A stretch of DNA of 62,471 nucleotides from a virus, in IMG/VR virus record IMGVR_UViG_3300046517_000713, positions 1 to 62,471 of that record; one strand, 5' to 3'. Of this stretch, positions 1 through 62,471 are shown one piece after another. How positions within the stretch are numbered: the stretch's first letter is position 1; each line of letters opens with the position of its first letter. Position numbers and translations under genes: made by a program. The notes beneath the pieces are model-generated. The model saw only the letters and a list, made by a program, of their open reading frames with translations. It was not told the DNA's origin and made no database searches.

Positions 1-150
1 CAGTCGAGGTCGCGCTGCGTCTCGGGGTCGGCGTACGCCCGGGCTTCGATCCCGGAATGATGGATCGCCGGGGCGGTCAGGTGGTTCCGGGTGCCGGGGT
101 TCCAGCCGCACGGCATGTACCGGGCGTCGATCGTCTGCTGCTGCGGGATG
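1..150. repeat. Terminal direct repeat, left copy
   Basis: Bases 1-150 match bases 62322-62471 except for one substitution (T at 127, G at 62448). This is the usual sign of a circular or circularly permuted molecule whose assembly overlaps itself. The repeat lies inside a coding gene, which argues against a true packaged terminal repeat. The mismatch changes residue 130 of the glycosyltransferase from Asp (left copy) to Ala (right copy). Confidence 0.9.
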
Positions 151-515
151 CCCTGCCAGACCCAGAACCGGAACCGTTCCGGGTCGAGCGACTCGGCGAG
201 CTTCGCCCAGTCGAACTCCCACTCCTCCTCGGAGGTGAGCATCACGACGCCCCAGGCGAGTGTCTGGAGCTTCTCGACGAGCCAGTCGAGGTCGTGGACG
301 TGGTGGCGGGACGGGATGACGACGACCGCGCCGTAGTCGAGGGCGGTGGCTTCGGGTGCCCAGTCGTCACCGAGGGCCTGGAAGTGCTCGAAGTCGAGGG
401 CGTGCGGCGGCGTCCAGAGCGACCGGTCGAGGATGGCTTCGAGGAGCGCCTGGTCGTGGTAGCCGCGAGCGAGGATGCCGTCGTGGCGGGACACCCAGAG
501 GACGGGGACGCTCAC
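1..515 (-). CDS. Two-domain glycosyltransferase, N-terminal part (cut by contig end)
   Basis: This is the 5' part of one gene that continues at 62471-60992; joined across the repeated ends it encodes about 614 residues. The start is the GTG at 515-513, which overlaps the TGA stop of the preceding zinc-ribbon gene (GTGA coupling, the usual arrangement here). The reading frame stays open to base 1 and is in phase with the right-hand segment. The N-terminal 170 residues are rich in Trp, Asp and His and resemble nothing I can name; the recognisable transferase domains are in the other segment. It belongs to the glycan gene island lying between portal and terminase. Confidence 0.75.
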   Translation of the reverse strand, partial: MSVPVLWVSRHDGILARGYHDQALLEAILDRSLWTPPHALDFEHFQALGDDWAPEATALDYGAVVVIPSRHHVHDLDWLVEKLQTLAWGVVMLTSEEEWEFDWAKLAESLDPERFRFWVWQGIPQQQTIDARYMPCGWNPGTRNHLTAPAIHHSGIEARAYADPETQRDLD

Positions 516-727
516 CACTCACGCACCCGGGTCACGGAGCAGGAGAACACGAGCAGGCCGCGCAGGTCGTGGGTCTCGCCGCAGTTGTCGCAGACCTGGG
601 CGAGGATCGTCCCGCACGCCTGGCAGCGGGCGGGCTTGCCGTGCTCGAACCGGCGGCGACCCACGAGCGGCGGCCAGGCATGGCCGAGGCGGACCCAGCA
701 TCCGAGGTGGGCGAGTAGGCGTCTCAC
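512..727 (-). CDS. Small zinc-ribbon protein
   Basis: A 71-residue protein starting at GTG 727-725, chosen because it overlaps the TGA stop of the upstream gene. The C-terminal half has two CxxC pairs (CQAC and CDNC, about residues 38-52), a likely zinc ribbon. The N-terminus is basic and aromatic. It sits inside the glycan island between two glycosyltransferase genes; no function can be assigned beyond probable zinc binding. Confidence 0.6.
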   Translation of the reverse strand: MRRLLAHLGCWVRLGHAWPPLVGRRRFEHGKPARCQACGTILAQVCDNCGETHDLRGLLVFSCSVTRVREW

Positions 728-993
728 GACGGCCCTCCGTAGGGCGGGAGTTCGATGCCCTGCTCGTCGGTGTAGACGATCTCGACCCGGCCGATCAGAG
801 CGACCGTCGGCGCGGTGAAGTGCTCGTCGGCCATCTCGACCTTGACGCCTGCGATCACCTCGGCCGGGAGGCGCGTGCCGTTCACCTCGATCCACGGCAC
901 CCTGATCCCTGCGCCGGTCGCCTCGACTGACTCGGCGGCTTCGAGGTGGTTCCAGCCGACCTGGGCGATGCGGATGACGTTCTGGTCGCTCAT
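724..993 (-). CDS. Hypothetical protein
   Basis: An 89-residue acidic protein with an alternating beta-like pattern (for example VNGTRLPAEVIAGVKVEM). ATG 993 overlaps the stop of the upstream glycosyltransferase (ATGA), and its own stop overlaps the next GTG, so it is translated as part of the island operon. No family recognised. Confidence 0.6.
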   Translation of the reverse strand: MSDQNVIRIAQVGWNHLEAAESVEATGAGIRVPWIEVNGTRLPAEVIAGVKVEMADEHFTAPTVALIGRVEIVYTDEQGIELPPYGGPS

Positions 994-1652
994 GTTGGCG
1001 GTCCTCCAGTGTGGGTGAGTGACAGGCCCGGCTCACCGTACGGCGTGTCGAACGTCTCCTGGCCCTTGTCGCCGCCCCACTTCTGCTTGTAGAGGAAGTG
1101 GTTGCGGTCGTTGTCGACGGTGACCTTGCCGAGGTCGACGCCGTGGGAGAACCCGGCGATCGACACGTCGATGTCGGTCGTCTTGAGCCAGTACGGCGGG
1201 TTCAGGTCGAACGTGCGGGAGATCCGGTAGGAGTAGTCGATGTCCTCGCAGTAGGCAGGCCAGAAGATCTCGTCGAACCGGCCGACGGCCTCGATCGTCC
1301 ACCGGGGGAAGGCGATCAGGTGCCAGCCGACGCCGTGTCCCGCCTCGACGGCGACGGCCCGGTCCCGGCCAGTGTCGAAGCTCATGGCGGAGGCACCGAG
1401 TTCGTCGAGCCGGTCGAGGAAGTCGATCCCGCCCGCTGGCCCGAACCGGCAGGCGGCGCTCACGAGCACGAGCCAGTCGACGCCGTGAGCGTCCATCACG
1501 TCGATCCCCTTGTTCCACGAGGCAGCCACGCCGAGGTTCTCGACGGTGTTGTCGACGATCAACGTCTGGTCGCGCAGGTGCCGACCCATCGTCAGGAGGC
1601 ACCGGTTCGTCCAGAGCGGGTAGATCGACGGGAGGACAGCGACGAAGCTCAC
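990..1652 (-). CDS. GT2-type (GT-A fold) glycosyltransferase
   Basis: A 220-residue protein of a size typical for a stand-alone GT-A transferase. Near residue 35 it has VDNTVENLGVAASWNKGID, the donor-binding N-G-x-A-x-x-x-N pattern of rhamnosyltransferase-like GT2 enzymes, and around residue 137 an acidic CEDIDYSYRI segment typical of the ED motif. It probably transfers a sugar from a nucleotide donor in the cytoplasm. GTG 1652 overlaps the stop of the preceding small gene. Neighbouring FkbM methyltransferases suggest that the glycan is methylated. Confidence 0.8.
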   Translation of the reverse strand: MSFVAVLPSIYPLWTNRCLLTMGRHLRDQTLIVDNTVENLGVAASWNKGIDVMDAHGVDWLVLVSAACRFGPAGGIDFLDRLDELGASAMSFDTGRDRAVAVEAGHGVGWHLIAFPRWTIEAVGRFDEIFWPAYCEDIDYSYRISRTFDLNPPYWLKTTDIDVSIAGFSHGVDLGKVTVDNDRNHFLYKQKWGGDKGQETFDTPYGEPGLSLTHTGGPPT

Positions 1653-1831
1653 GCTTCGACCTTCCGGTAGTGGACGACGCCGCCGTCGATCCCGGCGAGC
1701 CGGAACGACTCGCGGTCGATCCGCACTCGAAGCTCGGGGCGGCCGTCGGCGGTCGACTGGCCGAGGAGCGGCAGGTCCCGGCGTTCGCCGCCGTCGTCGA
1801 GGTCGGTCGGGCGGTGGAGGACGACGATCAC
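1649..1831 (-). CDS. Hypothetical small protein
   Basis: A 60-residue protein with start GTG 1831 overlapping the stop of the FkbM methyltransferase upstream and stop overlapping the next glycosyltransferase start. The sequence (starting MIVVLHRPTDLDD, then a mixed basic and acidic tail) matches no family I know. The double overlap and high third-position GC support it as real. Confidence 0.55.
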   Translation of the reverse strand: MIVVLHRPTDLDDGGERRDLPLLGQSTADGRPELRVRIDRESFRLAGIDGGVVHYRKVEA

Positions 1832-2622
1832 GGTGCCGACCAGTACCAGAACGTCTCGCCTTCGCCGTGGTGGGGAAGCTCGACGCCGGGGCCGTAGCCG
1901 AACGCCGACATCGTCCGCATCAGGTCGAACAGGTTGGTGTCGTACCAGGACGCGGCGGTCGGTTCGTGCCACGACACCCAGACGTGCGGCCTGATCCCTC
2001 GGACCGCGAGGCGTGAGAGGCCCCTGAGCGCCCGGCCTTCGGCCCCCTCGATGTCGATGACGATGCCGTCGGGGTAGAGGCCGGTCTCGATGGCGAACGT
2101 GTCGAGGCGGGTCTGGGCGAACAAGCTGCCCTGCTGGCCGAGGTGACGGAACCCCGGGTCGGCGACGACCGGGCCGTCGGCGACCTCGGGCCACGTCCCG
2201 ATGTAGGTGCCCCAGCGGGCCTCGGGGTGCGGGGCGTCGAGGTTCGAGACGAACCCGACGTAGGACGCGCCGGGCGGCCCAGGAGACCAGGCCGTCCAGG
2301 CGTTGACGTTCGCCTCCCACGTCTGGGTGATGCACGGCCAGTAGGCGATCGACGGCTCGAACGGGATCACGTCACCAGAAGCAGAGGCCGGGTCGGCGTT
2401 GTTGACCCACCGGCGGTACAAGGCGGTGAAGTCGCCGTGTTCGGCTCCCACGTCGTAGATCGTCCAGCCCGGCTCGACGACCTCGGCCATCTGGGCGAGG
2501 CGTCCGGCTTCCCACTTCGGCCGTTCGGCGTGGAAGCTGGCCCGGAAGTCCGGCATCCAGAGATCCCAGCGGTCGTTGATCTTGCCTTCGACGAGGGTCG
2601 CCTGGGCGGGCATCGGCGGCAT
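1828..2622 (-). CDS. FkbM-family methyltransferase (first of three)
   Basis: A 264-residue SAM-dependent methyltransferase. The SAM motif IYDVGAEHGDFTALY lies near residues 54-68, and the family signature IVIDIEGAEGRAL near residue 185 matches the FkbM pattern (D-x-E-G-x-E). FkbM enzymes O-methylate sugars or polyketides. It follows two further FkbM paralogs, each separated by a tiny gene, in one coupled operon with glycosyltransferases, so methylation of a glycan is the most likely role. ATG 2622 overlaps the upstream stop. Confidence 0.85.
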   Translation of the reverse strand: MPPMPAQATLVEGKINDRWDLWMPDFRASFHAERPKWEAGRLAQMAEVVEPGWTIYDVGAEHGDFTALYRRWVNNADPASASGDVIPFEPSIAYWPCITQTWEANVNAWTAWSPGPPGASYVGFVSNLDAPHPEARWGTYIGTWPEVADGPVVADPGFRHLGQQGSLFAQTRLDTFAIETGLYPDGIVIDIEGAEGRALRGLSRLAVRGIRPHVWVSWHEPTAASWYDTNLFDLMRTMSAFGYGPGVELPHHGEGETFWYWSAP

Positions 2623-3236
2623 CAGTCGCTCCTCTCGGCGAAGATCACGCCGCCAGCGGCGAGGTCTCCGTCCATCGTCACGTCATGGGTGAGGCCGAGC
2701 CTGTCGATCAGGCGTGCCGGGGCGTGGGCTGGCATCCGTGGACCGGTGGACCGGTGGCCGATGCCTTCCCGGCGGGGTTCGTGCCAGGTCGTCCAGACGT
2801 GGAACTCGACGGCGATGTAGTCGATCTGGCGCATCGTCTCCCGGTCAGCGTCGTGGAAGATGTCGTACTCGGCACCTTCGCAGTCGACCTTGAGCACGTC
2901 GACGTGACCGCCCGCAGCGAGCACGACCGACGCCAGCGAGACGATACGGACAGGGCCGTTGCCGGGCACGACGTAGCCGCCGGACGGCGGGTCGTTGTCG
3001 ACGAACGTGCCGTACCAGTCCCCGGCCATGCCGACGGCGGCGGGGACTGCGGACAGGCCCGCCTCGCGGAGGACTGCGATGTTCTCGGGTCTCGGGTCGT
3101 AGCACCAGACGACCGCTCCGGCTTCGGCTGCGGGGATGGCGAACTCGCCGACGCACGCTCCGATGTCGACGACGACCGAGCCGGGATGGATGCGATCCCG
3201 GGCGTGGTGCTGGTCAACGTCCCAACAGAGGCCCAT
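2622..3236 (-). CDS. FkbM-family methyltransferase (second)
   Basis: A 204-residue protein starting at ATG 3236, which overlaps the stop of the 64-residue gene upstream (TGATG). The SAM-binding motif VVVDIGACVGEFA lies near residues 20-32 and the FkbM signature VLKVDCEGAEYDIF near residue 105. It is shorter than the first paralog and lacks most of an N-terminal extension. The frame stays open upstream of 3236, but that part overlaps other genes and has non-coding character. Confidence 0.8.
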   Translation of the reverse strand: MGLCWDVDQHHARDRIHPGSVVVDIGACVGEFAIPAAEAGAVVWCYDPRPENIAVLREAGLSAVPAAVGMAGDWYGTFVDNDPPSGGYVVPGNGPVRIVSLASVVLAAGGHVDVLKVDCEGAEYDIFHDADRETMRQIDYIAVEFHVWTTWHEPRREGIGHRSTGPRMPAHAPARLIDRLGLTHDVTMDGDLAAGGVIFAERSD

Positions 3237-3430
3237 CACCGACCGAACCTCCGGGCGTGGGCCGCCTTCGCCGGGACCGGCGGCACCTGGAGCAGGAGGC
3301 TCGTCGGCAGCCGGAAGATGCGGGCGATCTGGCGGAGATGATGCTGCGCCTTCCCCGACCAGCGGAGACGGGCGTACCCACGGCCGGTCGCCGTGCGCGG
3401 GCCGGGCAGCCACTCCTCCCAGTGGTTCAC
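3236..3430 (-). CDS. Hypothetical basic small protein
   Basis: A 64-residue basic protein (Arg, His and Trp rich; begins MNHWEEWLPGPRT) between two FkbM methyltransferase genes. GTG 3430 overlaps the stop of the upstream methyltransferase and the stop overlaps the next ATG. No family recognised; the coupling on both sides makes a real gene likely. Confidence 0.5.
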   Translation of the reverse strand: MNHWEEWLPGPRTATGRGYARLRWSGKAQHHLRQIARIFRLPTSLLLQVPPVPAKAAHARRFGR

Positions 3431-4020
3431 GGCCGCGGCTTCGCCATGTAGTGGCGTTCGTGGTCGTACCCGAGGAAGGCGATCTGGTAGCCGAGCTTCT
3501 CCAGGTGGCAGAGGACATCGTCGGGCGTGTCGCCGTAGTCGGAGCGGATCACCTCGGGATGGACCGCCACGAACACGACCGGGCGGGTCTCGGTGAGGAG
3601 CTTCGTCGCCCCGAGGAGGACCCGGTACTCCGCGCCTTCCACGTCGATCGAGATGACCTGCGGTCGGAGGGAGCGGGTCTCGTCGAGGATGTCGAGCGGC
3701 TTCCACTGATCGCGTAGCCCGCCGGAGCCGACCCGCTCGCCGATGAGCGCCTCGAACGTGACACCGTTCGCCTCGAACACGTCCGCGATCCCGTTCCAGT
3801 CAGGCTGCGCCTCGACGAGGACCAGCCTGGCCCCCCAGGTGGCGTAGAGGGCAGCCTGGTAGCCCCGCTCGGCTCCGACCTCCCAGACCACGTCTCCAGG
3901 CCGGATACAGGCGTACATGGCCGCCAGGCGCTCGACTTCCCACCAGCCCCAGCCGGGCGTCGAGGCGGACTCGTCGGGGACGGTGAGCGGCCAGCGACCG
4001 TTGACGATGACCTCCCTCAC
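3427..4020 (-). CDS. FkbM-family methyltransferase (third)
   Basis: A 197-residue SAM-dependent methyltransferase. Motif I is VVWEVGAERGYQAALY (about residues 43-58) and the FkbM signature is VISIDVEGAEYRVLL (about residues 119-133). GTG 4020 overlaps the upstream TGA. Three different FkbM enzymes in one operon suggest several methylation positions on one glycan, or several acceptors. Confidence 0.85.
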   Translation of the reverse strand: MREVIVNGRWPLTVPDESASTPGWGWWEVERLAAMYACIRPGDVVWEVGAERGYQAALYATWGARLVLVEAQPDWNGIADVFEANGVTFEALIGERVGSGGLRDQWKPLDILDETRSLRPQVISIDVEGAEYRVLLGATKLLTETRPVVFVAVHPEVIRSDYGDTPDDVLCHLEKLGYQIAFLGYDHERHYMAKPRP

Positions 4021-4181
4021 GGCCCGAGCCGGTCGATCAGCGTGTCGAGCAGAGCGAGCGCGTCCTCCCGGGCTTGCGTCGTCATCGGCGGGGTGAGCTT
4101 CGCCCGCACCTCAACGAGTTCGTCAGCGACCTCGGCGAGGACCGAGTCGACGGACGGCGTCGGGACTTCGCCCCAGCCCAT
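4017..4181 (-). CDS. Hypothetical small acidic protein
   Basis: A 54-residue protein (begins MGWGEVPTPSVDSVLAE), mostly predicted helix. ATG 4181 overlaps the stop of the glycosyltransferase upstream (TGATG) and its stop overlaps the next GTG. It could be a small helical partner of the enzymes on either side, but nothing in the sequence proves this. Confidence 0.5.
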   Translation of the reverse strand: MGWGEVPTPSVDSVLAEVADELVEVRAKLTPPMTTQAREDALALLDTLIDRLGP

Positions 4182-5191
4182 CAGAGGATCTCGGCCTTCC
4201 CGAGGGTGCGTTCCGTGTCGATCACGGCGAGCATCTCGGCGGCGCGCTGGGTGTACGTCGACTTCGTCCGCACCGTCCCGGCGATCTTGCGGCGTAGCTC
4301 GTTCCGGGCCGGGTGGTCGCCGAGCCACCAGTCGATGACCCGGTGGAGGACATCCCAGTCGCCGACCCTCCACGACGGGTAGTCGCCGATCTCGGCTTCG
4401 AGGGCGTAGATCCTCGGGTGGATCAGGAACCCGCCCCTGCCCCACGTCTCGTACACCCGCTCCGACCAGTACCGGCCGTCGATGCGGGAGAAGCACGAAT
4501 CGCCGACGATCACCGGCACCGAGGCGTAGAGCCGGTTGATGTCGTCGCCTCGCAGGTTCGGCCGGTCCGTGTTGTTGCCGAGGTGGCCGCCGTTGCCGAC
4601 GTGGACGAACCGGTCGCCGTACCAGTGCTCCAGGTGCTCGACGAGCTTGCGCCGATGCGGCCACTCGTCGTGGTAGTTGCCGCCCCGCTCGGTGGGCGCG
4701 GAGCCGACGAACGCCACGTCCCAGCGGCCTGCCCACTCCGGGTCAGGCTCGGCGTCGTAGCACTCGTCCTCGACGACGCCGGGCCGGAGCCAGCGGTGGT
4801 TGATCCCGACCTCGGCGAACCGGGCGTCGTGGTCGCCGTCGGCGGTGAACACCCAGTCGAGGTCGAACATCGTGGTCTGGCCGAGCTTGTGGCGGGTGAG
4901 GATCTCCTGCTCCCGGGTGAGGCCCCACCAGAGGTCGAGGTGGACGGCTGCGGTCGGGACGCCGTGGCGGCGCACGTCGTTGATCTGCGACCGGCCGTAC
5001 GCGTCGGGTCCCCACGTCCGGGTCCAGACGAGAAGGTCCGGCCAGCCGTCGGTCTGCTCGGCCCAGGAGGGCGAGTCGTTCTCCTGGAGCGGCCAGACAG
5101 TGTGACCGAGGCGCTCGAAGCTGCGGCGGTACTGGTTCTCCGTCGAGTGCGCGGGCAGGAAGTTCCCGACGTATGCGATCTTGAGGGTCAC
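4181..5191 (-). CDS. GT-B glycosyltransferase, CgeB-like / Glyco_trans_1_2 type
   Basis: A 336-residue protein starting at GTG 5191, overlapping the stop of the gene upstream. The N-terminus KIAYVGNFLPAHSTENQYRR is a GT-B Rossmann start. The C-terminal region has NRLYASVPVIVGDS followed by RVYETWGRGGFLIHP (about residues 235-270), the arrangement seen in glycosyltransferases of the CgeB / group 1_2 type, where the E-x-x-x-x-G-G-F-L segment contacts the sugar nucleotide. It is the first large enzyme in this part of the glycan island. Confidence 0.8.
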   Translation of the reverse strand: MTLKIAYVGNFLPAHSTENQYRRSFERLGHTVWPLQENDSPSWAEQTDGWPDLLVWTRTWGPDAYGRSQINDVRRHGVPTAAVHLDLWWGLTREQEILTRHKLGQTTMFDLDWVFTADGDHDARFAEVGINHRWLRPGVVEDECYDAEPDPEWAGRWDVAFVGSAPTERGGNYHDEWPHRRKLVEHLEHWYGDRFVHVGNGGHLGNNTDRPNLRGDDINRLYASVPVIVGDSCFSRIDGRYWSERVYETWGRGGFLIHPRIYALEAEIGDYPSWRVGDWDVLHRVIDWWLGDHPARNELRRKIAGTVRTKSTYTQRAAEMLAVIDTERTLGKAEIL

Positions 5192-5454
5192 GAGAGCGTC
5201 CACTGGATCGTGACCAACTCGAACGGCCTGGGGAACCAAGTGATCTCGTTCCCGGCACCGACGACTCCGTCCGGGATGCGGTACTTGACCCACGCCTTCT
5301 CGTCGCTCGTCACGCCGCGCTCGGTGACCTCGACCCATACGTCGACGCCGGGGCCTGCGTCGCCGTCAACATGCGTCTCGAACACGTCGCGCTTCTGGAG
5401 GTCCGTCGCCCGGACCTGGCAGGTGCGGACCTCCCGGTACGCCTCGCCGGTCAT
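5188..5454 (-). CDS. Hypothetical protein
   Basis: An 88-residue protein. ATG 5454 is chosen over the codon three triplets upstream because it overlaps the preceding stop as ATGA. Beta-rich, no Cys cluster beyond a single Cys, no membrane segment. It could be a virion decoration or head protein, but this is a guess from its position next to the terminase side of the operon. Confidence 0.55.
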   Translation of the reverse strand: MTGEAYREVRTCQVRATDLQKRDVFETHVDGDAGPGVDVWVEVTERGVTSDEKAWVKYRIPDGVVGAGNEITWFPRPFELVTIQWTLS

Positions 5455-5744
5455 CCGCCGCACCCGCAGTCGACGGCGAACACCGTCCAGAGCGTCCCGT
5501 CGAGGCCCTCGAACTGGTGCGTCTTGGAGTCGATCCGGTACACGAGGCGCTTCCCCTCCTCGTTCGGCTTGACTTCCATCTCGGCGTAGAAGTCCGTCCG
5601 GGAGCGGGCACGGACAGTCGTGCCGTCGAAGGCGATCTCGATGCCGCGCAGCGGCGGCCCGTCGGGCGCGCCGTCGACGTGGACCGACAGTTCCGTGTCC
5701 GGCCAGGGGCCGAGCCGCTCGTAGTGGATGCCGATGCCGTCCAT
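5451..5744 (-). CDS. Hypothetical protein
   Basis: A 97-residue, probably beta-rich protein (begins MDGIGIHYERLGPW) ending in CGCGG. It is directly coupled to the next gene by an ATGA overlap and follows the coiled-coil gene by 23 bases. No family recognised. Confidence 0.55.
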   Translation of the reverse strand: MDGIGIHYERLGPWPDTELSVHVDGAPDGPPLRGIEIAFDGTTVRARSRTDFYAEMEVKPNEEGKRLVYRIDSKTHQFEGLDGTLWTVFAVDCGCGG

Positions 5745-5767
5745 CAGGACAGGGTGATCCGAGGAGA

Positions 5768-6052
5768 TCAGAGGTCGAGGTGGTCGAGCAGGCTGGAGAG
5801 GCGGCGGCCTGCGCCCTGGACCCGCTCGGCGATCGTGAGGAGCATCTCGCCGTGCGTCGACCGCTGGACTCGGATCTTGTCCAGTGAGCCTTCCGGCGGC
5901 GACTCGGCCGGGATCGTCACCTCGGCCAGACGAGATTCGAGCCGGGAGATGTAGTTGTCGAGGGCGTCGAGCGACTCGGCGCAGACCTGCGTACGGCCGG
6001 GGATCGAGTCGGCGTCCATCGGCTGCTCGGCGCGGGCTTGCATGGTGTCCAT
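5768..6052 (-). CDS. Hypothetical helical protein
   Basis: A 94-residue protein, mostly charged helix (for example SLDALDNYISRLESRLAEV), possibly a short coiled coil. It is the first gene after the terminase and lies downstream of a 173-base gap that holds an operator-like dyad, so it may head the glycan island transcript. A strong ribosome site (CGGAGG) precedes ATG 6052. Function unknown. Confidence 0.6.
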   Translation of the reverse strand: MDTMQARAEQPMDADSIPGRTQVCAESLDALDNYISRLESRLAEVTIPAESPPEGSLDKIRVQRSTHGEMLLTIAERVQGAGRRLSSLLDHLDL

Positions 6053-6210
6053 CGGGGTGTCCTCCGTGGTCCGGTTCGTGGTTGGCCGCGAACCTACGCT
6101 CGTGCGCGGCGGCGTGCGCGGATACCCGGACGCGACGAAGGCCCGGGAGACGTGGCCGCTCTACCGGTAGACGTGTCCCCGAGCCTTCACCCAGTGGAAC
6201 ACCGGCGGGC

Positions 6211-6228
6211 GTACCGGTATTCCGGTCA
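6211..6228. promoter_or_regulatory. Operator-like 18-bp dyad, copy A
   Basis: GTACCGG-TATT-CCGGTCA, one of six 18-bp dyads of the form GTACCGG-N4-CCGGTAC in this genome. It overlaps the terminase stop codon and lies 159 bases upstream of the next leftward gene. The rest of the gap (6053-6210) holds a perfect 12-bp palindrome TCTACCGGTAGA at 6160-6171 and no gene that I can support. Confidence 0.55.
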
Positions 6229-7626
6229 GATGGTCCGTCCGGCCGAGGAGACGGAGACGCCGCCCCTCGACTTCCACGGTGCGAGCCAGGTGATCGCGTG
6301 GACGGCAGCGTCGATGCGGTCCGGCGACCAGTTCTCCGACGGGTCCCACCCGCACTGTTGGTTCTCCAGGTCCGGGTAGTCGCCGACGTGGTGCGCTCGG
6401 CCCTGCTCGTACAGAGCGGCGACCGGCTCGGCGCGGATGCGCTTACCGAGGCGCGCCTGGACGGGGAACAGGCGCATCGTGTTGTCCGCCCCTCGGAGGA
6501 TCGAGCCGACCCAGCCTGCGTTGTTCTTCTCGACGACGACGCCTCCGGCCTTGAGGCGGTGGTAGCCGTTGGCGGTGGCTTTCGCCCAGGCGAGAGGGCT
6601 GGCCCGCTGGGAGAGGTCAGCGATGACGTAGACGTGCGGGGCGCGCATCAGCCGGGCGTCGTCGCGCCAGCCTTCCGGCGGCAGCCAGCCGGGCGGGGCC
6701 GGGCCGATCGCCGTGGCGACGATGCCGGTCTCGATGCCCTGGCCGATCGACTCGTGCTGCTCACCGAACTCGGGTCCCCACGTCGACGGGTCGAGGCCGA
6801 GGCCGACACGGTGGACGCCGACCGGGGCATACTCGGCGGCGGTGAGGCGGTACTCGTCGAGGTTGTCCCGGTTCCAGAGCGCGCCTTCGTAGTCGTCGAG
6901 GATCTCGGCGTACAACTCCTGGCGGCCGATCTGGGTGCCTTCGTAGAGAAGCTGGTACTCCTCCAGCGCAGCGTCGGCGAGGTTCGCCCGGTTACGGAAC
7001 GTCGACCACGACGTGGTGATCGTGCCCCTGCGGGCCTTGATGTCCTTGAGCAACTGGAGCGGCTTCGGGGTCGTCTCGATCACGGTCTGCGGGTTGTCGC
7101 CGAGGCGGAGACCGAACCGCAGGTTGTTCCAGGTGTCGTGGAGGTTGCGCCACTTCGCCCACTCGGCGCACCAGGCCCGGTGGTGCTGGGGGCCTCGTAG
7201 CTGGCCGGGCTTCTCCGACGAGTAGATGTCGACCCGGGAGCCGTTGACGAACACAAGCTCGCCGAGGGAGCGGTTCCAGTTCTCGATCACGGACGGCGGC
7301 ACGACCGACAGGAGACCCGACTCGCCCTCGATGCAAGTGTCCCGGCCGTCACCGAACGTCTCGCAGACCAGAGCGACCCGGTGGTTCGGGTGGGTCCGGC
7401 AGTATTCGGACGTGTCCTCGGCTGCGGCCCTCGTCTTGCCGCCGCCTCGACCGGCGAGCATCAGCCAGATGCGCCAGTTACCGAGAGGCGTGACCTGCTC
7501 GGGCCGTGGGTCCCACTCGCCTGCGTCGTTGACTCGGGTGCGGAGAAGCCACCGGTACCGTGCCCGCGCCCACGGATCGAGCGACTCCCAGGGTTCAGGC
7601 TCCGTTGGGACTGGCAGCGCCGTCAT
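6226..7626 (-). CDS. terL: Terminase large subunit
   Basis: A 466-residue packaging ATPase and nuclease. The start is ATG 7626; it overlaps the small-subunit gene by 32 bases. Walker A is LAGRGGGKT (residues 57-65). The usual Walker B region reads HHRAWCAEWAKW, where the expected Asp before Glu is Ala. The C-terminal nuclease has candidate metal ligands in GLDPSTW (about 275), VIADLS (about 330) and DAAVHAI (about 447). It cuts and pumps DNA into proheads through the portal, which here is encoded about 12 kb further along the same strand. Confidence 0.93.
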   Translation of the reverse strand: MTALPVPTEPEPWESLDPWARARYRWLLRTRVNDAGEWDPRPEQVTPLGNWRIWLMLAGRGGGKTRAAAEDTSEYCRTHPNHRVALVCETFGDGRDTCIEGESGLLSVVPPSVIENWNRSLGELVFVNGSRVDIYSSEKPGQLRGPQHHRAWCAEWAKWRNLHDTWNNLRFGLRLGDNPQTVIETTPKPLQLLKDIKARRGTITTSWSTFRNRANLADAALEEYQLLYEGTQIGRQELYAEILDDYEGALWNRDNLDEYRLTAAEYAPVGVHRVGLGLDPSTWGPEFGEQHESIGQGIETGIVATAIGPAPPGWLPPEGWRDDARLMRAPHVYVIADLSQRASPLAWAKATANGYHRLKAGGVVVEKNNAGWVGSILRGADNTMRLFPVQARLGKRIRAEPVAALYEQGRAHHVGDYPDLENQQCGWDPSENWSPDRIDAAVHAITWLAPWKSRGGVSVSSAGRTI

Positions 7627-8092
7627 CGAGCGTCGTCTCCGGCATCGGTCCGGTGAACGAGTCCGCCAGGCGGCGGATCTCGGTGTCCATCGCACTCTCC
7701 CCCTCCGGGTCGAGCTTCGCGTGGATCTTCACCGGCTTGTCGAGACCGTGGAGCTTCGCCCGCCGCTCGAACAGGGAGATCAGCGGCTCGACCGCAGCGC
7801 GGGCCGTGTCGCCGCCCATCACTCGGGCCATCAGCTTCGCCTCGACGGCGTCGTACTTCGCGTCCTCCTCGGCGACCATCTCGGCGTAGGTGTCCGCCGA
7901 TTGCGCCTTCCACTCGGCGAGGATCGCCAGCCGGTCGGTGCGGACCGTCTCGTGCGAGCATCCGACCTCGACGGCGATCTGCCGGTAGGTGAGGTGCTGG
8001 AGCAGAAGCGGAGCGATCCGGGCGCGGCGTTCCTCGATCGTCACCTCGTCGGTGGCGACGGTATGGCCGGGCTGGTGCGGGTCAGGTGTCAT
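7595..8092 (-). CDS. Putative terminase small subunit
   Basis: A 165-residue protein with an N-terminal helix-turn-helix (LTYRQIAVEVGCSHETVRTDR, about residues 34-54) followed by long charged helices. Position directly upstream of the large subunit, size and HTH plus coiled helix layout fit a DNA-recognising small terminase. The identification rests on context more than on a diagnostic motif. Confidence 0.7.
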   Translation of the reverse strand: MTPDPHQPGHTVATDEVTIEERRARIAPLLLQHLTYRQIAVEVGCSHETVRTDRLAILAEWKAQSADTYAEMVAEEDAKYDAVEAKLMARVMGGDTARAAVEPLISLFERRAKLHGLDKPVKIHAKLDPEGESAMDTEIRRLADSFTGPMPETTLDDGAASPNGA

Positions 8093-8096
8093 GCGG

Positions 8097-8279
8097 TCAG
8101 GCTGCTCGTCGTTCGGGGTGCTTCCAGATGCGGTAGTTGCGGAAGTCGGGGAGCGTGCCGGGTGGCGGGACAGGCCAGCGGCGTTGGGGTGGGTGGCGTT
8201 CGCAGATCAGGTAGCCGACGATCGCTCCTGCCTGGAACGTGAGCCAGAGGGCGAGAGCGGCGGCCCAGACGGGGATCAT
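8097..8279 (-). CDS. Small membrane protein
   Basis: A 60-residue protein with one N-terminal hydrophobic segment (about residues 4-23, VWAAALALWLTFQAGAIVGY) and a Pro and Arg rich tail. ATG 8279 overlaps the stop of the gene upstream. Probably a single-pass inner-membrane protein of unknown role. Confidence 0.6.
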   Translation of the reverse strand: MIPVWAAALALWLTFQAGAIVGYLICERHPPQRRWPVPPPGTLPDFRNYRIWKHPERRAA

Positions 8280-8461
8280 CAGTGGTCGTTGGGGCCGAGG
8301 GTGCGGGGGTCGTTGCGGTCGACTTCGAGGATCTCGCCGTTCTCGTAGCGGAGTTTCGCTGGTGTCTTGGGGACGCGGGCGTTGACGACGCCTCGTTCGC
8401 GGGCCATCTGGTGGAGGAGGTCGTCTCGTTCGTCGTCAGTTTCGGGCGGGATCGCCGTCAT
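8279..8461 (-). CDS. Hypothetical small protein
   Basis: A 60-residue acidic, soluble protein (begins MTAIPPETDDERDDLLHQ). ATG 8461 lies 26 bases inside the end of the upstream gene. A TACGAT element sits just before the start and could be a local -10 box. No family recognised. Confidence 0.55.
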   Translation of the reverse strand: MTAIPPETDDERDDLLHQMARERGVVNARVPKTPAKLRYENGEILEVDRNDPRTLGPNDH

Positions 8462-8822
8462 GGTCGGATCGTACGCTCCTCTCCCGGGTCGCGTGGGTGA
8501 ACTGGGCGACGGCCCCACCCTTCGTGCGGCACGGATCGCCAGTGACGGCGCAGCACGTCGGGCAGCCTCGCTCCTTCTCCGCCGGGAACAGAAGCCGGGC
8601 TGGACGCTTACGGGGAGCGATCCTCGGGATGGTGCCGAGCGCCTCGGGCGGCCCGATCCGGCCTCGGCAGAGCTTCCCGCCCTTCGCTCGGAAGCAGGCC
8701 GTCAGGCCCGTCACCGGGTAGCAGGTGAACGTCCGGTGGTGGCACTTCTCGCACTCGTACACCCAGTTCCGGCAGACAACCCGGGAGCGGGATTGTTCGA
8801 GGAGCGACGGCACCGGCGGCAT
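8436..8822 (-). CDS. Cys-rich zinc-finger-like protein
   Basis: A 128-residue protein with paired cysteines (CEKCHHRTFTC near residue 22, then CFRAKGGKLC, and CPTCC ... PC near the end), likely two zinc sites. I chose ATG 8822 because the extra upstream codons to GTG 8891 have poor third-position GC and contain a palindrome (GCTACTGGGACCACCGGTAGC type, 8854-8874). The ribosome site is weak for both starts. Confidence 0.55.
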   Translation of the reverse strand: MPPVPSLLEQSRSRVVCRNWVYECEKCHHRTFTCYPVTGLTACFRAKGGKLCRGRIGPPEALGTIPRIAPRKRPARLLFPAEKERGCPTCCAVTGDPCRTKGGAVAQFTHATRERSVRSDHDGDPARN

Positions 8823-9039
8823 CGCCTGACGAGCGTAGATGGTGAGACGCTCCGCTACTGGGACCACCGGTAGCTCACCGGTCCGACGCACGCCCCCGAG
8901 AGGTGCTACCCCTCGGTTGGTCCTCTGCCATTCCTGTCCCCCAGGTGACCCGGACTAGTTACCCCGAAGGGCACCCGGCCGTTCCTGGGGGCGGGGGGTC
9001 ACCCCGCTCCACTCCTCACGAAGCGTCTCACCGACCGTC

Positions 9040-9067
9040 ACCCTATCGACGTGGCGCGCTACGTCAA
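9040..9067 (-). promoter_or_regulatory. Candidate leftward promoter
   Basis: On the minus strand TTGACG (9067-9062), a 16-base spacer and TAGGGT (9045-9040) form a sigma70-like promoter. It would drive the zinc-finger gene, two small genes and the terminase genes. The gap 8823-9039 downstream holds no other gene that I can support. Confidence 0.45.
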
Positions 9068-9303
9068 GGGATGCACTCGAACCGAGCGCCGACACCGTGG
9101 ACCGGTAGGTGCCGACGCATCGCCGCCTCGGACGTGATGACCTCGCCGCACGGATAGAGGCCCGGCTCGGCGTACGGCAACGCCTTCTCGACGAGCGTCA
9201 TGCACCTCCACGACTGAGGCGTCGTCCGGCGGCGGGCCTTCGGCGGCGGCGGCGGCTCGCCGTTGTTGAGCGCGGCGTACTGCTCCTCGGAGAGCCGGAC
9301 CAT
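9064..9303 (-). CDS. Hypothetical protein
   Basis: A 79-residue protein starting at ATG 9303, which overlaps the stop of the upstream gene. It has a Pro-rich stretch (GEPPPPPKARRR) followed by a region with C and H residues (WRC, YPCGE, RRHLPVHG, ECIP) that could form a degenerate C2H2-type zinc site. Function unknown. Confidence 0.55.
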   Translation of the reverse strand: MVRLSEEQYAALNNGEPPPPPKARRRTTPQSWRCMTLVEKALPYAEPGLYPCGEVITSEAAMRRHLPVHGVGARFECIP

Positions 9304-9512
9304 CAGAACGCCGGACCGTGGATGTCCGGCGTGCCGAAGATGAACCGACGCCACGCTGCGAAGTCGTCGCCCCAGATCATCGCCCGGATCTCGTCCATGT
9401 TCGTGTCGCCGGGCGGCCCGGCACGGTCCAGGAACTCGGCGAACCGGTCCATCACCTCCCGGTCCTCGGAGTCCTCCGGCGGCGGGTGGCAGAACCCGCA
9501 GCCCCGGACCAT
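9303..9512 (-). CDS. Hypothetical small protein
   Basis: A 69-residue acidic protein with an N-terminal CGFC motif followed by a charged helical region (EDREVMDRFAEFLDRA). ATG 9512 overlaps the upstream stop. No family recognised. Confidence 0.55.
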   Translation of the reverse strand: MVRGCGFCHPPPEDSEDREVMDRFAEFLDRAGPPGDTNMDEIRAMIWGDDFAAWRRFIFGTPDIHGPAF

Positions 9513-9679
9513 CAGTCGCGGTCTCCGACCACTCCGCCGATCAGCACGATCACTTCGACGGCGAGGAGCGTCGCCGAGATCGGCCACGGCAACTCGACGA
9601 GCATCCAGGCGAACCCGGCGATCGCCAGCACGGCGAGCACCGTGAGCGGGTAGAACACCCACACCGGCCAGGAGGTCAT
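9512..9679 (-). CDS. Small two-helix membrane protein
   Basis: A 55-residue protein with two hydrophobic segments (about residues 5-25 and 30-50) and almost no soluble part. ATG 9679 overlaps the stop of the upstream gene. Such small bitopic proteins near terminase genes are common in actinophages; the role is unknown. Confidence 0.6.
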   Translation of the reverse strand: MTSWPVWVFYPLTVLAVLAIAGFAWMLVELPWPISATLLAVEVIVLIGGVVGDRD

Positions 9680-9846
9680 CTCGCCGGGGCGTCCGTCACC
9701 CACGGCGTCGACGCACGCTGCGCCCGCTGCCAGAGAGTGTCGGCCCGGACGTGACCCCGAGGCGTGCGGCAACTACCGCAGTCACTCGCCGAGGCGGACG
9801 TTCCAGCCGAGAGTCTGGGCCGCTCCAGGGCCTTCGTCCGAGCCAC
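9676..9846 (-). CDS. Hypothetical small protein
   Basis: A 56-residue protein read from GTG 9846 (begins MARTKALERPRL) with a CGSC pair in the middle. Stop overlaps the next ATG. No motif supports a function. The start is uncertain because 17 bases separate it from the HNH gene. Confidence 0.4.
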   Translation of the reverse strand: MARTKALERPRLSAGTSASASDCGSCRTPRGHVRADTLWQRAQRASTPWVTDAPAR

Positions 9847-9863
9847 GCCCGCACTCTGTCGAC

Positions 9864-10247
9864 TCAGGCGACGAGCGTCAACTGGACCGGGCGGCCCCTC
9901 GCACGCTCCCAGCGGGTCTCGTCGAGGTGCTCCCGGGCGCAGAGGACCATGAGGTTCCGCTGGTGGTTCCAGCATCCCGTCCCGTACCGCGCCCGGCCGA
10001 TCACCTTGTTGCGGGCGTGGTGGACTTCGAGCTTCGATTCCCAGTCGGTCGCGCCGCACTTCTCGCAGGCGTACCCGGCCCGGACGAGCGCAGCGAGCTT
10101 CGCTGCTTCCCAGACGTGGTGGTCTGCCCAGGCCGCGGCGCACGCGTTCGAGCACCAGCGACGACGGCGGGGAGGGAGCGGTCGGGGGCACCAGCCGCAG
10201 TGGCCGGGGCCGCCGCCGTGAGCGAGCAGGCAGCGGGACAGGTCCAT
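9864..10247 (-). CDS. HNH endonuclease
   Basis: A 127-residue HNH nuclease with zinc-binding cysteines (CGWC near residue 17, CEKC near residue 61) and the catalytic core LEVHHARNKV ... NHQRNLMVLC (about residues 72-105), with the H-H, N and C/H positions intact. HNH proteins close to terminase genes often assist DNA packaging by HK97-like phages. ATG 10247; upstream sequence holds a GAGCGTACGCTC palindrome (10266-10277) and a small hairpin over the previous stop. Confidence 0.8.
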   Translation of the reverse strand: MDLSRCLLAHGGGPGHCGWCPRPLPPRRRRWCSNACAAAWADHHVWEAAKLAALVRAGYACEKCGATDWESKLEVHHARNKVIGRARYGTGCWNHQRNLMVLCAREHLDETRWERARGRPVQLTLVA

Positions 10248-10299
10248 CACGATCTCCTGCCCCCAGAGCGTACGCTCGTTTCTCCAGCGACGGGTGTAT

Positions 10300-10824
10300 T
10301 TATCCCGTCTCCGCCGCCAGGGCCTCCTCCGTCTTGACGTTGATCGCGTTGCGGACCGCGATGCGGAGGTCCAGCCTGCGAGGCTTCTCGAACGCCTCGA
10401 CTGCCCGCTTCGCGTCGAGCGCCTTCTGCCGGAGCGACTTGAGTTCGCCGACCTCGGCCGGGTCGAGCGGGGTGAAGTGATCGCCATACCCGTCGATCTG
10501 CTCCGCCGTCGCCCGGCCGTACCGGTTCTCGATCCGGGCCATGACCTTCCCCGTCCCGGCATGGAGGCCGGTCGCGACGCCCGGCGTGAGGGTGTTGTGC
10601 TCGGTGAACGGCACCTCGACGGTGACCTTCGCCTTCTTCGTCTCCCGCATCAGCTTGTCGTAGACGCCCTTGAGCGTGTCCTCGCTGATGAAGATACGCC
10701 GAGGCTCGGCCTGGTCGACCCGGAACGACGCGGTGTTGTCCCGGTTGACGTGGAGCATCACCGAGAACTCCTCGCCGCGCACGTTCAGCGTCGCGACGGG
10801 CATCTCCGCACCTTGCGCGGCCAT
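10300..10824 (-). CDS. Hypothetical protein
   Basis: A 174-residue soluble protein: N-terminal beta-rich part (ATLNVRGEEFSVMLHVN) and C-terminal charged helices. The start ATG 10824 has a good GAGAGG ribosome site. Immediately upstream lies a large hairpin (10870-10948). No family recognised; possibly a nucleic-acid related early protein, but this is only from position. Confidence 0.65.
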   Translation of the reverse strand: MAAQGAEMPVATLNVRGEEFSVMLHVNRDNTASFRVDQAEPRRIFISEDTLKGVYDKLMRETKKAKVTVEVPFTEHNTLTPGVATGLHAGTGKVMARIENRYGRATAEQIDGYGDHFTPLDPAEVGELKSLRQKALDAKRAVEAFEKPRRLDLRIAVRNAINVKTEEALAAETG

Positions 10825-10869
10825 CGTTACCTCTCTCCCCTTCCCGATCTGAGAAGCGGAGGGAGAGCA

Positions 10870-10948
10870 GGATCGCGGGCGGCGCAGCCAGTTCCCGCTT
10901 TCGCGTGAGGCAGACGAGCCACTTCCCGGCTCGCGCCGCCCACGATCC
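10870..10948. other. Long imperfect hairpin in leader region
   Basis: Arms 10870-10885 and 10933-10948 (left arm begins GGATCGCGGGCGGCGC) pair over 16 positions with one mismatch, enclosing 47 bases. It fills most of the 141-base gap between two leftward genes (10825-10965), 46 bases before the next start. It could be an attenuator, an RNA-stability element or a terminator without a clear U tract. Confidence 0.55.
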
Positions 10949-10965
10949 CGCACTCCCCTCGTCGC

Positions 10966-11217
10966 TCAGTTCATCGCCGGGTCCGGTCCCACCCCGACCG
11001 GCATGACCATCTCGGTCAGGAGCGGCTCGTCCGGCGGGGCGAGCACGCCGTCCGGGTCGAACACCTCCAGCCGGATCGCGTGTCCGGCGTCGAGGGCTTC
11101 CTTCGCCCGCTCACCGGACGCGGCACCGGCCAGCCCGGCCGAGTCGTGGTCGTCGAGTTCGTACGTCTCGACGAGGTCGTCCTCGACGTAGAGCTTCGCG
11201 ATCAGTCGTCCATCCAT
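10966..11217 (-). CDS. Hypothetical acidic protein
   Basis: An 83-residue acidic protein (begins MDGRLIAKLYVEDDLVETYE). ATG 11217 has GGAGG a few bases upstream. No family recognised. Confidence 0.6.
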   Translation of the reverse strand: MDGRLIAKLYVEDDLVETYELDDHDSAGLAGAASGERAKEALDAGHAIRLEVFDPDGVLAPPDEPLLTEMVMPVGVGPDPAMN

Positions 11218-11233
11218 CTCGAATCACCTCCTC

Positions 11234-11563
11234 TCAGGCAGTGGCCCCGGCCGCCGCCAGGCGGGCGCAGACCCACTGGAGTCCGTTCGGCGGGCCGCAG
11301 TGGTCCGCCCATCCTTCGAGCACGGCTTCCACGCGCTCCTCCTCGGAGATCACGCCGAGGATCACGACCGTCGGCGGTCCCGACGACTTGCGCTGCGAAT
11401 AGGCGTACACCTCGCCGGTGTCGAAGATCCACGAGACCCGGTGGCGCGGCCAGTCGATGTCGCGCTCCTTCCACCAGACGCCGAAGTCCAGTTCCCGGGA
11501 GAACTTCCGCCGAGGGTCGGCGGCGTACATCTCCTCGATCGTCTCGAACGTCTCACCCGTCAT
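11234..11563 (-). CDS. Hypothetical protein
   Basis: A 109-residue alpha/beta protein with many Trp residues (VWWKERDIDWPRHRVSWIF). ATG 11563 lies 11 bases inside the preceding gene, so translation is coupled. No family recognised. Confidence 0.6.
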   Translation of the reverse strand: MTGETFETIEEMYAADPRRKFSRELDFGVWWKERDIDWPRHRVSWIFDTGEVYAYSQRKSSGPPTVVILGVISEEERVEAVLEGWADHCGPPNGLQWVCARLAAAGATA

Positions 11564-12092
11564 CGGGGCCTCCCACGTCGACGCTGATGTCGTCGGGCGT
11601 CCAGGCGACGCACGGCCCGGGGACCGAGGCGTCGAACACGGCCTCGTGCAACCCGCCGAGATGCTCCGTCAGGAGCGGCGTCGCCACCCGGACGAACTCC
11701 TCCGGCTCGCCGTCCAGGTGCTTCGAGACGCACCGGGCGACGAGACCGCCGAGGTCGCGGGCATCCAGGAACGGGCGGCAGTCGTCGCACGCTCCCCAGC
11801 CCAACTCGTCGTTATCGGCGGTGACGATGTTCGCACGGCCCGGCATCTCCGTCTCGTGGATCACCGGGTAGCGCACCCGCAGCGTCCAGCGCGGACCCGG
11901 CTGGCAACAGAAGTCGCAGACCGGCTCGATCGGGTTGATCCGGTCGGCGTGCCAGCCGTCCGGGGCCTTCGAGATGCACTCGTCGCAGAGTTCGAGACCC
12001 GGCGGCAGACTGCCGGGGGCCTTCGTGCGGTACACGGCCTCGCCGCCGCACCACTGGCAGCGGACGCCGGTCGCAGGTGCCTTGTTCGCCAT
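11553..12092 (-). CDS. Cys-rich zinc-binding protein
   Basis: A 179-residue protein with four CxxC groups (CQWC, CDEC, CDFCC, CDDC within the first 105 residues), suggesting two zinc knuckles or a treble-clef arrangement. ATG 12092 follows an excellent GAGGAGG ribosome site. It may bind nucleic acid, but no named family fits. Confidence 0.65.
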   Translation of the reverse strand: MANKAPATGVRCQWCGGEAVYRTKAPGSLPPGLELCDECISKAPDGWHADRINPIEPVCDFCCQPGPRWTLRVRYPVIHETEMPGRANIVTADNDELGWGACDDCRPFLDARDLGGLVARCVSKHLDGEPEEFVRVATPLLTEHLGGLHEAVFDASVPGPCVAWTPDDISVDVGGPDDG

Positions 12093-12101
12093 CACTCCTC
12101 C

Positions 12102-12431
12102 TCAGATGAACGGCATCGCCCAGCCCGTCGGGCCGAGCGCCTCGCGGACTTTCTGGGCAGCCTGGCGGGCGGCCTCGTTGCGGAGGTCGCCGCCGTGCTC
12201 GTCGTCCTGCTCCGCCAGCGCGTAGAGGCAGCGGAGCATCAGCCCCACCTCGCCCTGCTGGAGCGTCCGGTGGTTGCGGAGAAACTCCTCGACGAACTCG
12301 TCGTCGTCGTGGCCCATGACGTTGATGAAGTCCGAGAGCGCGTCGTGCGCCTCGTGGGCGCGCTTGGTGCGCTCCGCGGTCCAGTCGGTTCTCGTCGCCT
12401 CGTCGGCGAGCGGTCGTTCCATCTTCGCCAT
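12102..12431 (-). CDS. Hypothetical helical protein
   Basis: A 109-residue, almost entirely helical, charged protein. ATG 12431 overlaps the stop of the preceding gene (TGATG). No family recognised. Confidence 0.6.
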   Translation of the reverse strand: MAKMERPLADEATRTDWTAERTKRAHEAHDALSDFINVMGHDDDEFVEEFLRNHRTLQQGEVGLMLRCLYALAEQDDEHGGDLRNEAARQAAQKVREALGPTGWAMPFI

Positions 12432-12706
12432 CACACACCTCCGTAGTAGCGGGCCATCTCGTCCTCGGCCGCGAAGTCCATCGCCCAGTCGACCTCACGG
12501 TCCCGGGCGGCCTCGTCGGCGTCCTCGGCCTCGTCCTGCCAGTCACGCTCGACCTCGGTGAAGCCGGGCACGACCGCCTCGACCCAGTGCGGGCCGTCGC
12601 AGAGCGGGTTCCGGTCGCAGTCGCCCCGGACCTTCTCCGCGATGACGGCCGAGTCGAACGGGCCGTACGTCTTGTCCATCGCGTCGCAGTAGACCTCGAA
12701 CTTCAT
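12431..12706 (-). CDS. Hypothetical acidic protein
   Basis: A 91-residue protein with a short beta N-terminus and a strongly acidic helical C-terminus (DEAEDADEAARDREVDW). ATG 12706 overlaps the upstream stop as ATGA. No family recognised. Confidence 0.6.
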   Translation of the reverse strand: MKFEVYCDAMDKTYGPFDSAVIAEKVRGDCDRNPLCDGPHWVEAVVPGFTEVERDWQDEAEDADEAARDREVDWAMDFAAEDEMARYYGGV

Positions 12707-13617
12707 CGTGCTCCCTCCAGGTAACGAGCCTTCGTGGGGCGCTTGCCGAACGCGAACGTCTCGTCGCGGTCGGACCGCTCCAGCTTCGCTGCGAACTCGA
12801 TCCGGTCGCCGCGCTCCGGCGTCCGGTAGACGGCGTCGCCGCGGGGGCGGCCGTCCTCCAGGTCCTCGTCCCGGTAGCCGTACAGGGCGTTCGGGGCGGT
12901 GACCCAGACCTTGTAGTGGTCGTCGGCGAGCACGAGGAGCTTGATCGACTCGCCGAAGTCGGACTCGACCGTCTTGACCGCGACGATCTCGCCGCGCACG
13001 GTGACCCGGCCCTCGGGCGCGGGCACGAGCGGCGGCTCGTTGGCAGCCTGCTCGGCGCGCTCGCGCTCCCGGTCGGAGACCTTCACGACCCAGGGGAGTT
13101 GCTTCTCGGTGAGGTAGCCGTAGCCGTCGAACTTCGCGGCGAGGTCGACGAGGAAGCCGTCACGCCCGGCCGGGGAGGCCAGCACGTCGGCGAGAATCTG
13201 GGCCTCGACCGGGTGCTCGGCGGTGAACTCGGCGCGCTTGCGGGCGGCCTCGGCGGCCTGGGCGACGCGCTCGCGCTCGGCGGCGGCGGCCTTGCGGAGC
13301 CGGTCGAAGTCGCGGGCGGCCCGGTCCGCGAAGGCGAACCGGTTGGCGACGCAGGTGTGGCCGACGGCGATCACGTCGCCGGTCGGGACGTGGCGGGTGA
13401 CGACGATGTATTTCGGGCGTGCGCCACAGTGGTCGCACTGGCCGGTCGCGTCGAAGCGGGAGACGGTGGAGGCGTCGAGGGCCTCGCCCGCCTCGGTCGA
13501 GTTCTCCGCCCACGCGAGCCAGCCCTCCTCCGAGGAGCCGGTGTAGAGCGCGCCGACGTAGACCCACTCGGCCGGGTCGATGTCGTCGAGGTGGTTCCAC
13601 TTGCGGGTGCTGGTCAT
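12703..13617 (-). CDS. Zinc-ribbon and coiled-coil protein, first leftward gene
   Basis: About 304 residues. An N-terminal zinc-ribbon-like part (CDHCGARPKY ... HTCVANRF, about residues 60-93), a central Ala/Arg/Glu coiled coil (about 95-140) and a C-terminal beta-rich part that could be an OB-like fold (VTVRGEIVAVKTVES). I prefer ATG 13617 over ATG 13623 because GGAG is 7 bases before the former and only 1 before the latter. It is the first gene behind the main leftward promoter and similar proteins occur in other actinophages, without known function. Confidence 0.7.
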   Translation of the reverse strand: MTSTRKWNHLDDIDPAEWVYVGALYTGSSEEGWLAWAENSTEAGEALDASTVSRFDATGQCDHCGARPKYIVVTRHVPTGDVIAVGHTCVANRFAFADRAARDFDRLRKAAAAERERVAQAAEAARKRAEFTAEHPVEAQILADVLASPAGRDGFLVDLAAKFDGYGYLTEKQLPWVVKVSDRERERAEQAANEPPLVPAPEGRVTVRGEIVAVKTVESDFGESIKLLVLADDHYKVWVTAPNALYGYRDEDLEDGRPRGDAVYRTPERGDRIEFAAKLERSDRDETFAFGKRPTKARYLEGAR

Positions 13618-13643
13618 GGTCATACTCCGTCTAACCGGCCCCC

Positions 13644-13672
13644 AGCGTACCGGATTCCCGGGATGCCGTGAA
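13644..13672 (-). promoter_or_regulatory. Main leftward promoter with operator dyad, copy B
   Basis: On the minus strand TTCACG (13672-13667), a 17-base spacer and TACGCT (13649-13644) form a promoter. The spacer and part of the -10 box are covered by the dyad GTACCGG-ATTC-CCGGGAT (13647-13664), which differs from the copy at 25499 by one base when read on the other strand. A repressor bound here would block polymerase. A second half-site (GGTACCGGGAA, 13706-13716) and a possible rightward promoter (CTCGAC, 16 bases, TTATCG) lie in the same gap. Confidence 0.65.
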
Positions 13673-13739
13673 CCCTCCCTGACCTGCCCATTCGCCCTAT
13701 CCCCTCGACGGGTACCGGGAAGGTGTTATCGTCGCCGTC

Positions 13740-14249
13740 GTGGCACCCAGCACGATCGAGCGGCTCTACGCCGTCATCTCCGACCTCGACGGCCAGGTCG
13801 GGCGGCTCGACGAACCCGTCGATCTCGGGGTCCTGCTCCACAAGGCCGAGAAGGCGTACAAGGACCTCGCCGCCGTGATCGACCGGGTCAAGGTGCGCGC
13901 CAACCTCGCGATGTTGGGCCGGAACATGATCCGGGTCGAGGTCCCCGGCGCGGGCGTGCTCAAGGTGTCGGTCGCCGACAGGAAGGCGACGACGGACTGG
14001 ACGGCCCTCGCCTCGGCGATCGCCGCGCAGGTCGCCGACGAGGTGATGTGGGACAAGGACACCGGCGAGCGGCGCGACGTGGTGCCGCCGCCGGGCGTCA
14101 TTACGCAAGCGGCAGTCGACGCGCTCCTGGAGATCATCCCGTCGAGCGCGTCGGTGAACCCGAAGGTCTCGGGCCTCGACGGTAGGGGTCTCACCCGGGA
14201 GAGATACTCGGAACAGTTCGGCGGGCGGGCGACGGTGAGGTGGGAATGA
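13740..14249 (+). CDS. Hypothetical protein, first rightward gene
   Basis: A 169-residue protein from GTG 13740, with an N-terminal helical region (EKAYKDLAAVIDRVKVRANL) and a C-terminal region ending in RYSEQFGGRATVRWE. It is the first gene of the rightward arm. No family recognised; early-gene position suggests a takeover or DNA-metabolism role. Confidence 0.65.
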   Translation: MAPSTIERLYAVISDLDGQVGRLDEPVDLGVLLHKAEKAYKDLAAVIDRVKVRANLAMLGRNMIRVEVPGAGVLKVSVADRKATTDWTALASAIAAQVADEVMWDKDTGERRDVVPPPGVITQAAVDALLEIIPSSASVNPKVSGLDGRGLTRERYSEQFGGRATVRWE

Positions 14250-14476
14250 AGTCCCGGTGCCTGCTCTGCGGCAGCGAAGGCGACACGCTCAGCGGCAACT
14301 ACATCGACGCGGAGACCGGGACGAGCCTCGGCTACGAAGGCCGGGTGTTGTTCATCTTCGCCGACGGCGCAATCGCGTGTGTGTGTGACGCTGGCGAGTG
14401 TGAGAAGTCGTCAGCCGATCGGAAGGTGGCAGCCTACCGGCTGCTTCGAGACCAACTAACGGAGGTAGCACCATGA
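14246..14476 (+). CDS. Cys-rich small protein
   Basis: A 76-residue protein from ATG 14246, overlapping the previous stop (ATGA). CLLC near the N-terminus and CVCDAGEC in the second half give four or five zinc-binding cysteines. Function unknown. Confidence 0.6.
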   Translation: MKSRCLLCGSEGDTLSGNYIDAETGTSLGYEGRVLFIFADGAIACVCDAGECEKSSADRKVAAYRLLRDQLTEVAP

Positions 14477-14931
14477 GCGCGCTGGAAGTGTACGAAGGCA
14501 AGGATGTCGTTTCGACAGGCGTGGCGATCCGCAACACCGGTCACGGCCTGGAGGAGACGATGCGGACGGAGCCGACGCTCCTCCACCACGGCGAGAAGGT
14601 CTACGTCCTGATCGAGTGCGATGTCGAGAAGGTTCGTTACGACCCGGTCGACAAGGACAACCGTGGCGGGGAGCAGACCCGCGTCCATATGCTCGTCGCC
14701 GGGACTTCGACGTTCCTCGACGCCGAGCAGGCGAGGGGCGCGATCGAGAAGCAGGCGATCGCGAACAAGGAACGCCGCGACCGTGAAGCCGGGCAACTCT
14801 CGATCGAGCAGGAGTCCGAGCGTCAGCTTCGCGAGGACCACGCCCTCGGTGAGCACGCCGACGGTCTCGTCGACGGATGCTCGCTCTGCGCGTCCGAGCG
14901 CGAGGCCGAGGAGACCGAAGCCGAGGCGTGA
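14473..14931 (+). CDS. Hypothetical protein with C-terminal helix and CxxC
   Basis: A 152-residue protein with a beta-rich first half (VYVLIECDVEKVRYDPV) and a long charged helix (about 95-130) ending in CSLC. ATG 14473 follows GGAGGT. Stop and next start overlap. No family recognised. Confidence 0.6.
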   Translation: MSALEVYEGKDVVSTGVAIRNTGHGLEETMRTEPTLLHHGEKVYVLIECDVEKVRYDPVDKDNRGGEQTRVHMLVAGTSTFLDAEQARGAIEKQAIANKERRDREAGQLSIEQESERQLREDHALGEHADGLVDGCSLCASEREAEETEAEA

Positions 14932-15119
14932 TGGTCTGGTACGAGCACGAGCATCCCGACGAGGCGATGTCGGACTTCGACGACGACCAGGACTGGTCGG
15001 ACACGGAGTCGGTCGACGCCACCGAACCGCGGGCGGTCGCGCTCGACGAGGAGTTCGAGCGCGTCACGTTCCTCTGCGACACGCCCGACCCGACCGAACG
15101 GCCGGAGGACGAACAATGA
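14931..15119 (+). CDS. Hypothetical acidic protein
   Basis: A 62-residue, very acidic protein (many Asp and Glu; MSDFDDDQDWSDTESVDATE). ATG 14931 overlaps the upstream TGA (TGATG). Acidic small phage proteins sometimes mimic DNA, but nothing here proves it. Confidence 0.55.
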   Translation: MVWYEHEHPDEAMSDFDDDQDWSDTESVDATEPRAVALDEEFERVTFLCDTPDPTERPEDEQ

Positions 15120-15274
15120 TCGCGCCGACGTGCCAGAAGTGCGGGGCCGAACTCGACGAGCCGGGCGCGCTCGTGTTCAGCCCGCCGCAGACGCTCGGCG
15201 CAGGCTCCGTCGTCAAGTACCACGTCTGCGCCGACTGCTGGCAGAAGCTCCTCTCGTGGCTGGCGAAGCGGTGA
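15116..15274 (+). CDS. Small zinc-ribbon protein
   Basis: A 52-residue protein with CQKC and CADC pairs separated by about 30 residues, a compact zinc ribbon. ATG 15116 overlaps the upstream stop and the next GTG overlaps its own stop. Confidence 0.6.
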   Translation: MIAPTCQKCGAELDEPGALVFSPPQTLGAGSVVKYHVCADCWQKLLSWLAKR

Positions 15275-15519
15275 CCTGGCGCGGCTGCCACGCCGGGAGC
15301 ACGACGGCGCGCGGGTGGACGTACTGCTCGCAGGAGGGGACGACGACGCCCGAGATCGAGGTCGACGGCGTCATGTACCCGATCGGGGCGAAGGTCTGCG
15401 ACGAGCACAAGGCAGCGATCGACGCTCACCCCGAGAACTGGCGGTGCGACTCGTGGACCGACATCGGTCGGGGCACCTCGAAGCGCACCGACGACCGTCC
15501 CAGGCTGGTGCCGTCGTGA
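15271..15519 (+). CDS. Hypothetical Cys/His protein
   Basis: An 82-residue protein from GTG 15271 with Cys and His residues spaced through the chain (WRGCHAG, YCSQEG, CDEHK, WRCDSW), consistent with a metal site. Coupled by GTGA overlap on both sides. No family recognised. Confidence 0.55.
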   Translation: MTWRGCHAGSTTARGWTYCSQEGTTTPEIEVDGVMYPIGAKVCDEHKAAIDAHPENWRCDSWTDIGRGTSKRTDDRPRLVPS

Positions 15520-15725
15520 CGACACGGCAGGCGTGGCGCGCCATGCTCACGGCCGACCAGCGGGCGCTCGCCGCTCGGTCAGGCTGGCTGCTGGGCGAGG
15601 AGACAGAGGCCGACTACCTCCTGGCGGTCGCCGCGTCTCACGAGGCGCGCCACGCGTTCGAGCGGCGGCTGGTCGAGGCGGCCCGGATCGCGGACTGGCC
15701 GGTCGAGTACCGGGTGTCGGCCTGA
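15516..15725 (+). CDS. Hypothetical helical protein
   Basis: A 69-residue helical protein from GTG 15516 (begins MTTRQAWRAMLTADQRA). Overlaps at both ends. No family recognised. Confidence 0.55.
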   Translation: MTTRQAWRAMLTADQRALAARSGWLLGEETEADYLLAVAASHEARHAFERRLVEAARIADWPVEYRVSA

Positions 15726-15976
15726 TGGGCTACGGGCCGAGCCGAGTGACGAGCCGACCGTTCGCCGTGACCCGTCTCGACGCCGCGCTCGCGCCCGACC
15801 ATCACGTCATCAGGAGCAGATCGGGTGGCGGGCGGCTCGCGTGGACGTGCGCGTGCGAGCACGAGTGGACGATGGTGACCGGGTGGCTATCGCGCTCCGA
15901 CTGGGACCGCCAGGAGGCGGCGTGGCAGGCGCACCTCGACGCCCAGATCCCCGAGATCCACTGGAGAGCGGCGTGA
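15725..15976 (+). CDS. Hypothetical protein
   Basis: An 83-residue protein from ATG 15725 with a CACEHEW segment in the middle that may bind a metal, and a C-terminal Trp-rich helix. Overlaps upstream stop (TGATG). No family recognised. Confidence 0.55.
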   Translation: MGYGPSRVTSRPFAVTRLDAALAPDHHVIRSRSGGGRLAWTCACEHEWTMVTGWLSRSDWDRQEAAWQAHLDAQIPEIHWRAA

Positions 15977-16167
15977 CCGACCGGGAGCACCGACGCATGG
16001 CGATCTGGTGGGGCGGCTTGTTCGCCATCTTCTGGGGGGCGTTCGTCCTCCACCTCGCCGTCGGCGGCGGTGACTTCGCACTCGGCCTTGACGGGGTGGG
16101 CCTCGTCGTGTCGGCGTTCTTTCTCGGCGCGCACCTCGCTCACCTCTGGCACGTCTACGAGCCGTGA
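15973..16167 (+). CDS. Small two-helix membrane protein
   Basis: A 64-residue protein from GTG 15973 with two hydrophobic segments (about residues 10-30 and 38-58) joined by a short acidic turn. Probably an inner-membrane protein; role unknown. Confidence 0.6.
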   Translation: MTDREHRRMAIWWGGLFAIFWGAFVLHLAVGGGDFALGLDGVGLVVSAFFLGAHLAHLWHVYEP

Positions 16168-16301
16168 CCGACAGGGAGTTGATCGACGCGATCGCCCACT
16201 ACGTCGGGAACTACCACGCCCGGCGCATCACGGCGCGGAACATGCGGCTGCGCGCCCGGGCGAAGGAACTCCACCGAGCGATCCACGAAGGACGGATCTG
16301 A
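16164..16301 (+). CDS. Hypothetical basic microprotein
   Basis: A 45-residue, Arg-rich helical protein from GTG 16164, overlapping the previous stop (GTGA) and followed by an ATG that overlaps its own TGA. The double coupling is the main support; it may bind nucleic acid because of its charge. Confidence 0.5.
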   Translation: MTDRELIDAIAHYVGNYHARRITARNMRLRARAKELHRAIHEGRI

Positions 16302-16528
16302 TGGCCGGTCAGATCCTCCGGTTCCCGGAGACGGCGGAGAGAGGCCGATCACCGGTGCTCTGCGACCAGTGCGCCCGGCCGGTCGACGGCAAGTCGATCC
16401 TCGCCGGTGATGTCCGGCCGCTCGGGCTGGACTCCTACCTCGTCGAGCCGGACCGGCTCGATCGGAACGTGCCGTGCGGCTGCTACGCCGACGCGGTCTG
16501 GCTCAAGGCCTGGAGGACTGATGCCTGA
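16301..16528 (+). CDS. Hypothetical Cys-containing protein
   Basis: A 75-residue protein from ATG 16301 with CDQC near residue 21 and CGC near residue 59, probably one zinc site. It overlaps the recombinase gene start by eight bases. No family recognised. Confidence 0.55.
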   Translation: MAGQILRFPETAERGRSPVLCDQCARPVDGKSILAGDVRPLGLDSYLVEPDRLDRNVPCGCYADAVWLKAWRTDA

Positions 16529-17501
16529 CCCTGACAGTCGAACGAACGTCGAGGACCGGTACGGCGTCGACGCCGAGGCGACGGGCATGACACCCGTCTG
16601 GCGGATCGTCCAGAAGGTCCACGCCGAGATGCCGCTGATCCCGAAGTCGCAGCGTGCTCCGTCGGATATGGGCGGCTTCGCGTTTCGAGGCATCGACGAC
16701 ATCGAGGCGAAGCTCAAGCCGCTCCTCGCCGAGCACGACTTGTTCTACGTCCCGATCGTCGTCGGGTTCGAGCGCGACGACACCGGGCGCACGGCGGGCG
16801 GGAAGGTGAACCAGCGCGTGACCGTCCACGTCGTCCTCCGGTTCTACGGCCCCGGCGGTGACACGCTCGATATGGACGGCTGGGGCGAGGCGACCGACAC
16901 CGGCGACAAGGCGACGCCGAAGGCGACGACCAACGCCACTAAGAACATCCTGACCGCGTGGCTCCAGTTGCACGCCCGCGACGACGACACCGACGCACAC
17001 TCAACCGAGGACGAAGTCGAGGACCCGTACGCCTCACCGTTGCAATACGAGCGCGTCAAGTCCGCCGTCGCCGAACTCCCCGAGGACGAACGAGCGAAGG
17101 CAGCCGGTGAAGGTCTCGTGCTCGGCGTGAAGGTGTCGGAGGTGATCGACGGGAAGCGGATGATCGTGATGCGCGAGTCGCAAGTCCAGCCGCTCCTCGA
17201 CCGTCTCGCGAACCTCAAGACGGAAGCCGAGGCGAGCGACGCGCCGTTCGCTGGGGCGAGTGACGAACTGCGCGAGGCGGATGCCACGCTCGCCGAAGCC
17301 GACGCGAAGGCCGAGGGCGCGGGCGTGCCTCTGGAGAAGTACGGCTACGAACTCTGGTCGCACAAGGATCTCGACCTGACGCTCGAACCGAAGGGCCTCC
17401 CGACGACGGGGACGATCGCCGAGAAGGCAGCACGGCTGCGCGCCTGGGACGCGGCCAACCAGCCCGACGGATACACCGAACCGGAAGAAGCTCCGTACTG
17501 A
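16521..17501 (+). CDS. erf: ERF-family single-strand annealing protein with SAP domain
   Basis: A 326-residue protein from ATG 16521. The N-terminal 150 residues carry the ERF signature: FRGIDDIEAKL (about 53-63) and GWGEATDTGDKATPKATTNA followed by KNILTAWLQL (about 119-148). ERF proteins anneal complementary single strands in phage recombination and genome circularisation. The C-terminus has a SAP-like DNA-binding motif (PKGLPTTGTIAEKAARLRAW, about 292-311). No exonuclease partner was recognised next to it. Confidence 0.88.
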   Translation: MPDPDSRTNVEDRYGVDAEATGMTPVWRIVQKVHAEMPLIPKSQRAPSDMGGFAFRGIDDIEAKLKPLLAEHDLFYVPIVVGFERDDTGRTAGGKVNQRVTVHVVLRFYGPGGDTLDMDGWGEATDTGDKATPKATTNATKNILTAWLQLHARDDDTDAHSTEDEVEDPYASPLQYERVKSAVAELPEDERAKAAGEGLVLGVKVSEVIDGKRMIVMRESQVQPLLDRLANLKTEAEASDAPFAGASDELREADATLAEADAKAEGAGVPLEKYGYELWSHKDLDLTLEPKGLPTTGTIAEKAARLRAWDAANQPDGYTEPEEAPY

Positions 17502-17511
17502 CCTGCGCCTC

Positions 17512-17540
17512 TGGTCACGCGGCGCGCGACGGACTACGGT
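17512..17540 (+). promoter_or_regulatory. Candidate promoter for replication genes
   Basis: TGGTCA (17512-17517), a 17-base spacer and TACGGT (17535-17540) resemble a sigma70 promoter; the -10 box is close to the TACGCT seen at the main leftward promoter. It lies in the 171-base gap before the replication initiator gene. Confidence 0.4.
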
Positions 17541-17563
17541 GCGCTTCCCGATCGACATAGAAG

Positions 17564-17597
17564 TGCCCCCCGACCCAGGTCCGTAGGTCGGGGGGCA
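17564..17597. terminator. Strong hairpin in replication leader
   Basis: TGCCCCCCGACC and GGTCGGGGGGCA form a perfect 12-bp stem with a 10-base loop. There is no U tract, so it may be an attenuator or RNA-stabilising element rather than a simple terminator. It lies between the candidate promoter and the initiator gene. Confidence 0.55.
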
Positions 17598-17644
17598 AGT
17601 GCTCCAGCCGGAAGGGGGAACTCCCAGAGATGGAGGTACCGCTC

Positions 17645-17686
17645 GTGACCGACCCCAACGAAGGAGCCGCTCGTGCCCGACCCTAG
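17645..17686 (+). CDS. Possible 13-residue leader peptide
   Basis: GTG 17645 follows GGAGGT at an ideal distance and encodes 13 codons (MTDPNEGAARARP) ending in TAG, which overlaps the start of the initiator gene at 17673. The RBS-start segment is nearly repeated at the initiator start, so this may be a remnant of a duplication or a translation-coupling leader. Confidence 0.35.
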   Translation: MTDPNEGAARARP

Positions 17687-18707
17687 CAGCCTCCCGCCCA
17701 GGTCCGACACCGGCGCTTTCGCGCTGGTCCCGGAGTGGCTGGTCTACTCGGGCGTCTCCGGGACGGCGCTCAAGGTCTACTGCGTCCTCGCCCGGCACGC
17801 CGACTTCGAGTCCGGCGAGTGCTGGCCCGGCCGGGACCGCATCGCCGAACTCCTCGACTGCTCCCCGACGAGCGTCGACCGGGCCGTCACCGAACTCGTG
17901 AAGGCCCGGGCGCTCAAGGTCAGGCGGCGCGGCCTCGGGATGACGAACCTCTACACCGTCATCCGGGCCAGAGTCACCACGAATGGGGACTCTGAGTCAC
18001 CGGAATCGGCGACTACGGATTCCCCGGAAGTGGCGAGGGAACGAGAGCCAGAGAACCAGAACCAGAAGAACGAGACTTCGCGGCCTTCGCCGCGTACGCG
18101 CAGGTCGTCACCCGAGGCGAAGGAACTCACAGACGAGTGGTGGGAGAACCTCAAGGCAGAGGGGAAGCAACCGCGCGGGTCTACCGCGTACGTCGCGACC
18201 AGGGGAATCATCCAGACGATCCTCAACGAGGGCGTCTACTCGGCCGCCGTGATCCGAGACGCGCTCGGCCGGATGGGCACGAGGCCGCCGACGGCGCAGC
18301 GTCTCCGGGACCAGTGCTGGGGCGTGAACCGCGAGACCGAGGAAGCCCAGCCGCAGTTACCCGGGTGGATGACCGAACGGTACGACGAGACGACCGGCGA
18401 GATGGTCCCGACTGAGGGCAGGAAGGCGGACGACGATGGGCAAGGCGGGAGCAGCGTGGCTTCTGCGGGCGGTATCCGCGGTGACGGTCGTGACGGTCGC
18501 GACCATGTTCAGCGATGCGAACCCGAGGACCGAGGTCGAGCACGAGGCGCAGAGGATCGCGGCTCCGATGACGGCCGACTCGGGCGAGTACCGGCCGGGG
18601 CCGAACCGGCTCCCGCCCCAGAATCAGGAGGCGGAGGAGGCGCTCCTCGGGGCGATGCTGATGACCCGGTCGGCGATCGAGGCGGCGGAGACCGTCCGGC
18701 CGAGTGA
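17673..18707 (+). CDS. Winged-helix replication initiator-like protein
   Basis: Read as 344 residues from GTG 17673. Residues 30-95 form a helix-turn-helix of the type in phage replication initiators (ALKVYCVLARHADF ... WPGRDRIAELLDCSPTSVDR). A polar linker follows, then a second helical region (about 145-225). The last 90 codons overlap the helicase gene by 272 bases, have low third-position GC and look like non-coding read-through, so the functional protein probably ends in effect near residue 255. It likely binds the origin and recruits the helicase. Confidence 0.72.
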   Translation: MPDPSSLPPRSDTGAFALVPEWLVYSGVSGTALKVYCVLARHADFESGECWPGRDRIAELLDCSPTSVDRAVTELVKARALKVRRRGLGMTNLYTVIRARVTTNGDSESPESATTDSPEVAREREPENQNQKNETSRPSPRTRRSSPEAKELTDEWWENLKAEGKQPRGSTAYVATRGIIQTILNEGVYSAAVIRDALGRMGTRPPTAQRLRDQCWGVNRETEEAQPQLPGWMTERYDETTGEMVPTEGRKADDDGQGGSSVASAGGIRGDGRDGRDHVQRCEPEDRGRARGAEDRGSDDGRLGRVPAGAEPAPAPESGGGGGAPRGDADDPVGDRGGGDRPAE

Positions 18708-19839
18708 CTTCTACGTCCCGGTCCACTCCCAGGTGTTCGAGGCCATCATGGGCCTCTACGAGCGTGGTGAGCCGGTGGATCTGGTCACCGTGGCAGCCGA
18801 GGCCGAAGCCCACCGGAACGGGTCCCAGAAGGTCACGAAGCAGAAGCTCCTCGAACTCCTCGCCGCGGCTCCGGCGTCGGCGAACTCGTTGCACTACGCC
18901 CGGATCGTCACTGACCTCGGCGCGAAGCGGGCGCTCGACCGGGGCCTCCTCGAAGCTCGGGATCTCGTCCACGAACCTGACCTGCCCGCCGCGGAGTGCG
19001 TCGCCCGGGCGCACGACCTGATCCGTGACGCCGACCTGCCGATCGAAGGGGGCCTGATGTCGCCGACGATCGACGAGTTCGTCGAGACGGCCGAGGACCC
19101 GCTGCCGTGGGTGATCCCCGGGACGCTCCGCCGCCGGGAGCGACTGATGATCGTCGCCGAACCGGGCCTCGGTAAGACGACCCTCGCCCGCCAGATCGCC
19201 GTCCAGGTGTCCCAGGGCATCCATCCGTGGAAGTCGTGGGAGACGCTCGACCCGGTCAGGGTGTTGTTCATCGACCTGGAGAACGAGCGCGCCGGGTCGC
19301 GCCAGGAACTCCGGGAGATGACCGACAAGGCGGCGCTCCGGGATCTGCTCGCCGAACGCACGCCGTACGACTCGGGGCGGCTGCGGTTCGAGTTCCGGCC
19401 CGAGGGGATCGACGTGCTCCACCGCGGCGACCAACTCTGGTTGACCGAACGGATCGCGGCGAACAAGCCGGACGTGGTCGTCCTCGGCCCGGTCTACAAG
19501 CTCCACAACATCGACGACAACTCGGCGCAGGAGTCGAAGTCGGTCCTCCAGGTCCTCGACCGTCTCCGCATCCGGTACGGGTTCGCGCTCGTGATGGAGA
19601 CGCACGCGCCGATCGAGTGCTGGATGAACCAGGGCACGAAGCGTAAGCCGCTCCGCATCGGCGGTTCCCGGGTCTGGACTCAGTGGCCCGAGTTCGTCGC
19701 CGGTCTCACGCCCGAGTCGAACCAGCGGACCGTCTACTGGACGCACGTCCGCCCGCCGAGGTACCGGAACCGGGCGTGGCCTCAACGGATGCACCGAGAC
19801 GGCCGGACCTGGCCGTGGGAACCCGACGACCTCTACTGA
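18436..19839 (+). CDS. DnaB/RepA-like replicative helicase
   Basis: A 467-residue protein. A DnaB N-terminal-like helical domain (LPPQNQEAEEALLGAML, about 59-75, to residue 200) is followed by a RecA-like ATPase with Walker A AEPGLGKTT (241-249) and Walker B RVLFIDLENE (about 273-282). It unwinds DNA at the replication fork. The first 44 residues look atypical (hydrophobic VSAVTVVTVATM), so ATG 18568 is an alternative start. No phage DNA polymerase was seen, so the host polymerase is probably used. Confidence 0.82.
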   Translation: MGKAGAAWLLRAVSAVTVVTVATMFSDANPRTEVEHEAQRIAAPMTADSGEYRPGPNRLPPQNQEAEEALLGAMLMTRSAIEAAETVRPSDFYVPVHSQVFEAIMGLYERGEPVDLVTVAAEAEAHRNGSQKVTKQKLLELLAAAPASANSLHYARIVTDLGAKRALDRGLLEARDLVHEPDLPAAECVARAHDLIRDADLPIEGGLMSPTIDEFVETAEDPLPWVIPGTLRRRERLMIVAEPGLGKTTLARQIAVQVSQGIHPWKSWETLDPVRVLFIDLENERAGSRQELREMTDKAALRDLLAERTPYDSGRLRFEFRPEGIDVLHRGDQLWLTERIAANKPDVVVLGPVYKLHNIDDNSAQESKSVLQVLDRLRIRYGFALVMETHAPIECWMNQGTKRKPLRIGGSRVWTQWPEFVAGLTPESNQRTVYWTHVRPPRYRNRAWPQRMHRDGRTWPWEPDDLY

Positions 19840-19847
19840 GGAGACCC

Positions 19848-20255
19848 ATGAAGCGGACCGGCTGGCTCCGGCGCGGGAAGCCGCTCCGGCGGGGGAAGGG
19901 GATCAGGCAGATGTCCGAGAAGCGGCGCGAGACGCTGCCGACCCGGCGGGAGGTGCGGATCGCCGTCCTCGCCCGCGACGGCGGATGCCGAGGCCGGTTG
20001 ATCGTCCCCGAGGTCCAGTGCATGGGCCTCCTCGAAGTCGACGAGATCGTGAACCGGGGCCGGAAGCCCGGCGGGGAACTCGACGTGGACAACGCCCAGG
20101 CGCTCTGCCGGGCGCATCACCGGTGGAAGGGCGAGAACCCCGTCGAAGCGGAGAAGCGTGGCCTCTGGATGACGGCCGGGGGCAACTCGTCCTGGGCGGA
20201 GGCGAAGGAACTCGCCCGCCAGGCGCTTCTCGGGACCGACGTACCGGACTCCTGA
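19848..20255 (+). CDS. HNH-like nuclease with altered first histidine
   Basis: A 135-residue basic protein. The core LEVDEIVNRGRKPGGELD ... LCRAHHRWKGENP (about residues 62-104) matches the HNH layout (x-H-E-I-v-x-R-G ... N-x-x-x-L-C-x-x-H-H), but the first His is Asp (V-D-E). ATG 19848 follows GAGGAG. It may be a resolvase or homing-type nuclease, or an inactive version. Confidence 0.65.
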   Translation: MKRTGWLRRGKPLRRGKGIRQMSEKRRETLPTRREVRIAVLARDGGCRGRLIVPEVQCMGLLEVDEIVNRGRKPGGELDVDNAQALCRAHHRWKGENPVEAEKRGLWMTAGGNSSWAEAKELARQALLGTDVPDS

Positions 20256-20258
20256 TAT
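20241..20258. promoter_or_regulatory. Operator-like dyad, copy C
   Basis: GTACCGG-ACTC-CTGATAT: the left half-site is perfect, the right half is weak. It overlaps the end of the HNH-like gene and lies 12 bases before the small HTH gene, next to a TATGGT that could be a -10 box. Confidence 0.45.
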
Positions 20259-20269
20259 GGTCGGTTTAC

Positions 20270-20500
20270 ATGGCGAAGGATGAAGAACGCGAAGCGCCGG
20301 GGTTATCACTGGCGATCGAGGCGGCATCTGTCCAGGAGGAGGTCCGACTCCTGACGACCCGCCGCCGGAAGCTGATGCTTGCGGCGCAACGGGGCCGGGT
20401 CACCCACGAACGGCTCGCTCAGATCATGGGCCGGTCGAAGTCGTGGACGACCGACGAACTCCGGCGTGCTCGGGAACAGGAGACGGCCGACAGGAGTTGA
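20270..20500 (+). CDS. Small helix-turn-helix protein, candidate regulator
   Basis: A 76-residue protein from ATG 20270. Residues 34-70 (RRRKLMLAAQRGRVTHERLA then QIMGRSKSWTTDELRRAR) resemble a helix-turn-helix in which RVTHERLAQIMGRSKSWT is the turn and recognition helix. The gene is flanked on both sides by operator-like dyads (20241 and 20508), which makes it the best local candidate for the protein that binds them. It lacks a dimerisation domain, so this is an inference. Confidence 0.55.
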   Translation: MAKDEEREAPGLSLAIEAASVQEEVRLLTTRRRKLMLAAQRGRVTHERLAQIMGRSKSWTTDELRRAREQETADRS

Positions 20501-20507
20501 CGGCGAC

Positions 20508-20525
20508 GTACCGGAAGTCTGGTAC
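20508..20525. promoter_or_regulatory. Operator dyad, copy D, with promoter elements
   Basis: GTACCGG-AAGT-CTGGTAC, a symmetric 18-bp dyad with one mismatched pair, just after TTGACG (20497-20502) and running into TACGCT (20523-20528), the same -10 box as at the leftward promoter. It controls the DUF932 gene starting at 20573. Confidence 0.6.
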
Positions 20526-20557
20526 GCTCACCGTGGTCGTCGGAGATCCCGGCGGCT

Positions 20558-20569
20558 GGAAGGGGGAAC
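20558..20569 (+). promoter_or_regulatory. Strong G-rich ribosome binding site
   Basis: GGAAGGGGGAAC directly before ATG 20573. The same 12-mer occurs at 17610-17621, and its AAGGGGGAAC core occurs on the minus strand at 49632-49623 before the gene at 49619, so it seems to be a favoured translation signal at the heads of controlled transcripts. Confidence 0.5.
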
Positions 20570-20572
20570 CTA

Positions 20573-21544
20573 ATGCACGAGATCCACGAGTCCGACACCG
20601 TATTGCTCGGTGGCGGCAAGTCGGCCTGGCACAACCTCGGGATCGTAAGGCCCGAGGGCCACGTCATCACGATCGACGAGGCGCACCAGACCGTGGCTCC
20701 CTGGGAGCCGAAGCTCGTCCCCGTCTACCTCAAGGCGGAGGACACGACGTTCGACGGGTCGCCGATCTTCACGCCGATCCCCGACAAGGTCGCCACCGTG
20801 CGGCCGGACAACGGGGAAGTGCTCGGGATTCTGTCGGACGAGTACGGCTTGTTCCCGAACAAGGACGGGTTCGCGCTCGCAGAGGCCATCGTCAACGACC
20901 CGAACGTCGAGGTCGAGACGGCTGGCACGCTGCGCGGCGGGAAGCTCGTCTGGGTCCTGCTCAAGCTGAACCGCGAGTTGGACGTGAACGGCGACAAGCT
21001 CGACCCGTACCTGTTGGTGCGGTGGTCGCACGACGGCTCGACTGCCGTCTCCGTGGACGTGACGTGCGTCCGGGTGGTCTGTAAGAACACCTGGAACGCC
21101 GCCGAGTCTCGGGCGACGCGGTCGTGGCGTGCGCGGCACACCGGCTCCATCGTGGAGCGGGCGCACGAGGCACGAGGCGCACTCCGGCTCGCCGACACCT
21201 ACCTCGACGACTTCGAGGCCGAGGTGAAGGCGCTCCAGGAGACGCTCGTGACCAACGCTCGGTTCGAGGAGATCGTCCGGGACGAGTTCCCGATCGACTC
21301 CGACCTCGGCAACCGTGCCCGGCTCGGCCGGGAGCGGAAGCGTGAGGCGATCCAGAGCCTCTGGAACAACGACCCTCGGGTCGGTCCGTTCCAGGGGACC
21401 GGTTGGGGAGCCGTCCAGGCGTTCTCGACCTGGGAGGAGCACGAGCGCACCGTCGTCGGCGATCGGAACGAGCGGCGTGCCCTGCGCTCGATCCAGGGTT
21501 CGGCGCTCTGCGAGCGGGTCCGCGACAAGGTCCTCGTCACCTGA
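20573..21544 (+). CDS. DUF932 phage/plasmid-like protein
   Basis: A 323-residue protein of the DUF932 (TIGR03299, phage/plasmid-related) type. Typical features are the N-terminal WHNLG segment (about residue 20), LVWVLLKLNRELDV, and VTCVRVVCKNTWNAA (about residues 161-175) followed by a long helical C-terminus. The role is unknown; members accompany replication or anti-restriction genes. It has its own operator-controlled promoter and a very strong ribosome site. Confidence 0.85.
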   Translation: MHEIHESDTVLLGGGKSAWHNLGIVRPEGHVITIDEAHQTVAPWEPKLVPVYLKAEDTTFDGSPIFTPIPDKVATVRPDNGEVLGILSDEYGLFPNKDGFALAEAIVNDPNVEVETAGTLRGGKLVWVLLKLNRELDVNGDKLDPYLLVRWSHDGSTAVSVDVTCVRVVCKNTWNAAESRATRSWRARHTGSIVERAHEARGALRLADTYLDDFEAEVKALQETLVTNARFEEIVRDEFPIDSDLGNRARLGRERKREAIQSLWNNDPRVGPFQGTGWGAVQAFSTWEEHERTVVGDRNERRALRSIQGSALCERVRDKVLVT

Positions 21545-21561
21545 CGAGGCCGTAGCGGGGA

Positions 21562-21587
21562 CGGCCCGGAACCTGCCCTCCGGGCCG
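21562..21587. terminator. Terminator-like hairpin
   Basis: CGGCCCGGA and TCCGGGCCG form a perfect 9-bp stem with an 8-base loop, 17 bases after the DUF932 stop and just before the next gene. No U tract; may reduce read-through from the strongly expressed DUF932 gene. Confidence 0.5.
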
Positions 21588-21595
21588 CCCACGGT

Positions 21596-22264
21596 ATGGA
21601 CACCCAAGAGCGAGAGCGACGAGAAGCAGAGGCGAAGGCGATGCGCGCCGCCGGTGATGACCGGTGGGCGCGCGTGCTCGCGCCTGTCAAGGCGAGCAAG
21701 GCGTTCCGGGAAGTCTCCGTGTCGATGGAGGACTACATGGTCCACCTCGGCATGAAGGACTGGGAGCGCAACACGATCCACAACGCCGAGACCGAAGCGC
21801 GGGTGTTCGCCGCCGCCGGAGTCGAGCATCTCCTCGACCTGCCGCGCCACGAACGGAACGGCGTCCCGCACCTCGGCGACGAGCGAGCCGTGCGAATCCG
21901 CAAGGCGATGGCGACGGTCGAACCTGCTATCCGACGCCGAGTCGCCCGGGGCGAGGACCCGCTGAACGTGATCCGGTCGGTCCTCAACGCGTTCACGGCC
22001 GACACGAGCCGCCACCAGTCCGGCTCGGCGATCACCGGGGCGCGTCGGACGGGGACGCTCCGCTCGAAGGCGGACCGAACACTCGACTCGTCACTGGCGA
22101 CGCTCGACGGTGTCGTCCTCGCACTGACGAACCTGCCGGTCGACCAACTCGGGGGGCACGTCCGGGCGTCGTCGGCCGACCAGATCCACGAGGCGTACAA
22201 CGCGCTTCGACGGTTAGAGACCCGATTCCGAGAAGGGGATCATCATGCCCAGCACGATCAGTAA
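21596..22264 (+). CDS. Hypothetical protein upstream of ParB-like gene
   Basis: A 222-residue, mainly helical charged protein. No recognised motif; the ribosome site before ATG 21596 is weak. It overlaps the ParB-like gene by 20 bases, so the two are probably translated together and may cooperate. Confidence 0.65.
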   Translation: MDTQERERREAEAKAMRAAGDDRWARVLAPVKASKAFREVSVSMEDYMVHLGMKDWERNTIHNAETEARVFAAAGVEHLLDLPRHERNGVPHLGDERAVRIRKAMATVEPAIRRRVARGEDPLNVIRSVLNAFTADTSRHQSGSAITGARRTGTLRSKADRTLDSSLATLDGVVLALTNLPVDQLGGHVRASSADQIHEAYNALRRLETRFREGDHHAQHDQ

Positions 22265-23069
22265 GGCGGTCCGACTCCACGTCGACCGGCTCACGTTCGA
22301 CCCTCGCGTCAACCGGTCCGTCCGGGACGCGTGGGTCAAGTACCTGGCCTCCGAGTTCGACCTCGAACTCGCCGAGCCGATCACCGTGTCCGAACGGGCC
22401 GACGGTTCGCTCGTCGTTCTCGCCGGTCAACACCGGGTCCTGGGGATGCGGAAGGCGATCGACGACGGCCGGATCAACGGCGACGGGAAGATCGCGTGCA
22501 AGGTCTACCACGACCTCACCGTCGCCGAGGAGGCCGCGAAGGCGAAGTACGACCACCGGCACCGTTCGCTCGGGAAGGTCGCCGAGTTTAAGCTCGACGT
22601 GACGGCGAAGGACCCGGACGCGGTGGCGATCAACAAGATCGTCCAGGGCGCGGGCTGCCGGATCGAGGAGCAGGCCCGCACCGACGGCCGGACGATCCGG
22701 GCGACTTCGGCGCTGCGGAAGGTCTACGGCGGGGCGGACCTCACGACCGTCGCCCAGAACCCGATCGTGCTCAAGGCGACGCTCCAGACGATCCTCAACG
22801 CCTGGGAGCCGACGCCGCAGTCGTGGCACGCGGCGATCATCGAGGGCGTCGGGCGGGTGTTCCTCCGGTACCGCAGCAAGATCGACGTGGACCGGCTGGA
22901 GCGCACCCTCGCCGGGTCGCACGGCGGAGCGATCGGCCTGGAGATGCGCGCCCGCACGCTGCGGGAACTCCAGGGCGGCAAGCTCGCCGTCGCGGTCGGC
23001 GGCGTGATCGTCGAGGCGTACAACAAGGGCCTCCGCGGCGCGAAGCGTCTCGACGGGTGGTGGGACTGA
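22245..23069 (+). CDS. ParB/Srx-like nuclease-domain protein
   Basis: A 274-residue protein whose N-terminal part has a ParB-box-like motif: EPITVSERADGSLVVLAGQH then RVLGMRKAI (about residues 42-72), where G-Q-H-R is the conserved core. The C-terminal part is helical. Phage proteins of this fold act in DNA nicking, CTP binding or regulation of modification; which applies here cannot be read from the sequence. Confidence 0.72.
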   Translation: MPSTISKAVRLHVDRLTFDPRVNRSVRDAWVKYLASEFDLELAEPITVSERADGSLVVLAGQHRVLGMRKAIDDGRINGDGKIACKVYHDLTVAEEAAKAKYDHRHRSLGKVAEFKLDVTAKDPDAVAINKIVQGAGCRIEEQARTDGRTIRATSALRKVYGGADLTTVAQNPIVLKATLQTILNAWEPTPQSWHAAIIEGVGRVFLRYRSKIDVDRLERTLAGSHGGAIGLEMRARTLRELQGGKLAVAVGGVIVEAYNKGLRGAKRLDGWWD

Positions 23070-23362
23070 TGGCCGCCACCCAGACGCTCGTCGGGCACAA
23101 GACGATCTCGACGGACGGGAAGGTCGTCGCCGAGATCGGCGTCCGGGAACTCGGCGAGCCGGAAGGCGACGACGCCCGGTTCGAGGACGAGAAGTTCGTC
23201 GCCGAGGTGAACCTCCCGGGCGGAGAAGCGTGGGCCTGCTTCGGCGAGTCGCCGACGGCGGCGCTGATGAAGGTCATGGAGGCCCTGCGCTCCGACGCCC
23301 GGATGATCCGGCGGTGCTCGAACGCGCTCCTCGCCTACGTCCGGGGAGAGGACGAGTTCTGA
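23069..23362 (+). CDS. Hypothetical protein
   Basis: A 97-residue alpha/beta protein from ATG 23069 (TGATG overlap with the ParB-like gene). The stretch FGESPTAALMKVMEALRSDARMI suggests a helix packed on a beta sheet. No family recognised. Confidence 0.6.
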   Translation: MAATQTLVGHKTISTDGKVVAEIGVRELGEPEGDDARFEDEKFVAEVNLPGGEAWACFGESPTAALMKVMEALRSDARMIRRCSNALLAYVRGEDEF

Positions 23363-23562
23363 TGACGTGGATCGTCTGGATCATCCTCGCCTGGGTCGCC
23401 TACCAGTTGCTCGTCAACCGGCGCAGGCGGCTCCAGCGGCGGAACGTGCGCCGGTGCGCGCATTGTGGCTCGACGAGGCTCTACTCGGGCGTGAGCGGCG
23501 TCTCCGGGGTTCGCTGGGAGAAGTGCCGGTCGTGCGACTGCGCGCTGGTCTGGGAGGACTGA
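23362..23562 (+). CDS. Membrane-anchored zinc-ribbon protein
   Basis: A 66-residue protein with an N-terminal transmembrane segment (about residues 3-18), a basic stretch (NRRRRLQRRNVRR) and a C-terminal zinc ribbon (CAHC ... CRSC). ATG 23362 overlaps the upstream stop. Confidence 0.6.
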   Translation: MTWIVWIILAWVAYQLLVNRRRRLQRRNVRRCAHCGSTRLYSGVSGVSGVRWEKCRSCDCALVWED

Positions 23563-23723
23563 TGCCCGCCGACATCGAGACGCAAGTTGACAAGGCCCGG
23601 GAGGCGCTGGAGCCGCTCTGCTCGCCGTCCGTGATGTCCGTCGAGGAGGCGATCGAGTTCTACGAGAACGTCATCTCGGACTGCCGCACCACGATCGCGG
23701 CGCTTCGCGAGGATCTCGACTGA
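23562..23723 (+). CDS. Hypothetical helical microprotein
   Basis: A 53-residue, acidic helical protein from ATG 23562, coupled to both neighbours by TGATG overlaps. No family recognised. Confidence 0.5.
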   Translation: MPADIETQVDKAREALEPLCSPSVMSVEEAIEFYENVISDCRTTIAALREDLD

Positions 23724-23917
23724 TGGACTGGAACCTCGACCTCGACCTCGACTCGGACGAGCCGCCGACCCGCGCCCAGATCAACGAGGCCCGGGCGGAG
23801 TGCGAGCGGTGCGGTGCGCCGATGGTCGCCCGCAACGTCGGCGGCGAAGCGTCGACGGACCTCAAGGTCTGCGTGTCCGTGTACCGGACCGGCCATCATC
23901 GAGACCGCCATGAATGA
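23723..23917 (+). CDS. Hypothetical small protein
   Basis: A 64-residue protein beginning with alternating Asp and Leu (MDWNLDLDLDSDEPP) and containing CERC and a further Cys, a possible zinc site. It overlaps the next gene by eight bases. Confidence 0.5.
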   Translation: MDWNLDLDLDSDEPPTRAQINEARAECERCGAPMVARNVGGEASTDLKVCVSVYRTGHHRDRHE

Positions 23918-24581
23918 CCCGCTGATGGAGAACCCGCTTCTCGACCTCTGGCGTGAGCACGGCTCACCCGAAGTGCAACGCGCAGCGGACGAGGCGTTCC
24001 TCGACTGGGCGAAGGCGAACAAGGCCGGGGAGGACCGGCCGGAGCCAGTGTCGCCGTACCAGGCGAAGCGGGACGCCCAGTCGAAGTACGCCTGGGCCGT
24101 GCCGTCTGATGCGGCGCTCGACCGGCTCGTGAAGTGCTCGCCGCTCGTCGAGATCGGTGCCGGACTCGGCTACTGGGCGGCGCTGCTCGCCGACCGGGGA
24201 GCCGACATCGTCGCCTACGACCTCCACACTCCGGCCAACGACGGCGAGGGCCGGTCGACCAACTGGTTCCCCGGGGCGACGAAGCTCTACTACCCGGTCC
24301 AGCGAGGCGGCGCTCCACGAGCCGCCGATCATCCCGACCGGACGTTGTTCCTCTGCTGGCCGCCGTACGGGACGGCGATGGCGAACACGGCGCTCCAGGC
24401 GTACGAGAGGGCCGGGGGCCGCCAGGTCGTCTACATCGGCGAGTCGGCGGAGGGATGCACCGGCGACGGAGCGTTCCATCGTCGGCTCGACCGCCGCTGG
24501 AACGAGATCGACGAGGTCGACGTGCCTCAGTGGCCGGGCCTCCACGACTACATGACGATCTACGAGAGGAAGGACGGGTGA
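23910..24581 (+). CDS. SAM-dependent methyltransferase
   Basis: A 223-residue protein from ATG 23910. Motif I is VEIGAGLGYW (80-89), followed by the acidic end of beta-2 (IVAYDLHTP), and LFLCWPPYG (about 150-158) in the place of the catalytic NPPY-type motif. This layout fits a class I methyltransferase that could act on nucleic acid or a small molecule. It sits among early genes, not in the glycan island, so DNA or RNA modification is plausible but unproven. Confidence 0.7.
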   Translation: MNDPLMENPLLDLWREHGSPEVQRAADEAFLDWAKANKAGEDRPEPVSPYQAKRDAQSKYAWAVPSDAALDRLVKCSPLVEIGAGLGYWAALLADRGADIVAYDLHTPANDGEGRSTNWFPGATKLYYPVQRGGAPRAADHPDRTLFLCWPPYGTAMANTALQAYERAGGRQVVYIGESAEGCTGDGAFHRRLDRRWNEIDEVDVPQWPGLHDYMTIYERKDG

Positions 24582-24584
24582 GTC

Positions 24585-24824
24585 GTGAAGGGCGCTCGGG
24601 CGCTACGAGTCGAGTTAGAGCACTGTCGAGCGAAGGTCGCGATGGGCGAACACGCGGCCCGGAGTCTCGCCGTGAAGCTCCGCGGCGAGGGTTCGAGCGT
24701 CGACGCGTACCGGTGTCCGTTCTCGAACGGCGAGACGCACTGGCATATCGGGCATCCGCCGAACGAGCGGGCGCTCAAGCGGATCGCGCTCGCGATCCGG
24801 CACCAGAAGGGGGAAGTTGACTGA
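24585..24824 (+). CDS. Hypothetical protein
   Basis: A 79-residue protein from GTG 24585, with a helical N-terminus and a central YRCPFSNGETHWHIGHPP segment rich in Cys and His that may bind zinc. No family recognised. Confidence 0.55.
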   Translation: MKGARALRVELEHCRAKVAMGEHAARSLAVKLRGEGSSVDAYRCPFSNGETHWHIGHPPNERALKRIALAIRHQKGEVD

Positions 24825-25081
24825 TGGGATTCGGCAACGGCGGCTCGGGCCTGTCGATCAAGGAACTACATCGAGCGATGCCGAGGCTCGGGTTCACGAA
24901 GATCCGCACGAACGCCGGGAACCACGTCTGCTACCAGCACGAGAACGGGAGGCGGGTGAGCATCACGGCCCCGCACGGCAAGGCCGGGGTGTCGAAGCCG
25001 CTGCTCCGCTCGATCGGCGGCGTGATCGGCTGCTCGGCGAAGGAAGCCGAAGCGCGCCTACGACAACGGAGGAACCGATGA
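24824..25081 (+). CDS. HicA-like dsRBD-fold protein
   Basis: An 85-residue protein whose layout follows HicA mRNA interferases: KELHRAMPRLGFTKI, a Gly-x-His turn (NAGNHVCYQH, about residues 33-42), RVSITAPHGKAGVSK and a C-terminal helix LLRSIGGVIGCSAKE. The catalytic His sits in G-N-H rather than G-S-H. No HicB-like antitoxin lies next to it, so it may be a stand-alone RNA-binding protein. Confidence 0.55.
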   Translation: MGFGNGGSGLSIKELHRAMPRLGFTKIRTNAGNHVCYQHENGRRVSITAPHGKAGVSKPLLRSIGGVIGCSAKEAEARLRQRRNR

Positions 25082-25356
25082 CCTGCCCGAAACGAGCGAG
25101 AGTGTTCCCGCCCGGGACGGACATCCCCTGCGGCCCGGACGTGTCGTGCGGCCTGGACGACGACGGCCACGACCTGCACGTCGGCGAGACGGGCTTCACG
25201 GTCGACGGCGAGGCTCAGACGGTCAAGTGGCCCGACACCGACCGGCGGTCGTTCACCGGCGAGTTCAGGCCGTGCCCGGACATCGACGCGGTCACGGCCG
25301 CCGAGACTGGTCCGTGCGTCCTGCCCAGAGGTCACCGAGGAAGGTGCGCGCCATGA
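25078..25356 (+). CDS. Hypothetical Cys-containing protein
   Basis: A 92-residue protein from ATG 25078, overlapping the HicA-like stop. Cysteines are spread along the chain (TCPKRA, IPCGPD, RPCPD, GPCVLPRGHRGRC). No family recognised. Confidence 0.5.
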   Translation: MTCPKRARVFPPGTDIPCGPDVSCGLDDDGHDLHVGETGFTVDGEAQTVKWPDTDRRSFTGEFRPCPDIDAVTAAETGPCVLPRGHRGRCAP

Positions 25357-25499
25357 AGGACCCGGACATCGACAGGACCGTGGCCGCCGAGATGGCGATG
25401 TTCGAGGCCGAGGAGCTTCTCCGTCGGCGGGACGACCGGCCCCTCCAGATGCCGCCGTTCGACTGGGCGATCGAGTGCCCAGAACTCGGTGATCCGTGA
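25353..25499 (+). CDS. Hypothetical microprotein
   Basis: A 48-residue acidic helical protein from ATG 25353 (ATGA overlap with the previous stop). It ends at the edge of an operator-like dyad. No family recognised. Confidence 0.45.
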   Translation: MKDPDIDRTVAAEMAMFEAEELLRRRDDRPLQMPPFDWAIECPELGDP

Positions 25500-25516
25500 T
25501 ACCGGGAATCCGGTAC
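25499..25516. promoter_or_regulatory. Operator dyad, copy E (best match to consensus)
   Basis: ATACCGG-GAAT-CCGGTAC, 24 bases before the lipoprotein gene. It differs by one base from copy B read on the opposite strand and by one base from copy F. TACGTC at its right edge may serve as a -10 box. Confidence 0.65.
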
Positions 25517-25539
25517 GTCCCGGGAGGGTTGTACGAGGC

Positions 25540-25860
25540 ATGAGGAGATACCTGTTGATCGCGCTCGTCCTGCTGGTGGTGGCGTTCGCCGCCGTCGGCT
25601 GCTCGGGCGCGCCCGCCCACGTCACCAGCGCCGCCGGTGGCGCTCCCGCCCTGGCGACCGTCCACCCGCCCTGCCCGACCGGGCAGGTCCTCGTCGGGGA
25701 CGGCTACGCCCCCGGCGTCTGCCACGACTTCGACACCCTCGCCCCCGCCGAGAAGCAGGCAGCGGGGAACTACCCATGCCCCGTCGACCGGACGGTCTCG
25801 ATCGTGAACATCGGGACCGGCTGGGCGACGAGGTGCCTCTCGACGGAAGGAACACCGTGA
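25540..25860 (+). CDS. Predicted lipoprotein
   Basis: A 106-residue protein from ATG 25540 with an N-terminal RRY, a hydrophobic core and lipobox AAVGC (cleavage before Cys about 21). The mature part has three further cysteines that may form disulfides. It is the first gene behind an operator dyad and is followed by two membrane proteins. Exported phage lipoproteins often act in superinfection exclusion; that is an inference here. Confidence 0.7.
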   Translation: MRRYLLIALVLLVVAFAAVGCSGAPAHVTSAAGGAPALATVHPPCPTGQVLVGDGYAPGVCHDFDTLAPAEKQAAGNYPCPVDRTVSIVNIGTGWATRCLSTEGTP

Positions 25861-26057
25861 CCATCATCCTGATCGTCCTCGGGTCGCTCGTCGTCATGTT
25901 CGCCGGGCTGCTGATCCGCAACCAGCGAGCCACCGAGCAGGTCCGCGACGAGATCCGCCGCCAGAACGGGACCTACCGGCCCCGGCGGCACGTCGACTTG
26001 TTCGCGCCAGCCGACCGGTTCTGGGCGCGCCGTCGGGCACGCCGGGCGTCCCGGTGA
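25857..26057 (+). CDS. Small membrane protein
   Basis: A 66-residue protein from GTG 25857 with one N-terminal transmembrane segment (about residues 2-20) and a strongly basic cytoplasmic tail ending RARRASR. Coupled to the lipoprotein by GTGA overlap. Confidence 0.6.
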   Translation: MTIILIVLGSLVVMFAGLLIRNQRATEQVRDEIRRQNGTYRPRRHVDLFAPADRFWARRRARRASR

Positions 26058-26401
26058 CCGCCGTGCTCGTCGTCCTCGCGATCTGCGCCGTCGTGGCGCT
26101 CGTCGTCGCGTTCGGAGCGGTCGCGATCCCGGGCACCTGGCGCGACGTGCGCGACGCGATCCGGCGGCGTGACGAGCGCCGCGAGGCGGACCTGCGCCTC
26201 AAGGTCGCCTCGACGCAGTTCGCCATCCAGATCACGAAGTTCGGCGAGACGCTCGCCGAGGTGCTCACCCCGGCGCTCAAGGAAGCGGCGGTGTCGATCG
26301 CCGCGTTCGGCGCTGCCTGGTCGGACTGGTTCGAGGCGCAGTCGGCGGAGGTCCAGGACCAGATCCGCCGCATGGCCGAGGTGACCGAGGCGGCGGAGTG
26401 A
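26054..26401 (+). CDS. Membrane protein with helical tail
   Basis: A 115-residue protein from GTG 26054 with one N-terminal transmembrane segment (about residues 3-26), then a charged amphipathic helix. With the preceding lipoprotein and small membrane protein it forms a three-gene envelope group. Confidence 0.6.
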   Translation: MTAVLVVLAICAVVALVVAFGAVAIPGTWRDVRDAIRRRDERREADLRLKVASTQFAIQITKFGETLAEVLTPALKEAAVSIAAFGAAWSDWFEAQSAEVQDQIRRMAEVTEAAE

Positions 26402-26616
26402 TGGCGAAGCACTGGAAGGTCGAGGCCGAGTCCGTCGGCCGCCACGTCCACGTCCGGCTGCGCGCCGGGCCGAAGCCGCAGGACCGCGCCCTCCTCGGGG
26501 GCCTCGTCATGGACGCCGAGGAGTGGCACCAGTTCCGCCACGCGATGCACCAGGGCCTCCCGGCCGAGATCGACGACTCGAAGGTCGACTACCTCGGGAT
26601 CGGCGTGCCCCAGTGA
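26401..26616 (+). CDS. Hypothetical protein
   Basis: A 71-residue protein from ATG 26401 with His-rich beta segments (GRHVHVRLRAGPKPQDR). No family recognised. Confidence 0.55.
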   Translation: MAKHWKVEAESVGRHVHVRLRAGPKPQDRALLGGLVMDAEEWHQFRHAMHQGLPAEIDDSKVDYLGIGVPQ

Positions 26617-27017
26617 CGTTGTTCGGTGAGACGCCGATCGTGAGCGGGATGCGGAAGTGCCGGGTCGTGACGTGCCCGTTCGATCCTGCGCCGGGGAGCG
26701 ACTGGTGCGTCGACCACGACCCGAAGCTGGCCGCCGACGCGCACGCTCGGAACACCGACCCGGAGACTTCGCACGCCGCCGCGTCGAGCGTCGGGGACCT
26801 CCGGCCTCGGCAGGTCGCGGTCCTCGACGTGCTCCGCCGGTGCGGGCCGTGCCACGACGAGGCGATCGCCGCCTTCTACACCGGGCCGCCGCAGTCGCCG
26901 TCTGGTCTGCGGACCCGGCGGCGGGAACTCGTCGACGCTGGTCTCGTGCGCGACTCGGGTGACCGGGCGAGACTCCAGACAGGACGGCAGTCGATCGTCT
27001 GGGAAGTCGTCGAGTGA
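26613..27017 (+). CDS. Winged-helix-like protein
   Basis: A 134-residue protein from GTG 26613. An N-terminal Cys/His part (CRVVTCPFDPAPGSDWCVDH) may bind zinc; the rest (NTDPETSHAAASS ... LRTRRRELVDAGLV) has the form of a phage winged-helix protein seen in other actinophages. It may regulate transcription or replication. Confidence 0.6.
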   Translation: MTLFGETPIVSGMRKCRVVTCPFDPAPGSDWCVDHDPKLAADAHARNTDPETSHAAASSVGDLRPRQVAVLDVLRRCGPCHDEAIAAFYTGPPQSPSGLRTRRRELVDAGLVRDSGDRARLQTGRQSIVWEVVE

Positions 27018-27613
27018 GCGAACCGAAGGTGCGCGCCGCTCACGCCTGGAAGTCGAACGCCCACCTGATCGAGGACGTGGCGAAGCTCGGGTATCTGAAC
27101 GGGCACGTCCTCGACCCGACGTACGGGAAGGGCCGCTGGTGGAAGCGGTGGCAGCCGAAGCGGTTGACCACGTCGGCGGACGTGCCGCTCGACTTCCGAC
27201 GGATGCCGTTCCCGACCGACACCTTCGACGCGGTCGTGTTCGACCCGCCGTACGTCGCGCCCGGCGGCCGTGAGACTTCGACGATCAAGGGGATGCACGC
27301 CGACTACGGCATGGACGGCACGAGGCCGACGCCGTGGGAGACGTGGGATTACAACCAGGCCGGGTTCTGGGAGTGCGTGCGCGTCGTCGGCGACGGCGGG
27401 TACGTCCTCTACAAGTCGAAGGACTACGTCACCTCCGGGCACGTCCAGTGGGTGATCGACTGGATCATCGGCGACACCTACGACTCGAACCTCGACCTCG
27501 TCGACCGGTTCGAGCACGTCGGGAGGCCCGGCCCGCAGTCGCAGAAGGAACAGGTCCACGCCCGCCGGAACCTGTCCACCCTCCTCGTGTTCCGGGTCCC
27601 GAAGCACCAGTAG
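27014..27613 (+). CDS. DNA methyltransferase (DPPY type)
   Basis: A 199-residue protein with VLDPTYGKG (32-40) in the place of the SAM-binding motif and the catalytic tetrapeptide DPPY at 77-80 in VVFDPPYVAPGG. This matches amino-methyltransferases acting on adenine N6 or cytosine N4. It may protect phage DNA from host restriction; no cognate nuclease was seen. GTG 27014 overlaps the upstream stop. Confidence 0.75.
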   Translation: MSEPKVRAAHAWKSNAHLIEDVAKLGYLNGHVLDPTYGKGRWWKRWQPKRLTTSADVPLDFRRMPFPTDTFDAVVFDPPYVAPGGRETSTIKGMHADYGMDGTRPTPWETWDYNQAGFWECVRVVGDGGYVLYKSKDYVTSGHVQWVIDWIIGDTYDSNLDLVDRFEHVGRPGPQSQKEQVHARRNLSTLLVFRVPKHQ

Positions 27614-27812
27614 GCGCAGAACCGCCCGGGCCGCTTAGACGGCGATCTGGGCGGCCTGGTGGCCTTCTCCGACAACGGCCAGGACGGGCGCTTTCGGAAG
27701 ATTCCCGCGCAGCCCGTCCCGGTCGGCTAGGGTCCTCGTCACGACCGGCCGAGTAAGCCGGTCGTCTCGCGTCCAGGCGAGTGACCTTGACCCCTACCGC
27801 TGGAGGTACCCA
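27614..27812. other. Intergenic leader with two hairpins
   Basis: The 199-base gap before the transglycosylase gene holds hairpin 27682-27719 (arms GGACGGGC and GCCCGTCC) and hairpin 27741-27765 (arms ACGACCGGC and GCCGGTCGT, 7-base loop), then a good GGAGGT ribosome site. The first may terminate transcription from the methylase; the second may stabilise or attenuate the lysin transcript. No gene seen. Confidence 0.5.
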
Positions 27813-28394
27813 GTGGCGAGGAGAGGCTACACCTTGACGATCGTTGCGTTTGCGGCGATCGTCGCCGTCGGCTTCGCGACTTCGAGCGGAGCGGCGGCGC
27901 ATCACAACCAGGCCCACACTCGGTTCGTGCCGGAAGTTCAGGCCGCCGAGCGGGCCGCGAGTGTCACGGCGTACACGAACGCGGTGACGCTCAACGAGGC
28001 GGAGGCGTGGGACGCGGCGGTAGCGGCGAACTGGGGCCAGGCGCTCCAGGCACTCGCCGACAACTACCACCCGGCTCCTCCTCCGGCCCCGGCGAGTTGC
28101 AACGCCCCGAACTGTCCGCACAAGGCTCCGCCGCCGAGGCCGTCAGGCCCGTCGTCGACGGGAGCGTGCGGTGGGGCAACGAACGGAGCGGACGCGTTCA
28201 TCGGCCGTGAGTCCGGCGGCAACCCGAGCGCCCAGAACCCGTCGGGCGCGTACGGCTGCTACCAGATCATGCCGGGGACGTGGAGCGGGTCGTGCTCGGA
28301 CCTCGGTCCCGAGATGGGATCGAGCACCTCGGCGCAGGCTCAGTGTGCGTCGCGGCTGCCGCGGTCCTCGTGGAGTGCGTCAGGCCCGACGTAA
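27813..28394 (+). CDS. Secreted Rpf-like transglycosylase
   Basis: A 193-residue protein from GTG 27813 with a signal peptide (about residues 1-28, ending SSGAAA), a Pro-rich linker and a C-terminal domain with FIGRESGGNPSAQNPSGAYG followed by CYQIMPGTW (about 129-157), the lysozyme-like fold with catalytic Glu seen in resuscitation-promoting factors. It would cut peptidoglycan from outside the membrane. Last gene of the rightward arm; its last residues are atypical and may be slightly truncated. Confidence 0.78.
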   Translation: MARRGYTLTIVAFAAIVAVGFATSSGAAAHHNQAHTRFVPEVQAAERAASVTAYTNAVTLNEAEAWDAAVAANWGQALQALADNYHPAPPPAPASCNAPNCPHKAPPPRPSGPSSTGACGGATNGADAFIGRESGGNPSAQNPSGAYGCYQIMPGTWSGSCSDLGPEMGSSTSAQAQCASRLPRSSWSASGPT

Positions 28395-28419
28395 GCTCGG
28401 GTACCGACAGAACCGTGTT

Positions 28420-28454
28420 CGAGGCCCCGGTGGGCGATCCTCGCCGGGGCCTCG
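28420..28454. terminator. Bidirectional terminator between converging arms
   Basis: CGAGGCCCCGG and CCGGGGCCTCG form a perfect 11-bp stem with a 13-base loop that can itself pair (GGCGA with TCGCC). It lies 25 bases after the last rightward stop and 6 bases after the last leftward stop, so it can stop both transcripts. Confidence 0.75.
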
Positions 28455-28460
28455 TCGCGT

Positions 28461-28793
28461 CTACCGGCAGATCCGCTCCAGGTGGCGGAGACCCTTGATC
28501 TGGTCGGTGAGCTTCGTGGCGGTCGTAGCGAGCTTCGTCTTGTCGTTCTGCGCGACGGCGATCAGCCCGTCGCCGACGGTCGACTGGTAGTTCGCGTCGA
28601 CCCGGGCGACGCATCGCAGGACGCGCTCGTTGTCTCGGGACTGGCGGACGGCCGAGTTGACCTCGCCGAGACGCAGCCAGAGGCCGACGTTCAGGGTGAG
28701 CGAGAGCGCCAACAGGAACGCGACCGTCCAGAACACGAACCGCCGACTGGCGAGCACGGCGTCGATCTGCGCCAGCGATTGTTCGACGCTCAC
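28461..28793 (-). CDS. Membrane protein of the lysis module
   Basis: A 110-residue protein from GTG 28793 with one transmembrane segment (about residues 20-42) and a soluble helical C-terminal half. It is the last gene of the leftward arm. It could be a holin partner or spanin-like protein; only position and topology support that. Confidence 0.6.
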   Translation of the reverse strand: MSVEQSLAQIDAVLASRRFVFWTVAFLLALSLTLNVGLWLRLGEVNSAVRQSRDNERVLRCVARVDANYQSTVGDGLIAVAQNDKTKLATTATKLTDQIKGLRHLERICR

Positions 28794-29128
28794 GAGTCCC
28801 CCTGACCCTGACTCTTGAGTTCGGCGAGCACTTCCCGGATCAACGACTTCGCGAGGTCGCCGGTGAGCGCGTCGAGTTGCCCTTGTGTCTTAGCGTGCCC
28901 CGTCTCGCAGGCGAGGAGCGCCAGCTTCACGCCGTCCATCTCCTCGGCGTGACGCTTGTCGCGAGCCACCTGCGCTACCTGCTGGGCGTCGAACTCCTCG
29001 CGCAACGTCCCGAGCGTGCTCGACAGGCTCGACGCGGAGACGCCCCGGACGATCTTCGGCACGAGCCATACGCCGAGCGAGACGAGCACGCCCGCCGCGC
29101 CGATGGCGACGTAGAGCCAGGACTCCAT
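28790..29128 (-). CDS. Membrane protein, possible holin partner
   Basis: A 112-residue protein from ATG 29128 with one N-terminal transmembrane segment (about residues 5-25) followed by a long coiled helix. Size and topology resemble small membrane proteins in actinophage lysis cassettes. GTGA overlap with the next gene. Confidence 0.6.
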   Translation of the reverse strand: MESWLYVAIGAAGVLVSLGVWLVPKIVRGVSASSLSSTLGTLREEFDAQQVAQVARDKRHAEEMDGVKLALLACETGHAKTQGQLDALTGDLAKSLIREVLAELKSQGQGDS

Positions 29129-29134
29129 GCGCGG

Positions 29135-29992
29135 TCATGCCTTCGAGAACACGACGGCTTCGCCCTGGTTGGCGAACAAGCCTCCGAACGGGTCGACGGG
29201 AATGAGAGCGAGACCGTTCTGGCCCCAGCTTGCGCCCCACGACTGGAGCATCACGAACAGGCGGTTACCGGAGGCGTCGACCTGCTTCCCGACGAGGTTG
29301 TACCGGTGGCCGCCGACGACCTGGCCGACATCCGGGTGGATCTCGTTGTTGGCGTCGGGGTTCATCATCCCCTCGGTCCAGTCGGAGCCGATGCCGACGG
29401 CGACGGAGTCGAGCGCCGCCCAGATGTCGTCGACCGTCGTCAGCCACGCGTAGGACTTGAGCCAGCCCAACTGGACCGCAGCCTTGCACCCGGCGAGGAC
29501 GGACGTGCCGGACTGCTCGTCGGGCGGCTGGCCGTCGATCTTCTGGGCAAGCTCGTAGTCCGACTCGGCAGCGGCGTCACCCGAACGAGCGTCGAACGCT
29601 GCGGTGACCGGCTCGGTCGCCAACTGGTTGACGGTCCCGAAGCCCACACACTCGCCCTCCGGCCCCTGGTCAAGCCTCGGGACGATGCCGGTGACGTGGA
29701 GGACGTTCCCGTTCGGCGGGACCGGCGTCGGAGACGGTGTCGGCCCGGGCGGGACCGGCGTCGGGCTGGGAGGCGGTGAGGGCGGCACCGGCGTCGGGGA
29801 CGGGTTCACGACCGCCTCGACCGCCGTGAGGCGCACGTCGAGGGCGTGGATCGCCACGTCCTGCCACCGGTCGTACCGGGTCGGGACGCCATGCTTCCCG
29901 CCCGACGGCGACGCGATCCAGTTGCGGGCGTCCCAGTCGGGAACCCGGTCGAACGTCCGTCCGCCGAACTGGGTGACCTGGGCCTTCGGCAT
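29135..29992 (-). CDS. Papain-like cysteine protease with Pro-rich linker
   Basis: A 285-residue protein from ATG 29992. Residues 63-93 are a Pro/Thr/Ser-rich linker. The catalytic domain follows the papain (C1) order: Gln109 and Cys115 in DQGPEGECVGFG, His229 in GGHRYNLVG, and QSWGASWGQNG (250-260) where papain has N-S-W-G-x-x-W-G; the catalytic Asn position is Gln250. No signal peptide is visible. In a lysis and tail-tip neighbourhood it could process a virion protein or attack a host envelope protein. Confidence 0.72.
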   Translation of the reverse strand: MPKAQVTQFGGRTFDRVPDWDARNWIASPSGGKHGVPTRYDRWQDVAIHALDVRLTAVEAVVNPSPTPVPPSPPPSPTPVPPGPTPSPTPVPPNGNVLHVTGIVPRLDQGPEGECVGFGTVNQLATEPVTAAFDARSGDAAAESDYELAQKIDGQPPDEQSGTSVLAGCKAAVQLGWLKSYAWLTTVDDIWAALDSVAVGIGSDWTEGMMNPDANNEIHPDVGQVVGGHRYNLVGKQVDASGNRLFVMLQSWGASWGQNGLALIPVDPFGGLFANQGEAVVFSKA

Positions 29993-30000
29993 CGCTCCTC

Positions 30001-30753
30001 CTAGTGGGTGTTGTCGGCGATCCAGTTTGCGATCGCGTCTGCGTCCTGCTGGTCGTAGTGCAAACAGTCGACCCGGGGCACGACGATCTGGCCGTACACG
30101 TCGCGCACGTCGAGCGTCGACGACGCCGAGGCCGTCGAGGAGTTCAGCGCGCTCACGTTCGCGTCGAGCCACGAGACCGGAGCGTCCGGGCCGAAGTCGG
30201 AGGCGTAGTACGGCGTGCAATAGGTCGGGTCCATGTAGAAGTGCCCGAGGTTGAGGAAGATGACGTGCGCGCCGTGCGACGAGCCGATCCGTTCCACGTC
30301 CCGGACGGCCTGCTGCCATTCGGGGCCGGGCGCGGCGGGCGCACCGTCCCGGAGGAGGGCGTCGATCGCGCCGACGTTGACGACGACGTAGTTCAGGTCG
30401 GTGTGACGGTCGACGAGCGCCTGGAGTTGGGCGTGCCAGTCCGTCCCGACCGGGCAGCCGAGCGCCTTGTACGAGTACGGGGCCGGGACACCTCCGGCGT
30501 CGGAGGTGACGTGCGACCCGCCGAGGAGCGAGCACTGGCCGGACCAGTCGTTCTCGACGAGGTTCCAGCGGCCGTCGTCCTGGATGCCGATGCCGACGAC
30601 GCCCGAGTTCGAGTCGCCCCACGTCGCGACCTTCGGAGGCGGCGGAGGCGGCGGGTCCTTCGTCGGGCGCAGACCGAAGCCCGCGCCGTAGCCGACGGCA
30701 GCGATGGCTCCCGCTGCGGCGGCTCCGATGATGCGCTTCGTGCGGAGCTTCAC
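30001..30753 (-). CDS. SGNH/GDSL-type hydrolase
   Basis: A 250-residue protein from ATG 30753 with an N-terminal signal or membrane anchor (about residues 8-28), a Pro-rich linker (34-40) and a catalytic domain with GDS (46-48) in ATWGDSNSG, NVGAIDALL for the G/N block, and DCLHYDQ (Asp229, His232) as the C-terminal D-x-x-H. It probably removes ester groups from envelope polysaccharide or lipid. It overlaps the lysin gene by 4 bases. Confidence 0.8.
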   Translation of the reverse strand: MKLRTKRIIGAAAAGAIAAVGYGAGFGLRPTKDPPPPPPPKVATWGDSNSGVVGIGIQDDGRWNLVENDWSGQCSLLGGSHVTSDAGGVPAPYSYKALGCPVGTDWHAQLQALVDRHTDLNYVVVNVGAIDALLRDGAPAAPGPEWQQAVRDVERIGSSHGAHVIFLNLGHFYMDPTYCTPYYASDFGPDAPVSWLDANVSALNSSTASASSTLDVRDVYGQIVVPRVDCLHYDQQDADAIANWIADNTH

Positions 30754-31820
30754 CCGGCTCGGATCTCCCGGAGCTTCCGCTCGGCGTCGGGGACGACGAG
30801 GTCAGCGGCGGTGACAGGAGCAGGCGCAGCCGGGGTGATCCAGTGCAACTGCTGGGTCGGGTCGCTGGCGTACGCCTTGTTCCAGATGCCTCGCAGCGCC
30901 TCACCCAACTCGACGACGGAGCCGTCAGGCCGCACGCCGATCGGAGTGTGATGGAACACGTCCTGGAGGGTCATCTTCGACGCCTCGTACCCAGGGTCGT
31001 TGAGGTACTGGAGACAGTGGGTGCCGATCGAGAGCAGGGTGTTGATCGTGTTCGCGTCGCCCTGGAGGACGATCTCGACGGCGTCGATCGCGCCGGACCG
31101 GGCGAAGCCTCTGAGGTCATCGGGGGAATACATGCTCACTCCATCGTCGGGAACGGGTGCGGGACCGCCGTGGATCGTCGTGATCGACGGGTCCCAGACG
31201 GTCAGATCGTACGGGCCAACGTCGCCGTACTGGTGGCCGATGCCGTTCGTGTAGCCGCAGAGCGACTGGCCGCAGCCCGGGTAGGCGGCGACCCAGACCC
31301 ACGGCCGGGCGACACCGGCAGCGTCGAACGCGGCGAGCACCTGGCCGAGGATCGCCGCCGAGCAGTAGACGCCCGGGTTCGGATGCCCCGACCGGCGGCG
31401 CATCGCGACCCAGCCGGGGCCTTGCGACGGGGTGGCGTCCCCGGTCTCGATGTCGAGGACATCCCCGGCGTTCGTCGAGGGGTGGACGGCGATCGAGAGC
31501 CGGAACCCGGTGAAGCGGTCCCAGGCCGACTGCGGCCAGGCGTAGAAGCCGTCGATGTACCCGGCGACGACCGGCGCGTCCGACGGGATGTTCCCCGGCG
31601 TGACCGAGTCGTAGCCGACGAGCAGGCCGGTCGAGGCGAGAGTCTTGCCCCACCGGCGGTGCCGACCGAGTCGCCGGACCCGAGCCGGACCGTGATGACG
31701 GCGACGCTGCTGGCGGTTGAGGTGCTGCCGCCGTGCGACCCGTACCCGGTCGAACTCCAGCCCGGCGACTACGTCGTCGGCGGAGAGGTGGATATGGGCG
31801 GTCAGGTTGGCGCTCGGCAC
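30750..31820 (-). CDS. GH25-like / DUF1906-like endolysin
   Basis: Read as 356 residues from GTG 31820. Residues 65-230 form a glycoside-hydrolase TIM-barrel-like domain: LVGYDSVTPGNIP, then DVLDIETGD (about 119-127) with acidic catalytic candidates, and VWVAAYPGCGQ, as in GH25-like and DUF1906-like lysins. The C-terminal part is a probable binding domain. Residues 25-58 are Arg-rich and atypical: a different frame there (GSHGGSTSTASSVAVITVRL) has better codon bias, suggesting two compensating frameshifts. Confidence 0.72.
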   Translation of the reverse strand: MPSANLTAHIHLSADDVVAGLEFDRVRVARRQHLNRQQRRRHHGPARVRRLGRHRRWGKTLASTGLLVGYDSVTPGNIPSDAPVVAGYIDGFYAWPQSAWDRFTGFRLSIAVHPSTNAGDVLDIETGDATPSQGPGWVAMRRRSGHPNPGVYCSAAILGQVLAAFDAAGVARPWVWVAAYPGCGQSLCGYTNGIGHQYGDVGPYDLTVWDPSITTIHGGPAPVPDDGVSMYSPDDLRGFARSGAIDAVEIVLQGDANTINTLLSIGTHCLQYLNDPGYEASKMTLQDVFHHTPIGVRPDGSVVELGEALRGIWNKAYASDPTQQLHWITPAAPAPVTAADLVVPDAERKLREIRAG

Positions 31821-31823
31821 GTC

Positions 31824-32123
31824 CTACCCGATGCCCCAGCCCGCCGTCTTGTCGGCGATCCACGCCTCGATCTCCGAGACGAACGCCGTCACGCGCAGGC
31901 CGCCAGCGGCGACGAGAGACGCGGCGAAGATCGCAAGCTCCGCCTTGAGGTCGACGTTGCCTGCGACGTTCGTGGTCGAGGCGACAACGGCCCCGAGACC
32001 GGCGAGAACGACCGCCACGAGCGACGTGAGGATCGGTGACGCACCCTTGCGGGTGACGAGAGCGTTCAGGGGTGGGATCAGAGCGCCGACTACGGCGGCG
32101 ACGAGCACGGCGGACAGGGTCAC
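31824..32123 (-). CDS. Putative holin
   Basis: A 99-residue protein from ATG 32123 with two strong transmembrane segments (about residues 3-20 and 28-50) and a third amphipathic segment (about 62-80). Size, topology and position directly upstream of the lysin fit a holin. Stop TAG is 4 bases before the lysin GTG. Confidence 0.7.
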   Translation of the reverse strand: MTLSAVLVAAVVGALIPPLNALVTRKGASPILTSLVAVVLAGLGAVVASTTNVAGNVDLKAELAIFAASLVAAGGLRVTAFVSEIEAWIADKTAGWGIG

Positions 32124-32132
32124 GGTTCCCTC

Positions 32133-32513
32133 CTATGGCGTCTCACCGGCCGCCTCGGCGATCGCCGCGGCGTGCCGCTGGACTTGTTCGAGAACCGGCT
32201 GGACGGCGTTCTGCGCTGCCTTCACGGCCCGGTCGACGACCTCGGCGTCGACCTCGTCGGCCATCGTGGCGCGCAGGGCATCCATGACCTCTCCGCCCTG
32301 GAGGACTTGAGCGCCGCCCCCCTTCGGGAGGAGGACGACGGCGAACTTCGAGTGCTCGGCGGCGACTTGCATCTCGGCGACCCACTGGTCGGCGACGGCC
32401 CGGTCGACCTTGTCGACGCCGGAGATCACGACGATCGACCCGAACGGGATCTGGATGGCCTGAACGTCGAGCGTCGGAGTGGCGGGCACGGCCGCGAGTC
32501 TCGCACGGCCCAC
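32133..32513 (-). CDS. Hypothetical protein
   Basis: A 126-residue soluble protein from GTG 32513 (GTG 32489 is an alternative). FGSIVVISGVDKVDRAVADQ and VVLLPKGGGAQVL suggest an alpha/beta core; the C-terminus is a long helix. Similar small proteins lie between tail and lysis genes in actinophages, without known function. Confidence 0.55.
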   Translation of the reverse strand: MGRARLAAVPATPTLDVQAIQIPFGSIVVISGVDKVDRAVADQWVAEMQVAAEHSKFAVVLLPKGGGAQVLQGGEVMDALRATMADEVDAEVVDRAVKAAQNAVQPVLEQVQRHAAAIAEAAGETP

Positions 32514-32531
32514 CCCTGGTTTAGGGGATTC

Positions 32532-33422
32532 TCAACGGAACAGGAGCGTGGCGGGGACCGGGTCGGTGAACGTCTCGGCGTGAACCCAGTCGACCCGGAT
32601 GTCCTGCTGGGCGGCGGCCCTCGGGTAGATCCCGAAGTACGGCTCGAACGCTCCGCCGACCGCCGGGACGTTCGTCGTGATGATGTACGGGCCGTCGCCG
32701 TTGATCCACCCGGCGACGTACCCGCCGCCGACGCAGACGATGTCCAGGTCCCAGAACGTGTTGGCGACGACGGTGTAGGGGACGAGGATGTCCGTGACCG
32801 ACGTGCCGTTCGTCGCCCGGAAGAACGGCGACGCGACGGTCGTGTCGAATAGGAACTGGGCGGTCCGGTCCGTGGCCGCGCCTGCCGTGAAGTTGATGTT
32901 TGCGTCGGCCTGGGCAAAGCCACAGTGGACGATGCAGTTCGTCGCCACCGAGGTCGTGATCTTCGCCGAGTACCAGACGGCCGGGTCGGCCTGAATGAGC
33001 ACGGACGAGTCGTCCTTCGCCGCAGCCTGCGACGCTCCGGCCGTCGCCGGGGTGACGAGGATGTAGACGCCCTGCCCGACGCCGGTCTGCTGCCCGGAGG
33101 CGGAGGCGACGAGGTTCGTAGCTCGCCAGGGCGTGTCACCGTCCCCGACGGCCGGGTTGCCCCCGTCGACGTGGGTGAAGTCGTCGTGGACGAGGAGACG
33201 CCGGTCGGAGATCGACCCGACGATCTGGTAGTTGCTCGACGAGTGCGACTCGATCCAGACCTTCGAGAACGGCGGCGGCCACTGGCCGTCCCGGAGTCCG
33301 CACTTGATCGGCGCACCCTGGGCGCGCAGGCCCCCGCCGGGTCGACCCGCTGCCGTGGCCGGGGTGACGAGCGCCCAGTTGTTCGTCCGGTCGACGCCGA
33401 CGACGGTGCCTCGGACTCTCAC
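32532..33422 (-). CDS. Minor tail protein, paralog 1
   Basis: A 296-residue protein from GTG 33422 (overlaps the upstream stop). It shares the order of short blocks with the next gene: GTVVGVDRTN, PPFSKVWIE, LLVHDDF, GGYVAGWINGDGP and a C-terminal VHAETF. A small N-terminal barrel followed by a jelly-roll or LamG-like sheet is likely. Probably a tail-tip or receptor-binding component. Confidence 0.7.
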   Translation of the reverse strand: MRVRGTVVGVDRTNNWALVTPATAAGRPGGGLRAQGAPIKCGLRDGQWPPPFSKVWIESHSSSNYQIVGSISDRRLLVHDDFTHVDGGNPAVGDGDTPWRATNLVASASGQQTGVGQGVYILVTPATAGASQAAAKDDSSVLIQADPAVWYSAKITTSVATNCIVHCGFAQADANINFTAGAATDRTAQFLFDTTVASPFFRATNGTSVTDILVPYTVVANTFWDLDIVCVGGGYVAGWINGDGPYIITTNVPAVGGAFEPYFGIYPRAAAQQDIRVDWVHAETFTDPVPATLLFR

Positions 33423-34264
33423 CGGCCCTGCCGCATCGCCAGGTCCGGGAGGACGCCCGGATCGAACGTCTCCATATGGAACACGTCGATGTCCCAGATG
33501 TTCTGGGCGATCGCGAGCGGGTTCGTCCCGAGAAAGAACGGCTGCGAGTCGGTGTTGTCCGAGAGCGGGTTCAGGTCGAACACCGGTCCGTTGCCGTTCA
33601 CCCACCCGGCAGCGAAGCCGCCGGACTGGTAGACGATGTCGGCCCAGACCCAGTTGTTGGCGACGTACGGCGTGCCGTCAACGACTTGGTAGCCCGCGTG
33701 GCTCGTGTTCAGCCGCCAGTTCGTCGACGTGCTCGGCTGGGCCTCGATGGTCGTGAAGTTCCCGACGGAGTCCTGGATGCCGAACCGGATCTGGCCGAAC
33801 GTGCCGAACGCGCAGTCGGTTCGGATGCGGCCGTACATCCAGTGCTGGAGGACATCCATCTCGATGCCGTCCTTCACGATCGCCCACCCCGCCCCGGCCG
33901 TCGCGATCTCGCAGACGCCCTGCTGGGAGGCAGGAGCCTGGGCGACGGAGACGCCCGCCCCGGACGCTCCGATGTAGTTGCCGTCCCAGCGGGTGTCGCC
34001 GAACCGGGAGTTGGTCGTGCTCCCCACGAACGCGTTACCGGCGTCGGCGACGATCAGGAAGTCGTCGTGGAACAGGGTCCGGCGCTGGCCGAGCACGCCG
34101 CGGATGACGTAGCTCGTGCCGCCGTCGAGCCACACTCGGGAGAGCGGAGGCGGCGGGTTGTTCTTCGGGTACGTCGCCTTCACCTGGCCCTTGCCGAGGT
34201 CGAGGCGCACCCGACAGAACCCGTTGTCCCGGTCGACGCCGCAGACCGTCCCGTAGAACTTCAT
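33419..34264 (-). CDS. Minor tail protein, paralog 2
   Basis: A 281-residue protein from ATG 34264, related to the gene downstream (GTVCGVDRDN, PPLSRVWLD, TLFHDDF, GGFAAGWVNGNGP, FHMETF). Tandem duplication and divergence is typical for receptor-binding tail genes. Its start overlaps the stop of the upstream tail gene. Confidence 0.72.
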   Translation of the reverse strand: MKFYGTVCGVDRDNGFCRVRLDLGKGQVKATYPKNNPPPPLSRVWLDGGTSYVIRGVLGQRRTLFHDDFLIVADAGNAFVGSTTNSRFGDTRWDGNYIGASGAGVSVAQAPASQQGVCEIATAGAGWAIVKDGIEMDVLQHWMYGRIRTDCAFGTFGQIRFGIQDSVGNFTTIEAQPSTSTNWRLNTSHAGYQVVDGTPYVANNWVWADIVYQSGGFAAGWVNGNGPVFDLNPLSDNTDSQPFFLGTNPLAIAQNIWDIDVFHMETFDPGVLPDLAMRQGR

Positions 34265-35589
34265 CAGAACGTCCGCCAGAACCGCCCGAGGGTGTGCTTC
34301 ATATCCCCGGTCATCAGGTCGAGTTCCCAGCCCTGCTCCAGGAAGGTGTGGTACTGGTAGTCGGGCGGCACGACGATCCCGAGGTTCTCGAACGGCTGGA
34401 GGACCTGGATGATCGCCTCGTTGCTCAACTCGGGGTCGTTCGGGATGCGGATGCCGACGACTTCGTCCGCCTCGTGGAGGCCCAGGAACCCGGACGTGGT
34501 CATCGTGTATTTCTCGTACATGGTGAGGCGGCGGACGAGTTCGACCAGCCCGGCGGCGTAGAGCGCCTCGTAGGACGGCGGGTCCTGGAGGTTGTACGGC
34601 GCGCTGATCCAGTGACGAGTGTTGGCGAACGAGAGCGGATGCTGGGGCAGGAAGTCGTCGAGTTGCACGACGGCGGTGATCTGGCTCGTGTTCGTCCCGG
34701 TCGTCTGCCCGACGGCGAAGATCCGGTTAGCGATCAGACTCATATCCGGCGTCGAGTCGATCGGGAGGATCTGGATGCCCGGCATCGCTGCGTCGTAGAC
34801 GACGCTCGGCGCTTCGATGTCGAGGAGCGCGTTCACCTGGCCCTGATAGAGGCCGTCGAGGTTGTACCAGGGGTCGGAGAACGCCGTCGTCTTGTGGAGG
34901 TCCGTGAGGATGTGGAGGTAGTTCTCGGCGGCGGTGGTCTGCTGGTCGGGCGTGAAGATGTCCTGGTACGTCGTCCAGAAGAAGTAGGCGTGCTCGGAGA
35001 GCGTCGGGATCGGCGACTGGGTGATCCCGGTGTAGTCGGTGACACCGGCACGGCCGAGGACGATCTCGATGGCGTCGGTGACGGGGATGCCCGCCGGGAT
35101 GGCGAGGACCGTGTCGTCGGGGCCGTCGGCGTTCAGGAGGTAGGTCTGGTCGGGACAGTCGATCTTCCATTCCTCGGACCCGACGTACGGCGTCGGCGCG
35201 TTGCCGACGATGTTGCGCTGGGGGCGCTGCCAGACGTAGACGCCCATCGGGAACTCGGCGAGGCCGCCGTCGGGCATCGGGCCGACCTGGAACCACGGCT
35301 TGACGTAGAACTGGAACGGGACGTTGCGGAGGAACCCGTAGTCGAAGGCGTCCTGCGCGCCGATCTGGGTCGTCGGCGTCATCGTGAGCTTGAGGAGACC
35401 GACGACTGGTCGGGTCCGGTCGAACGTGATCGTCGCCGCCGAGACGCCCTTGAGCGGCCCGATCGTGTTCAGGTCAGCGTCGAGGAGGTCGAACCGGGCC
35501 GACATCTGGGCAGCGCCGGACCGCATGACCGCCTCGACCTGCGCGGCGGTGTACCGGCCTTCCCGGTTCGCTCCCAGCGGGCGGGACAC
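34264..35589 (-). CDS. Tail protein (distal tail / tip)
   Basis: A 441-residue protein from GTG 35589. Beta-rich, with blocks typical of tail-tip proteins following a large tail gene (FDLLDADLNTIGPLKGVSAA near residue 25; FPMGVYVWQRPQRN near 110). It probably joins the tail tube to the tip complex. No enzyme motif was seen. Confidence 0.65.
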   Translation of the reverse strand: MSRPLGANREGRYTAAQVEAVMRSGAAQMSARFDLLDADLNTIGPLKGVSAATITFDRTRPVVGLLKLTMTPTTQIGAQDAFDYGFLRNVPFQFYVKPWFQVGPMPDGGLAEFPMGVYVWQRPQRNIVGNAPTPYVGSEEWKIDCPDQTYLLNADGPDDTVLAIPAGIPVTDAIEIVLGRAGVTDYTGITQSPIPTLSEHAYFFWTTYQDIFTPDQQTTAAENYLHILTDLHKTTAFSDPWYNLDGLYQGQVNALLDIEAPSVVYDAAMPGIQILPIDSTPDMSLIANRIFAVGQTTGTNTSQITAVVQLDDFLPQHPLSFANTRHWISAPYNLQDPPSYEALYAAGLVELVRRLTMYEKYTMTTSGFLGLHEADEVVGIRIPNDPELSNEAIIQVLQPFENLGIVVPPDYQYHTFLEQGWELDLMTGDMKHTLGRFWRTF

Positions 35590-35591
35590 GG

Positions 35592-38500
35592 CTACCTCGG
35601 CGCGTCGAGTTCCGAGTACGGGAACGGAGCGCCTCTCGGGATCGGCGTGCCGACCGAGGCGGCGTCGAGGCCGTTGCCCGACAGGTCCCGGATCTTCGTG
35701 AGGTCCTGGCCGTCCCAGCATCGCTGGTCGCGCACGTCGTAGAACGCCGACGGGCCGGGCGGCACTCTGACCATCGAGTGGCTAAGCAGGTACTTCGAGA
35801 GCGACAACACCTGGGACGGCGTCAACAGGCCCATGTAGACGCCCCACGACTGGACCGGCGCGAGCGCCGAGAACTGCGACGCGCCACCGTTGTCGGCCCC
35901 GGCGACGAGCGCGACGGCGTTCGTGATCGCGCCGGGCGGCAGGGCGTTGTCCCGAGCGACTTCGACGCCGTCGCAGTAGAGCTTCGCCAGGTTGGTGCCG
36001 TCGTAGGTGCCGACCGCGACGTGGAGGAACCCGTCGAACGGCCAGTTGGCGTAGCTCGGGGTGACGAGGTTCCCTCCGTCGGAAGCGGTGAACCGCATCG
36101 TGCCGCCCGCCGAGTTGCGGAAGCCGTACCCGGCCCCGCCGCCGGTGATGTTGCCCTTCGAGAGGTGAGACTTCGCCGCCGTCGACGGGAAGATCGCCGC
36201 CATGAACACGGTGAACGGACGGCCCGCCGGGTTGAGGAGACCCGTCGACGGTGTCGTGAGGAACTGCGACGACCCGTCGGGGACGAGACCGGCGGGTGAG
36301 TCGAAGCCGACCTGGAGCGACTCGTTCCCGGTGACGTACAGGTCAGCGGTCGCGGTGACCCCGACCGCGGTCGGGGTCGTCGCCGGTTCGGACAGGACAC
36401 CGAAGTTCCGATCGCCTCGGATTCGCATGACCGCGATCTGGCGGCCACCTCCGGCGGCGGCTCGGGGGCCACGGAGTTCGGGGTACTCGTCGGAGAACCC
36501 GATCCCCCTATCCTGGAACTGCCAGCCGAGCTTGTAGCGGCGACCGACGGCCTGACCCGAGACGCGCACGATCGAGAAGTCGCGCCCGGCGACCTGCGGG
36601 TAGACCTTCGGCTGGGCGAGCACGTCCGACGGTGCGGCCTTCTGGGTCCGCAGCGGCCAGTTCAGCCACGGAGCCTGGTTCGAGACCTGCCAGTCGTCCG
36701 GCCCGGGCGGCACGATCACGCCGAGAGCGACGCCGGGCGATGCGCCGACGATCGACTCCAGGTTGAGGGCCGTGTTGTACGTCGTGACGGCGTAGTCCCA
36801 GCCGTTGACGGCGAAGCAGTCGCCGACGTTCGGGGGCGTGTACGCAGCCTCGTAGTCCCGGAACTCCCGCCAGTTCGCCTCGACCTGCGCCGCGGTGGCT
36901 CCGAGACCGTCGGTGCGGGGGCCGATGACGGCGACCTTCACCCACGGCAGCGTCGGCATCATGCGGCGGCGGCGGTAGACGGTGTACCAGCCGAAGCTCG
37001 ACCCGAGCGCCGAGGCGCTCCAGGTGAGCAGGACGTACGGCGGCGAGGTCGTGCCCGACTCGGCGTCGGCGGCTCCCGGGTTCGTCGGGGCGGCCGGGAC
37101 GACCGTCGCGGTGAGCGTCGGCGCAGCGGGCGGCGGGATCAGCGCCACCGGCAGGTCGTAGCGGGTCAACTGCGCCCCGGCCTCGACGTACGAGTCGGTC
37201 TGGCCGCCCTGGGTGGCTCCCTCGATCATGGCGAGGGTCGTGCCTGTCCCGGCGGTGAGGTCATCGGAGCGGGTGTCGTGCCGCTGGAAGCGGTAGCCGG
37301 GGAATCCGGCGCACTTAAACAGGATGACGTACTGGGTGTTGATCGCCGGGACGAACGACGAGTCGAGCTTCACGAAGTAGTCCCGCAGCGTGCCGTCCAG
37401 CATGTTGTTCGGGTCGAGCGACGCGGTCGAGTCGAGCGTCCCGCCGCCGGAGATCGCCCCGGCTCCGTGGCGGATCTCGATGTTGAGAGGCCGCTGCGGC
37501 ATCGTGCATTGGTCCTGCCAGGCGACGGTGAACTGGACGCCGGAGTAGGCGGCGGGGAGTCCCGCGCCCGGCGTCGTCAACTGCTGGCCGACGTTCGCGG
37601 TCGCCCCCTGGTACACGTCTTTCGTGGCGAGCGCCGAGTACGCCTGCGACTCGCCGTTGATGACCGCGCCGGAGGTCTCGAACAGGAACGCGAGCGCCTC
37701 GTTCGTCGTGTAGACGGACTGGGTCGTGCCGTCCCGGGCGATGCCGCCGGGGCCGGTGTCGAGGAACCCGGAGCCTTGCCGGTGGTCGTGGTTGTTGTCC
37801 GACGGGCTGGTCGAGGGGATGTCGCTCGTGAGCGTCGGGTTCATCAGCGAGAACGAGAAGGCGTCGAACGTCGAGCCGTTCAGCGCCCCGAGGATCGCGA
37901 AGTATTCGGTGTTCGCCGACAGGGCGAGCGCCGAGCCGAGGGCGTAGCGGTCCCAGCCCTTGCGGATGTAGCCGCGCTGGTCGAGGAAGCCCATCCGGTT
38001 CTCCAGACAGTGCGTCACCTCCACCCAGAACGCCGAGCTACGCATCCCCTGGGAGTCGAGCTTCCCGAACACGTTGATCCCGAACGTGTCGGCGTTCGCC
38101 GCCGAGATGATGTTGTCGACCTCGGTGACCGTCCACGGCAGGCCGGTGTTCGGCGACAGGTACCAGTCGGCGAGGTCGGCCATCTGCTGGAACGCGTCGA
38201 TCTTCGGGACGTAGCGGGTGTTGCCGATCAGGGTCGTGCCGCCCATGACGACCTGACCGGTCACCGGGATATGCGGGAAGTTCCCCGAGACGGCCGTGCC
38301 GACCGTCGCCCGGTTCATAATCGTCGCTCCGATGCGGACCCGGAGGATGCGCCGACCGGCGAGCGCCCCGGCGTTGTTGCCCCGGAAGTAGGCGCTCGCC
38401 TGCTGCGCCGCGCCGAGCGCGACGGAGTTCCGGCCGTACACGGCTGCCTGGTACGGCGAGTTGATGTCGCCGAAGTTCAGCGCCCCGGCCGCCTGGTCCT

Positions 38501-38771
38501 GCCAGTTCGTGGTCGTGTCGCCGGTGTCGGAGCCGGGATAGAAGTAGCTCACCGTCTGGGCGGGAGCGAGCGCCGAGGAGATCTCGGCGTGGATGCCCGG
38601 CGCGCCCTTCACCGACGGTGCCCGGAAGTGGAGCGCCGACGGCGTCACCGCGCCCGGGCGGATTCGGCAGGCGATCTCGGCGAGCGTCAGCGCGAGCGGG
38701 ATGTTCCGCTGCTGGTAGTAGCGGGTCTCCAGCCCGAGCGGCGACGGCGAGTTCGGGTTGTAGTCACCCAT
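35592..38771 (-). CDS. Large minor tail protein with LamG-like domain
   Basis: A 1059-residue protein from ATG 38771. The N-terminal half is beta-rich and tail-fibre-like; a fibronectin-III-like region lies near residues 555-625 (VLLTWSASALGSSFGWYTVY); the C-terminal 230 residues resemble a concanavalin/LamG sugar-binding domain (PFTVFMAAIFPS, LHVAVGTYDGTNLAKLYCDG). It is likely the main host-recognition or tail-tip protein and directly follows the tape measure gene. Confidence 0.75.
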   Translation of the reverse strand: MGDYNPNSPSPLGLETRYYQQRNIPLALTLAEIACRIRPGAVTPSALHFRAPSVKGAPGIHAEISSALAPAQTVSYFYPGSDTGDTTTNWQDQAAGALNFGDINSPYQAAVYGRNSVALGAAQQASAYFRGNNAGALAGRRILRVRIGATIMNRATVGTAVSGNFPHIPVTGQVVMGGTTLIGNTRYVPKIDAFQQMADLADWYLSPNTGLPWTVTEVDNIISAANADTFGINVFGKLDSQGMRSSAFWVEVTHCLENRMGFLDQRGYIRKGWDRYALGSALALSANTEYFAILGALNGSTFDAFSFSLMNPTLTSDIPSTSPSDNNHDHRQGSGFLDTGPGGIARDGTTQSVYTTNEALAFLFETSGAVINGESQAYSALATKDVYQGATANVGQQLTTPGAGLPAAYSGVQFTVAWQDQCTMPQRPLNIEIRHGAGAISGGGTLDSTASLDPNNMLDGTLRDYFVKLDSSFVPAINTQYVILFKCAGFPGYRFQRHDTRSDDLTAGTGTTLAMIEGATQGGQTDSYVEAGAQLTRYDLPVALIPPPAAPTLTATVVPAAPTNPGAADAESGTTSPPYVLLTWSASALGSSFGWYTVYRRRRMMPTLPWVKVAVIGPRTDGLGATAAQVEANWREFRDYEAAYTPPNVGDCFAVNGWDYAVTTYNTALNLESIVGASPGVALGVIVPPGPDDWQVSNQAPWLNWPLRTQKAAPSDVLAQPKVYPQVAGRDFSIVRVSGQAVGRRYKLGWQFQDRGIGFSDEYPELRGPRAAAGGGRQIAVMRIRGDRNFGVLSEPATTPTAVGVTATADLYVTGNESLQVGFDSPAGLVPDGSSQFLTTPSTGLLNPAGRPFTVFMAAIFPSTAAKSHLSKGNITGGGAGYGFRNSAGGTMRFTASDGGNLVTPSYANWPFDGFLHVAVGTYDGTNLAKLYCDGVEVARDNALPPGAITNAVALVAGADNGGASQFSALAPVQSWGVYMGLLTPSQVLSLSKYLLSHSMVRVPPGPSAFYDVRDQRCWDGQDLTKIRDLSGNGLDAASVGTPIPRGAPFPYSELDAPR

Positions 38772-41700
38772 CAGGTTCTCCCGTAGACGAACGAAGGGTC
38801 AGCGCGAGACAGGCCCGGGACCGTCGCCTGCGCTTCGGCCCAGTCGCGCACGACGACGATCGTCGGCGCGCCGCCCCCGGATGCGAGCGCCGTCGCAGCC
38901 CGTTCGAGCTTCGCGGCGGCGGCTTCGAGGCTGGAGCCGTCGACGGTCATGTTCGAGAGCGACGAGTTCGGGACGACGTTCGCGGACGCGCCGAACTGGA
39001 CGAGTTCGGGGCCTGCCTCGCCGACCATCACCGTCTCGCCCGCACCGACGGGGCCTCCGGCCATGACCCCTCGGGGGAGGACCATGCCGCCGAGGCCGAC
39101 GGTGTCGGCGGTGATGGTGATGTGTTTGTCCTGGATGGCGTTGAGGGCGGCCTGGACCCCGGCGATCTGGGCGGACGCGTTGTCGGTGACGCCGACGGTC
39201 GGGATGTTGTGCTGCTTCATATCGTCGAGGAGCGACTGAACGTCGTGGATCTTCCCCGAGGCGAGGTCGTCGATGATGACCGGCGGCGGAAGCTGCTGGT
39301 GGAACTGGTTAAGGACCGCCTGGGCGAGACCGATCTGGCCGGTCGCGAGGTCGTTGATGACGACCGTCGGGTTCGGGTGCGCCTTGCCGAGTTCGGTGAT
39401 GGCGTTCTGGATGCCAGCGATCTTGGTGAGCGAGTCGCCCTGGTTGACGTTGATCTGCGGGTTCGCGCTCGTCTTGGACAGGTCGCCCATCTTGTCGATG
39501 ATCCCCTGGATGGCGTCCTTCGCCGGTCCGGCGGGGAGCGAGTCGGCGATGCCCTGGAGGGACGCCTTGAGGGCACCACTGGCGAACGTCGCGGCGGTGG
39601 CGGCGTTGCCGGTGTTGAGGAGCGCCTGGTTGTAGGCGTCCTGCTGGGCGATGTTGGCGACCTGGGCGGCGGCGGATTCGATGTCGGCCGTCTTGCCGGA
39701 CTGCTTCGCCTGGGTGAGCTTGTCCGTCGCCGCCATGAGCTTCGACTGCGAGTCGAGCGCAGCGAGGCCGGTGTTCCCGACCTCGATCTGCTGCTGGACT
39801 TCCTCACCGGCGGCAGTCGCGGCCTGCTTAAACGACACTCCGAGCGAGTCGTTGGCGACGGCAGCCTTCGCGGTCGCCTCGTTGTGGAGGCGCTGCTGCT
39901 CGATGTTCAGGTTGAGTTGATCCGTAAAGACGGACGTGTCACGGCCCGCCTGATCCATCGCGCTGATGAACTCGATCGCCTGCGGCGTGCCCTTCTTCAT
40001 CTCGGAGGCGAACGTCGACTGGGCTGCCGCGGCGAAGATGTCCTCCTGGACGACTGCCTGGAGCGCCGCTGCGGTGCCTCCGAGCGCGGCGGCGTGTTCC
40101 TTCTGCGTCTCGGTGACCTTGCCGGTGTCGATGTTGAGTTGCGCCTGCTGGGCGGCCATCGTCTGCATCGTCGTGATGGCCTTCGTGAACCCGGGGACGG
40201 TCTGCTTATCGAGAGCGTCGGAGATGCGCTGCTGCTCCGCGCCGAACAGTCCCAGGCCGCCGCTCGCGGTGATAAGCGCCGTGCCGAGGCCGACGAGAGC
40301 GCCCGCGCCCGCGCCGATGGCCGTGCCGAGACCCGGCTCGATCATCGTGCCGAGCGCCGCACCGGCGACGGTCATGCCCGCGATCGTCTCGGTCGCGTTC
40401 TTCGACTGGATGCCCATGAAGGCGATCGCCCCACCGGCAGCGGCGGCGAACGGAGCGATCGTGTTGAGGCCCTGGGCGAGGAGCAACTGAGCGCCGCCCG
40501 CTTCCTTGAGGGTCGTGAGGAGGTTGTTCATCGACCCGAGCAGTCCGGCGGTGAGCGACCCGGAGATCGCACCCAGCGCCACTCGGAGGGCGATGAACCC
40601 GACGACGGCAGCCTCGACCGGGCCGGGGATGGCGTTGAGAGCCGAGCCGATCCCGGAGAGGACAGGGGCGACGGCGCTCGCCCCGACGGAGATCGACGGG
40701 AGGATCGCCGCGCCGAGGTTCGCGAGGACCGCCCCGGCGGATTCGGCGACAGGGAGGAGTTCCTTGAGCGTGTCGAGAACCGGCGTGACGAGCGGACGGC
40801 CCAGGTCGCCGAGGAAGTCGTCGAGGCCCGACTTGAGTTGCCGGACCTGGATCTCGGCGTTCTTCGAGGCGTTGTCGATCGACTCCTTGAGCGTCGAGCC
40901 GTACTTCTGGGTCGCGAGGTCGGCGGCGGCGACGGCCTTCTCCCCGGCGGTCAACTGGGCGGCGTTCGACTTGCCCGTCTCGGCCATCGCCAACTGCTTG
41001 ATCGAGGTCTGATCGAGGTCGATGCCGTACCGGGCGAGGCGCGCCCCGCCGGAGGCGAGACGAAGTTCGAGGGTGTTCGCCACGTCGGCGACGGACCCGA
41101 GCGCCGGGTTCAGGGCGACGGCCCGGGACGCCAGCGTCACGACCTCGTTCGAGAACCGCCCCGCAGAGTCGGCACCGACTCCGGCGGAGGCGGCGAACTG
41201 GAACGCGTTGGTCGCCGCGTTCTGCATATCGGTCGTCGACTCGCCCATCTTGTGCGAGAGGGTGTCGAGCGACCCAGTGAAGGACCCGACCTGGATATGG
41301 GTGAGTGAGTCGACGGAGCCGCCGAACGTCTTGGTGACGGTGTCCATCCGCTGGAACGCCGCCTCGACCTGGACGCCCTTGTCGAACAGGATGCCGAGAC
41401 CGGCACCGACGGCCGCGATCGGAGCGACCACGGCGGCGGCGCTGCCACCGGCACCCGACATCGCGGTGCCCAGGTTCTTCACGTTGCCCTCGGCGAGGCC
41501 GACGACGCCCTCGATCGCGCCGGTCGCGCCCTGGAAGCTCTGGACGCCCTGGCTGCCCTTCGTGCCTGCGTCTCCGGCCTTGCCGAGCGAGTCGGCGAGG
41601 TCGTTGACCGAGTTCTGCGCCTCGGAAGTGTCGATCTCCGGCGTGATGACCGGCGGCGTGATGTCCGCCAGGGCCGTGTCGACTTCCGCCGACATCTGGC

Positions 41701-41983
41701 CGGTGTCGACCGTCGGCGTGATCGGCGGCGGAGCGATCTCCGCGAACGTCGAGTCGACCTCGGCTTGCATCTGGCCGGTGTCGACGTTCGGCGTGATCGT
41801 GATGTTCAGGCCCGACAGGGCGTCCTCGATCTCGGTGGCGATGCCGCCGGTGTCGACCGTCAGGTCGACGTTCGCGGTCGTCGACTGGCCGGTGAGCGCA
41901 GCGTCGAGCGCGTTGCCGAGCGCGTCGACTTCGTCGAGCGCCGCGGAGGTGTCGAGGACGAGATCTGCTCGGACTTCGGGCAT
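38771..41983 (-). CDS. Tape measure protein
   Basis: A 1070-residue protein from ATG 41983, the longest single reading frame in the tail region and directly after the chaperone pair. It is mainly helical with Ala/Gly-rich hydrophobic segments (about residues 460-600) expected to insert into the host membrane. The N-terminus has four 25-residue repeats and the C-terminus another repeat series with a period of about 34 residues. It sets tail length and helps DNA entry. Confidence 0.9.
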   Translation of the reverse strand: MPEVRADLVLDTSAALDEVDALGNALDAALTGQSTTANVDLTVDTGGIATEIEDALSGLNITITPNVDTGQMQAEVDSTFAEIAPPPITPTVDTGQMSAEVDTALADITPPVITPEIDTSEAQNSVNDLADSLGKAGDAGTKGSQGVQSFQGATGAIEGVVGLAEGNVKNLGTAMSGAGGSAAAVVAPIAAVGAGLGILFDKGVQVEAAFQRMDTVTKTFGGSVDSLTHIQVGSFTGSLDTLSHKMGESTTDMQNAATNAFQFAASAGVGADSAGRFSNEVVTLASRAVALNPALGSVADVANTLELRLASGGARLARYGIDLDQTSIKQLAMAETGKSNAAQLTAGEKAVAAADLATQKYGSTLKESIDNASKNAEIQVRQLKSGLDDFLGDLGRPLVTPVLDTLKELLPVAESAGAVLANLGAAILPSISVGASAVAPVLSGIGSALNAIPGPVEAAVVGFIALRVALGAISGSLTAGLLGSMNNLLTTLKEAGGAQLLLAQGLNTIAPFAAAAGGAIAFMGIQSKNATETIAGMTVAGAALGTMIEPGLGTAIGAGAGALVGLGTALITASGGLGLFGAEQQRISDALDKQTVPGFTKAITTMQTMAAQQAQLNIDTGKVTETQKEHAAALGGTAAALQAVVQEDIFAAAAQSTFASEMKKGTPQAIEFISAMDQAGRDTSVFTDQLNLNIEQQRLHNEATAKAAVANDSLGVSFKQAATAAGEEVQQQIEVGNTGLAALDSQSKLMAATDKLTQAKQSGKTADIESAAAQVANIAQQDAYNQALLNTGNAATAATFASGALKASLQGIADSLPAGPAKDAIQGIIDKMGDLSKTSANPQINVNQGDSLTKIAGIQNAITELGKAHPNPTVVINDLATGQIGLAQAVLNQFHQQLPPPVIIDDLASGKIHDVQSLLDDMKQHNIPTVGVTDNASAQIAGVQAALNAIQDKHITITADTVGLGGMVLPRGVMAGGPVGAGETVMVGEAGPELVQFGASANVVPNSSLSNMTVDGSSLEAAAAKLERAATALASGGGAPTIVVVRDWAEAQATVPGLSRADPSFVYGRT
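41585..41872 (-). repeat. Four 25-residue repeats in tape measure N-terminus
   Basis: Residues 38-133 hold four tandem 25-residue units. Three begin with ITPxxDT (ITPNVDTGQMQAEVD, ITPTVDTGQMSAEVD, ITPEIDTSEAQNSV) and one is more diverged (NVDLTVDTGG). The period is exact, so the DNA copies have stayed in frame. Confidence 0.8.
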
Positions 41984-41986
41984 CAG

Positions 41987-42813
41987 CTACACCGACTGGC
42001 CGGGGACGAACATCTGAGGACCGCCCCCGACGCCGAGCGGGGTCGGCGGAGGCGTGTCCGGCTTCGGAGGCTCGGGGCGGTCGGGGCGTTCGCCCTTCTG
42101 GTACCGGGACATCTCGTAGAGCCACTCGGCGCGCTCGGCGGCGATGTCGCGCTCCACTTCGGGCTGGGCTTCGTCGGGGAGCGGGATGCCGTGGCCGAGG
42201 AACGCGGCGGCTTGCCAGTTCTCCCACTGGTCGACTTGGTCGGGACCGATCGACCCACCCGAAGCTCGGGCGACGGCGTAGTAGAGGATCGCGAAGCGGA
42301 ACAGGTGCGGCGCATCCTCGTAATCCCCCAGCGGCGGCGGATCATCGCCCTCCTCTACTTGCCGCCAGGGACCCGAGGGTTTGAGGACCAGATCACGAAC
42401 GCCTGGGCCAGCACCGTCGAGTCGAGGAGGAAGTCCGGGAGGTCCTTGCCGGTGATCCCGATGTTCCAGTCCGCCCCGCAGAGCGTCGTGAACACGGAGA
42501 TCCACCAGGCCGACTGCTCCTCCTGCTGGGCGCGCCTACGGATGCTCTGCTCGTCGAAGAACTCCTGGAGCTTCGCGGGCGTGTCGAGCTTGTCGCCTTC
42601 GGAGGCTTCGGCCGCCCACGCCGAGTCCTCCCGTTCGAGCTTGCGGAGCGGCCCGAGCGCGTCCTGGAACTGCCAGTGCTCCCCGATCTTCGGGCGGCGG
42701 CAGATGTACGCCTTCTCGTCGAGCCAGAGGGTGATCTGGCCGGGCGACGGCGTGTCGAACTCGATGTCGTCAGGGTGCGGGCCGGTCGGCTCGGGGGCCT
42801 TGCGCTTCGTCAT
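41987..42813 (-). CDS. Tail assembly chaperone GT (frameshift product)
   Basis: A -1 frameshift at 42376-42382 joins the first 145 or so codons of the upstream chaperone to the frame that ends at TAG 41987, giving about 275 residues. The T part is acidic and Pro-rich (EPPKPDTPPPTPLG near the end), as in other G-T proteins. In siphoviruses G and GT together load the tail tube protein onto the tape measure. Confidence 0.8.
42355..42813 (-). CDS. Tail assembly chaperone G
   Basis: A 152-residue protein from ATG 42813, ending at TAG 42355. Position just before the tape measure, size and the slippery sequence near its end identify it as the G-type chaperone. Mostly helical after a short beta N-terminus (ITLWLDEKAYICRRP). 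Confidence 0.8.
   Translation of the reverse strand: MTKRKAPEPTGPHPDDIEFDTPSPGQITLWLDEKAYICRRPKIGEHWQFQDALGPLRKLEREDSAWAAEASEGDKLDTPAKLQEFFDEQSIRRRAQQEEQSAWWISVFTTLCGADWNIGITGKDLPDFLLDSTVLAQAFVIWSSNPRVPGGK
42376..42382 (-). promoter_or_regulatory. Slippery heptamer AAACCCT (-1 frameshift)
   Basis: On the minus strand the codons TCA-AAC-CCT contain A-AAC-CCT, an exact X-XXY-YYZ slippery heptamer in the chaperone G frame. After a -1 slip the frame continues without a stop to 41987, just before the tape measure gene. Confidence 0.8.
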
Positions 42814-42828
42814 GGGTGTCGCTCCTCA

Positions 42829-43350
42829 CTACGGACCCTTGTCGTTCAGGGGCACGGATACCTTGATTCGCCACCCTGACATAGCGCCCTGCGGAGGAAG
42901 CGGATTCGGGTCCTGGATCATCGCCTTCGTCCCCGGGAAGTTCCCGCCCGGGAACAGAGTGTTGGCGTCGATGTCGGCCTGGAGGCCGGTGAACAACGCC
43001 CAGATGTCGTTCGCCAGCCCGGCGGCGAACCCGTCAAGGACGTTCGGAGCGGGGACCGGGTCGAGGCTGCCGGTGCATCGCCACAGTTCGACGTTCATAT
43101 CCGCGATCGGGAGGAGCTTCTTCGGCATCCGGTTCTGGGCGTTGCCGATCGACACTTCGACGAGACGCAGGCCCGGCATCGCGAGGTAGACGCAGAGGAG
43201 GTCGTCGGAGCAGATGTCGACGGCGGGCGGGCCGTGAGTGCGGATGATGCGCCCCGGGTTGCGGTTCCCGGTCCGGGCGACATCGAGCGCCGTCTGGGCC
43301 GCGTTGAGTAGGTCTTGCATCCGGTCGGCGAGGAACGTGGTGGCAGGCAT
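42829..43350 (-). CDS. Putative tail terminator or neck protein
   Basis: A 173-residue alpha/beta protein from ATG 43350. Its position between the neck genes and chaperone fits a tail terminator. ATG 43350 overlaps the upstream stop. Confidence 0.55.
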   Translation of the reverse strand: MPATTFLADRMQDLLNAAQTALDVARTGNRNPGRIIRTHGPPAVDICSDDLLCVYLAMPGLRLVEVSIGNAQNRMPKKLLPIADMNVELWRCTGSLDPVPAPNVLDGFAAGLANDIWALFTGLQADIDANTLFPGGNFPGTKAMIQDPNPLPPQGAMSGWRIKVSVPLNDKGP

Positions 43351-43799
43351 CAGAGGACGGAGTCGAGAGCTTCCTCGACCGCGAGCATCCAGGACGCCTC
43401 GTCGGTGTTGTCGGAGAACCAGCGGGTCCCCGGGCTGCCCGGGTGAGCGACGTACCCCTTCGTCTTGTAGAACTGGTCGCCGACCTTCACGATCTCGGTG
43501 CCCATGTTGACCTGCTCGCCGATCGCCTCGTAGAAGAACGAGAGCGGCGCAGGGATCTCGTGCGGCTCGGAGCCGGTGTCCGTGTACGAGGCGTGGTCGG
43601 ACGTGAACGCGAACGACGCCTGCCAGAGTTCCGGGCCGTGCGCGACGACCTGATACTCCTCGGACGACGCCAACTCGCCTGTCTTGGACTGCGGTTCGGC
43701 GGCTTCGACCGTCGAGCGGATCTGGTCGCCCGCGTTGTCACCGGCGAGCATCGTGCGTTCCTCGATGAACGACTTGAGGTCCGACACGTCGACGCTCAC
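43350..43799 (-). CDS. Putative HK97 gp10-like neck protein
   Basis: A 149-residue protein from GTG 43799 with a helical N-terminus and a SYTDTGSEPHEIPAPLSFFY ... VAHPGSPGTRWFS block (about residues 70-127) of the form H-P-G-x-x-G-x-x-F often seen in gp10-like proteins. Probably a neck or head-tail joining protein. Confidence 0.6.
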   Translation of the reverse strand: MSVDVSDLKSFIEERTMLAGDNAGDQIRSTVEAAEPQSKTGELASSEEYQVVAHGPELWQASFAFTSDHASYTDTGSEPHEIPAPLSFFYEAIGEQVNMGTEIVKVGDQFYKTKGYVAHPGSPGTRWFSDNTDEASWMLAVEEALDSVL

Positions 43800-44899
43800 G
43801 CCGTCGTCCCCGTCCGGCGGGCCTTCGCGTCCCGGTCCGGCGAGGCGATCAGGCCGGGCCGCCCTGTCGGGACTGACGAGAGGAAGAAGTCGACCTCGTG
43901 GATGCCCGTCTTGATGTTGCCGTTCACGTCGCGGCCGTAGCTCGTCGGCGGGATCTTCACGGTCTGGACGCCCTGGCGGAGCATCGTCTGGACGTTCTCG
44001 GGCACGACGCAGGGGTTGTTCGAGTACGCCTGGCAGAACTCCAGCGCGAGGCGGATCGCTGCTTCACGGCCCGACTCGGGCGGCCCCTTACCCCACTCGA
44101 AGGCGACCTCGAACGTGTTGATGTTCGTCGAGTCGAGGGTGAGGTCCTGGCAGCACGGCCACCGGGACCCGTCGACCCGGAGGAGCCAGCGGTAGTCGTC
44201 GACGCGGTAGGCGGACGGGGCGAGCACGCCGCCGTCCTGCTTCACGGACACGATCCTCGTGATCGGGAACCGGCCGAGGTCGATCTCGGAGAGGAGACGG
44301 CAGCCGCACTGGCGGTGGACGTTCGCCTGGCAGGAGCAGTACCCCCACGACGACACCCAGTTCCAGACGCCGCCTGCGCCCCAGCCCATCGGCCGGTCCC
44401 AGGCGTAGTCGCCCTGGAGGTACGTCGACTGGGCGCACGGCCGGACCGTGTCGGAGCAGATGCCGCCCCACCGGAAGCCGGTCCAGCGCCAGAGGAGGTC
44501 GGAGGCGGCGGCGAGCATCCGTTCCTCGATGCCTTCGGCGTCCGCCGGGAGCGTCGGGAGCTTCCCGGTGTTGACGAGGTCGTCGACCGTCGCCCAGTTC
44601 GAGCACGGCCCCGAGCGCGCCCCGCCGTCGCCCTTCGGGTGGACTTCGACGTAGGCGGTCTCGCCGCCGTCGGGGACACCCGTCGCCTCGAAGCGGTACG
44701 TCCACGTCCCGACCGCGGTGACCGTCAGGACGTAGGTCCAGACGCCGGTCGAGGCGTGCGTGAGCGCGCCCTGAGCGATGTTCGTGACCGAACCCGCCGG
44801 GTCGGTGACCGTCAGCCCGATCGTCGCCGGATCGACGAGTGTGCCCGTCTGATCGACGACTCGACGGACGAGGGTGATCGTCTCGCCAACTTCGAGCAT
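43796..44899 (-). CDS. Head-tail connector with N-terminal Ig-like domain
   Basis: A 367-residue protein. The first 90 residues are an Ig-like beta sandwich (STGVWTYVLTVTAVGTWTYR), followed by a helical head-tail adaptor-like part (WATVDDLVNTGKLPTLPADA then EGIEERMLAAASDLLWRWTG) and a Cys-rich insert (YCSCQANVHRQCGCRLL). Fusion of an Ig-like domain to an adaptor is unusual and may decorate the neck or bind host surfaces. Confidence 0.65.
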   Translation of the reverse strand: MLEVGETITLVRRVVDQTGTLVDPATIGLTVTDPAGSVTNIAQGALTHASTGVWTYVLTVTAVGTWTYRFEATGVPDGGETAYVEVHPKGDGGARSGPCSNWATVDDLVNTGKLPTLPADAEGIEERMLAAASDLLWRWTGFRWGGICSDTVRPCAQSTYLQGDYAWDRPMGWGAGGVWNWVSSWGYCSCQANVHRQCGCRLLSEIDLGRFPITRIVSVKQDGGVLAPSAYRVDDYRWLLRVDGSRWPCCQDLTLDSTNINTFEVAFEWGKGPPESGREAAIRLALEFCQAYSNNPCVVPENVQTMLRQGVQTVKIPPTSYGRDVNGNIKTGIHEVDFFLSSVPTGRPGLIASPDRDAKARRTGTTA

Positions 44900-44949
44900 C
44901 GGCTCCTCCTCGACCGGACCCTAAACCGGGCGTTGCCCGGCCCGGTGGA

Positions 44950-45672
44950 TTACGAAGCCGCCGACGGGACGTTGATGAGGTTGCAAGCCGCGGCCGGGAA
45001 CTCGTCGTCGTAGAAGAACCCGCCGAGTCCGGTGACGCCGCCCGCGTTGGCGACTGCGAGGTCCCAGTCGTCGAACGGCCCGTTGGCCGTGATCTTCGGG
45101 TTCACCCGAGCGATCCCGTTGAGCTTAAAGGTCGTGAACTTGTCCGAGATCTTAAAGTCCGAGATCTGGAACAGGATCTTGGGGAACACCCAGTGGACGT
45201 ACGTCAGCGAGGTCGCCGTGAACAACGACGACGTGGCCTGCGACGACGAGTCCCAGGCAAGCTGCCAGAACTCGACGCAGACCCCGTTGTTACAGGGGTC
45301 GGTCGGGAGCGGGAACTGGAGGCCGACGGCACGGCCGGACTGCGCCGCCGAGTAGACCCCCGACCCGGGCGAGGTGAACTTCACGCCGCCGAGGAGGAGG
45401 TTCAGGAGGTCCGGCTCCAGGGAGCAGACCTCGATCGTGAGGTCGATCGACTTGAGCCGGTCGCAGTCACGGAACTCCTGGCAGACGTTGTTGAGCGCGT
45501 TGATGATCGTCTCGTCCGCGCCCTTCTCGATGTCGGCCTTCACGTCCGCCGACATCAGGTTCGTCGTGACGTAGCCGTTGTTGTTGCCGGTGTTCGGCGC
45601 GCCGGTCCCCGTCAGCGACGAGAAGCGGCTGGCCGCGCACTGGAGGACACCGAAGCAGTTTGGCTGGCCCAC
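44950..45672 (-). CDS. Putative major tail (tube) protein
   Basis: A 240-residue, beta-rich protein from ATG 45672 that fits a tail tube subunit in size. It lies between the capsid-like genes and the connectors, earlier than usual for a tube gene. The call is from context; a head or neck protein is also possible. Confidence 0.5.
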   Translation of the reverse strand: MGQPNCFGVLQCAASRFSSLTGTGAPNTGNNNGYVTTNLMSADVKADIEKGADETIINALNNVCQEFRDCDRLKSIDLTIEVCSLEPDLLNLLLGGVKFTSPGSGVYSAAQSGRAVGLQFPLPTDPCNNGVCVEFWQLAWDSSSQATSSLFTATSLTYVHWVFPKILFQISDFKISDKFTTFKLNGIARVNPKITANGPFDDWDLAVANAGGVTGLGGFFYDDEFPAAACNLINVPSAAS

Positions 45673-45681
45673 GATCGTCTC

Positions 45682-46884
45682 CTATGAAGTCCGGTTGACC
45701 ATATCTATGCGCTGGGCAACGTCGACCTTGTTGTCCCAGAACACGGCGAAGTCGCACTCGGCCCGCACCTTGCGGTCCTGCGCGTTGCGGATGTCGGTCC
45801 GCTGGCCGTCGGGCGTGTTAAACGCCGGGCCGCCGAGGTTCGGCTCCTGCCACTGGAACCGGGCGGCGTTGCGGGCGTACATGACCGGGCCGGTGGCGTA
45901 GGCCCACTTGTTCGTCCGGGTCGCTGCCGCGTTCGCCGCGCCCGCCGGGCCGGTCGACGGGTAGCCGGTGCCGACGATGACGTTCGTCCCGAGGAGCGTC
46001 TTGAGTTGACGGCCGGACGGGGACGGGACGATGGCGTGCTCGGCGATCCACATGGTCACGACCGCCGACGAGGCGTGGATGGTGCCGTCCTCGTTCGACC
46101 GGTCGTTGAGGCCCTGCTCCAGTTCAGCGAGCGCCGACAGGAACCCGATCGCGGTGCCGCCGTTCAGGACCGTCGCTCCCGACTGGGCGAGGAACGGGTT
46201 GTACGCCCCGAACGCGAGCGTGCCACGAGCACCCGTCCAGAGTTCGTTCTCGACGATCAGCGGGAGGTTCGCCTCCAGGAGACGCCGGGCGCGGCCTTCG
46301 CCGTCGCGGCCGAACATCCCGAACGTCGAGATGCACGGATCGGCGGTCCCGGCGACGAACGGCCGGACCTTCACGTTGCCCGGCTTCGCCGGGATCGGCT
46401 TGATGCCGTTCTTCGACGCGCCGGGGACCTGGGTGCCCGACGAGGTGGGAGCGACCTCGACGGCGAGGAACCCGCCCGCCTCGGGGCAGTTCCACCAGTA
46501 CGGGAACTCGGTGTCGAGCTTGACCTGGCCGCCTTCCGGCTCGAACACGATCCCGTTCAGCCACTTGTCGGGGCCGTAGACGGCTTCGAGGAGGCGGGTC
46601 ACGTCCGTCGCCGTCGCCAGAAGGCTCAAGCTCGGAGGCGCAGCCGCCGCCGGGTTCGGCTCGATGATGACATCCGGCCCGGCCGCCGAAGCGGTGAGCG
46701 CAGCGTCGATCGCCTTGTCCGGGTCCCGGTCGAGGCGCGCCCGGAGGTCCTCCAGGCGCTTGTCTCCGTCGCCGTTGTCGACGATCACCTCGTGGCCGTC
46801 CGCGAAGCCGACCGACAACGACCGCGCTGCGGCGAGGAGAGCGTCGATGTCGACGCTGATCGGCTCGTCGAGCACGGTCGTCAT
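45682..46884 (-). CDS. Virion structural protein, capsid-associated
   Basis: A 400-residue protein from ATG 46884. After an acidic N-terminus (1-60) the chain contains WTGARGTLAFGAYNPFLAQS (about 215-234), VIVGTGYPSTGP and KWAYATGPVMYARN (about 305-345), a pattern I know from actinophage structural genes next to the capsid. It may have an HK97-like or related fold. Whether it forms part of the shell is not clear. Confidence 0.5.
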   Translation of the reverse strand: MTTVLDEPISVDIDALLAAARSLSVGFADGHEVIVDNGDGDKRLEDLRARLDRDPDKAIDAALTASAAGPDVIIEPNPAAAAPPSLSLLATATDVTRLLEAVYGPDKWLNGIVFEPEGGQVKLDTEFPYWWNCPEAGGFLAVEVAPTSSGTQVPGASKNGIKPIPAKPGNVKVRPFVAGTADPCISTFGMFGRDGEGRARRLLEANLPLIVENELWTGARGTLAFGAYNPFLAQSGATVLNGGTAIGFLSALAELEQGLNDRSNEDGTIHASSAVVTMWIAEHAIVPSPSGRQLKTLLGTNVIVGTGYPSTGPAGAANAAATRTNKWAYATGPVMYARNAARFQWQEPNLGGPAFNTPDGQRTDIRNAQDRKVRAECDFAVFWDNKVDVAQRIDMVNRTS

Positions 46885-46900
46885 GGTCGTGGGCCGGTCC

Positions 46901-48784
46901 TTACGAGGCGTTGCAATACGCCGACGGGTCGGTGTCCGTCGCGCCCCGGCCGGTGGCGCAGAGCGTCGAGGTCACCTTGAGCGACGTGATGACCTTCGGC
47001 ACCACGGCTTCCCACGACTCCGAGAAGAACCGGTAGTCGTTGGTGTTGTTCAGGACGGAGTCCCGGACGATCCCGAGGTCGAGGGTCCCGGCGTCTGCCC
47101 GAGCGAACGTGCCCTCGGGGAACAGGTACCAGACGACCTTCGAGGACGCCGTGCCAGCGCCGGGCGGGAAGTTCGGGATGTCCGCCCCGGCCTGCGCCGG
47201 GTTAAACAACTGGGTCGTGGTGCCGCCGCCGGTGGCGGTGTCCTCGTAGAACGTCGGCGAGACCTTCGCCGCTGCGAACACGGCCGCGAGGATCGACGTG
47301 GCGTCGGTCGTGAACCGCTCCAGCCCGTCTCCGGCGTGCATCGCCGCGAGGTCGGCCTGGATGAAGTCACGGAACCACGCCGGGATGAAGGCGTGGAGCA
47401 TGGCCTCGGCGGGCATCCGGTTCGTGTTGCGAACCATCGCCGCCGCCTGGTTCAGGTAGTGGGCGAAGTCGGCGAGAGCGCCGAGCACGGAGGTCGTGGT
47501 CTGGGCGGTCGAGTTCGAGTCGACCTGCCGGAGCAGTTCGGACTCGGCCCGGCGTGCCCACACACTGGCGACGTTCGCCATCACGGTCCGCACCAACTCG
47601 GGGAAGGCGCGGGCCTCGAAGTTGCCGATCTGGACCTGCTCCAGGATCGCCTCGGTCGTGACCGTCAGCGGCGAGGGGCAGGCCATCGTGTAGAAGGGCT
47701 TGGTCGTGCCGCCGGGAGCGAGGTCCACGGCGTTCGTCCAGACCGAGACGCCGGACCCGGCGGCCTGGGCGGCCGAGGACGGGATGTCGGTGAACTTCGG
47801 CGGCTGGAGGACGATGATCTGTCCCCGGTCCGCCTGGACGGTCGGGAGGTACCCGGCCACCGGGCGCTGCGTCCCGGCGATCTGCGGCAGGGTGTAGTCC
47901 GGCATCGCCGGAGCACAGAACCCACCGGAGGCGGTGACCACGTCGGGGTCGAGGCCCTGGGCGGCGAGCGCGTCGGGCGTCCACCGGTCGGGCATGAAGG
48001 CGTCCCGCATGAACGCGTCCATCTTCGGGTTGTAGAACTCCGGCGACAGGCCGCTCATGTTGTGGAGCTTGCGCTCCTCGGGGAACTCCAGGCGCATCGT
48101 CGCGATCGGGACGTTCTCGATCGCGTCGCTGCCCATGCCCCGGAACCGGTCGAACTTCTCGATCGCGACCTTCGTGATCTCGTCGAGGTCGGTGAACGAG
48201 CCGGTCTCGGTCAACTGCCAGCGAGGCACGTCGACGGTGATCGCGTGCGACGGTCCGGCGTGCTCGGGCGGGGTGAGCGTCGAGAGCGCCGGGACCGGCG
48301 TGGGAGCCGGAGCCGCGGGGGCCGGGTCGGTCGCCACCGGGGCCGGTGCGGGGTCCGCCGGAGCGGGCGCAGCGGGAGCCGGAGCGGGAGCCGCCGGAGC
48401 CGGAGCCGGGGCCGGGGCCGGAGCGGGGGCGGGAGCCGGGGCCGCCGGGTCGGTCGCCGCAGGAGCGGGAGCCGGGTCGGCGGGCGGGTCGGTCGGGGCC
48501 GGGGGCGTGATCTCCAGCCCGAGGCGTGCGGCCTGCTCGTCGGCGAGGCGCTGCGCTTCGGCAGCCGCCTCGGCACGGACCTCCAGGACGTAGGCGAGGC
48601 CCTCGAAGTGGTCGGCGATCGTGGAGAGCGTGCCCACCACGTCCTCGACCTCGGTCTCGCCTGCCCGCACGTTCATCGCGATCTCGCGAAGCTCGGAGCG
48701 CAGGGCTTCGAGCGTCTCGACGGTGGCCGCTTGCACCAGGCCCTCGTCGGCGAGTGCTGCGATGATCTCGTTCAGCCGGTCCAT
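46901..48784 (-). CDS. Major capsid protein with fused scaffold domain
   Basis: A 627-residue protein from ATG 48784. Residues 1-90 are a coiled-coil scaffold or delta domain, 95-165 an Ala/Pro repeat tract, and 180-627 an HK97-fold capsid (TRPxx block IAGTQRPVAGYLPTVQADRG; C-terminal LGIVRDSVLNNTNDYRFFSE and WEAVVPKVITSLKVTS). The maturation protease encoded upstream probably removes the N-terminal scaffold after assembly. Confidence 0.85.
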   Translation of the reverse strand: MDRLNEIIAALADEGLVQAATVETLEALRSELREIAMNVRAGETEVEDVVGTLSTIADHFEGLAYVLEVRAEAAAEAQRLADEQAARLGLEITPPAPTDPPADPAPAPAATDPAAPAPAPAPAPAPAPAPAAPAPAPAAPAPADPAPAPVATDPAPAAPAPTPVPALSTLTPPEHAGPSHAITVDVPRWQLTETGSFTDLDEITKVAIEKFDRFRGMGSDAIENVPIATMRLEFPEERKLHNMSGLSPEFYNPKMDAFMRDAFMPDRWTPDALAAQGLDPDVVTASGGFCAPAMPDYTLPQIAGTQRPVAGYLPTVQADRGQIIVLQPPKFTDIPSSAAQAAGSGVSVWTNAVDLAPGGTTKPFYTMACPSPLTVTTEAILEQVQIGNFEARAFPELVRTVMANVASVWARRAESELLRQVDSNSTAQTTTSVLGALADFAHYLNQAAAMVRNTNRMPAEAMLHAFIPAWFRDFIQADLAAMHAGDGLERFTTDATSILAAVFAAAKVSPTFYEDTATGGGTTTQLFNPAQAGADIPNFPPGAGTASSKVVWYLFPEGTFARADAGTLDLGIVRDSVLNNTNDYRFFSESWEAVVPKVITSLKVTSTLCATGRGATDTDPSAYCNAS

Positions 48785-48908
48785 GATTCCGTTCCTCCGG
48801 GTCGTGCCCTTGCGGGCGTCGACTGTCTGCGGAGCTTCGGAGACCGGCTATGCCTGCGCCTCGCACTGGATCGACCACGTCGACCCGTTGCTCGTTGTCG
48901 GTGAGCGT

Positions 48909-48952
48909 GGCAGGCGCGCAGGCCGAAAGCAACGACCTGCGCGCAACCTGCC
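48909..48952. terminator. Terminator-like hairpin upstream of capsid gene
   Basis: GGCAGG-CGCGCAGG pairs with CCTGCGCG-caa-CCTGCC around a 13-base loop. It begins at the last base of the metallohydrolase stop codon on the minus strand and would end that small transcript before the capsid gene. The gap 48785-48908 holds no gene that I can support. Confidence 0.55.
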
Positions 48953-49425
48953 TACGCAGCCCGGGCCTTCTCGAACCGGTCCGGGTCCTTCCACTCGACG
49001 CCCAACTGGCAGAACTGCTCACGGAGCAGGTCGTAGCAGTCGACGCCGAGCACCTCGCGCACGAGGTCGAGGTACACGGCGGCGAACCGCCAGCCGTGCT
49101 TCGCTCCTGGCGCTGCGATCAGATGCGCCAACTCGTGGAGGATGTACCACGACCGCCGGGCGATCTTCGGCAGCGTGACGTAGACGCCGTCCCACCCGCG
49201 GTCGGCGTGGCCTCGGCGGCTGCCGTTGCCGGGCTTGACCGTCACCTTCGACGGCACCCGCCGCCCGTACTTGTCCCGGAGCCGCTTGCGGCGCAGGACC
49301 CGGTCGACGAACCGCTGGCAGTCCTTGACCGTCTCGAACCCGGCCATCGGCTGCTCGCCGTACTTGAGGTACCCGAACGCCGCCTGCTCGGCGAGGTAGA
49401 GCTTCCCCATCTGGGTATCCCTCAT
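48952..49425 (-). CDS. HExxH metallohydrolase (TIGR04338-like)
   Basis: A 157-residue protein from ATG 49425 (ATGA overlap with the small gene upstream). It has the zinc site HELAH (about residues 96-100) in SWYILHELAHLIAAPGAKHG, with a further His at HGWRF, as in SprT-like and TIGR04338 putative metallohydrolases common in actinobacteria and their phages. Substrate unknown. It lies with a small gene in a separately controlled unit inside the head genes. Confidence 0.7.
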   Translation of the reverse strand: MRDTQMGKLYLAEQAAFGYLKYGEQPMAGFETVKDCQRFVDRVLRRKRLRDKYGRRVPSKVTVKPGNGSRRGHADRGWDGVYVTLPKIARRSWYILHELAHLIAAPGAKHGWRFAAVYLDLVREVLGVDCYDLLREQFCQLGVEWKDPDRFEKARAA

Positions 49426-49619
49426 GCCATCACCCCCGCCCGCCGTCGAGCGGTCATCCGCTCCTGGTAGGTGCTCCAGCCGTCGAGCGCCCGGTCGAAC
49501 TTCGCCCGGACCTCGGGACCGTCCTCGGGGCAGAGGCCCCCGAGGTAGATGTGCGGGAGGCCGCACCGGCCGCAAGGTTGCGGCTTCGACTCCTCCCGCT
49601 TGGTGAGTCCGTTCGCCAT
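49422..49619 (-). CDS. Small zinc-binding protein
   Basis: A 65-residue protein from ATG 49619 with PCGRCGLPHIYLGGLC (Cys pairs around residues 16-30), a small zinc site, and a helical C-terminus. Its strong AAGGGGGAAC ribosome site and an upstream dyad show that it heads its own operator-controlled unit. Confidence 0.6.
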   Translation of the reverse strand: MANGLTKREESKPQPCGRCGLPHIYLGGLCPEDGPEVRAKFDRALDGWSTYQERMTARRRAGVMA

Positions 49620-49679
49620 CTGGTTCCCCCTTCATTACCGAATGGATTTCATCCGATACCACCATTCTACTAAATGGCG

Positions 49680-49697
49680 ATACCGGGAATCCGGGAC
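49680..49697. promoter_or_regulatory. Operator dyad, copy F
   Basis: ATACCGG-GAAT-CCGGGAC, 61 bases upstream of the leftward gene at 49619. A TAGAAT on the minus strand (49673-49668) may be the -10 box, so the dyad would overlap the -35 region. It shares 17 of 18 bases with copy E. Confidence 0.6.
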
Positions 49698-49809
49698 GGA
49701 GGGGAGTTGACCAGGGCAAACGCCGGAGGCCGATTCTGAAAGTGCTGGTCAGACGAAAGTTTATTTGGGGCTTGACAGGGTTCGCGCCGTTTCATAGGAG
49801 AGCGCGACG

Positions 49810-49839
49810 ACGCCCCCGAACCGGGTGGCTCGGGGGCGT
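49810..49839. terminator. Strong hairpin, probable terminator
   Basis: ACGCCCCCGA and TCGGGGGCGT form a perfect 10-bp stem with a 10-base loop. It would end leftward transcription from the DUF1003 group before the separately controlled metallohydrolase unit. The surrounding gap 49620-50008 (389 bases) holds this hairpin, operator copy F, an isolated TTGACA at 49772 and a tRNA-like element; no protein gene seen. Confidence 0.6.
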
Positions 49840-49907
49840 TCTAGAGCGTCCGTCGGTCGGGGCCGCAGCGGAGTCGGTCGGTCCCGACGGCGATGATCGT
49901 AGCGGGG

Positions 49908-49976
49908 TGGAGGTGACGGGTGTCGAACCCGCTCGGGCCGGGTCTAGATCCCTCCCGCCCTACCGAGGGCACCCCC
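49908..49976 (-). tRNA. tRNA-like element, anticodon loop with CTA
   Basis: On the minus strand this 69-base segment has a canonical T arm (GCGGGTTCGACACCCGT), acceptor strands GGGGGTG and CACCTCC pairing with one wobble, a D-loop-like CTCGGTAG with TGCC/GGCG stem, and a 7-base loop ATCTAGA in the anticodon position, which would read UAG. The anticodon stem has only three good pairs, the D stem shares bases with the acceptor, and no CCA is encoded. It may be a degraded tRNA, a suppressor tRNA or an attachment-site remnant. Confidence 0.35.
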
Positions 49977-50008
49977 ACCGAGACCATCATCCCATGCGGG
50001 TATGACAG

Positions 50009-50224
50009 TTACGTCCCGTCGTACGGCCGGTCGGCCACGTCGAGGGGCAGGCCGACTCGCTGGGCCTCCCGCTTGCATCCTTCGCAGAGCGGGTCGTGCT
50101 TCGTGTCGCGCTCGGTGTCCATCTTCCACTGGCGGCCGCAGATCGCCGTGACGAAGAAGCCAGGGCGGCGGCGGGCGACGGCCACGTCGTGCTTCGTCAC
50201 GATATGGCGCTCGATCGTCGGCAT
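50009..50224 (-). CDS. Small Cys/His protein
   Basis: A 71-residue basic protein from ATG 50224 (TGATG overlap with the DUF1003 gene). TAICGRQWKMD and LCEGCKRE could bind zinc. No family recognised. Confidence 0.55.
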   Translation of the reverse strand: MPTIERHIVTKHDVAVARRRPGFFVTAICGRQWKMDTERDTKHDPLCEGCKREAQRVGLPLDVADRPYDGT

Positions 50225-50631
50225 CAGCCCTCCTCGATGATCTTCCGGGCTTGCGCCTGGATGTCCTCCGGGTCGAGGCCGAGCTTACGGCCGACGGCTT
50301 CGGACCAGACGGATGCCGTCACGTCCCGTTCGTAGTCGAGTTGGGAGCGCACGTCGGCACGCTGGGCCTGGCGGTTCTGGGAGATCATCACGAACGTCGA
50401 CAGGAAGATCGCCTCCAGGCTCACGACCATCGTGAGGAACCCGAACGGGAACTCGTCGAACACGAACCCTGCGCCGAGGAGGCCGAGGTTCAGGACGAGC
50501 CAGCCGACGAACCAGCCGAGATGGACGTACACGAACGACATCGACCCGGCGAACGTGGTGATCGCGTCGGCGGCGATGTCCTCGGTCTTGCGGAGGTCTC
50601 GGAATACCCGGGACTCGTGCCGGGGCCGCAC
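50224..50631 (-). CDS. DUF1003 membrane protein
   Basis: A 135-residue protein from GTG 50631. It has the DUF1003 pattern: an ITTFAGSMSFVYVHLGWFVG segment, two transmembrane helices (about residues 28-50 and 58-82), and VMISQNRQAQRADVRSQLDY after the second. DUF1003 proteins are bacterial inner-membrane proteins of unknown function; in a phage it is probably an acquired extra gene. Confidence 0.8.
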   Translation of the reverse strand: MRPRHESRVFRDLRKTEDIAADAITTFAGSMSFVYVHLGWFVGWLVLNLGLLGAGFVFDEFPFGFLTMVVSLEAIFLSTFVMISQNRQAQRADVRSQLDYERDVTASVWSEAVGRKLGLDPEDIQAQARKIIEEG

Positions 50632-50633
50632 GG

Positions 50634-50900
50634 TTACTGGGTGTTCGTGACGGTGACGGTGATCGTCTGAGCGCCGCCGCCGGGAGCGAACCCTGCGTTG
50701 GCGTTGCCGGAGATCGCGACGCTCACCGGGTCGCCGGGACGGCCGACGTACTGGGCAAGCTCGGCCGCGACCTCGACGGCCTTCGCGAACTGCTGGCGTT
50801 CCTCCTCGCCTGCGGCACCGAAGCTCGGGACGCCAGCCGCGATCGCCTTCGACTTGACCTGCGAATGGTCGCCGCCGCCCGACTTGTGGCCGAACGCCAT
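50634..50900 (-). CDS. Hypothetical protein after maturation protease
   Basis: An 88-residue protein from ATG 50900 with a helical middle and a C-terminal beta strand rich in Thr and Val (QTITVTVTNTQ). ATG overlaps the protease stop. Could be a head decoration or completion protein; only the position supports this. Confidence 0.55.
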   Translation of the reverse strand: MAFGHKSGGGDHSQVKSKAIAAGVPSFGAAGEEERQQFAKAVEVAAELAQYVGRPGDPVSVAISGNANAGFAPGGGAQTITVTVTNTQ

Positions 50901-52504
50901 CAGTCGCCGCTCCCGCAGTTGAGGGCCTTGCCCCGCTTGTTGATATGCGCCTGGACCGCCGGGCGCTTCGCTGCCGGTGCCCGGCCGATCGCACGGCGGG
51001 CGTTCATCCAGTCGTCGCAGTTCTCGATCGGGAACGACCCGTCCGGCATGGCGGAGCCGGAGGAGGCGGCCTTCTTCCGCTGCTTCGTGGTGAAGTCCCG
51101 CAGACCGTCGATCCGGTAGGCGGCGAGCGCCCAGGCGTCGTCGGGAAGCAACTCGATCCCGGCGTGGGCGAAGTGGTCCAGGGCAGGGCCGGTCAACTCG
51201 CCGATGTTGGCTGCGGCGTACCGGTCCTGGGCCACTTGGACCGACTCGGCCGGGACGGCGAGACGGCCGACGATCTTGTCGAGCGCGAGGGGCGTGAGAG
51301 CGTCGAGGATCGGCTGGGCGTGCCGCTGGAACGAGCGAAGCTCGGCGACCTCCCGGGCGGTCATCTCGGCCGACTCGGCCGGGTCGACCTCGGGCCGCTG
51401 GATGACTCCGGCGGCGACGAGGCTCGTCTGCTCGTCCTCCTGGGCGAGGTGGAACTTCGTGCGCGGCACCGGGAAGCCGGGGACGTTCACGGCGAGGACG
51501 GCGACGAGTTCGAGCTTCCCGCCGATGCGCCGCCAGTCGCCCGACAGGCTCGCTCCACGGAGTTCAGCGAGGCGGGCGGGGGAGATGTCCGGCCGGACCG
51601 CTCCGCAGACCCAGGGGCCGTGCTGGCCGTCTCGGACGACGATGTCGGCGGCGACGTAGCCGGTGTGCTCGTAGTGGAGGTCCGTCTCGGCCGGAGACAT
51701 CCCGGGCCGGGCGTGCTCGGTGCCGAGCGTGATCGTCCCGGTGGCGATCTCGGCTTCGTTGGCGTCGCCGGGGCAGTCGCACGAGGTCCGGGTCGCGCCG
51801 GTGGCGAAGTAGTGGTAGGTGCATCCCTGCGGCGGGGTGACGCAGACGCCCGGGCGGCCGATATGGCAGGTGCCCCAGGCGGCGAGGTGACCGAAGCACT
51901 GGAGGTCGTCGGTGACGGTGAACGGCGTCAGCTTCGGCGGCTCGGGCACCGCGAACCACGCCTCGGGGGCGAGGCCCTCACGGCGGACGACGGTGGCGGA
52001 CGCTGCGACAGGCTCGGCGGGTTCCTGGTCGACGTTCGACATCGACGCCCCTGCCAGAGCGGGGAACGGACAGGCGGTCCCGCCGAGCACCTCTCCCGAC
52101 TTGTAGTTGAGTTGCGGCTTCGCGCAGTCGCCGTCGGGTCCGTCCTCCAGGCACTCCATCTCGGCGTCGGCGTTGCCGATGTCGGCCGAGACGCCGAACT
52201 TCGTGTTGCCGTCGCCGTCCTTGCGCTGGTCGACGACCTTCTGGAGTTCGTTCCCGACCTCGGAGTCGTCGTAGGTGCCCTCGAACATCACGTTGTCGCC
52301 GTCGCGCCAGATCCGCTCGATGTTGCCTGCGAGCTTCGCTCCGGCGTGCGGGTTGCCGCCCAGGAGACCGCCTGCGGGCGTCTCGGACTGGTACATCAGC
52401 GGCAGCGGCGGCTCCCGCCAGGTGAGCGCCCCCTGCTGGACGAGGCGGCCGTCGCTCGTCGGCACCCCTTCGGTGACCAGGATGCCTCGGAAGCGGTTAC
52501 CCAT
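50900..52504 (-). CDS. Capsid maturation protease
   Basis: A 534-residue protein starting at ATG 52504, which follows AGGAG at 8 bases. The N-terminus RFRGILVTEGVPTSDGRL, a central zinc-like Cys/His region (CFGHLAAWGTCHIG ... CDCPGD), WRRIGGKLELVAVLAVNVPG and a C-terminal AMPDGSFPIENCDDWMNARR block are features of actinophage capsid maturation proteases. The frame is also open upstream into the ART-like part, so a 941-residue fusion is formally possible. Confidence 0.78.
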   Translation of the reverse strand: MGNRFRGILVTEGVPTSDGRLVQQGALTWREPPLPLMYQSETPAGGLLGGNPHAGAKLAGNIERIWRDGDNVMFEGTYDDSEVGNELQKVVDQRKDGDGNTKFGVSADIGNADAEMECLEDGPDGDCAKPQLNYKSGEVLGGTACPFPALAGASMSNVDQEPAEPVAASATVVRREGLAPEAWFAVPEPPKLTPFTVTDDLQCFGHLAAWGTCHIGRPGVCVTPPQGCTYHYFATGATRTSCDCPGDANEAEIATGTITLGTEHARPGMSPAETDLHYEHTGYVAADIVVRDGQHGPWVCGAVRPDISPARLAELRGASLSGDWRRIGGKLELVAVLAVNVPGFPVPRTKFHLAQEDEQTSLVAAGVIQRPEVDPAESAEMTAREVAELRSFQRHAQPILDALTPLALDKIVGRLAVPAESVQVAQDRYAAANIGELTGPALDHFAHAGIELLPDDAWALAAYRIDGLRDFTTKQRKKAASSGSAMPDGSFPIENCDDWMNARRAIGRAPAAKRPAVQAHINKRGKALNCGSGD

Positions 52505-53725
52505 CAGTCGGTCTCCTGCGTGGACAGCGGCGTTCCCAGGGAGTGTGGCAGACAACCGTCCCGGGTCGGTGGAATGTCCACGGCCGATGCCGGGCCGGAT
52601 CGCGCCGTTGCGGAGGTTGAGCCAGACCACTACCGGGTCATGGATAGCCGATGCGATCAGCGACTTCGCGACGCCGGTCTGCTCCAGGGTGACTCGGGTC
52701 GTCGCGACGGCGTTGTCGAAGCCTTCGGCTGCGTCGGAGGTCGTGAAGCCCAGGCCGCCGTCCTGGGGCGGGACGTACCAGCCGTCCTCGACGCTCGTGA
52801 CCTGGAAGGTCCCGCCGGTGACGGCCTCGAAGCCGCCGTCGATGTTGAGAGCCGTACCGGGACCGGCAAGCTGGAGGACCGTGGCGTGGTCAGTCGTGCC
52901 GCCCCTGACGTAGTTCGGTGCGCCCGGCTCGCGGGTGGCGTACTCCATCGCCTGGTCGATCGACGACATCGGGTCGCCGCCGAACCCCTTGAGCGGCTCG
53001 CCGGTGAGGTCGGAGATGTTCCGCTGGTACTCCTCGTTCTGCGGGCCGCCGATGATGAAGCTGCCGAGCGAGAAGCCGACCTCCTGGCCGTTCGCCTGCG
53101 CGTCCCGGAACTCTTGGGCGATGTCGCCGGACGGGTCGTTCATGCCCCGGACGAGTTCGTCAGCCGAGTTGTAGTTCAGCGTCTCGATCTGAGGCGTGAC
53201 TCCGGTGTCCTGGTTCTCGATCGTGTTGCCGTTGTACGCACCCTCGGGGACGTTGCCGTTCAGCGCACCGAGGAGTTCGTTCGACAGCGCCGCCGGGCGC
53301 TCGCCGACTTCGGTGCCGTCGCCGTGGCCCATCAGCGAGTCGGCGGCGTTCTGCATCGCCGCGGACTCCCCGAACCCGTACTGCCAGTTCGTCGCCGCCT
53401 CGGAGAGCGCCTCGGGCGATCCGGGCGTGAACTTCCCGGCGTCCTCGCGGGCGGTCGCCTCGTCGAGTCCGGCTGCTGGCCCCCATAGATCGGCGTGCTG
53501 GTAGCCGCCGCCCATCTGGGCGTACTTGTCGGCCTCCTGGTGGGCGTTCTGGGCGACGTGGACCTTCGCCTGGTCGGTCGTCGGGTTCACGTCCCCCGTC
53601 TTACGGGTGAGGAACTTCGCCGCCTTGTCCTTCGTGGCACCGGTCGGTGACCACTTGCCGTGCTCGTCTCGCGGCTGGTTCGGGTCGAACTCGAAGCCGA
53701 CCCGGTGGATGACGGCCCGGCGCAT
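52504..53725 (-). CDS. ADP-ribosyltransferase-like head-associated protein
   Basis: About 405 residues from ATG 53725 (TGATG with the portal stop). The N-terminus FDPNQPRDEHGKW is a motif of phage head and MuF-linked proteins. Residues 186-312 follow the ART layout: ELVRGM (Arg193), GFSLGS (Ser219) and GGFEAVTGGTFQVTSVE (Glu300). It may be carried in the capsid and modify host proteins after injection. As sequenced the frame continues into the protease; the TGA at 52506-52504 lies in another frame, so a frameshift near 52560-52620 is suspected. Confidence 0.6.
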
Positions 53726-56238
53726 CAGCCGAGCGTTTCGGCAGGAGGCTCCCGGTTGGCGGTCTGCTCGATCACGTCGCACTGGCAGCCTGGGTGGTCG
53801 TCCGGCCAGTACGAGTAGACGAACGGGAAGTCGCCCGGGTCGGCGGACAACTGGTCGTCGGCCCGGCCGGAGATCTCCGTGCCGCCGAGATCCTGGTGCG
53901 GCTCGAACGGCCGCTGCGGAGCGCCTGTCACCCAGACGTACCCGGTGACTTCGAGGTCGGCCTGGTCGAACGCCGAGTGGATGTCGGTGCCGGAGAGGAG
54001 ACCGGCGGTCGTGTCGCCGTCGGCTCCGCCTCCCGCTTCGATCAGCGCCGTGCGGATCAGCCCGGCGGGGACCTCGAACCCGTCGTACTCGCCCTTGTCG
54101 GGCGGCGGCTCCCCGGGCTTGTAGATCAGCCCGGCTGCGAGGGCGAGGAGACCGGCGGACAGGACCGCCCAGCCTTCGGCCCGGTGGTTCGCCTGGTCCT
54201 GGGCGATCAGGTCGAGGTCGCCTTCGGTGATGTCGCCGTTGTCGGCGATCGCGGCGAGGGCCTGCTCCTGCGCCCGGGCCGTCCACGTCTCGAACTTCGA
54301 GCCGAGCGCGTCGATCGACCCGTCGCCGACGAGGAGATCCTCGGCGCTCGTCGCAAGCTGGGCGACCTTCTCGGGGCCGAGCACCTTCGCGAGTTCGAGC
54401 GTCGGGACGCCCTTCGCGATCTCGCGGGTGTCGTTGCGCTTGTTCGCCAGGTTGCGGAGCCGGTTCCCGGCACGCTCCAGGGCGCGGCGCATGACGGCGT
54501 CGGCTTCGTGCTGGAGGCGGCCTCGCAGCGTCGACTCCAGTTGCACGAGCCGGATGCCGAGCGGAGCGATCCCGGCCGCGCCGACGAGGCTCGCCATCGA
54601 CGGCAGGTTCGCCGCTGCGGCCCGCTTCGGGGCGTTCGGCTGGGTCGCTCCCGGCTTCTGGGTGCGCGCCGGTCCCGGCTGGGTGCCGCCGGGGTTGTTC
54701 GGGTCGGCGTTCGGGTTGGCCCCCGGCGGGGCGGCTTCCGGCGGCGGGTTGTCGCCTTCCTGGGGCGGGGACTTCTCGCCCGGCTCGACGGGAGCGCCTT
54801 GCGCCTGGTCGACGGGCAGGAGACCGGTGAGGAGTTGCTCGGGCGTCGGGATCGGCTGGCCTGGAGCGAGGCGGAGCCGCTTGAGGATCTCCTGCCACGC
54901 CCGCTCGGCGACTTCGGCCCGGTCGGGAGCGTCGTCGTCGGCGTAGTTGTGCGCCCGCCGCCACGCGTCACCCGAGAGGACGATCCGGTCGTAGCCGTCG
55001 TTGGCGGACTTCTCCCGGTCGGGGTGGTTAATGAGGTCCGACGGGTCGTACCAGAGGAAGAACCGCTGGAGGTCCGGGATGTTCATGGCCGCGAGGTGCG
55101 GCCGGAAGTAGCCGATCGTCAGCGCCGCCCAGAGCACCTGCGCGTCCGGTTCGAGGTGGTACTTAAACGCCTCCTCGGAGACCTGCCAGGCGGTCCAGTG
55201 GTTGAGGTCGACCTTGCCCTGGAGCACCTCGGCCGGGAGGTCGATGCCGGTCGCGATGCGGGCGATGACCTCGGCGCGCTGCTCGGCGTAGAGCTTGTCG
55301 ATCTCCCTCTTAAACTCGATCGGCTTGAGGCCCTTCTCGATGTCGTCGATCTCGCCGAACAGGAGGAACGGGACGACGGCGGAGGCGGACCGGCGGTTCG
55401 TGATCGGCGTCTCGAAGTGCTCGATCAGGTCTCGGACGACCGGGTCGTTGGCGGCTTCGTCGGCCTGGCCGGTCATCGTCTCGTCGATCGGCCCCTGGGA
55501 GCGGAAGCCGTGCGACAGAGCGAGGATTCCGGCGGGGATACGGGACGTGGCCCCGGCCCGGATCGCGTCGGTGAGGACCTTGAGTTCCTCGCAGAGCGGC
55601 AGGACGCCTCGCATCTGCGACCACGACCACGACGAGAACCGTGGGTGACGCTGGTAGAGGCGACAGATGAACGTCTCCTCGGGGAGCGTCTCGACGTTCT
55701 GCGGGCCGGACTCCTCGACGAGACGGCGGGCGAAGCCCGGGCCGTTCGGGTTCTTCACCAGTTCCTCGACGGAGACGACATCCCAGAACTCGCCGCCACG
55801 GTCCGGGTCGTTGTACCCGAGCAGGTAACCCTCACCGGCGACGGCGATGTTCAGCGCCCCGAGGCGCTGGATCTCCGACAGGGGATGCTCCGAGGAGCCG
55901 AGCCGGTCGATCGTCGCGTTCAGCGCCGTGCGTTCCTCGTCGGTGAGGTCGAGGTCGTCGTCGCCGTCCGGGTCGACGAACACCGGAGGCTCCCGAGGGT
56001 CGGGGCGCATCGCCGGGGCCATCCGCAGCCGAGCCAGCGCGCTCGACTGGTACGTCATGGCGTAGGAGATCTCGGCGAGGTCGTCGAAGTACCGCCAGGA
56101 GTCCTTCTGCCAGTCCTTCGCCCCCCGGCGGATGCGGGCCGCTTCCTCCTCGTCGGACGGCTCGATGATCTTCGCGGCGGCGGTGACCGACGAGCCGGGC
56201 GAGTGCGTCCGGCGGAAGCGGTCGAGAATCGAGGCCAT
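53725..56238 (-). CDS. Portal protein fused to MuF domain
   Basis: An 837-residue protein from ATG 56238. Residues 1-480 are a portal (WRYFDDLAEISYAMTYQSSA and VDLNHWTAWQVSEEAFKYHL blocks), followed by a Pro-rich linker (about 495-545) and a MuF-type head morphogenesis domain ending in YWPDDHPGCQCDV (about 813-825). MuF domains sit inside the capsid at the portal vertex. The separate MuF gene of many phages is fused to the portal here. Confidence 0.85.
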   Translation of the reverse strand: MASILDRFRRTHSPGSSVTAAAKIIEPSDEEEAARIRRGAKDWQKDSWRYFDDLAEISYAMTYQSSALARLRMAPAMRPDPREPPVFVDPDGDDDLDLTDEERTALNATIDRLGSSEHPLSEIQRLGALNIAVAGEGYLLGYNDPDRGGEFWDVVSVEELVKNPNGPGFARRLVEESGPQNVETLPEETFICRLYQRHPRFSSWSWSQMRGVLPLCEELKVLTDAIRAGATSRIPAGILALSHGFRSQGPIDETMTGQADEAANDPVVRDLIEHFETPITNRRSASAVVPFLLFGEIDDIEKGLKPIEFKREIDKLYAEQRAEVIARIATGIDLPAEVLQGKVDLNHWTAWQVSEEAFKYHLEPDAQVLWAALTIGYFRPHLAAMNIPDLQRFFLWYDPSDLINHPDREKSANDGYDRIVLSGDAWRRAHNYADDDAPDRAEVAERAWQEILKRLRLAPGQPIPTPEQLLTGLLPVDQAQGAPVEPGEKSPPQEGDNPPPEAAPPGANPNADPNNPGGTQPGPARTQKPGATQPNAPKRAAAANLPSMASLVGAAGIAPLGIRLVQLESTLRGRLQHEADAVMRRALERAGNRLRNLANKRNDTREIAKGVPTLELAKVLGPEKVAQLATSAEDLLVGDGSIDALGSKFETWTARAQEQALAAIADNGDITEGDLDLIAQDQANHRAEGWAVLSAGLLALAAGLIYKPGEPPPDKGEYDGFEVPAGLIRTALIEAGGGADGDTTAGLLSGTDIHSAFDQADLEVTGYVWVTGAPQRPFEPHQDLGGTEISGRADDQLSADPGDFPFVYSYWPDDHPGCQCDVIEQTANREPPAETLG

Positions 56239-56272
56239 CAGTCTCCGGCGTCAGCGGGCGCAGGTGTGAGAA

Positions 56273-56578
56273 CTATCGCGTGAGATCGGCTCCACGCCGG
56301 GGAACTCGCGTACTGACGATCCCGGCGAGCGCCGAGAGCGCCAGAGCGCGCCGAATACGGCGCGGCATGAACCGGACGACGGCGGCGGCGTAGATCGAGA
56401 CGCACCAGTCGCACCGGGCGAGGTACCCCCAGAACTCACGGACGGGCCGGTCACGGTGGGCAGCCCAGCGCACGTCGAGGAGGAACATCTGCTCCCGCAG
56501 GCCCTCGGTGACCTTGTCGGTCGTGAGGAGGCGGGTGAGGCGGTAGACGGCGAGGCCGTCGACGATCAGGTCGAGCAC
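56273..56578 (-). CDS. DUF1360-like membrane protein
   Basis: A 101-residue protein from GTG 56578. LAVYRLTRLLTTDKVTEGLR, CDWCVSIYAAAVVRF (about residues 56-70) and the hydrophobic ALALSALAGIVS fit DUF1360, small membrane proteins frequent in actinobacteria and phages. It marks the end of the glycan island toward the portal. Confidence 0.72.
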   Translation of the reverse strand: MLDLIVDGLAVYRLTRLLTTDKVTEGLREQMFLLDVRWAAHRDRPVREFWGYLARCDWCVSIYAAAVVRFMPRRIRRALALSALAGIVSTRVPRRGADLTR

Positions 56579-57583
56579 TCAGTCCTCGACGGGGTAGCGG
56601 GTGTCGTGGGCCATCGCCCACTCGATGATCGCGTCGCCCGCCCGCTCGGCTGCCCGGCCGTCGAGGGTGTGGCCGTAGACGTGCTGGACGCACTCCCGGC
56701 GGCGGGCCTTCTGCGCCGGGTGGTCCTCCAGAGCTTCCCGGATGCCGTCGACCCAGTTCGCCCGGTGGTTGACCTGGACGCCCGAGTCGGCCCATTCCCA
56801 GAACCGGAGGCCGTGGTTCATCTGCTCCCGGTAGAGCGGCGAGTTCAGCCAGACGACAGGACGGTCGGTGACGGCCATGAACTCGAACCCGAGGCTGGAG
56901 TTGTCGACCGAGAGCACGTCGGCCCAGCGGATGATCTCGTCGGCATCCTCGGTCCACTCGAACTGGCGGCCGAACTTCTCCGACAGGTCCCGGTACCGGT
57001 ACTCGACGCGTTCCTGGAGACGAGGGTGGGCGGTGGCGATGATCGAGTAGTTCGCGGCGACCTGCTCGATCATCGACTCGAAGTACGTCCAGCCGGTGCG
57101 GGTCTCGTGGACGAGGTGGCAGTCCCAGTGCCACGTCATCCCGACGACCGGGTAGTCGAGCGCCCCCCGCTCGGGCCGTTGCTCGCCGCCGGTCACCCAC
57201 TTGTCGAGGCGCGGGCAGCCGACGACGGCCATCATCGGATTCGACCCGACGCCGTGCGGGTAACGAGCACGGTTGCGGTCAGCGACCTCGACGTTCGGGC
57301 AGAGGAACAGACTGATCCGCTCGCGGTCCTTCCCGCCGGAGTAGCCGCCGTGGTCGATCGAGCGGTACGTCTGCCCGGCTCCGTGCTCCAGGAGCGCGAC
57401 AGGCCGGGACTGGGGGACGAACTTGAGGTCGCCGTGCGCGGCGATCACCGTCGGGACACCGTCGTCGAGGGCGGTCGGGCCGTGGTGGAGGCCGATCTCG
57501 ACGCCTCGGAGGGCGAGGTCGTCCCGGACAGGCTCCAGGTGGGCGGCGTAGTGGCGCTCGGTGGCGACGAAGTCGACCCTCAC
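56579..57583 (-). CDS. CDP-glycerol glycerophosphotransferase-like GT-B enzyme
   Basis: A 334-residue protein from GTG 57583. GT-B layout with EHGAGQTYRS (about residue 66), ATAHPRLQERVEY and DVLSVDNSSLGFEFMA (about 225-240), similar to the CDP-glycerol glycerophosphotransferase-like / GT-B glycosyltransferase group. It may transfer a polyol phosphate or a sugar. GTG overlaps the lipoprotein stop. Confidence 0.72.
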   Translation of the reverse strand: MRVDFVATERHYAAHLEPVRDDLALRGVEIGLHHGPTALDDGVPTVIAAHGDLKFVPQSRPVALLEHGAGQTYRSIDHGGYSGGKDRERISLFLCPNVEVADRNRARYPHGVGSNPMMAVVGCPRLDKWVTGGEQRPERGALDYPVVGMTWHWDCHLVHETRTGWTYFESMIEQVAANYSIIATAHPRLQERVEYRYRDLSEKFGRQFEWTEDADEIIRWADVLSVDNSSLGFEFMAVTDRPVVWLNSPLYREQMNHGLRFWEWADSGVQVNHRANWVDGIREALEDHPAQKARRRECVQHVYGHTLDGRAAERAGDAIIEWAMAHDTRYPVED

Positions 57584-58218
57584 GGCAGGACGACGGCGAG
57601 CACCGGGTGTAGCTCGATCCCGTTCGGTGCGACGCCTGCCTGGCCGTGGATGCGGTCGAAGAACCCGACGCCGGTGACCGTGATCGGCTTGCCGACCTTC
57701 GTGAGCGTGCCTGTCGGCGGGTACCGGGCGTCGAACGCCTGGCGGGTCGCCGTGATCGACGGGAGGAACGGCGAGGAGGGGCCGACGCACGCCGGGGACG
57801 GAATCTCGGCGATCATCGTGTTCGAGCCGTCGGACAGGACGAGGTGAACGTCCGAGTCGGCCTCGACCTTGTATTCGACGAGCGTCGCCGTGATCTGGTA
57901 CTCGCTCGTCTCGACGCCGGGGACTCGGGCCGTCGGGTTCACCGGGGCCTTGAGCTTGTCGAGCGCGGCGATCGTGGACGGCTTCACGAGACGACCGACG
58001 TTCGTGGCGGTCAGGTCCGCGCCTGTCTTGACATCCCACCGTTCGACGCCGCACGACCCGGACAGGGTGCGGGTGACGGGTTCGTTCTCCGTCTCGTGCC
58101 GTGCCACCGGCGCTGAACCCGACCCGCCGGAGCAGGCCCCGAGGCCCAGCGCGAGGAGCACGGCAGCGAACACGCGGGTCCCGGCCCCGGGACACCCGGT
58201 GAGGCGAGGCCGGGACAC
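57580..58218 (-). CDS. Predicted lipoprotein
   Basis: A 212-residue protein from GTG 58218. N-terminal hydrophobic segment with lipobox ALGLGAC (Cys about 29). The mature part is beta-rich and ends in VGFFDRIHGQAGVAPNGIEL HPVL-like sequence, known from conserved exported bacterial proteins with an OB-like fold. It would be anchored outside the cell membrane; its place among glycan genes suggests a link to the surface. Confidence 0.65.
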   Translation of the reverse strand: MSRPRLTGCPGAGTRVFAAVLLALGLGACSGGSGSAPVARHETENEPVTRTLSGSCGVERWDVKTGADLTATNVGRLVKPSTIAALDKLKAPVNPTARVPGVETSEYQITATLVEYKVEADSDVHLVLSDGSNTMIAEIPSPACVGPSSPFLPSITATRQAFDARYPPTGTLTKVGKPITVTGVGFFDRIHGQAGVAPNGIELHPVLAVVLP

Positions 58219-58223
58219 CGCGA

Positions 58224-58538
58224 TCAGTGCCCCTCGAACGGGCTGGCGTCCCGCAGGGAGCGCAGGTCGTCCACGTCGGCGATCGTCAGGTCCGGCGGCG
58301 GCTTCGCCCCGGCCTTCTCCATGAGGTGACGGCCGAAGCGTTCGAGAGCCGACTGGGTCCAGAACGTGACGAGCGACGTGTCCGGGGTGTGGATCGTGAG
58401 CCGGTACGCCCTCTCGCCTGTCGGCGCGGAGCCGAAGTCCTCGACTCGGTACTCGCACGGCACCGGCGCGATCGAGACATCGTCACGCGGCGGGGCGTTC
58501 ATCGGAGGGCGTTGCGGCTGCGGCGGGGTGGGTGTCAT
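58224..58538 (-). CDS. Hypothetical protein
   Basis: A 104-residue protein from ATG 58538 with a Pro-rich N-terminus and an alpha/beta remainder (ERAYRLTIHTPDTSLVTFW). No family recognised. Confidence 0.55.
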   Translation of the reverse strand: MTPTPPQPQRPPMNAPPRDDVSIAPVPCEYRVEDFGSAPTGERAYRLTIHTPDTSLVTFWTQSALERFGRHLMEKAGAKPPPDLTIADVDDLRSLRDASPFEGH

Positions 58539-58549
58539 AGCAGGCGACC

Positions 58550-59629
58550 TTAGAGTCCGAGCGTCTTGATCCAGTGGACCCTCAACGCATCCCACGAGTT
58601 CGTCTCGGCCCAGTCGTCCATGAGCTTCGAGCACCGGGCGACGAGGTCGGGTTCGGTGGCGAACCGGTCGATCACGTCTGCGAGCGCCTCGGGCCGGGCG
58701 TCGTACACCTCGAAGCGCCCCCCGATCATCTGATCCCGCTGGGTGTTCTGGGCGAGGATCGGGACCAACTGGTCGGGCGGGAACCACTCCGACTGGGGCG
58801 GGACGTTGAGCGTGATGACCGGCATCCCGAGCGAAGCGGCTTCGAGCATCGGCATCGACAGGCCGCCATACCGGCGAGGCAGGACCAGTACGTCGGCGGC
58901 GTCGTACAACTGGATGTTCAGCTTCGACGGCGGCCAGTGAGCGACGCTCACCTGCCCGACGGTCTCCTTCTCGGCGAGGCCGGACGGTTCGCCGCCGAGC
59001 GGCCCGGCCGCGGTTCGCAGGCCCCGAGTCTTTAGCCGGATCGGGGTGCGGACGTGATGAAGCGCAGCGGCGACGAGGCCGGTGCCGTTCCGGTCGAGCA
59101 TCGCCGGGGCCGCGAGGTGGAGGAACTGCGGCGCACCGTCGAACGACGCCGACGGGCGGCGGGTGAACCGGAACCGCTTGCGGTCGACGGGCATCGGGAG
59201 GATCTCGCCGCCGTGCATCCGTTCCTGGAGCCAGGGCGTCGGGAGGACGATGCGGGTCGTCGGCCCGAGGTACGCCTTGCGGAACAACTCGGGGTTCGCG
59301 TGGAGGACGAACTCGACGTTGGCCGAGGCGGCCATCGCCGGGAACTGGAACGTCGGATTGTCGCCCTCGACGAACAGGGGACACTCGGCCGTGTAGACCA
59401 CGTCGCACCGTTCGAGGAGCCAGGCCGCGTCGTCACGGCTGGCGGGCCACTTCGAGACCCGCACGTCGGGGACGGCCTTCTCCCACGGCTTGATGTCGTA
59501 GTCCCCTCGGCGGCGGGTGCCGAGTTCGGGGATCAGCGCCGCGGCGCAGTCGAGGTTCTGAGCGACGGAGAGCGTCTGGGAGGCGAGGCCGCCCTGGTCG
59601 GCCCGGCCGATGATCCCGAGGCGTCGCAT
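58550..59629 (-). CDS. GT4-type glycosyltransferase
   Basis: A 359-residue GT-B glycosyltransferase from ATG 59629 (TGATG with the dehydratase-like gene). N-terminal LGIIGRADQGGLASQTLSVA is a GT4 start; the donor-binding region reads YDAADVLVLPRRYGGLSMPM then LEAASLGMPVITLN (about 240-275), with the E-x7-E type motif in its GT4 form. It probably adds a sugar made by the neighbouring enzyme. Confidence 0.85.
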   Translation of the reverse strand: MRRLGIIGRADQGGLASQTLSVAQNLDCAAALIPELGTRRRGDYDIKPWEKAVPDVRVSKWPASRDDAAWLLERCDVVYTAECPLFVEGDNPTFQFPAMAASANVEFVLHANPELFRKAYLGPTTRIVLPTPWLQERMHGGEILPMPVDRKRFRFTRRPSASFDGAPQFLHLAAPAMLDRNGTGLVAAALHHVRTPIRLKTRGLRTAAGPLGGEPSGLAEKETVGQVSVAHWPPSKLNIQLYDAADVLVLPRRYGGLSMPMLEAASLGMPVITLNVPPQSEWFPPDQLVPILAQNTQRDQMIGGRFEVYDARPEALADVIDRFATEPDLVARCSKLMDDWAETNSWDALRVHWIKTLGL

Positions 59630-60585
59630 CAGCCGACCACCTGACGGAGGCAGGCGTTCAGCGTCGAGGGCGGCTTCCAGCCCATGTTCGTCAGGCGGCC
59701 TTCGAGATGGGCGTACTCGTCGTCGTAGCCGGGTCTCGTGGCGGACCCTTCGACGAGCCGGTACTGGAGGTCGCGGCCCATGATCCGGGCGATCTCCTCG
59801 GCGAGTTCGAGGTTCGAGCGCCGCTCGCCGCCAGGCAGGTTGTACCGCTCCGGCCATCCGTTCACGAACGGCTGCGCCCGGCGGAGGACGAACCGGACGG
59901 CGGAGGCGACGTTGACGACCGGGTTGTAGTACCGGACGCCGGGCTGGCCGTCAGGGCCGACGTGGATCGGGACTTCCACGCCGAGGCGGACGAGGTGGAT
60001 GATCTTCGGGACGAACTTCTCGGTGTCCTGGCGGGGGCCGACGATGTTGTTCGAGTTCGTGATGATGACCGGCACCCGGTAGGTCCGCCAGTACGAGATC
60101 CCGATGGCTTCCTGGGCGGCCTTCGACGCTGCGTACGGGTTCGAGGGCAGCACCGGCGCGGACCATTCCTCGATCGAGTCGGCGGTCGTCTCCCGGAACG
60201 GGGCCGCGCCGTACACCTCGTCGGTCGAGAACTGGAGGAACGCCCGAGGCCGGTGATGACGGGCGTACTCCAGCATCGACAGGGTCGACGAGACGTTGTT
60301 CTCGATCGTGGCGACCGGGTCCTCGATCGACCGGTCGACGTGCGAGTCGGAGGCGAAGTTCAGGATGTAGTCGAAGGTCACGCCGAACTCGGGGATCGGG
60401 CCGCGCAGGTCGTGGGTGACCACGGCGATCCGGGTCCGGTCGATGTTGTCGACCAGTCTGAGCGGCGAGCCTCGGTGCCGCCACGACGAGATCAGCGTGA
60501 ACCGCCAGTCCGTCTTGAGGAGCAGGTACCGCAGCACGTTCGAGCCGACGAACCCGCTCGCGCCGGACATCAGGACCGAAGTCAT
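59629..60585 (-). CDS. NAD-dependent epimerase/dehydratase (RmlB-like)
   Basis: A 318-residue extended SDR enzyme. NAD motif GASGFVGSN (8-16), catalytic STDEVYG (120-126) with Thr-Asp-Glu as in nucleotide-sugar 4,6-dehydratases, and Y151-x3-K155. This would convert an NDP-hexose to a 4-keto-6-deoxy sugar, the donor precursor for the island glycosyltransferases. No later deoxysugar enzymes (RmlC/RmlD type) were seen, so the host may supply them or a simpler reaction is used. Confidence 0.88.
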   Translation of the reverse strand: MTSVLMSGASGFVGSNVLRYLLLKTDWRFTLISSWRHRGSPLRLVDNIDRTRIAVVTHDLRGPIPEFGVTFDYILNFASDSHVDRSIEDPVATIENNVSSTLSMLEYARHHRPRAFLQFSTDEVYGAAPFRETTADSIEEWSAPVLPSNPYAASKAAQEAIGISYWRTYRVPVIITNSNNIVGPRQDTEKFVPKIIHLVRLGVEVPIHVGPDGQPGVRYYNPVVNVASAVRFVLRRAQPFVNGWPERYNLPGGERRSNLELAEEIARIMGRDLQYRLVEGSATRPGYDDEYAHLEGRLTNMGWKPPSTLNACLRQVVG

Positions 60586-60995
60586 GCCGCCGCCCTCCAG
60601 TGGATCTCGTCCGGCTCCCTCTGCGACCAGATGACGTGGCCGTCGCCCGGCGAGACCATGAAGCGTTCAGCGCCTCGGATGCGGATGCTTGTGCCCGGCG
60701 CTCGCCAGGTGAACGCCCGGTCCTTCGTGACCTCCTCGCCGCAGAGGTAGCAGTACCACCACGGCGCGCCGTGGCTGCCCATCTGCCCCGCCATCGACCC
60801 GACCCATTCCTTCGGGTGGGTGCAACCGTTCGTGGTCGGGGTGGCGAACACCCACTCGTTCGTGATGGCGAGCGGCTCGGGGCCTGACTCGCCGACGATG
60901 GTCGGCCCGTCCCACGGTGCGGGGGCCTGATCCTCCCAGTCGGGGTACGGGATGCGTTGCCACCAGGACCGCAGCCTGCGCCAGAGGCGTCTCAC
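60582..60995 (-). CDS. Hypothetical Trp-rich protein
   Basis: A 137-residue protein from GTG 60995 overlapping the stop of the two-domain glycosyltransferase. N-terminal basic-aromatic helix (RRLWRRLRSWWQR), then WWYCYLCGEEVTKD with a CxxC. Possibly a membrane-associated zinc-containing accessory of the glycan enzymes; not a known family. Confidence 0.55.
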   Translation of the reverse strand: MRRLWRRLRSWWQRIPYPDWEDQAPAPWDGPTIVGESGPEPLAITNEWVFATPTTNGCTHPKEWVGSMAGQMGSHGAPWWYCYLCGEEVTKDRAFTWRAPGTSIRIRGAERFMVSPGDGHVIWSQREPDEIHWRAAA

Positions 60996-62471
60996 GACGG
61001 GTTCCTGGGTGCGCCTTCGGGGATCTGGCCTTCGTACTCGAAGCGCATCGGGTACTTCGGCTCGTCGCCTCGACTGTCGAGATGCCGGGACCGCTTCATG
61101 CCGAGCGGCTCGGGGCCGTGCGGCGCGTACGCCCAGAGCCGCCAGTCCCACCAGCCCGCCTCGCCGTAGCGGCGGACCGCTTCGTGGACGACGCCGTACA
61201 TCACGTCCTCGATCATCGTGCGGGCCTCGGGCGCGAAGACGGAGAGCACCTGCCGGTAGAAGCGGGTCGAGGCGAGGTGCGGGCGCTGCCACCAGGCGCT
61301 CGTACGGATGAACTCGCGGCCTGTCACGGCCCAGTGGTTCAGGTCGTCGAGGTAGTTCCCGACGTGGTCGGGATGGATCTCGGTGTTCTCGACGAACTGG
61401 ATCATGTTCGCCTCACCGGACAGGGCGAACGCGACGCACTTCTGCCAGTCGATCGGGCCGACGAGGGGCGTGTCGTGCTCGGCGAACAGGATCAGCGGGG
61501 TCGTGACGAGGTCGAGCGCCGCCTTCGTCGCCGTGGCCTGGTGGCCCCACTCGCGCAGGAGCACCGGCGAGACGTTGTGCCAGGAGAAGTTCGTCCGCCA
61601 GAGGAGCCGGTGGACGTAGGCGTCGTACCGGTCCTTGAGGTGCTCCTGCTCGGGGCGGACGCCGTCGATCGCGACGAGGATCTCGGCGGTCGGTAGCTGG
61701 TCCCGGATCGAGTTGATCGTCTCCTCGATGTGGGCCGTCGAGGGTGCCTGCTCCGTCGGCGAGGTCGTGACGATCACCGTGATCGTGTCGTCCGGGCCGT
61801 TGTTGCGCTGCTCGTCGGGGTAGCCGCCGATCTGGGCCACGTCTCGGATGTCCGTGTCGAGGTCGTGGGCCTTCGCCCGCTTCCACGACTGCCAGTACGC
61901 CCAGCACGCGTTCGCCCAGGGCAGCCAGTTCCGCCGCCAGCCGCGCAGGTTGTCGACCATCTCGTTCCAGGCGTGGACCGTCGGGAACGGGTGGTCGGGG
62001 AACACGAGCGACCAGTAGTCGAACTGCGGGTCCTCGGGCTTGACGAGGTCGAGGATCGGGATGCACCCGGCCTCCAGCGCCTCCTCGACGCGGGCGGTAC
62101 AGAGCGACTTCGGGCCGGACGGGCAGGGGACGAACTTCGTGCGGGTGAGCGCCGAGAGGTACGTCAGCTTCGTCGGGTCGGGGTCGTCGTGGGGGATGGC
62201 TTCCTTGAGGTAGCCGTCCGTCTCGGCGAACAGGAACCGGGTGTCGCCCCGCTTGCGGAGCCGTCCGGCGGCGGCGGCGAACTCCTGGCGGCGTTCGTGG
62301 GTGATCTGCCCGGCGAACATCCAGTCGAGGTCGCGCTGCGTCTCGGGGTCGGCGTACGCCCGGGCTTCGATCCCGGAATGATGGATCGCCGGGGCGGTCA
62401 GGTGGTTCCGGGTGCCGGGGTTCCAGCCGCACGGCATGTACCGGGCGGCGATCGTCTGCTGCTGCGGGATG
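60992..62471 (-). CDS. Two-domain glycosyltransferase, main part (cut by contig end)
   Basis: Residues about 123-614 of the gene that begins at 515. The middle part has TKFVPCPSGPKSLCTARVEE followed by ALEAGCIPIL (about 232-262), matching the exostosin/GT47-type donor region. A second domain starts near residue 352 with DDTITVIVTTSP and contains LILFAEHDTPLVG, a GT-A (GT2-like) transferase. Two linked transferases may build a disaccharide unit. Stop overlaps the next GTG. Confidence 0.75.
   Translation of the reverse strand, partial: IPQQQTIAARYMPCGWNPGTRNHLTAPAIHHSGIEARAYADPETQRDLDWMFAGQITHERRQEFAAAAGRLRKRGDTRFLFAETDGYLKEAIPHDDPDPTKLTYLSALTRTKFVPCPSGPKSLCTARVEEALEAGCIPILDLVKPEDPQFDYWSLVFPDHPFPTVHAWNEMVDNLRGWRRNWLPWANACWAYWQSWKRAKAHDLDTDIRDVAQIGGYPDEQRNNGPDDTITVIVTTSPTEQAPSTAHIEETINSIRDQLPTAEILVAIDGVRPEQEHLKDRYDAYVHRLLWRTNFSWHNVSPVLLREWGHQATATKAALDLVTTPLILFAEHDTPLVGPIDWQKCVAFALSGEANMIQFVENTEIHPDHVGNYLDDLNHWAVTGREFIRTSAWWQRPHLASTRFYRQVLSVFAPEARTMIEDVMYGVVHEAVRRYGEAGWWDWRLWAYAPHGPEPLGMKRSRHLDSRGDEPKYPMRFEYEGQIPEGAPRNPS
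62322..62471. repeat. Terminal direct repeat, right copy
   Basis: Identical to bases 1-150 except G at 62448 (T at 127). See the left copy. It closes the map: gene order, strand and reading frame continue across the join. Confidence 0.9.

What the first reader, a model, noticed from the sequence alone, without database searches (positions are those of the whole stretch)
52504..53725. ADP-ribosyltransferase-like domain joined to the capsid maturation protease
The segment directly after the portal-MuF gene has an R-S-E pattern in the order of ART toxins (Arg193, Ser219, Glu300) plus a head-protein motif at its N-terminus. Phages such as T4 inject capsid-borne ARTs; MuF-linked toxins are known from prophages. 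A virion-delivered ART encoded next to, or fused with, the maturation protease would be unusual, and the protease could release it during maturation.
Basis: partly seen in the sequence, partly recalled or inferred. Interest (0 to 1): 0.75.

Follow-up and report, generated by a model that had tools for sequence, protein, structure and literature searches.

The report
Orphan head-cargo gene beside capsid protease
A phage carries an orphan gene, probably for a protein packed into its head, between its portal and capsid-protease genes; it sits where relatives encode ADP-ribosyltransferases and other injected enzymes, but the sequence itself does not prove that it is one, and its apparent fusion to the protease is probably two genes in the same reading frame.

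Summary
The ORF is real: window 50900-53725 (-), 941 codons, starting on the TGATG overlap with the portal-MuF gene. Codons 408-941 are an HK97-type capsid maturation protease (PHROG E 1e-59; conserved His460 and Ser513). Codons 1-407 are an orphan: no homologue in phages, plasmids, viral contigs or about 410 bacterial genomes. AlphaFold fails on the single sequence; given an alignment of true ARTs it returns a low-confidence ART-like model, which is not independent evidence.
The setting does favour a virion-delivered effector. The N-terminal tag FDPNQPRDEHGKW recurs in head proteins, often just before ART domains. The same MuF-to-protease slot holds PF03496 ARTs in 5 of 49 related records, and NUDIX or 2H domains in others.
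The 'fusion' is doubtful. M408 has a strong Shine-Dalgarno site and lies 17 codons before a conserved motif, as in stand-alone relatives. Codons 380-407 look non-coding.
Verdict: a likely head-packaged effector of unproven activity, possibly a divergent ART, next to the protease rather than built into it. ART cargo on phage head proteins is already published.

The parts
53725..56238 (-). portal protein with C-terminal MuF-like domain (837 aa)
   Evidence: phrog_776 portal E 4e-94; C-terminal part aligns with portal-MuF fusions of relatives; MuF assignment by homology and the Cys/His-rich end pattern, below Pfam cut-off
50900..53725 (-). whole open frame, 941 codons (cargo + protease as read from M1)
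53651..53686 (-). head-protein tag DPNQPRDEHGKW (residues 14-25)
   Evidence: 25 vs 1 shuffled hits in related head modules; 37 viral stretches
52691..53428 (-). orphan effector-like region (residues 100-345), possible divergent ART: helical lobe 100-190, core 190-345
   Evidence: no homologue or family; low-confidence ART-like model made with an ART alignment
53147..53149 (-). Arg193 (LVRGM), candidate ART strand-1 Arg
   Evidence: position; not significant; MAFFT does not put it in the Arg column
52961..52966 (-). Ser254-Ser255 (PMSSIDQAMEY), placed by MAFFT on the STS motif; a better candidate than Ser219
53069..53071 (-).
   Evidence: no support
52826..52828 (-). Glu300 (GFEAVTGGTFQV), placed by MAFFT on the catalytic Glu column; first Glu of ExE is Gly298
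52505..52588 (-). codons 380-407, no coding signature in any frame
   Evidence: codon log-likelihood negative; GC3 drop
52513..52517 (-). Shine-Dalgarno AGGAG, 8 nt before ATG408
   Evidence: -7.4 kcal/mol, like the other gene starts of the operon
50900..52504 (-). capsid maturation protease from M408 (534 aa): S78-like domain ~414-570, second conserved domain ~575-770
   Evidence: phrog_859 / phrog_18402; 855 phage records; H460 88% and S513 100% conserved in 95 homologues
46901..48784 (-). major capsid protein
   Evidence: phrog_777 E 1.5e-54

Best explanation
Codons 1-~385 encode a head-associated cargo protein: N-terminal tag, helical region, and a compact C-terminal domain. It occupies the variable 'cargo slot' between MuF and the capsid maturation protease. 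It is most likely made at a low level by translational coupling to the portal-MuF gene. It would be built into the prohead with the portal/MuF/protease complex and injected with the DNA, where its C-terminal domain acts on the host as an effector. An ART-like fold is the best single guess for that domain (about 40%); catalytic activity is less likely. The protease is a separate gene starting at M408 in the same frame. Shown: gene order, protease identity, tag, variable slot, internal start signals. Inferred: packaging, injection, effector activity, ART fold.
For: Tag shared with head proteins and preceding ARTs in 5 of about 31 distinct tagged ORFs. Same slot in relatives: PF03496 ART in 5 of 49 records (L024, L033, L039, L073, L129), also prophages L147 and L151; MuF-NUDIX-protease in Pam4; MuF, 2H, NUDIX and ART among protease-containing ORFs. 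M408: AGGAG at 8 nt, -7.4 kcal/mol; 17 codons before Asp425, as in stand-alone protease genes of L028, L045 and L121; codons 380-407 non-coding-like. MAFFT places SSIDQAMEY on STS and FEAVTGGTFQV on the Glu strand; model made with the ART alignment: pLDDT 55, pTM 0.47, nearly all top PDB matches are ARTs, best E 0.019, TM to the query about 0.3-0.44.
Against: No sequence homologue at all, so no conservation argument. ART profiles score it like shuffled sequence. Single-sequence AlphaFold fails (pLDDT 37), and the ART-like model inherits its fold from the alignment. No ExE, no clean STS. Nothing shows that the protein is in the virion.
Confidence: 0.5

Rival explanations
1. A real ART-protease fusion: M1 gives a 941-aa polyprotein packed in the prohead, M408 gives free protease, and the protease cuts the ART free inside the capsid.
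For: The frame is open from 53725 to 50900. Relatives carry real one-ORF fusions around the same protease: MuF-NUDIX-protease in Pam4, MuF-protease in several, protease C-domain plus PF03496 ART in Gordonia MAG prophage L149.
Against: Strong SD and homologous start at M408. Codons 380-407 non-coding-like in every frame; a 51-codon window over 357-407 scores as low as the lowest of 262 gene windows. A TGATG overlap in the +1 frame hints that the upstream gene ends there. ART identity unproven.
Confidence: 0.15
2. A catalytically active R-S-E ART as the first reader proposed (R193, S219, E300), separate from or joined to the protease.
For: Slot and tag statistics; R193 and E300 at plausible places.
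Against: R-S-E order is ubiquitous; S219 is not on the STS column and R193 not on the Arg column in the MAFFT alignment; profiles negative.
Confidence: 0.15
3. A different MuF-type effector (other toxin or enzyme fold) in the same slot.
For: The tag precedes many non-ART domains (about 25 of 31 tagged ORFs have no ART hit); the slot also holds NUDIX, 2H and glycosyltransferase genes.
Against: No family recognised.
Confidence: 0.3
4. A structural linker or scaffold-like segment without enzymatic activity, or a decayed cargo gene that lost its stop codon.
For: Orphan; degenerate catalytic motifs; some relatives have low-complexity stretches before the protease.
Against: Strong codon bias through codon ~355-385 argues for an intact gene; composition is not low-complexity.
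Confidence: 0.2

Closest known systems
MuF-VIP2/ART fusion proteins of actinophages (e.g. Microbacterium phage Percival gp4, Arthrobacter phage Reedo gp4)
   Same: Head-operon gene after the portal; a head-associated domain with an injected-effector candidate; PF03496 ART (PMC7302621)
   Different: The ART is fused to MuF/VG15 and recognised by Pfam; in the window MuF is on the portal, the cargo has its own start and no recognisable ART signature
Polyvalent proteins and head-packaged NAD/ADPr enzymes (PMC5512222, PMC9503650)
   Same: Effector domains attached to MuF, portal or the capsid serine peptidase, thought to be packaged and injected
   Different: Known families there; here an orphan domain
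MuF polymorphic toxins of temperate phages (PMC5576092)
   Same: MuF linked to variable toxin-like domain
   Different: There the toxin domain is in the MuF protein itself; mostly Firmicutes
Actinophage capsid maturation protease family (phrog_859/18402; Peptidase_S78 in some relatives)
   Same: Codons 408-941 belong here
   Different: The upstream region is not shared
T4 Alt
   Same: Proposed: virion-packaged ART acting at injection
   Different: No homology detected; Alt is not next to a protease-family gene of this kind (the Alt side from general knowledge)

Membership tests
PF03496 / VIP2-Alt-type ADP-ribosyltransferase | profile match to a curated ART family | tested here: not met
   Pfam and PHROG at E<=10: none; PF03496 in own record: no match; own ART HMMs no better than shuffles
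PF03496 / VIP2-Alt-type ADP-ribosyltransferase | Arg, STS and (E/Q)xE motifs | tested here: not met
   no STS; GFE instead of ExE; Arg position ambiguous
PF03496 / VIP2-Alt-type ADP-ribosyltransferase | ART fold | tested here: inconclusive
   single-sequence model pLDDT 37; with ART alignment pLDDT 55, ART matches E>=0.019, TM to the query at most 0.44
PF03496 / VIP2-Alt-type ADP-ribosyltransferase | NAD-dependent transferase activity | not testable with these tools
   -
HK97-type capsid maturation protease (Peptidase_S78-like) | family match of codons 408-941 | tested here: met
   phrog_859 1e-59, phrog_18402 4e-45; relatives reach PF04586
HK97-type capsid maturation protease (Peptidase_S78-like) | conserved catalytic His and Ser | tested here: met
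   H460 88%, S513 100% over 95 sequences
MuF-linked injected effector | effector domain in one polypeptide with MuF or another head domain | tested here: inconclusive
   adjacent to portal-MuF and in frame with protease, but probably separate gene
MuF-linked injected effector | head-protein tag before the effector | tested here: met
MuF-linked injected effector | presence in virions and injection | not testable with these tools

The most novel reading that the evidence does not exclude
A nested gene that makes two products, an effector-protease fusion (possibly a divergent ART) and the free protease, so that the capsid protease itself carries an injected effector into the prohead and releases it during maturation.
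Probability: 0.1. Interest if true: 0.6.

Novelty: new member of a known kind. Interest (0 to 1): 0.35.

Why it matters
It adds to the view that the stretch between MuF and the capsid protease is a swappable slot for head-packaged effectors (ART, NUDIX, 2H, here an orphan), and that the FDPNQPRD..G.W tag can be used to find such effectors. The ART claim as written would mislead annotation if taken at face value.

Tried and rejected
Homologues of codons 1-407 were sought in viral contigs with three seed sets, phages and plasmids, 48 related viral records and about 410 bacterial genomes. The four weak genome hits were taken as chance; two were read out, in a WD40 kinase (L162) and a peptidase-like protein (L164). 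hhalign against a 5-ART profile gave probability 0.1%. Block PSSM and HMM tests were negative. A frameshift reading of codons 386-407 was considered: frame +1 is only slightly better there, so it is left open. Reedo gp4, annotated 'capsid maturation protease and VIP2-like toxin', is VG15 + ART by Pfam, so it is not a precedent for an S78-ART fusion.

Full report
What is there. The window is a virus record of 62,471 bases. On the minus strand a head operon runs: portal with a MuF-like C-terminal part (53725-56238; phrog_776), then the open frame of the finding (50900-53725), small genes, the major capsid protein (46901-48784, phrog_777), and tail genes. The finding's segment 52504-53725 is codons 1-407 of a 941-codon open frame. 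Its ATG overlaps the portal stop as TGATG.

The protease. Codons 408-941 match the actinophage capsid maturation protease family: phrog_859 E 1e-59, phrog_18402 E 4e-45, and 855 phage records by tblastn. In 95 homologues the presumed catalytic His460 is 88% and Ser513 100% conserved. Some relatives reach Peptidase_S78 in Pfam. A second domain at about 575-770 has invariant His and a SGDWR motif and no Pfam name.

The ART claim tested. Pfam, PHROGs and NCBIfam give nothing for codons 1-407, or for sub-segments in Pfam and PHROGs at E<=10. Profiles built here from 12 and 20 true ARTs of related head modules recover each other strongly (leave-one-out block scores 27-85) but score the window like shuffled sequence: block score 3.1 against a shuffle mean of 3.7, with HMM results alike. 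AlphaFold on the single sequence fails (pLDDT 37). With the window aligned by MAFFT to nine ARTs, AlphaFold gives pLDDT 55 and pTM 0.47, and Foldseek then finds almost only ARTs at the top, but weakly (best E 0.019, TM to the query about 0.3-0.44). That model takes its fold from the ART rows, so it shows compatibility, not identity. MAFFT puts S254-S255 (not S219) on the STS column and E300 on the Glu column, and does not put R193 on the Arg column. I put an ART fold at about 40%, activity lower.

Why an injected effector is still the best guess. First, the tag. FDPNQPRDEHGKW at residues 13-25 belongs to a motif seen 25 times in related head-module ORFs against 1 in shuffles. A pattern scan found DPNQPRD..G.W in 37 viral stretches. 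By my count there are about 31 distinct tagged ORFs; six contain an ART by profile, and in five of them the ART follows the tag. Second, the slot. Relatives were found by the protease and by the portal-MuF. In 49 of their records PF03496 matches in five, each upstream of the protease: MuF-ART in L024 and L039, MuF(with intein)-tag-ART in L033, a NUDIX-...-ART polyprotein in L073, portal-MuF-ART in L129. Prophages L147 and L151 also have MuF-ART before the protease, and in L149 the protease C-domain and an ART share one ORF. Pseudanabaena phage Pam4 has MuF-NUDIX-protease. Among 35 protease ORFs, Pfam finds MuF in 7, 2H in 2, and NUDIX, ART and ferritin-like in one each.

Fusion or two genes. 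The frame is open throughout. But ATG408 has AGGAG at 8 nt (-7.4 kcal/mol, like other starts of the operon; M1 has -1.1). It lies 17 codons before Asp425, the same distance as the SD-preceded starts of stand-alone protease genes in L028, L045, L121 and others. Codon statistics are good in frame to about codon 385, negative in codons 380-407, and good again from 408 (GC3). A TGATG overlap in the +1 frame at M408 fits the operon's other junctions. So the protease is most likely its own gene. A read-through fusion from M1 would still be made if the sequence is correct; a lost stop or a frameshift error cannot be excluded.

What is known. ARTs fused to MuF and portal, and Nudix fused to the capsid serine peptidase, with packaging and injection proposed, are in PMC9503650; polyvalent proteins in PMC5512222; the Percival MuF-VIP2 fusion and portal-MuF fusions in PMC7302621; MuF toxins in PMC5576092. 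The window therefore offers an orphan member of a known kind of arrangement.

Limits. Homologue searches with the search for related loci use exact 8-residue seeds and would miss distant relatives. The count of tagged ORFs is by eye. MuF in the window's portal is by homology only, since Pfam does not reach it.

Noticed in passing
L033 (ORF 1443-5303) and L100 (ORF 7613-11893): An intein-like insertion (PF14890) inside the MuF domain upstream of the capsid protease.
   Followed up: partly
L149:3430-6888: Gordonia MAG prophage ORF that joins the C-domain of the capsid protease family to a C-terminal PF03496 ART: a clearer protease-ART fusion than the window; the S78 part seems to lie in the preceding ORF.
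   Followed up: partly
related protease ORFs (alignment A4): Ferritin-like, zinc-ribbon, 2H phosphoesterase and NUDIX domains fused to the capsid protease family.
   Followed up: no
window 48952-49719 (-): Small protein with a HELAH zincin-like metallopeptidase motif between protease and major capsid genes.
   Followed up: no
window 56579-62437 (-): Nucleotide-sugar epimerase (phrog_540) and glycosyltransferase-looking genes beside the portal; L089 has a GT2 gene between portal-MuF and protease.
   Followed up: no
window codons 575-770 of the protease (about 51416-52003, -): Second conserved domain of the protease family with invariant H613, H621, H671, H684-Y685 and SGDWR728-732, without a Pfam name.
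   Followed up: no
L166-L202: The tag DPNQPRD..G.W precedes many unidentified domains in phage proteins and could serve as a bait for head-packaged effectors.
   Followed up: partly
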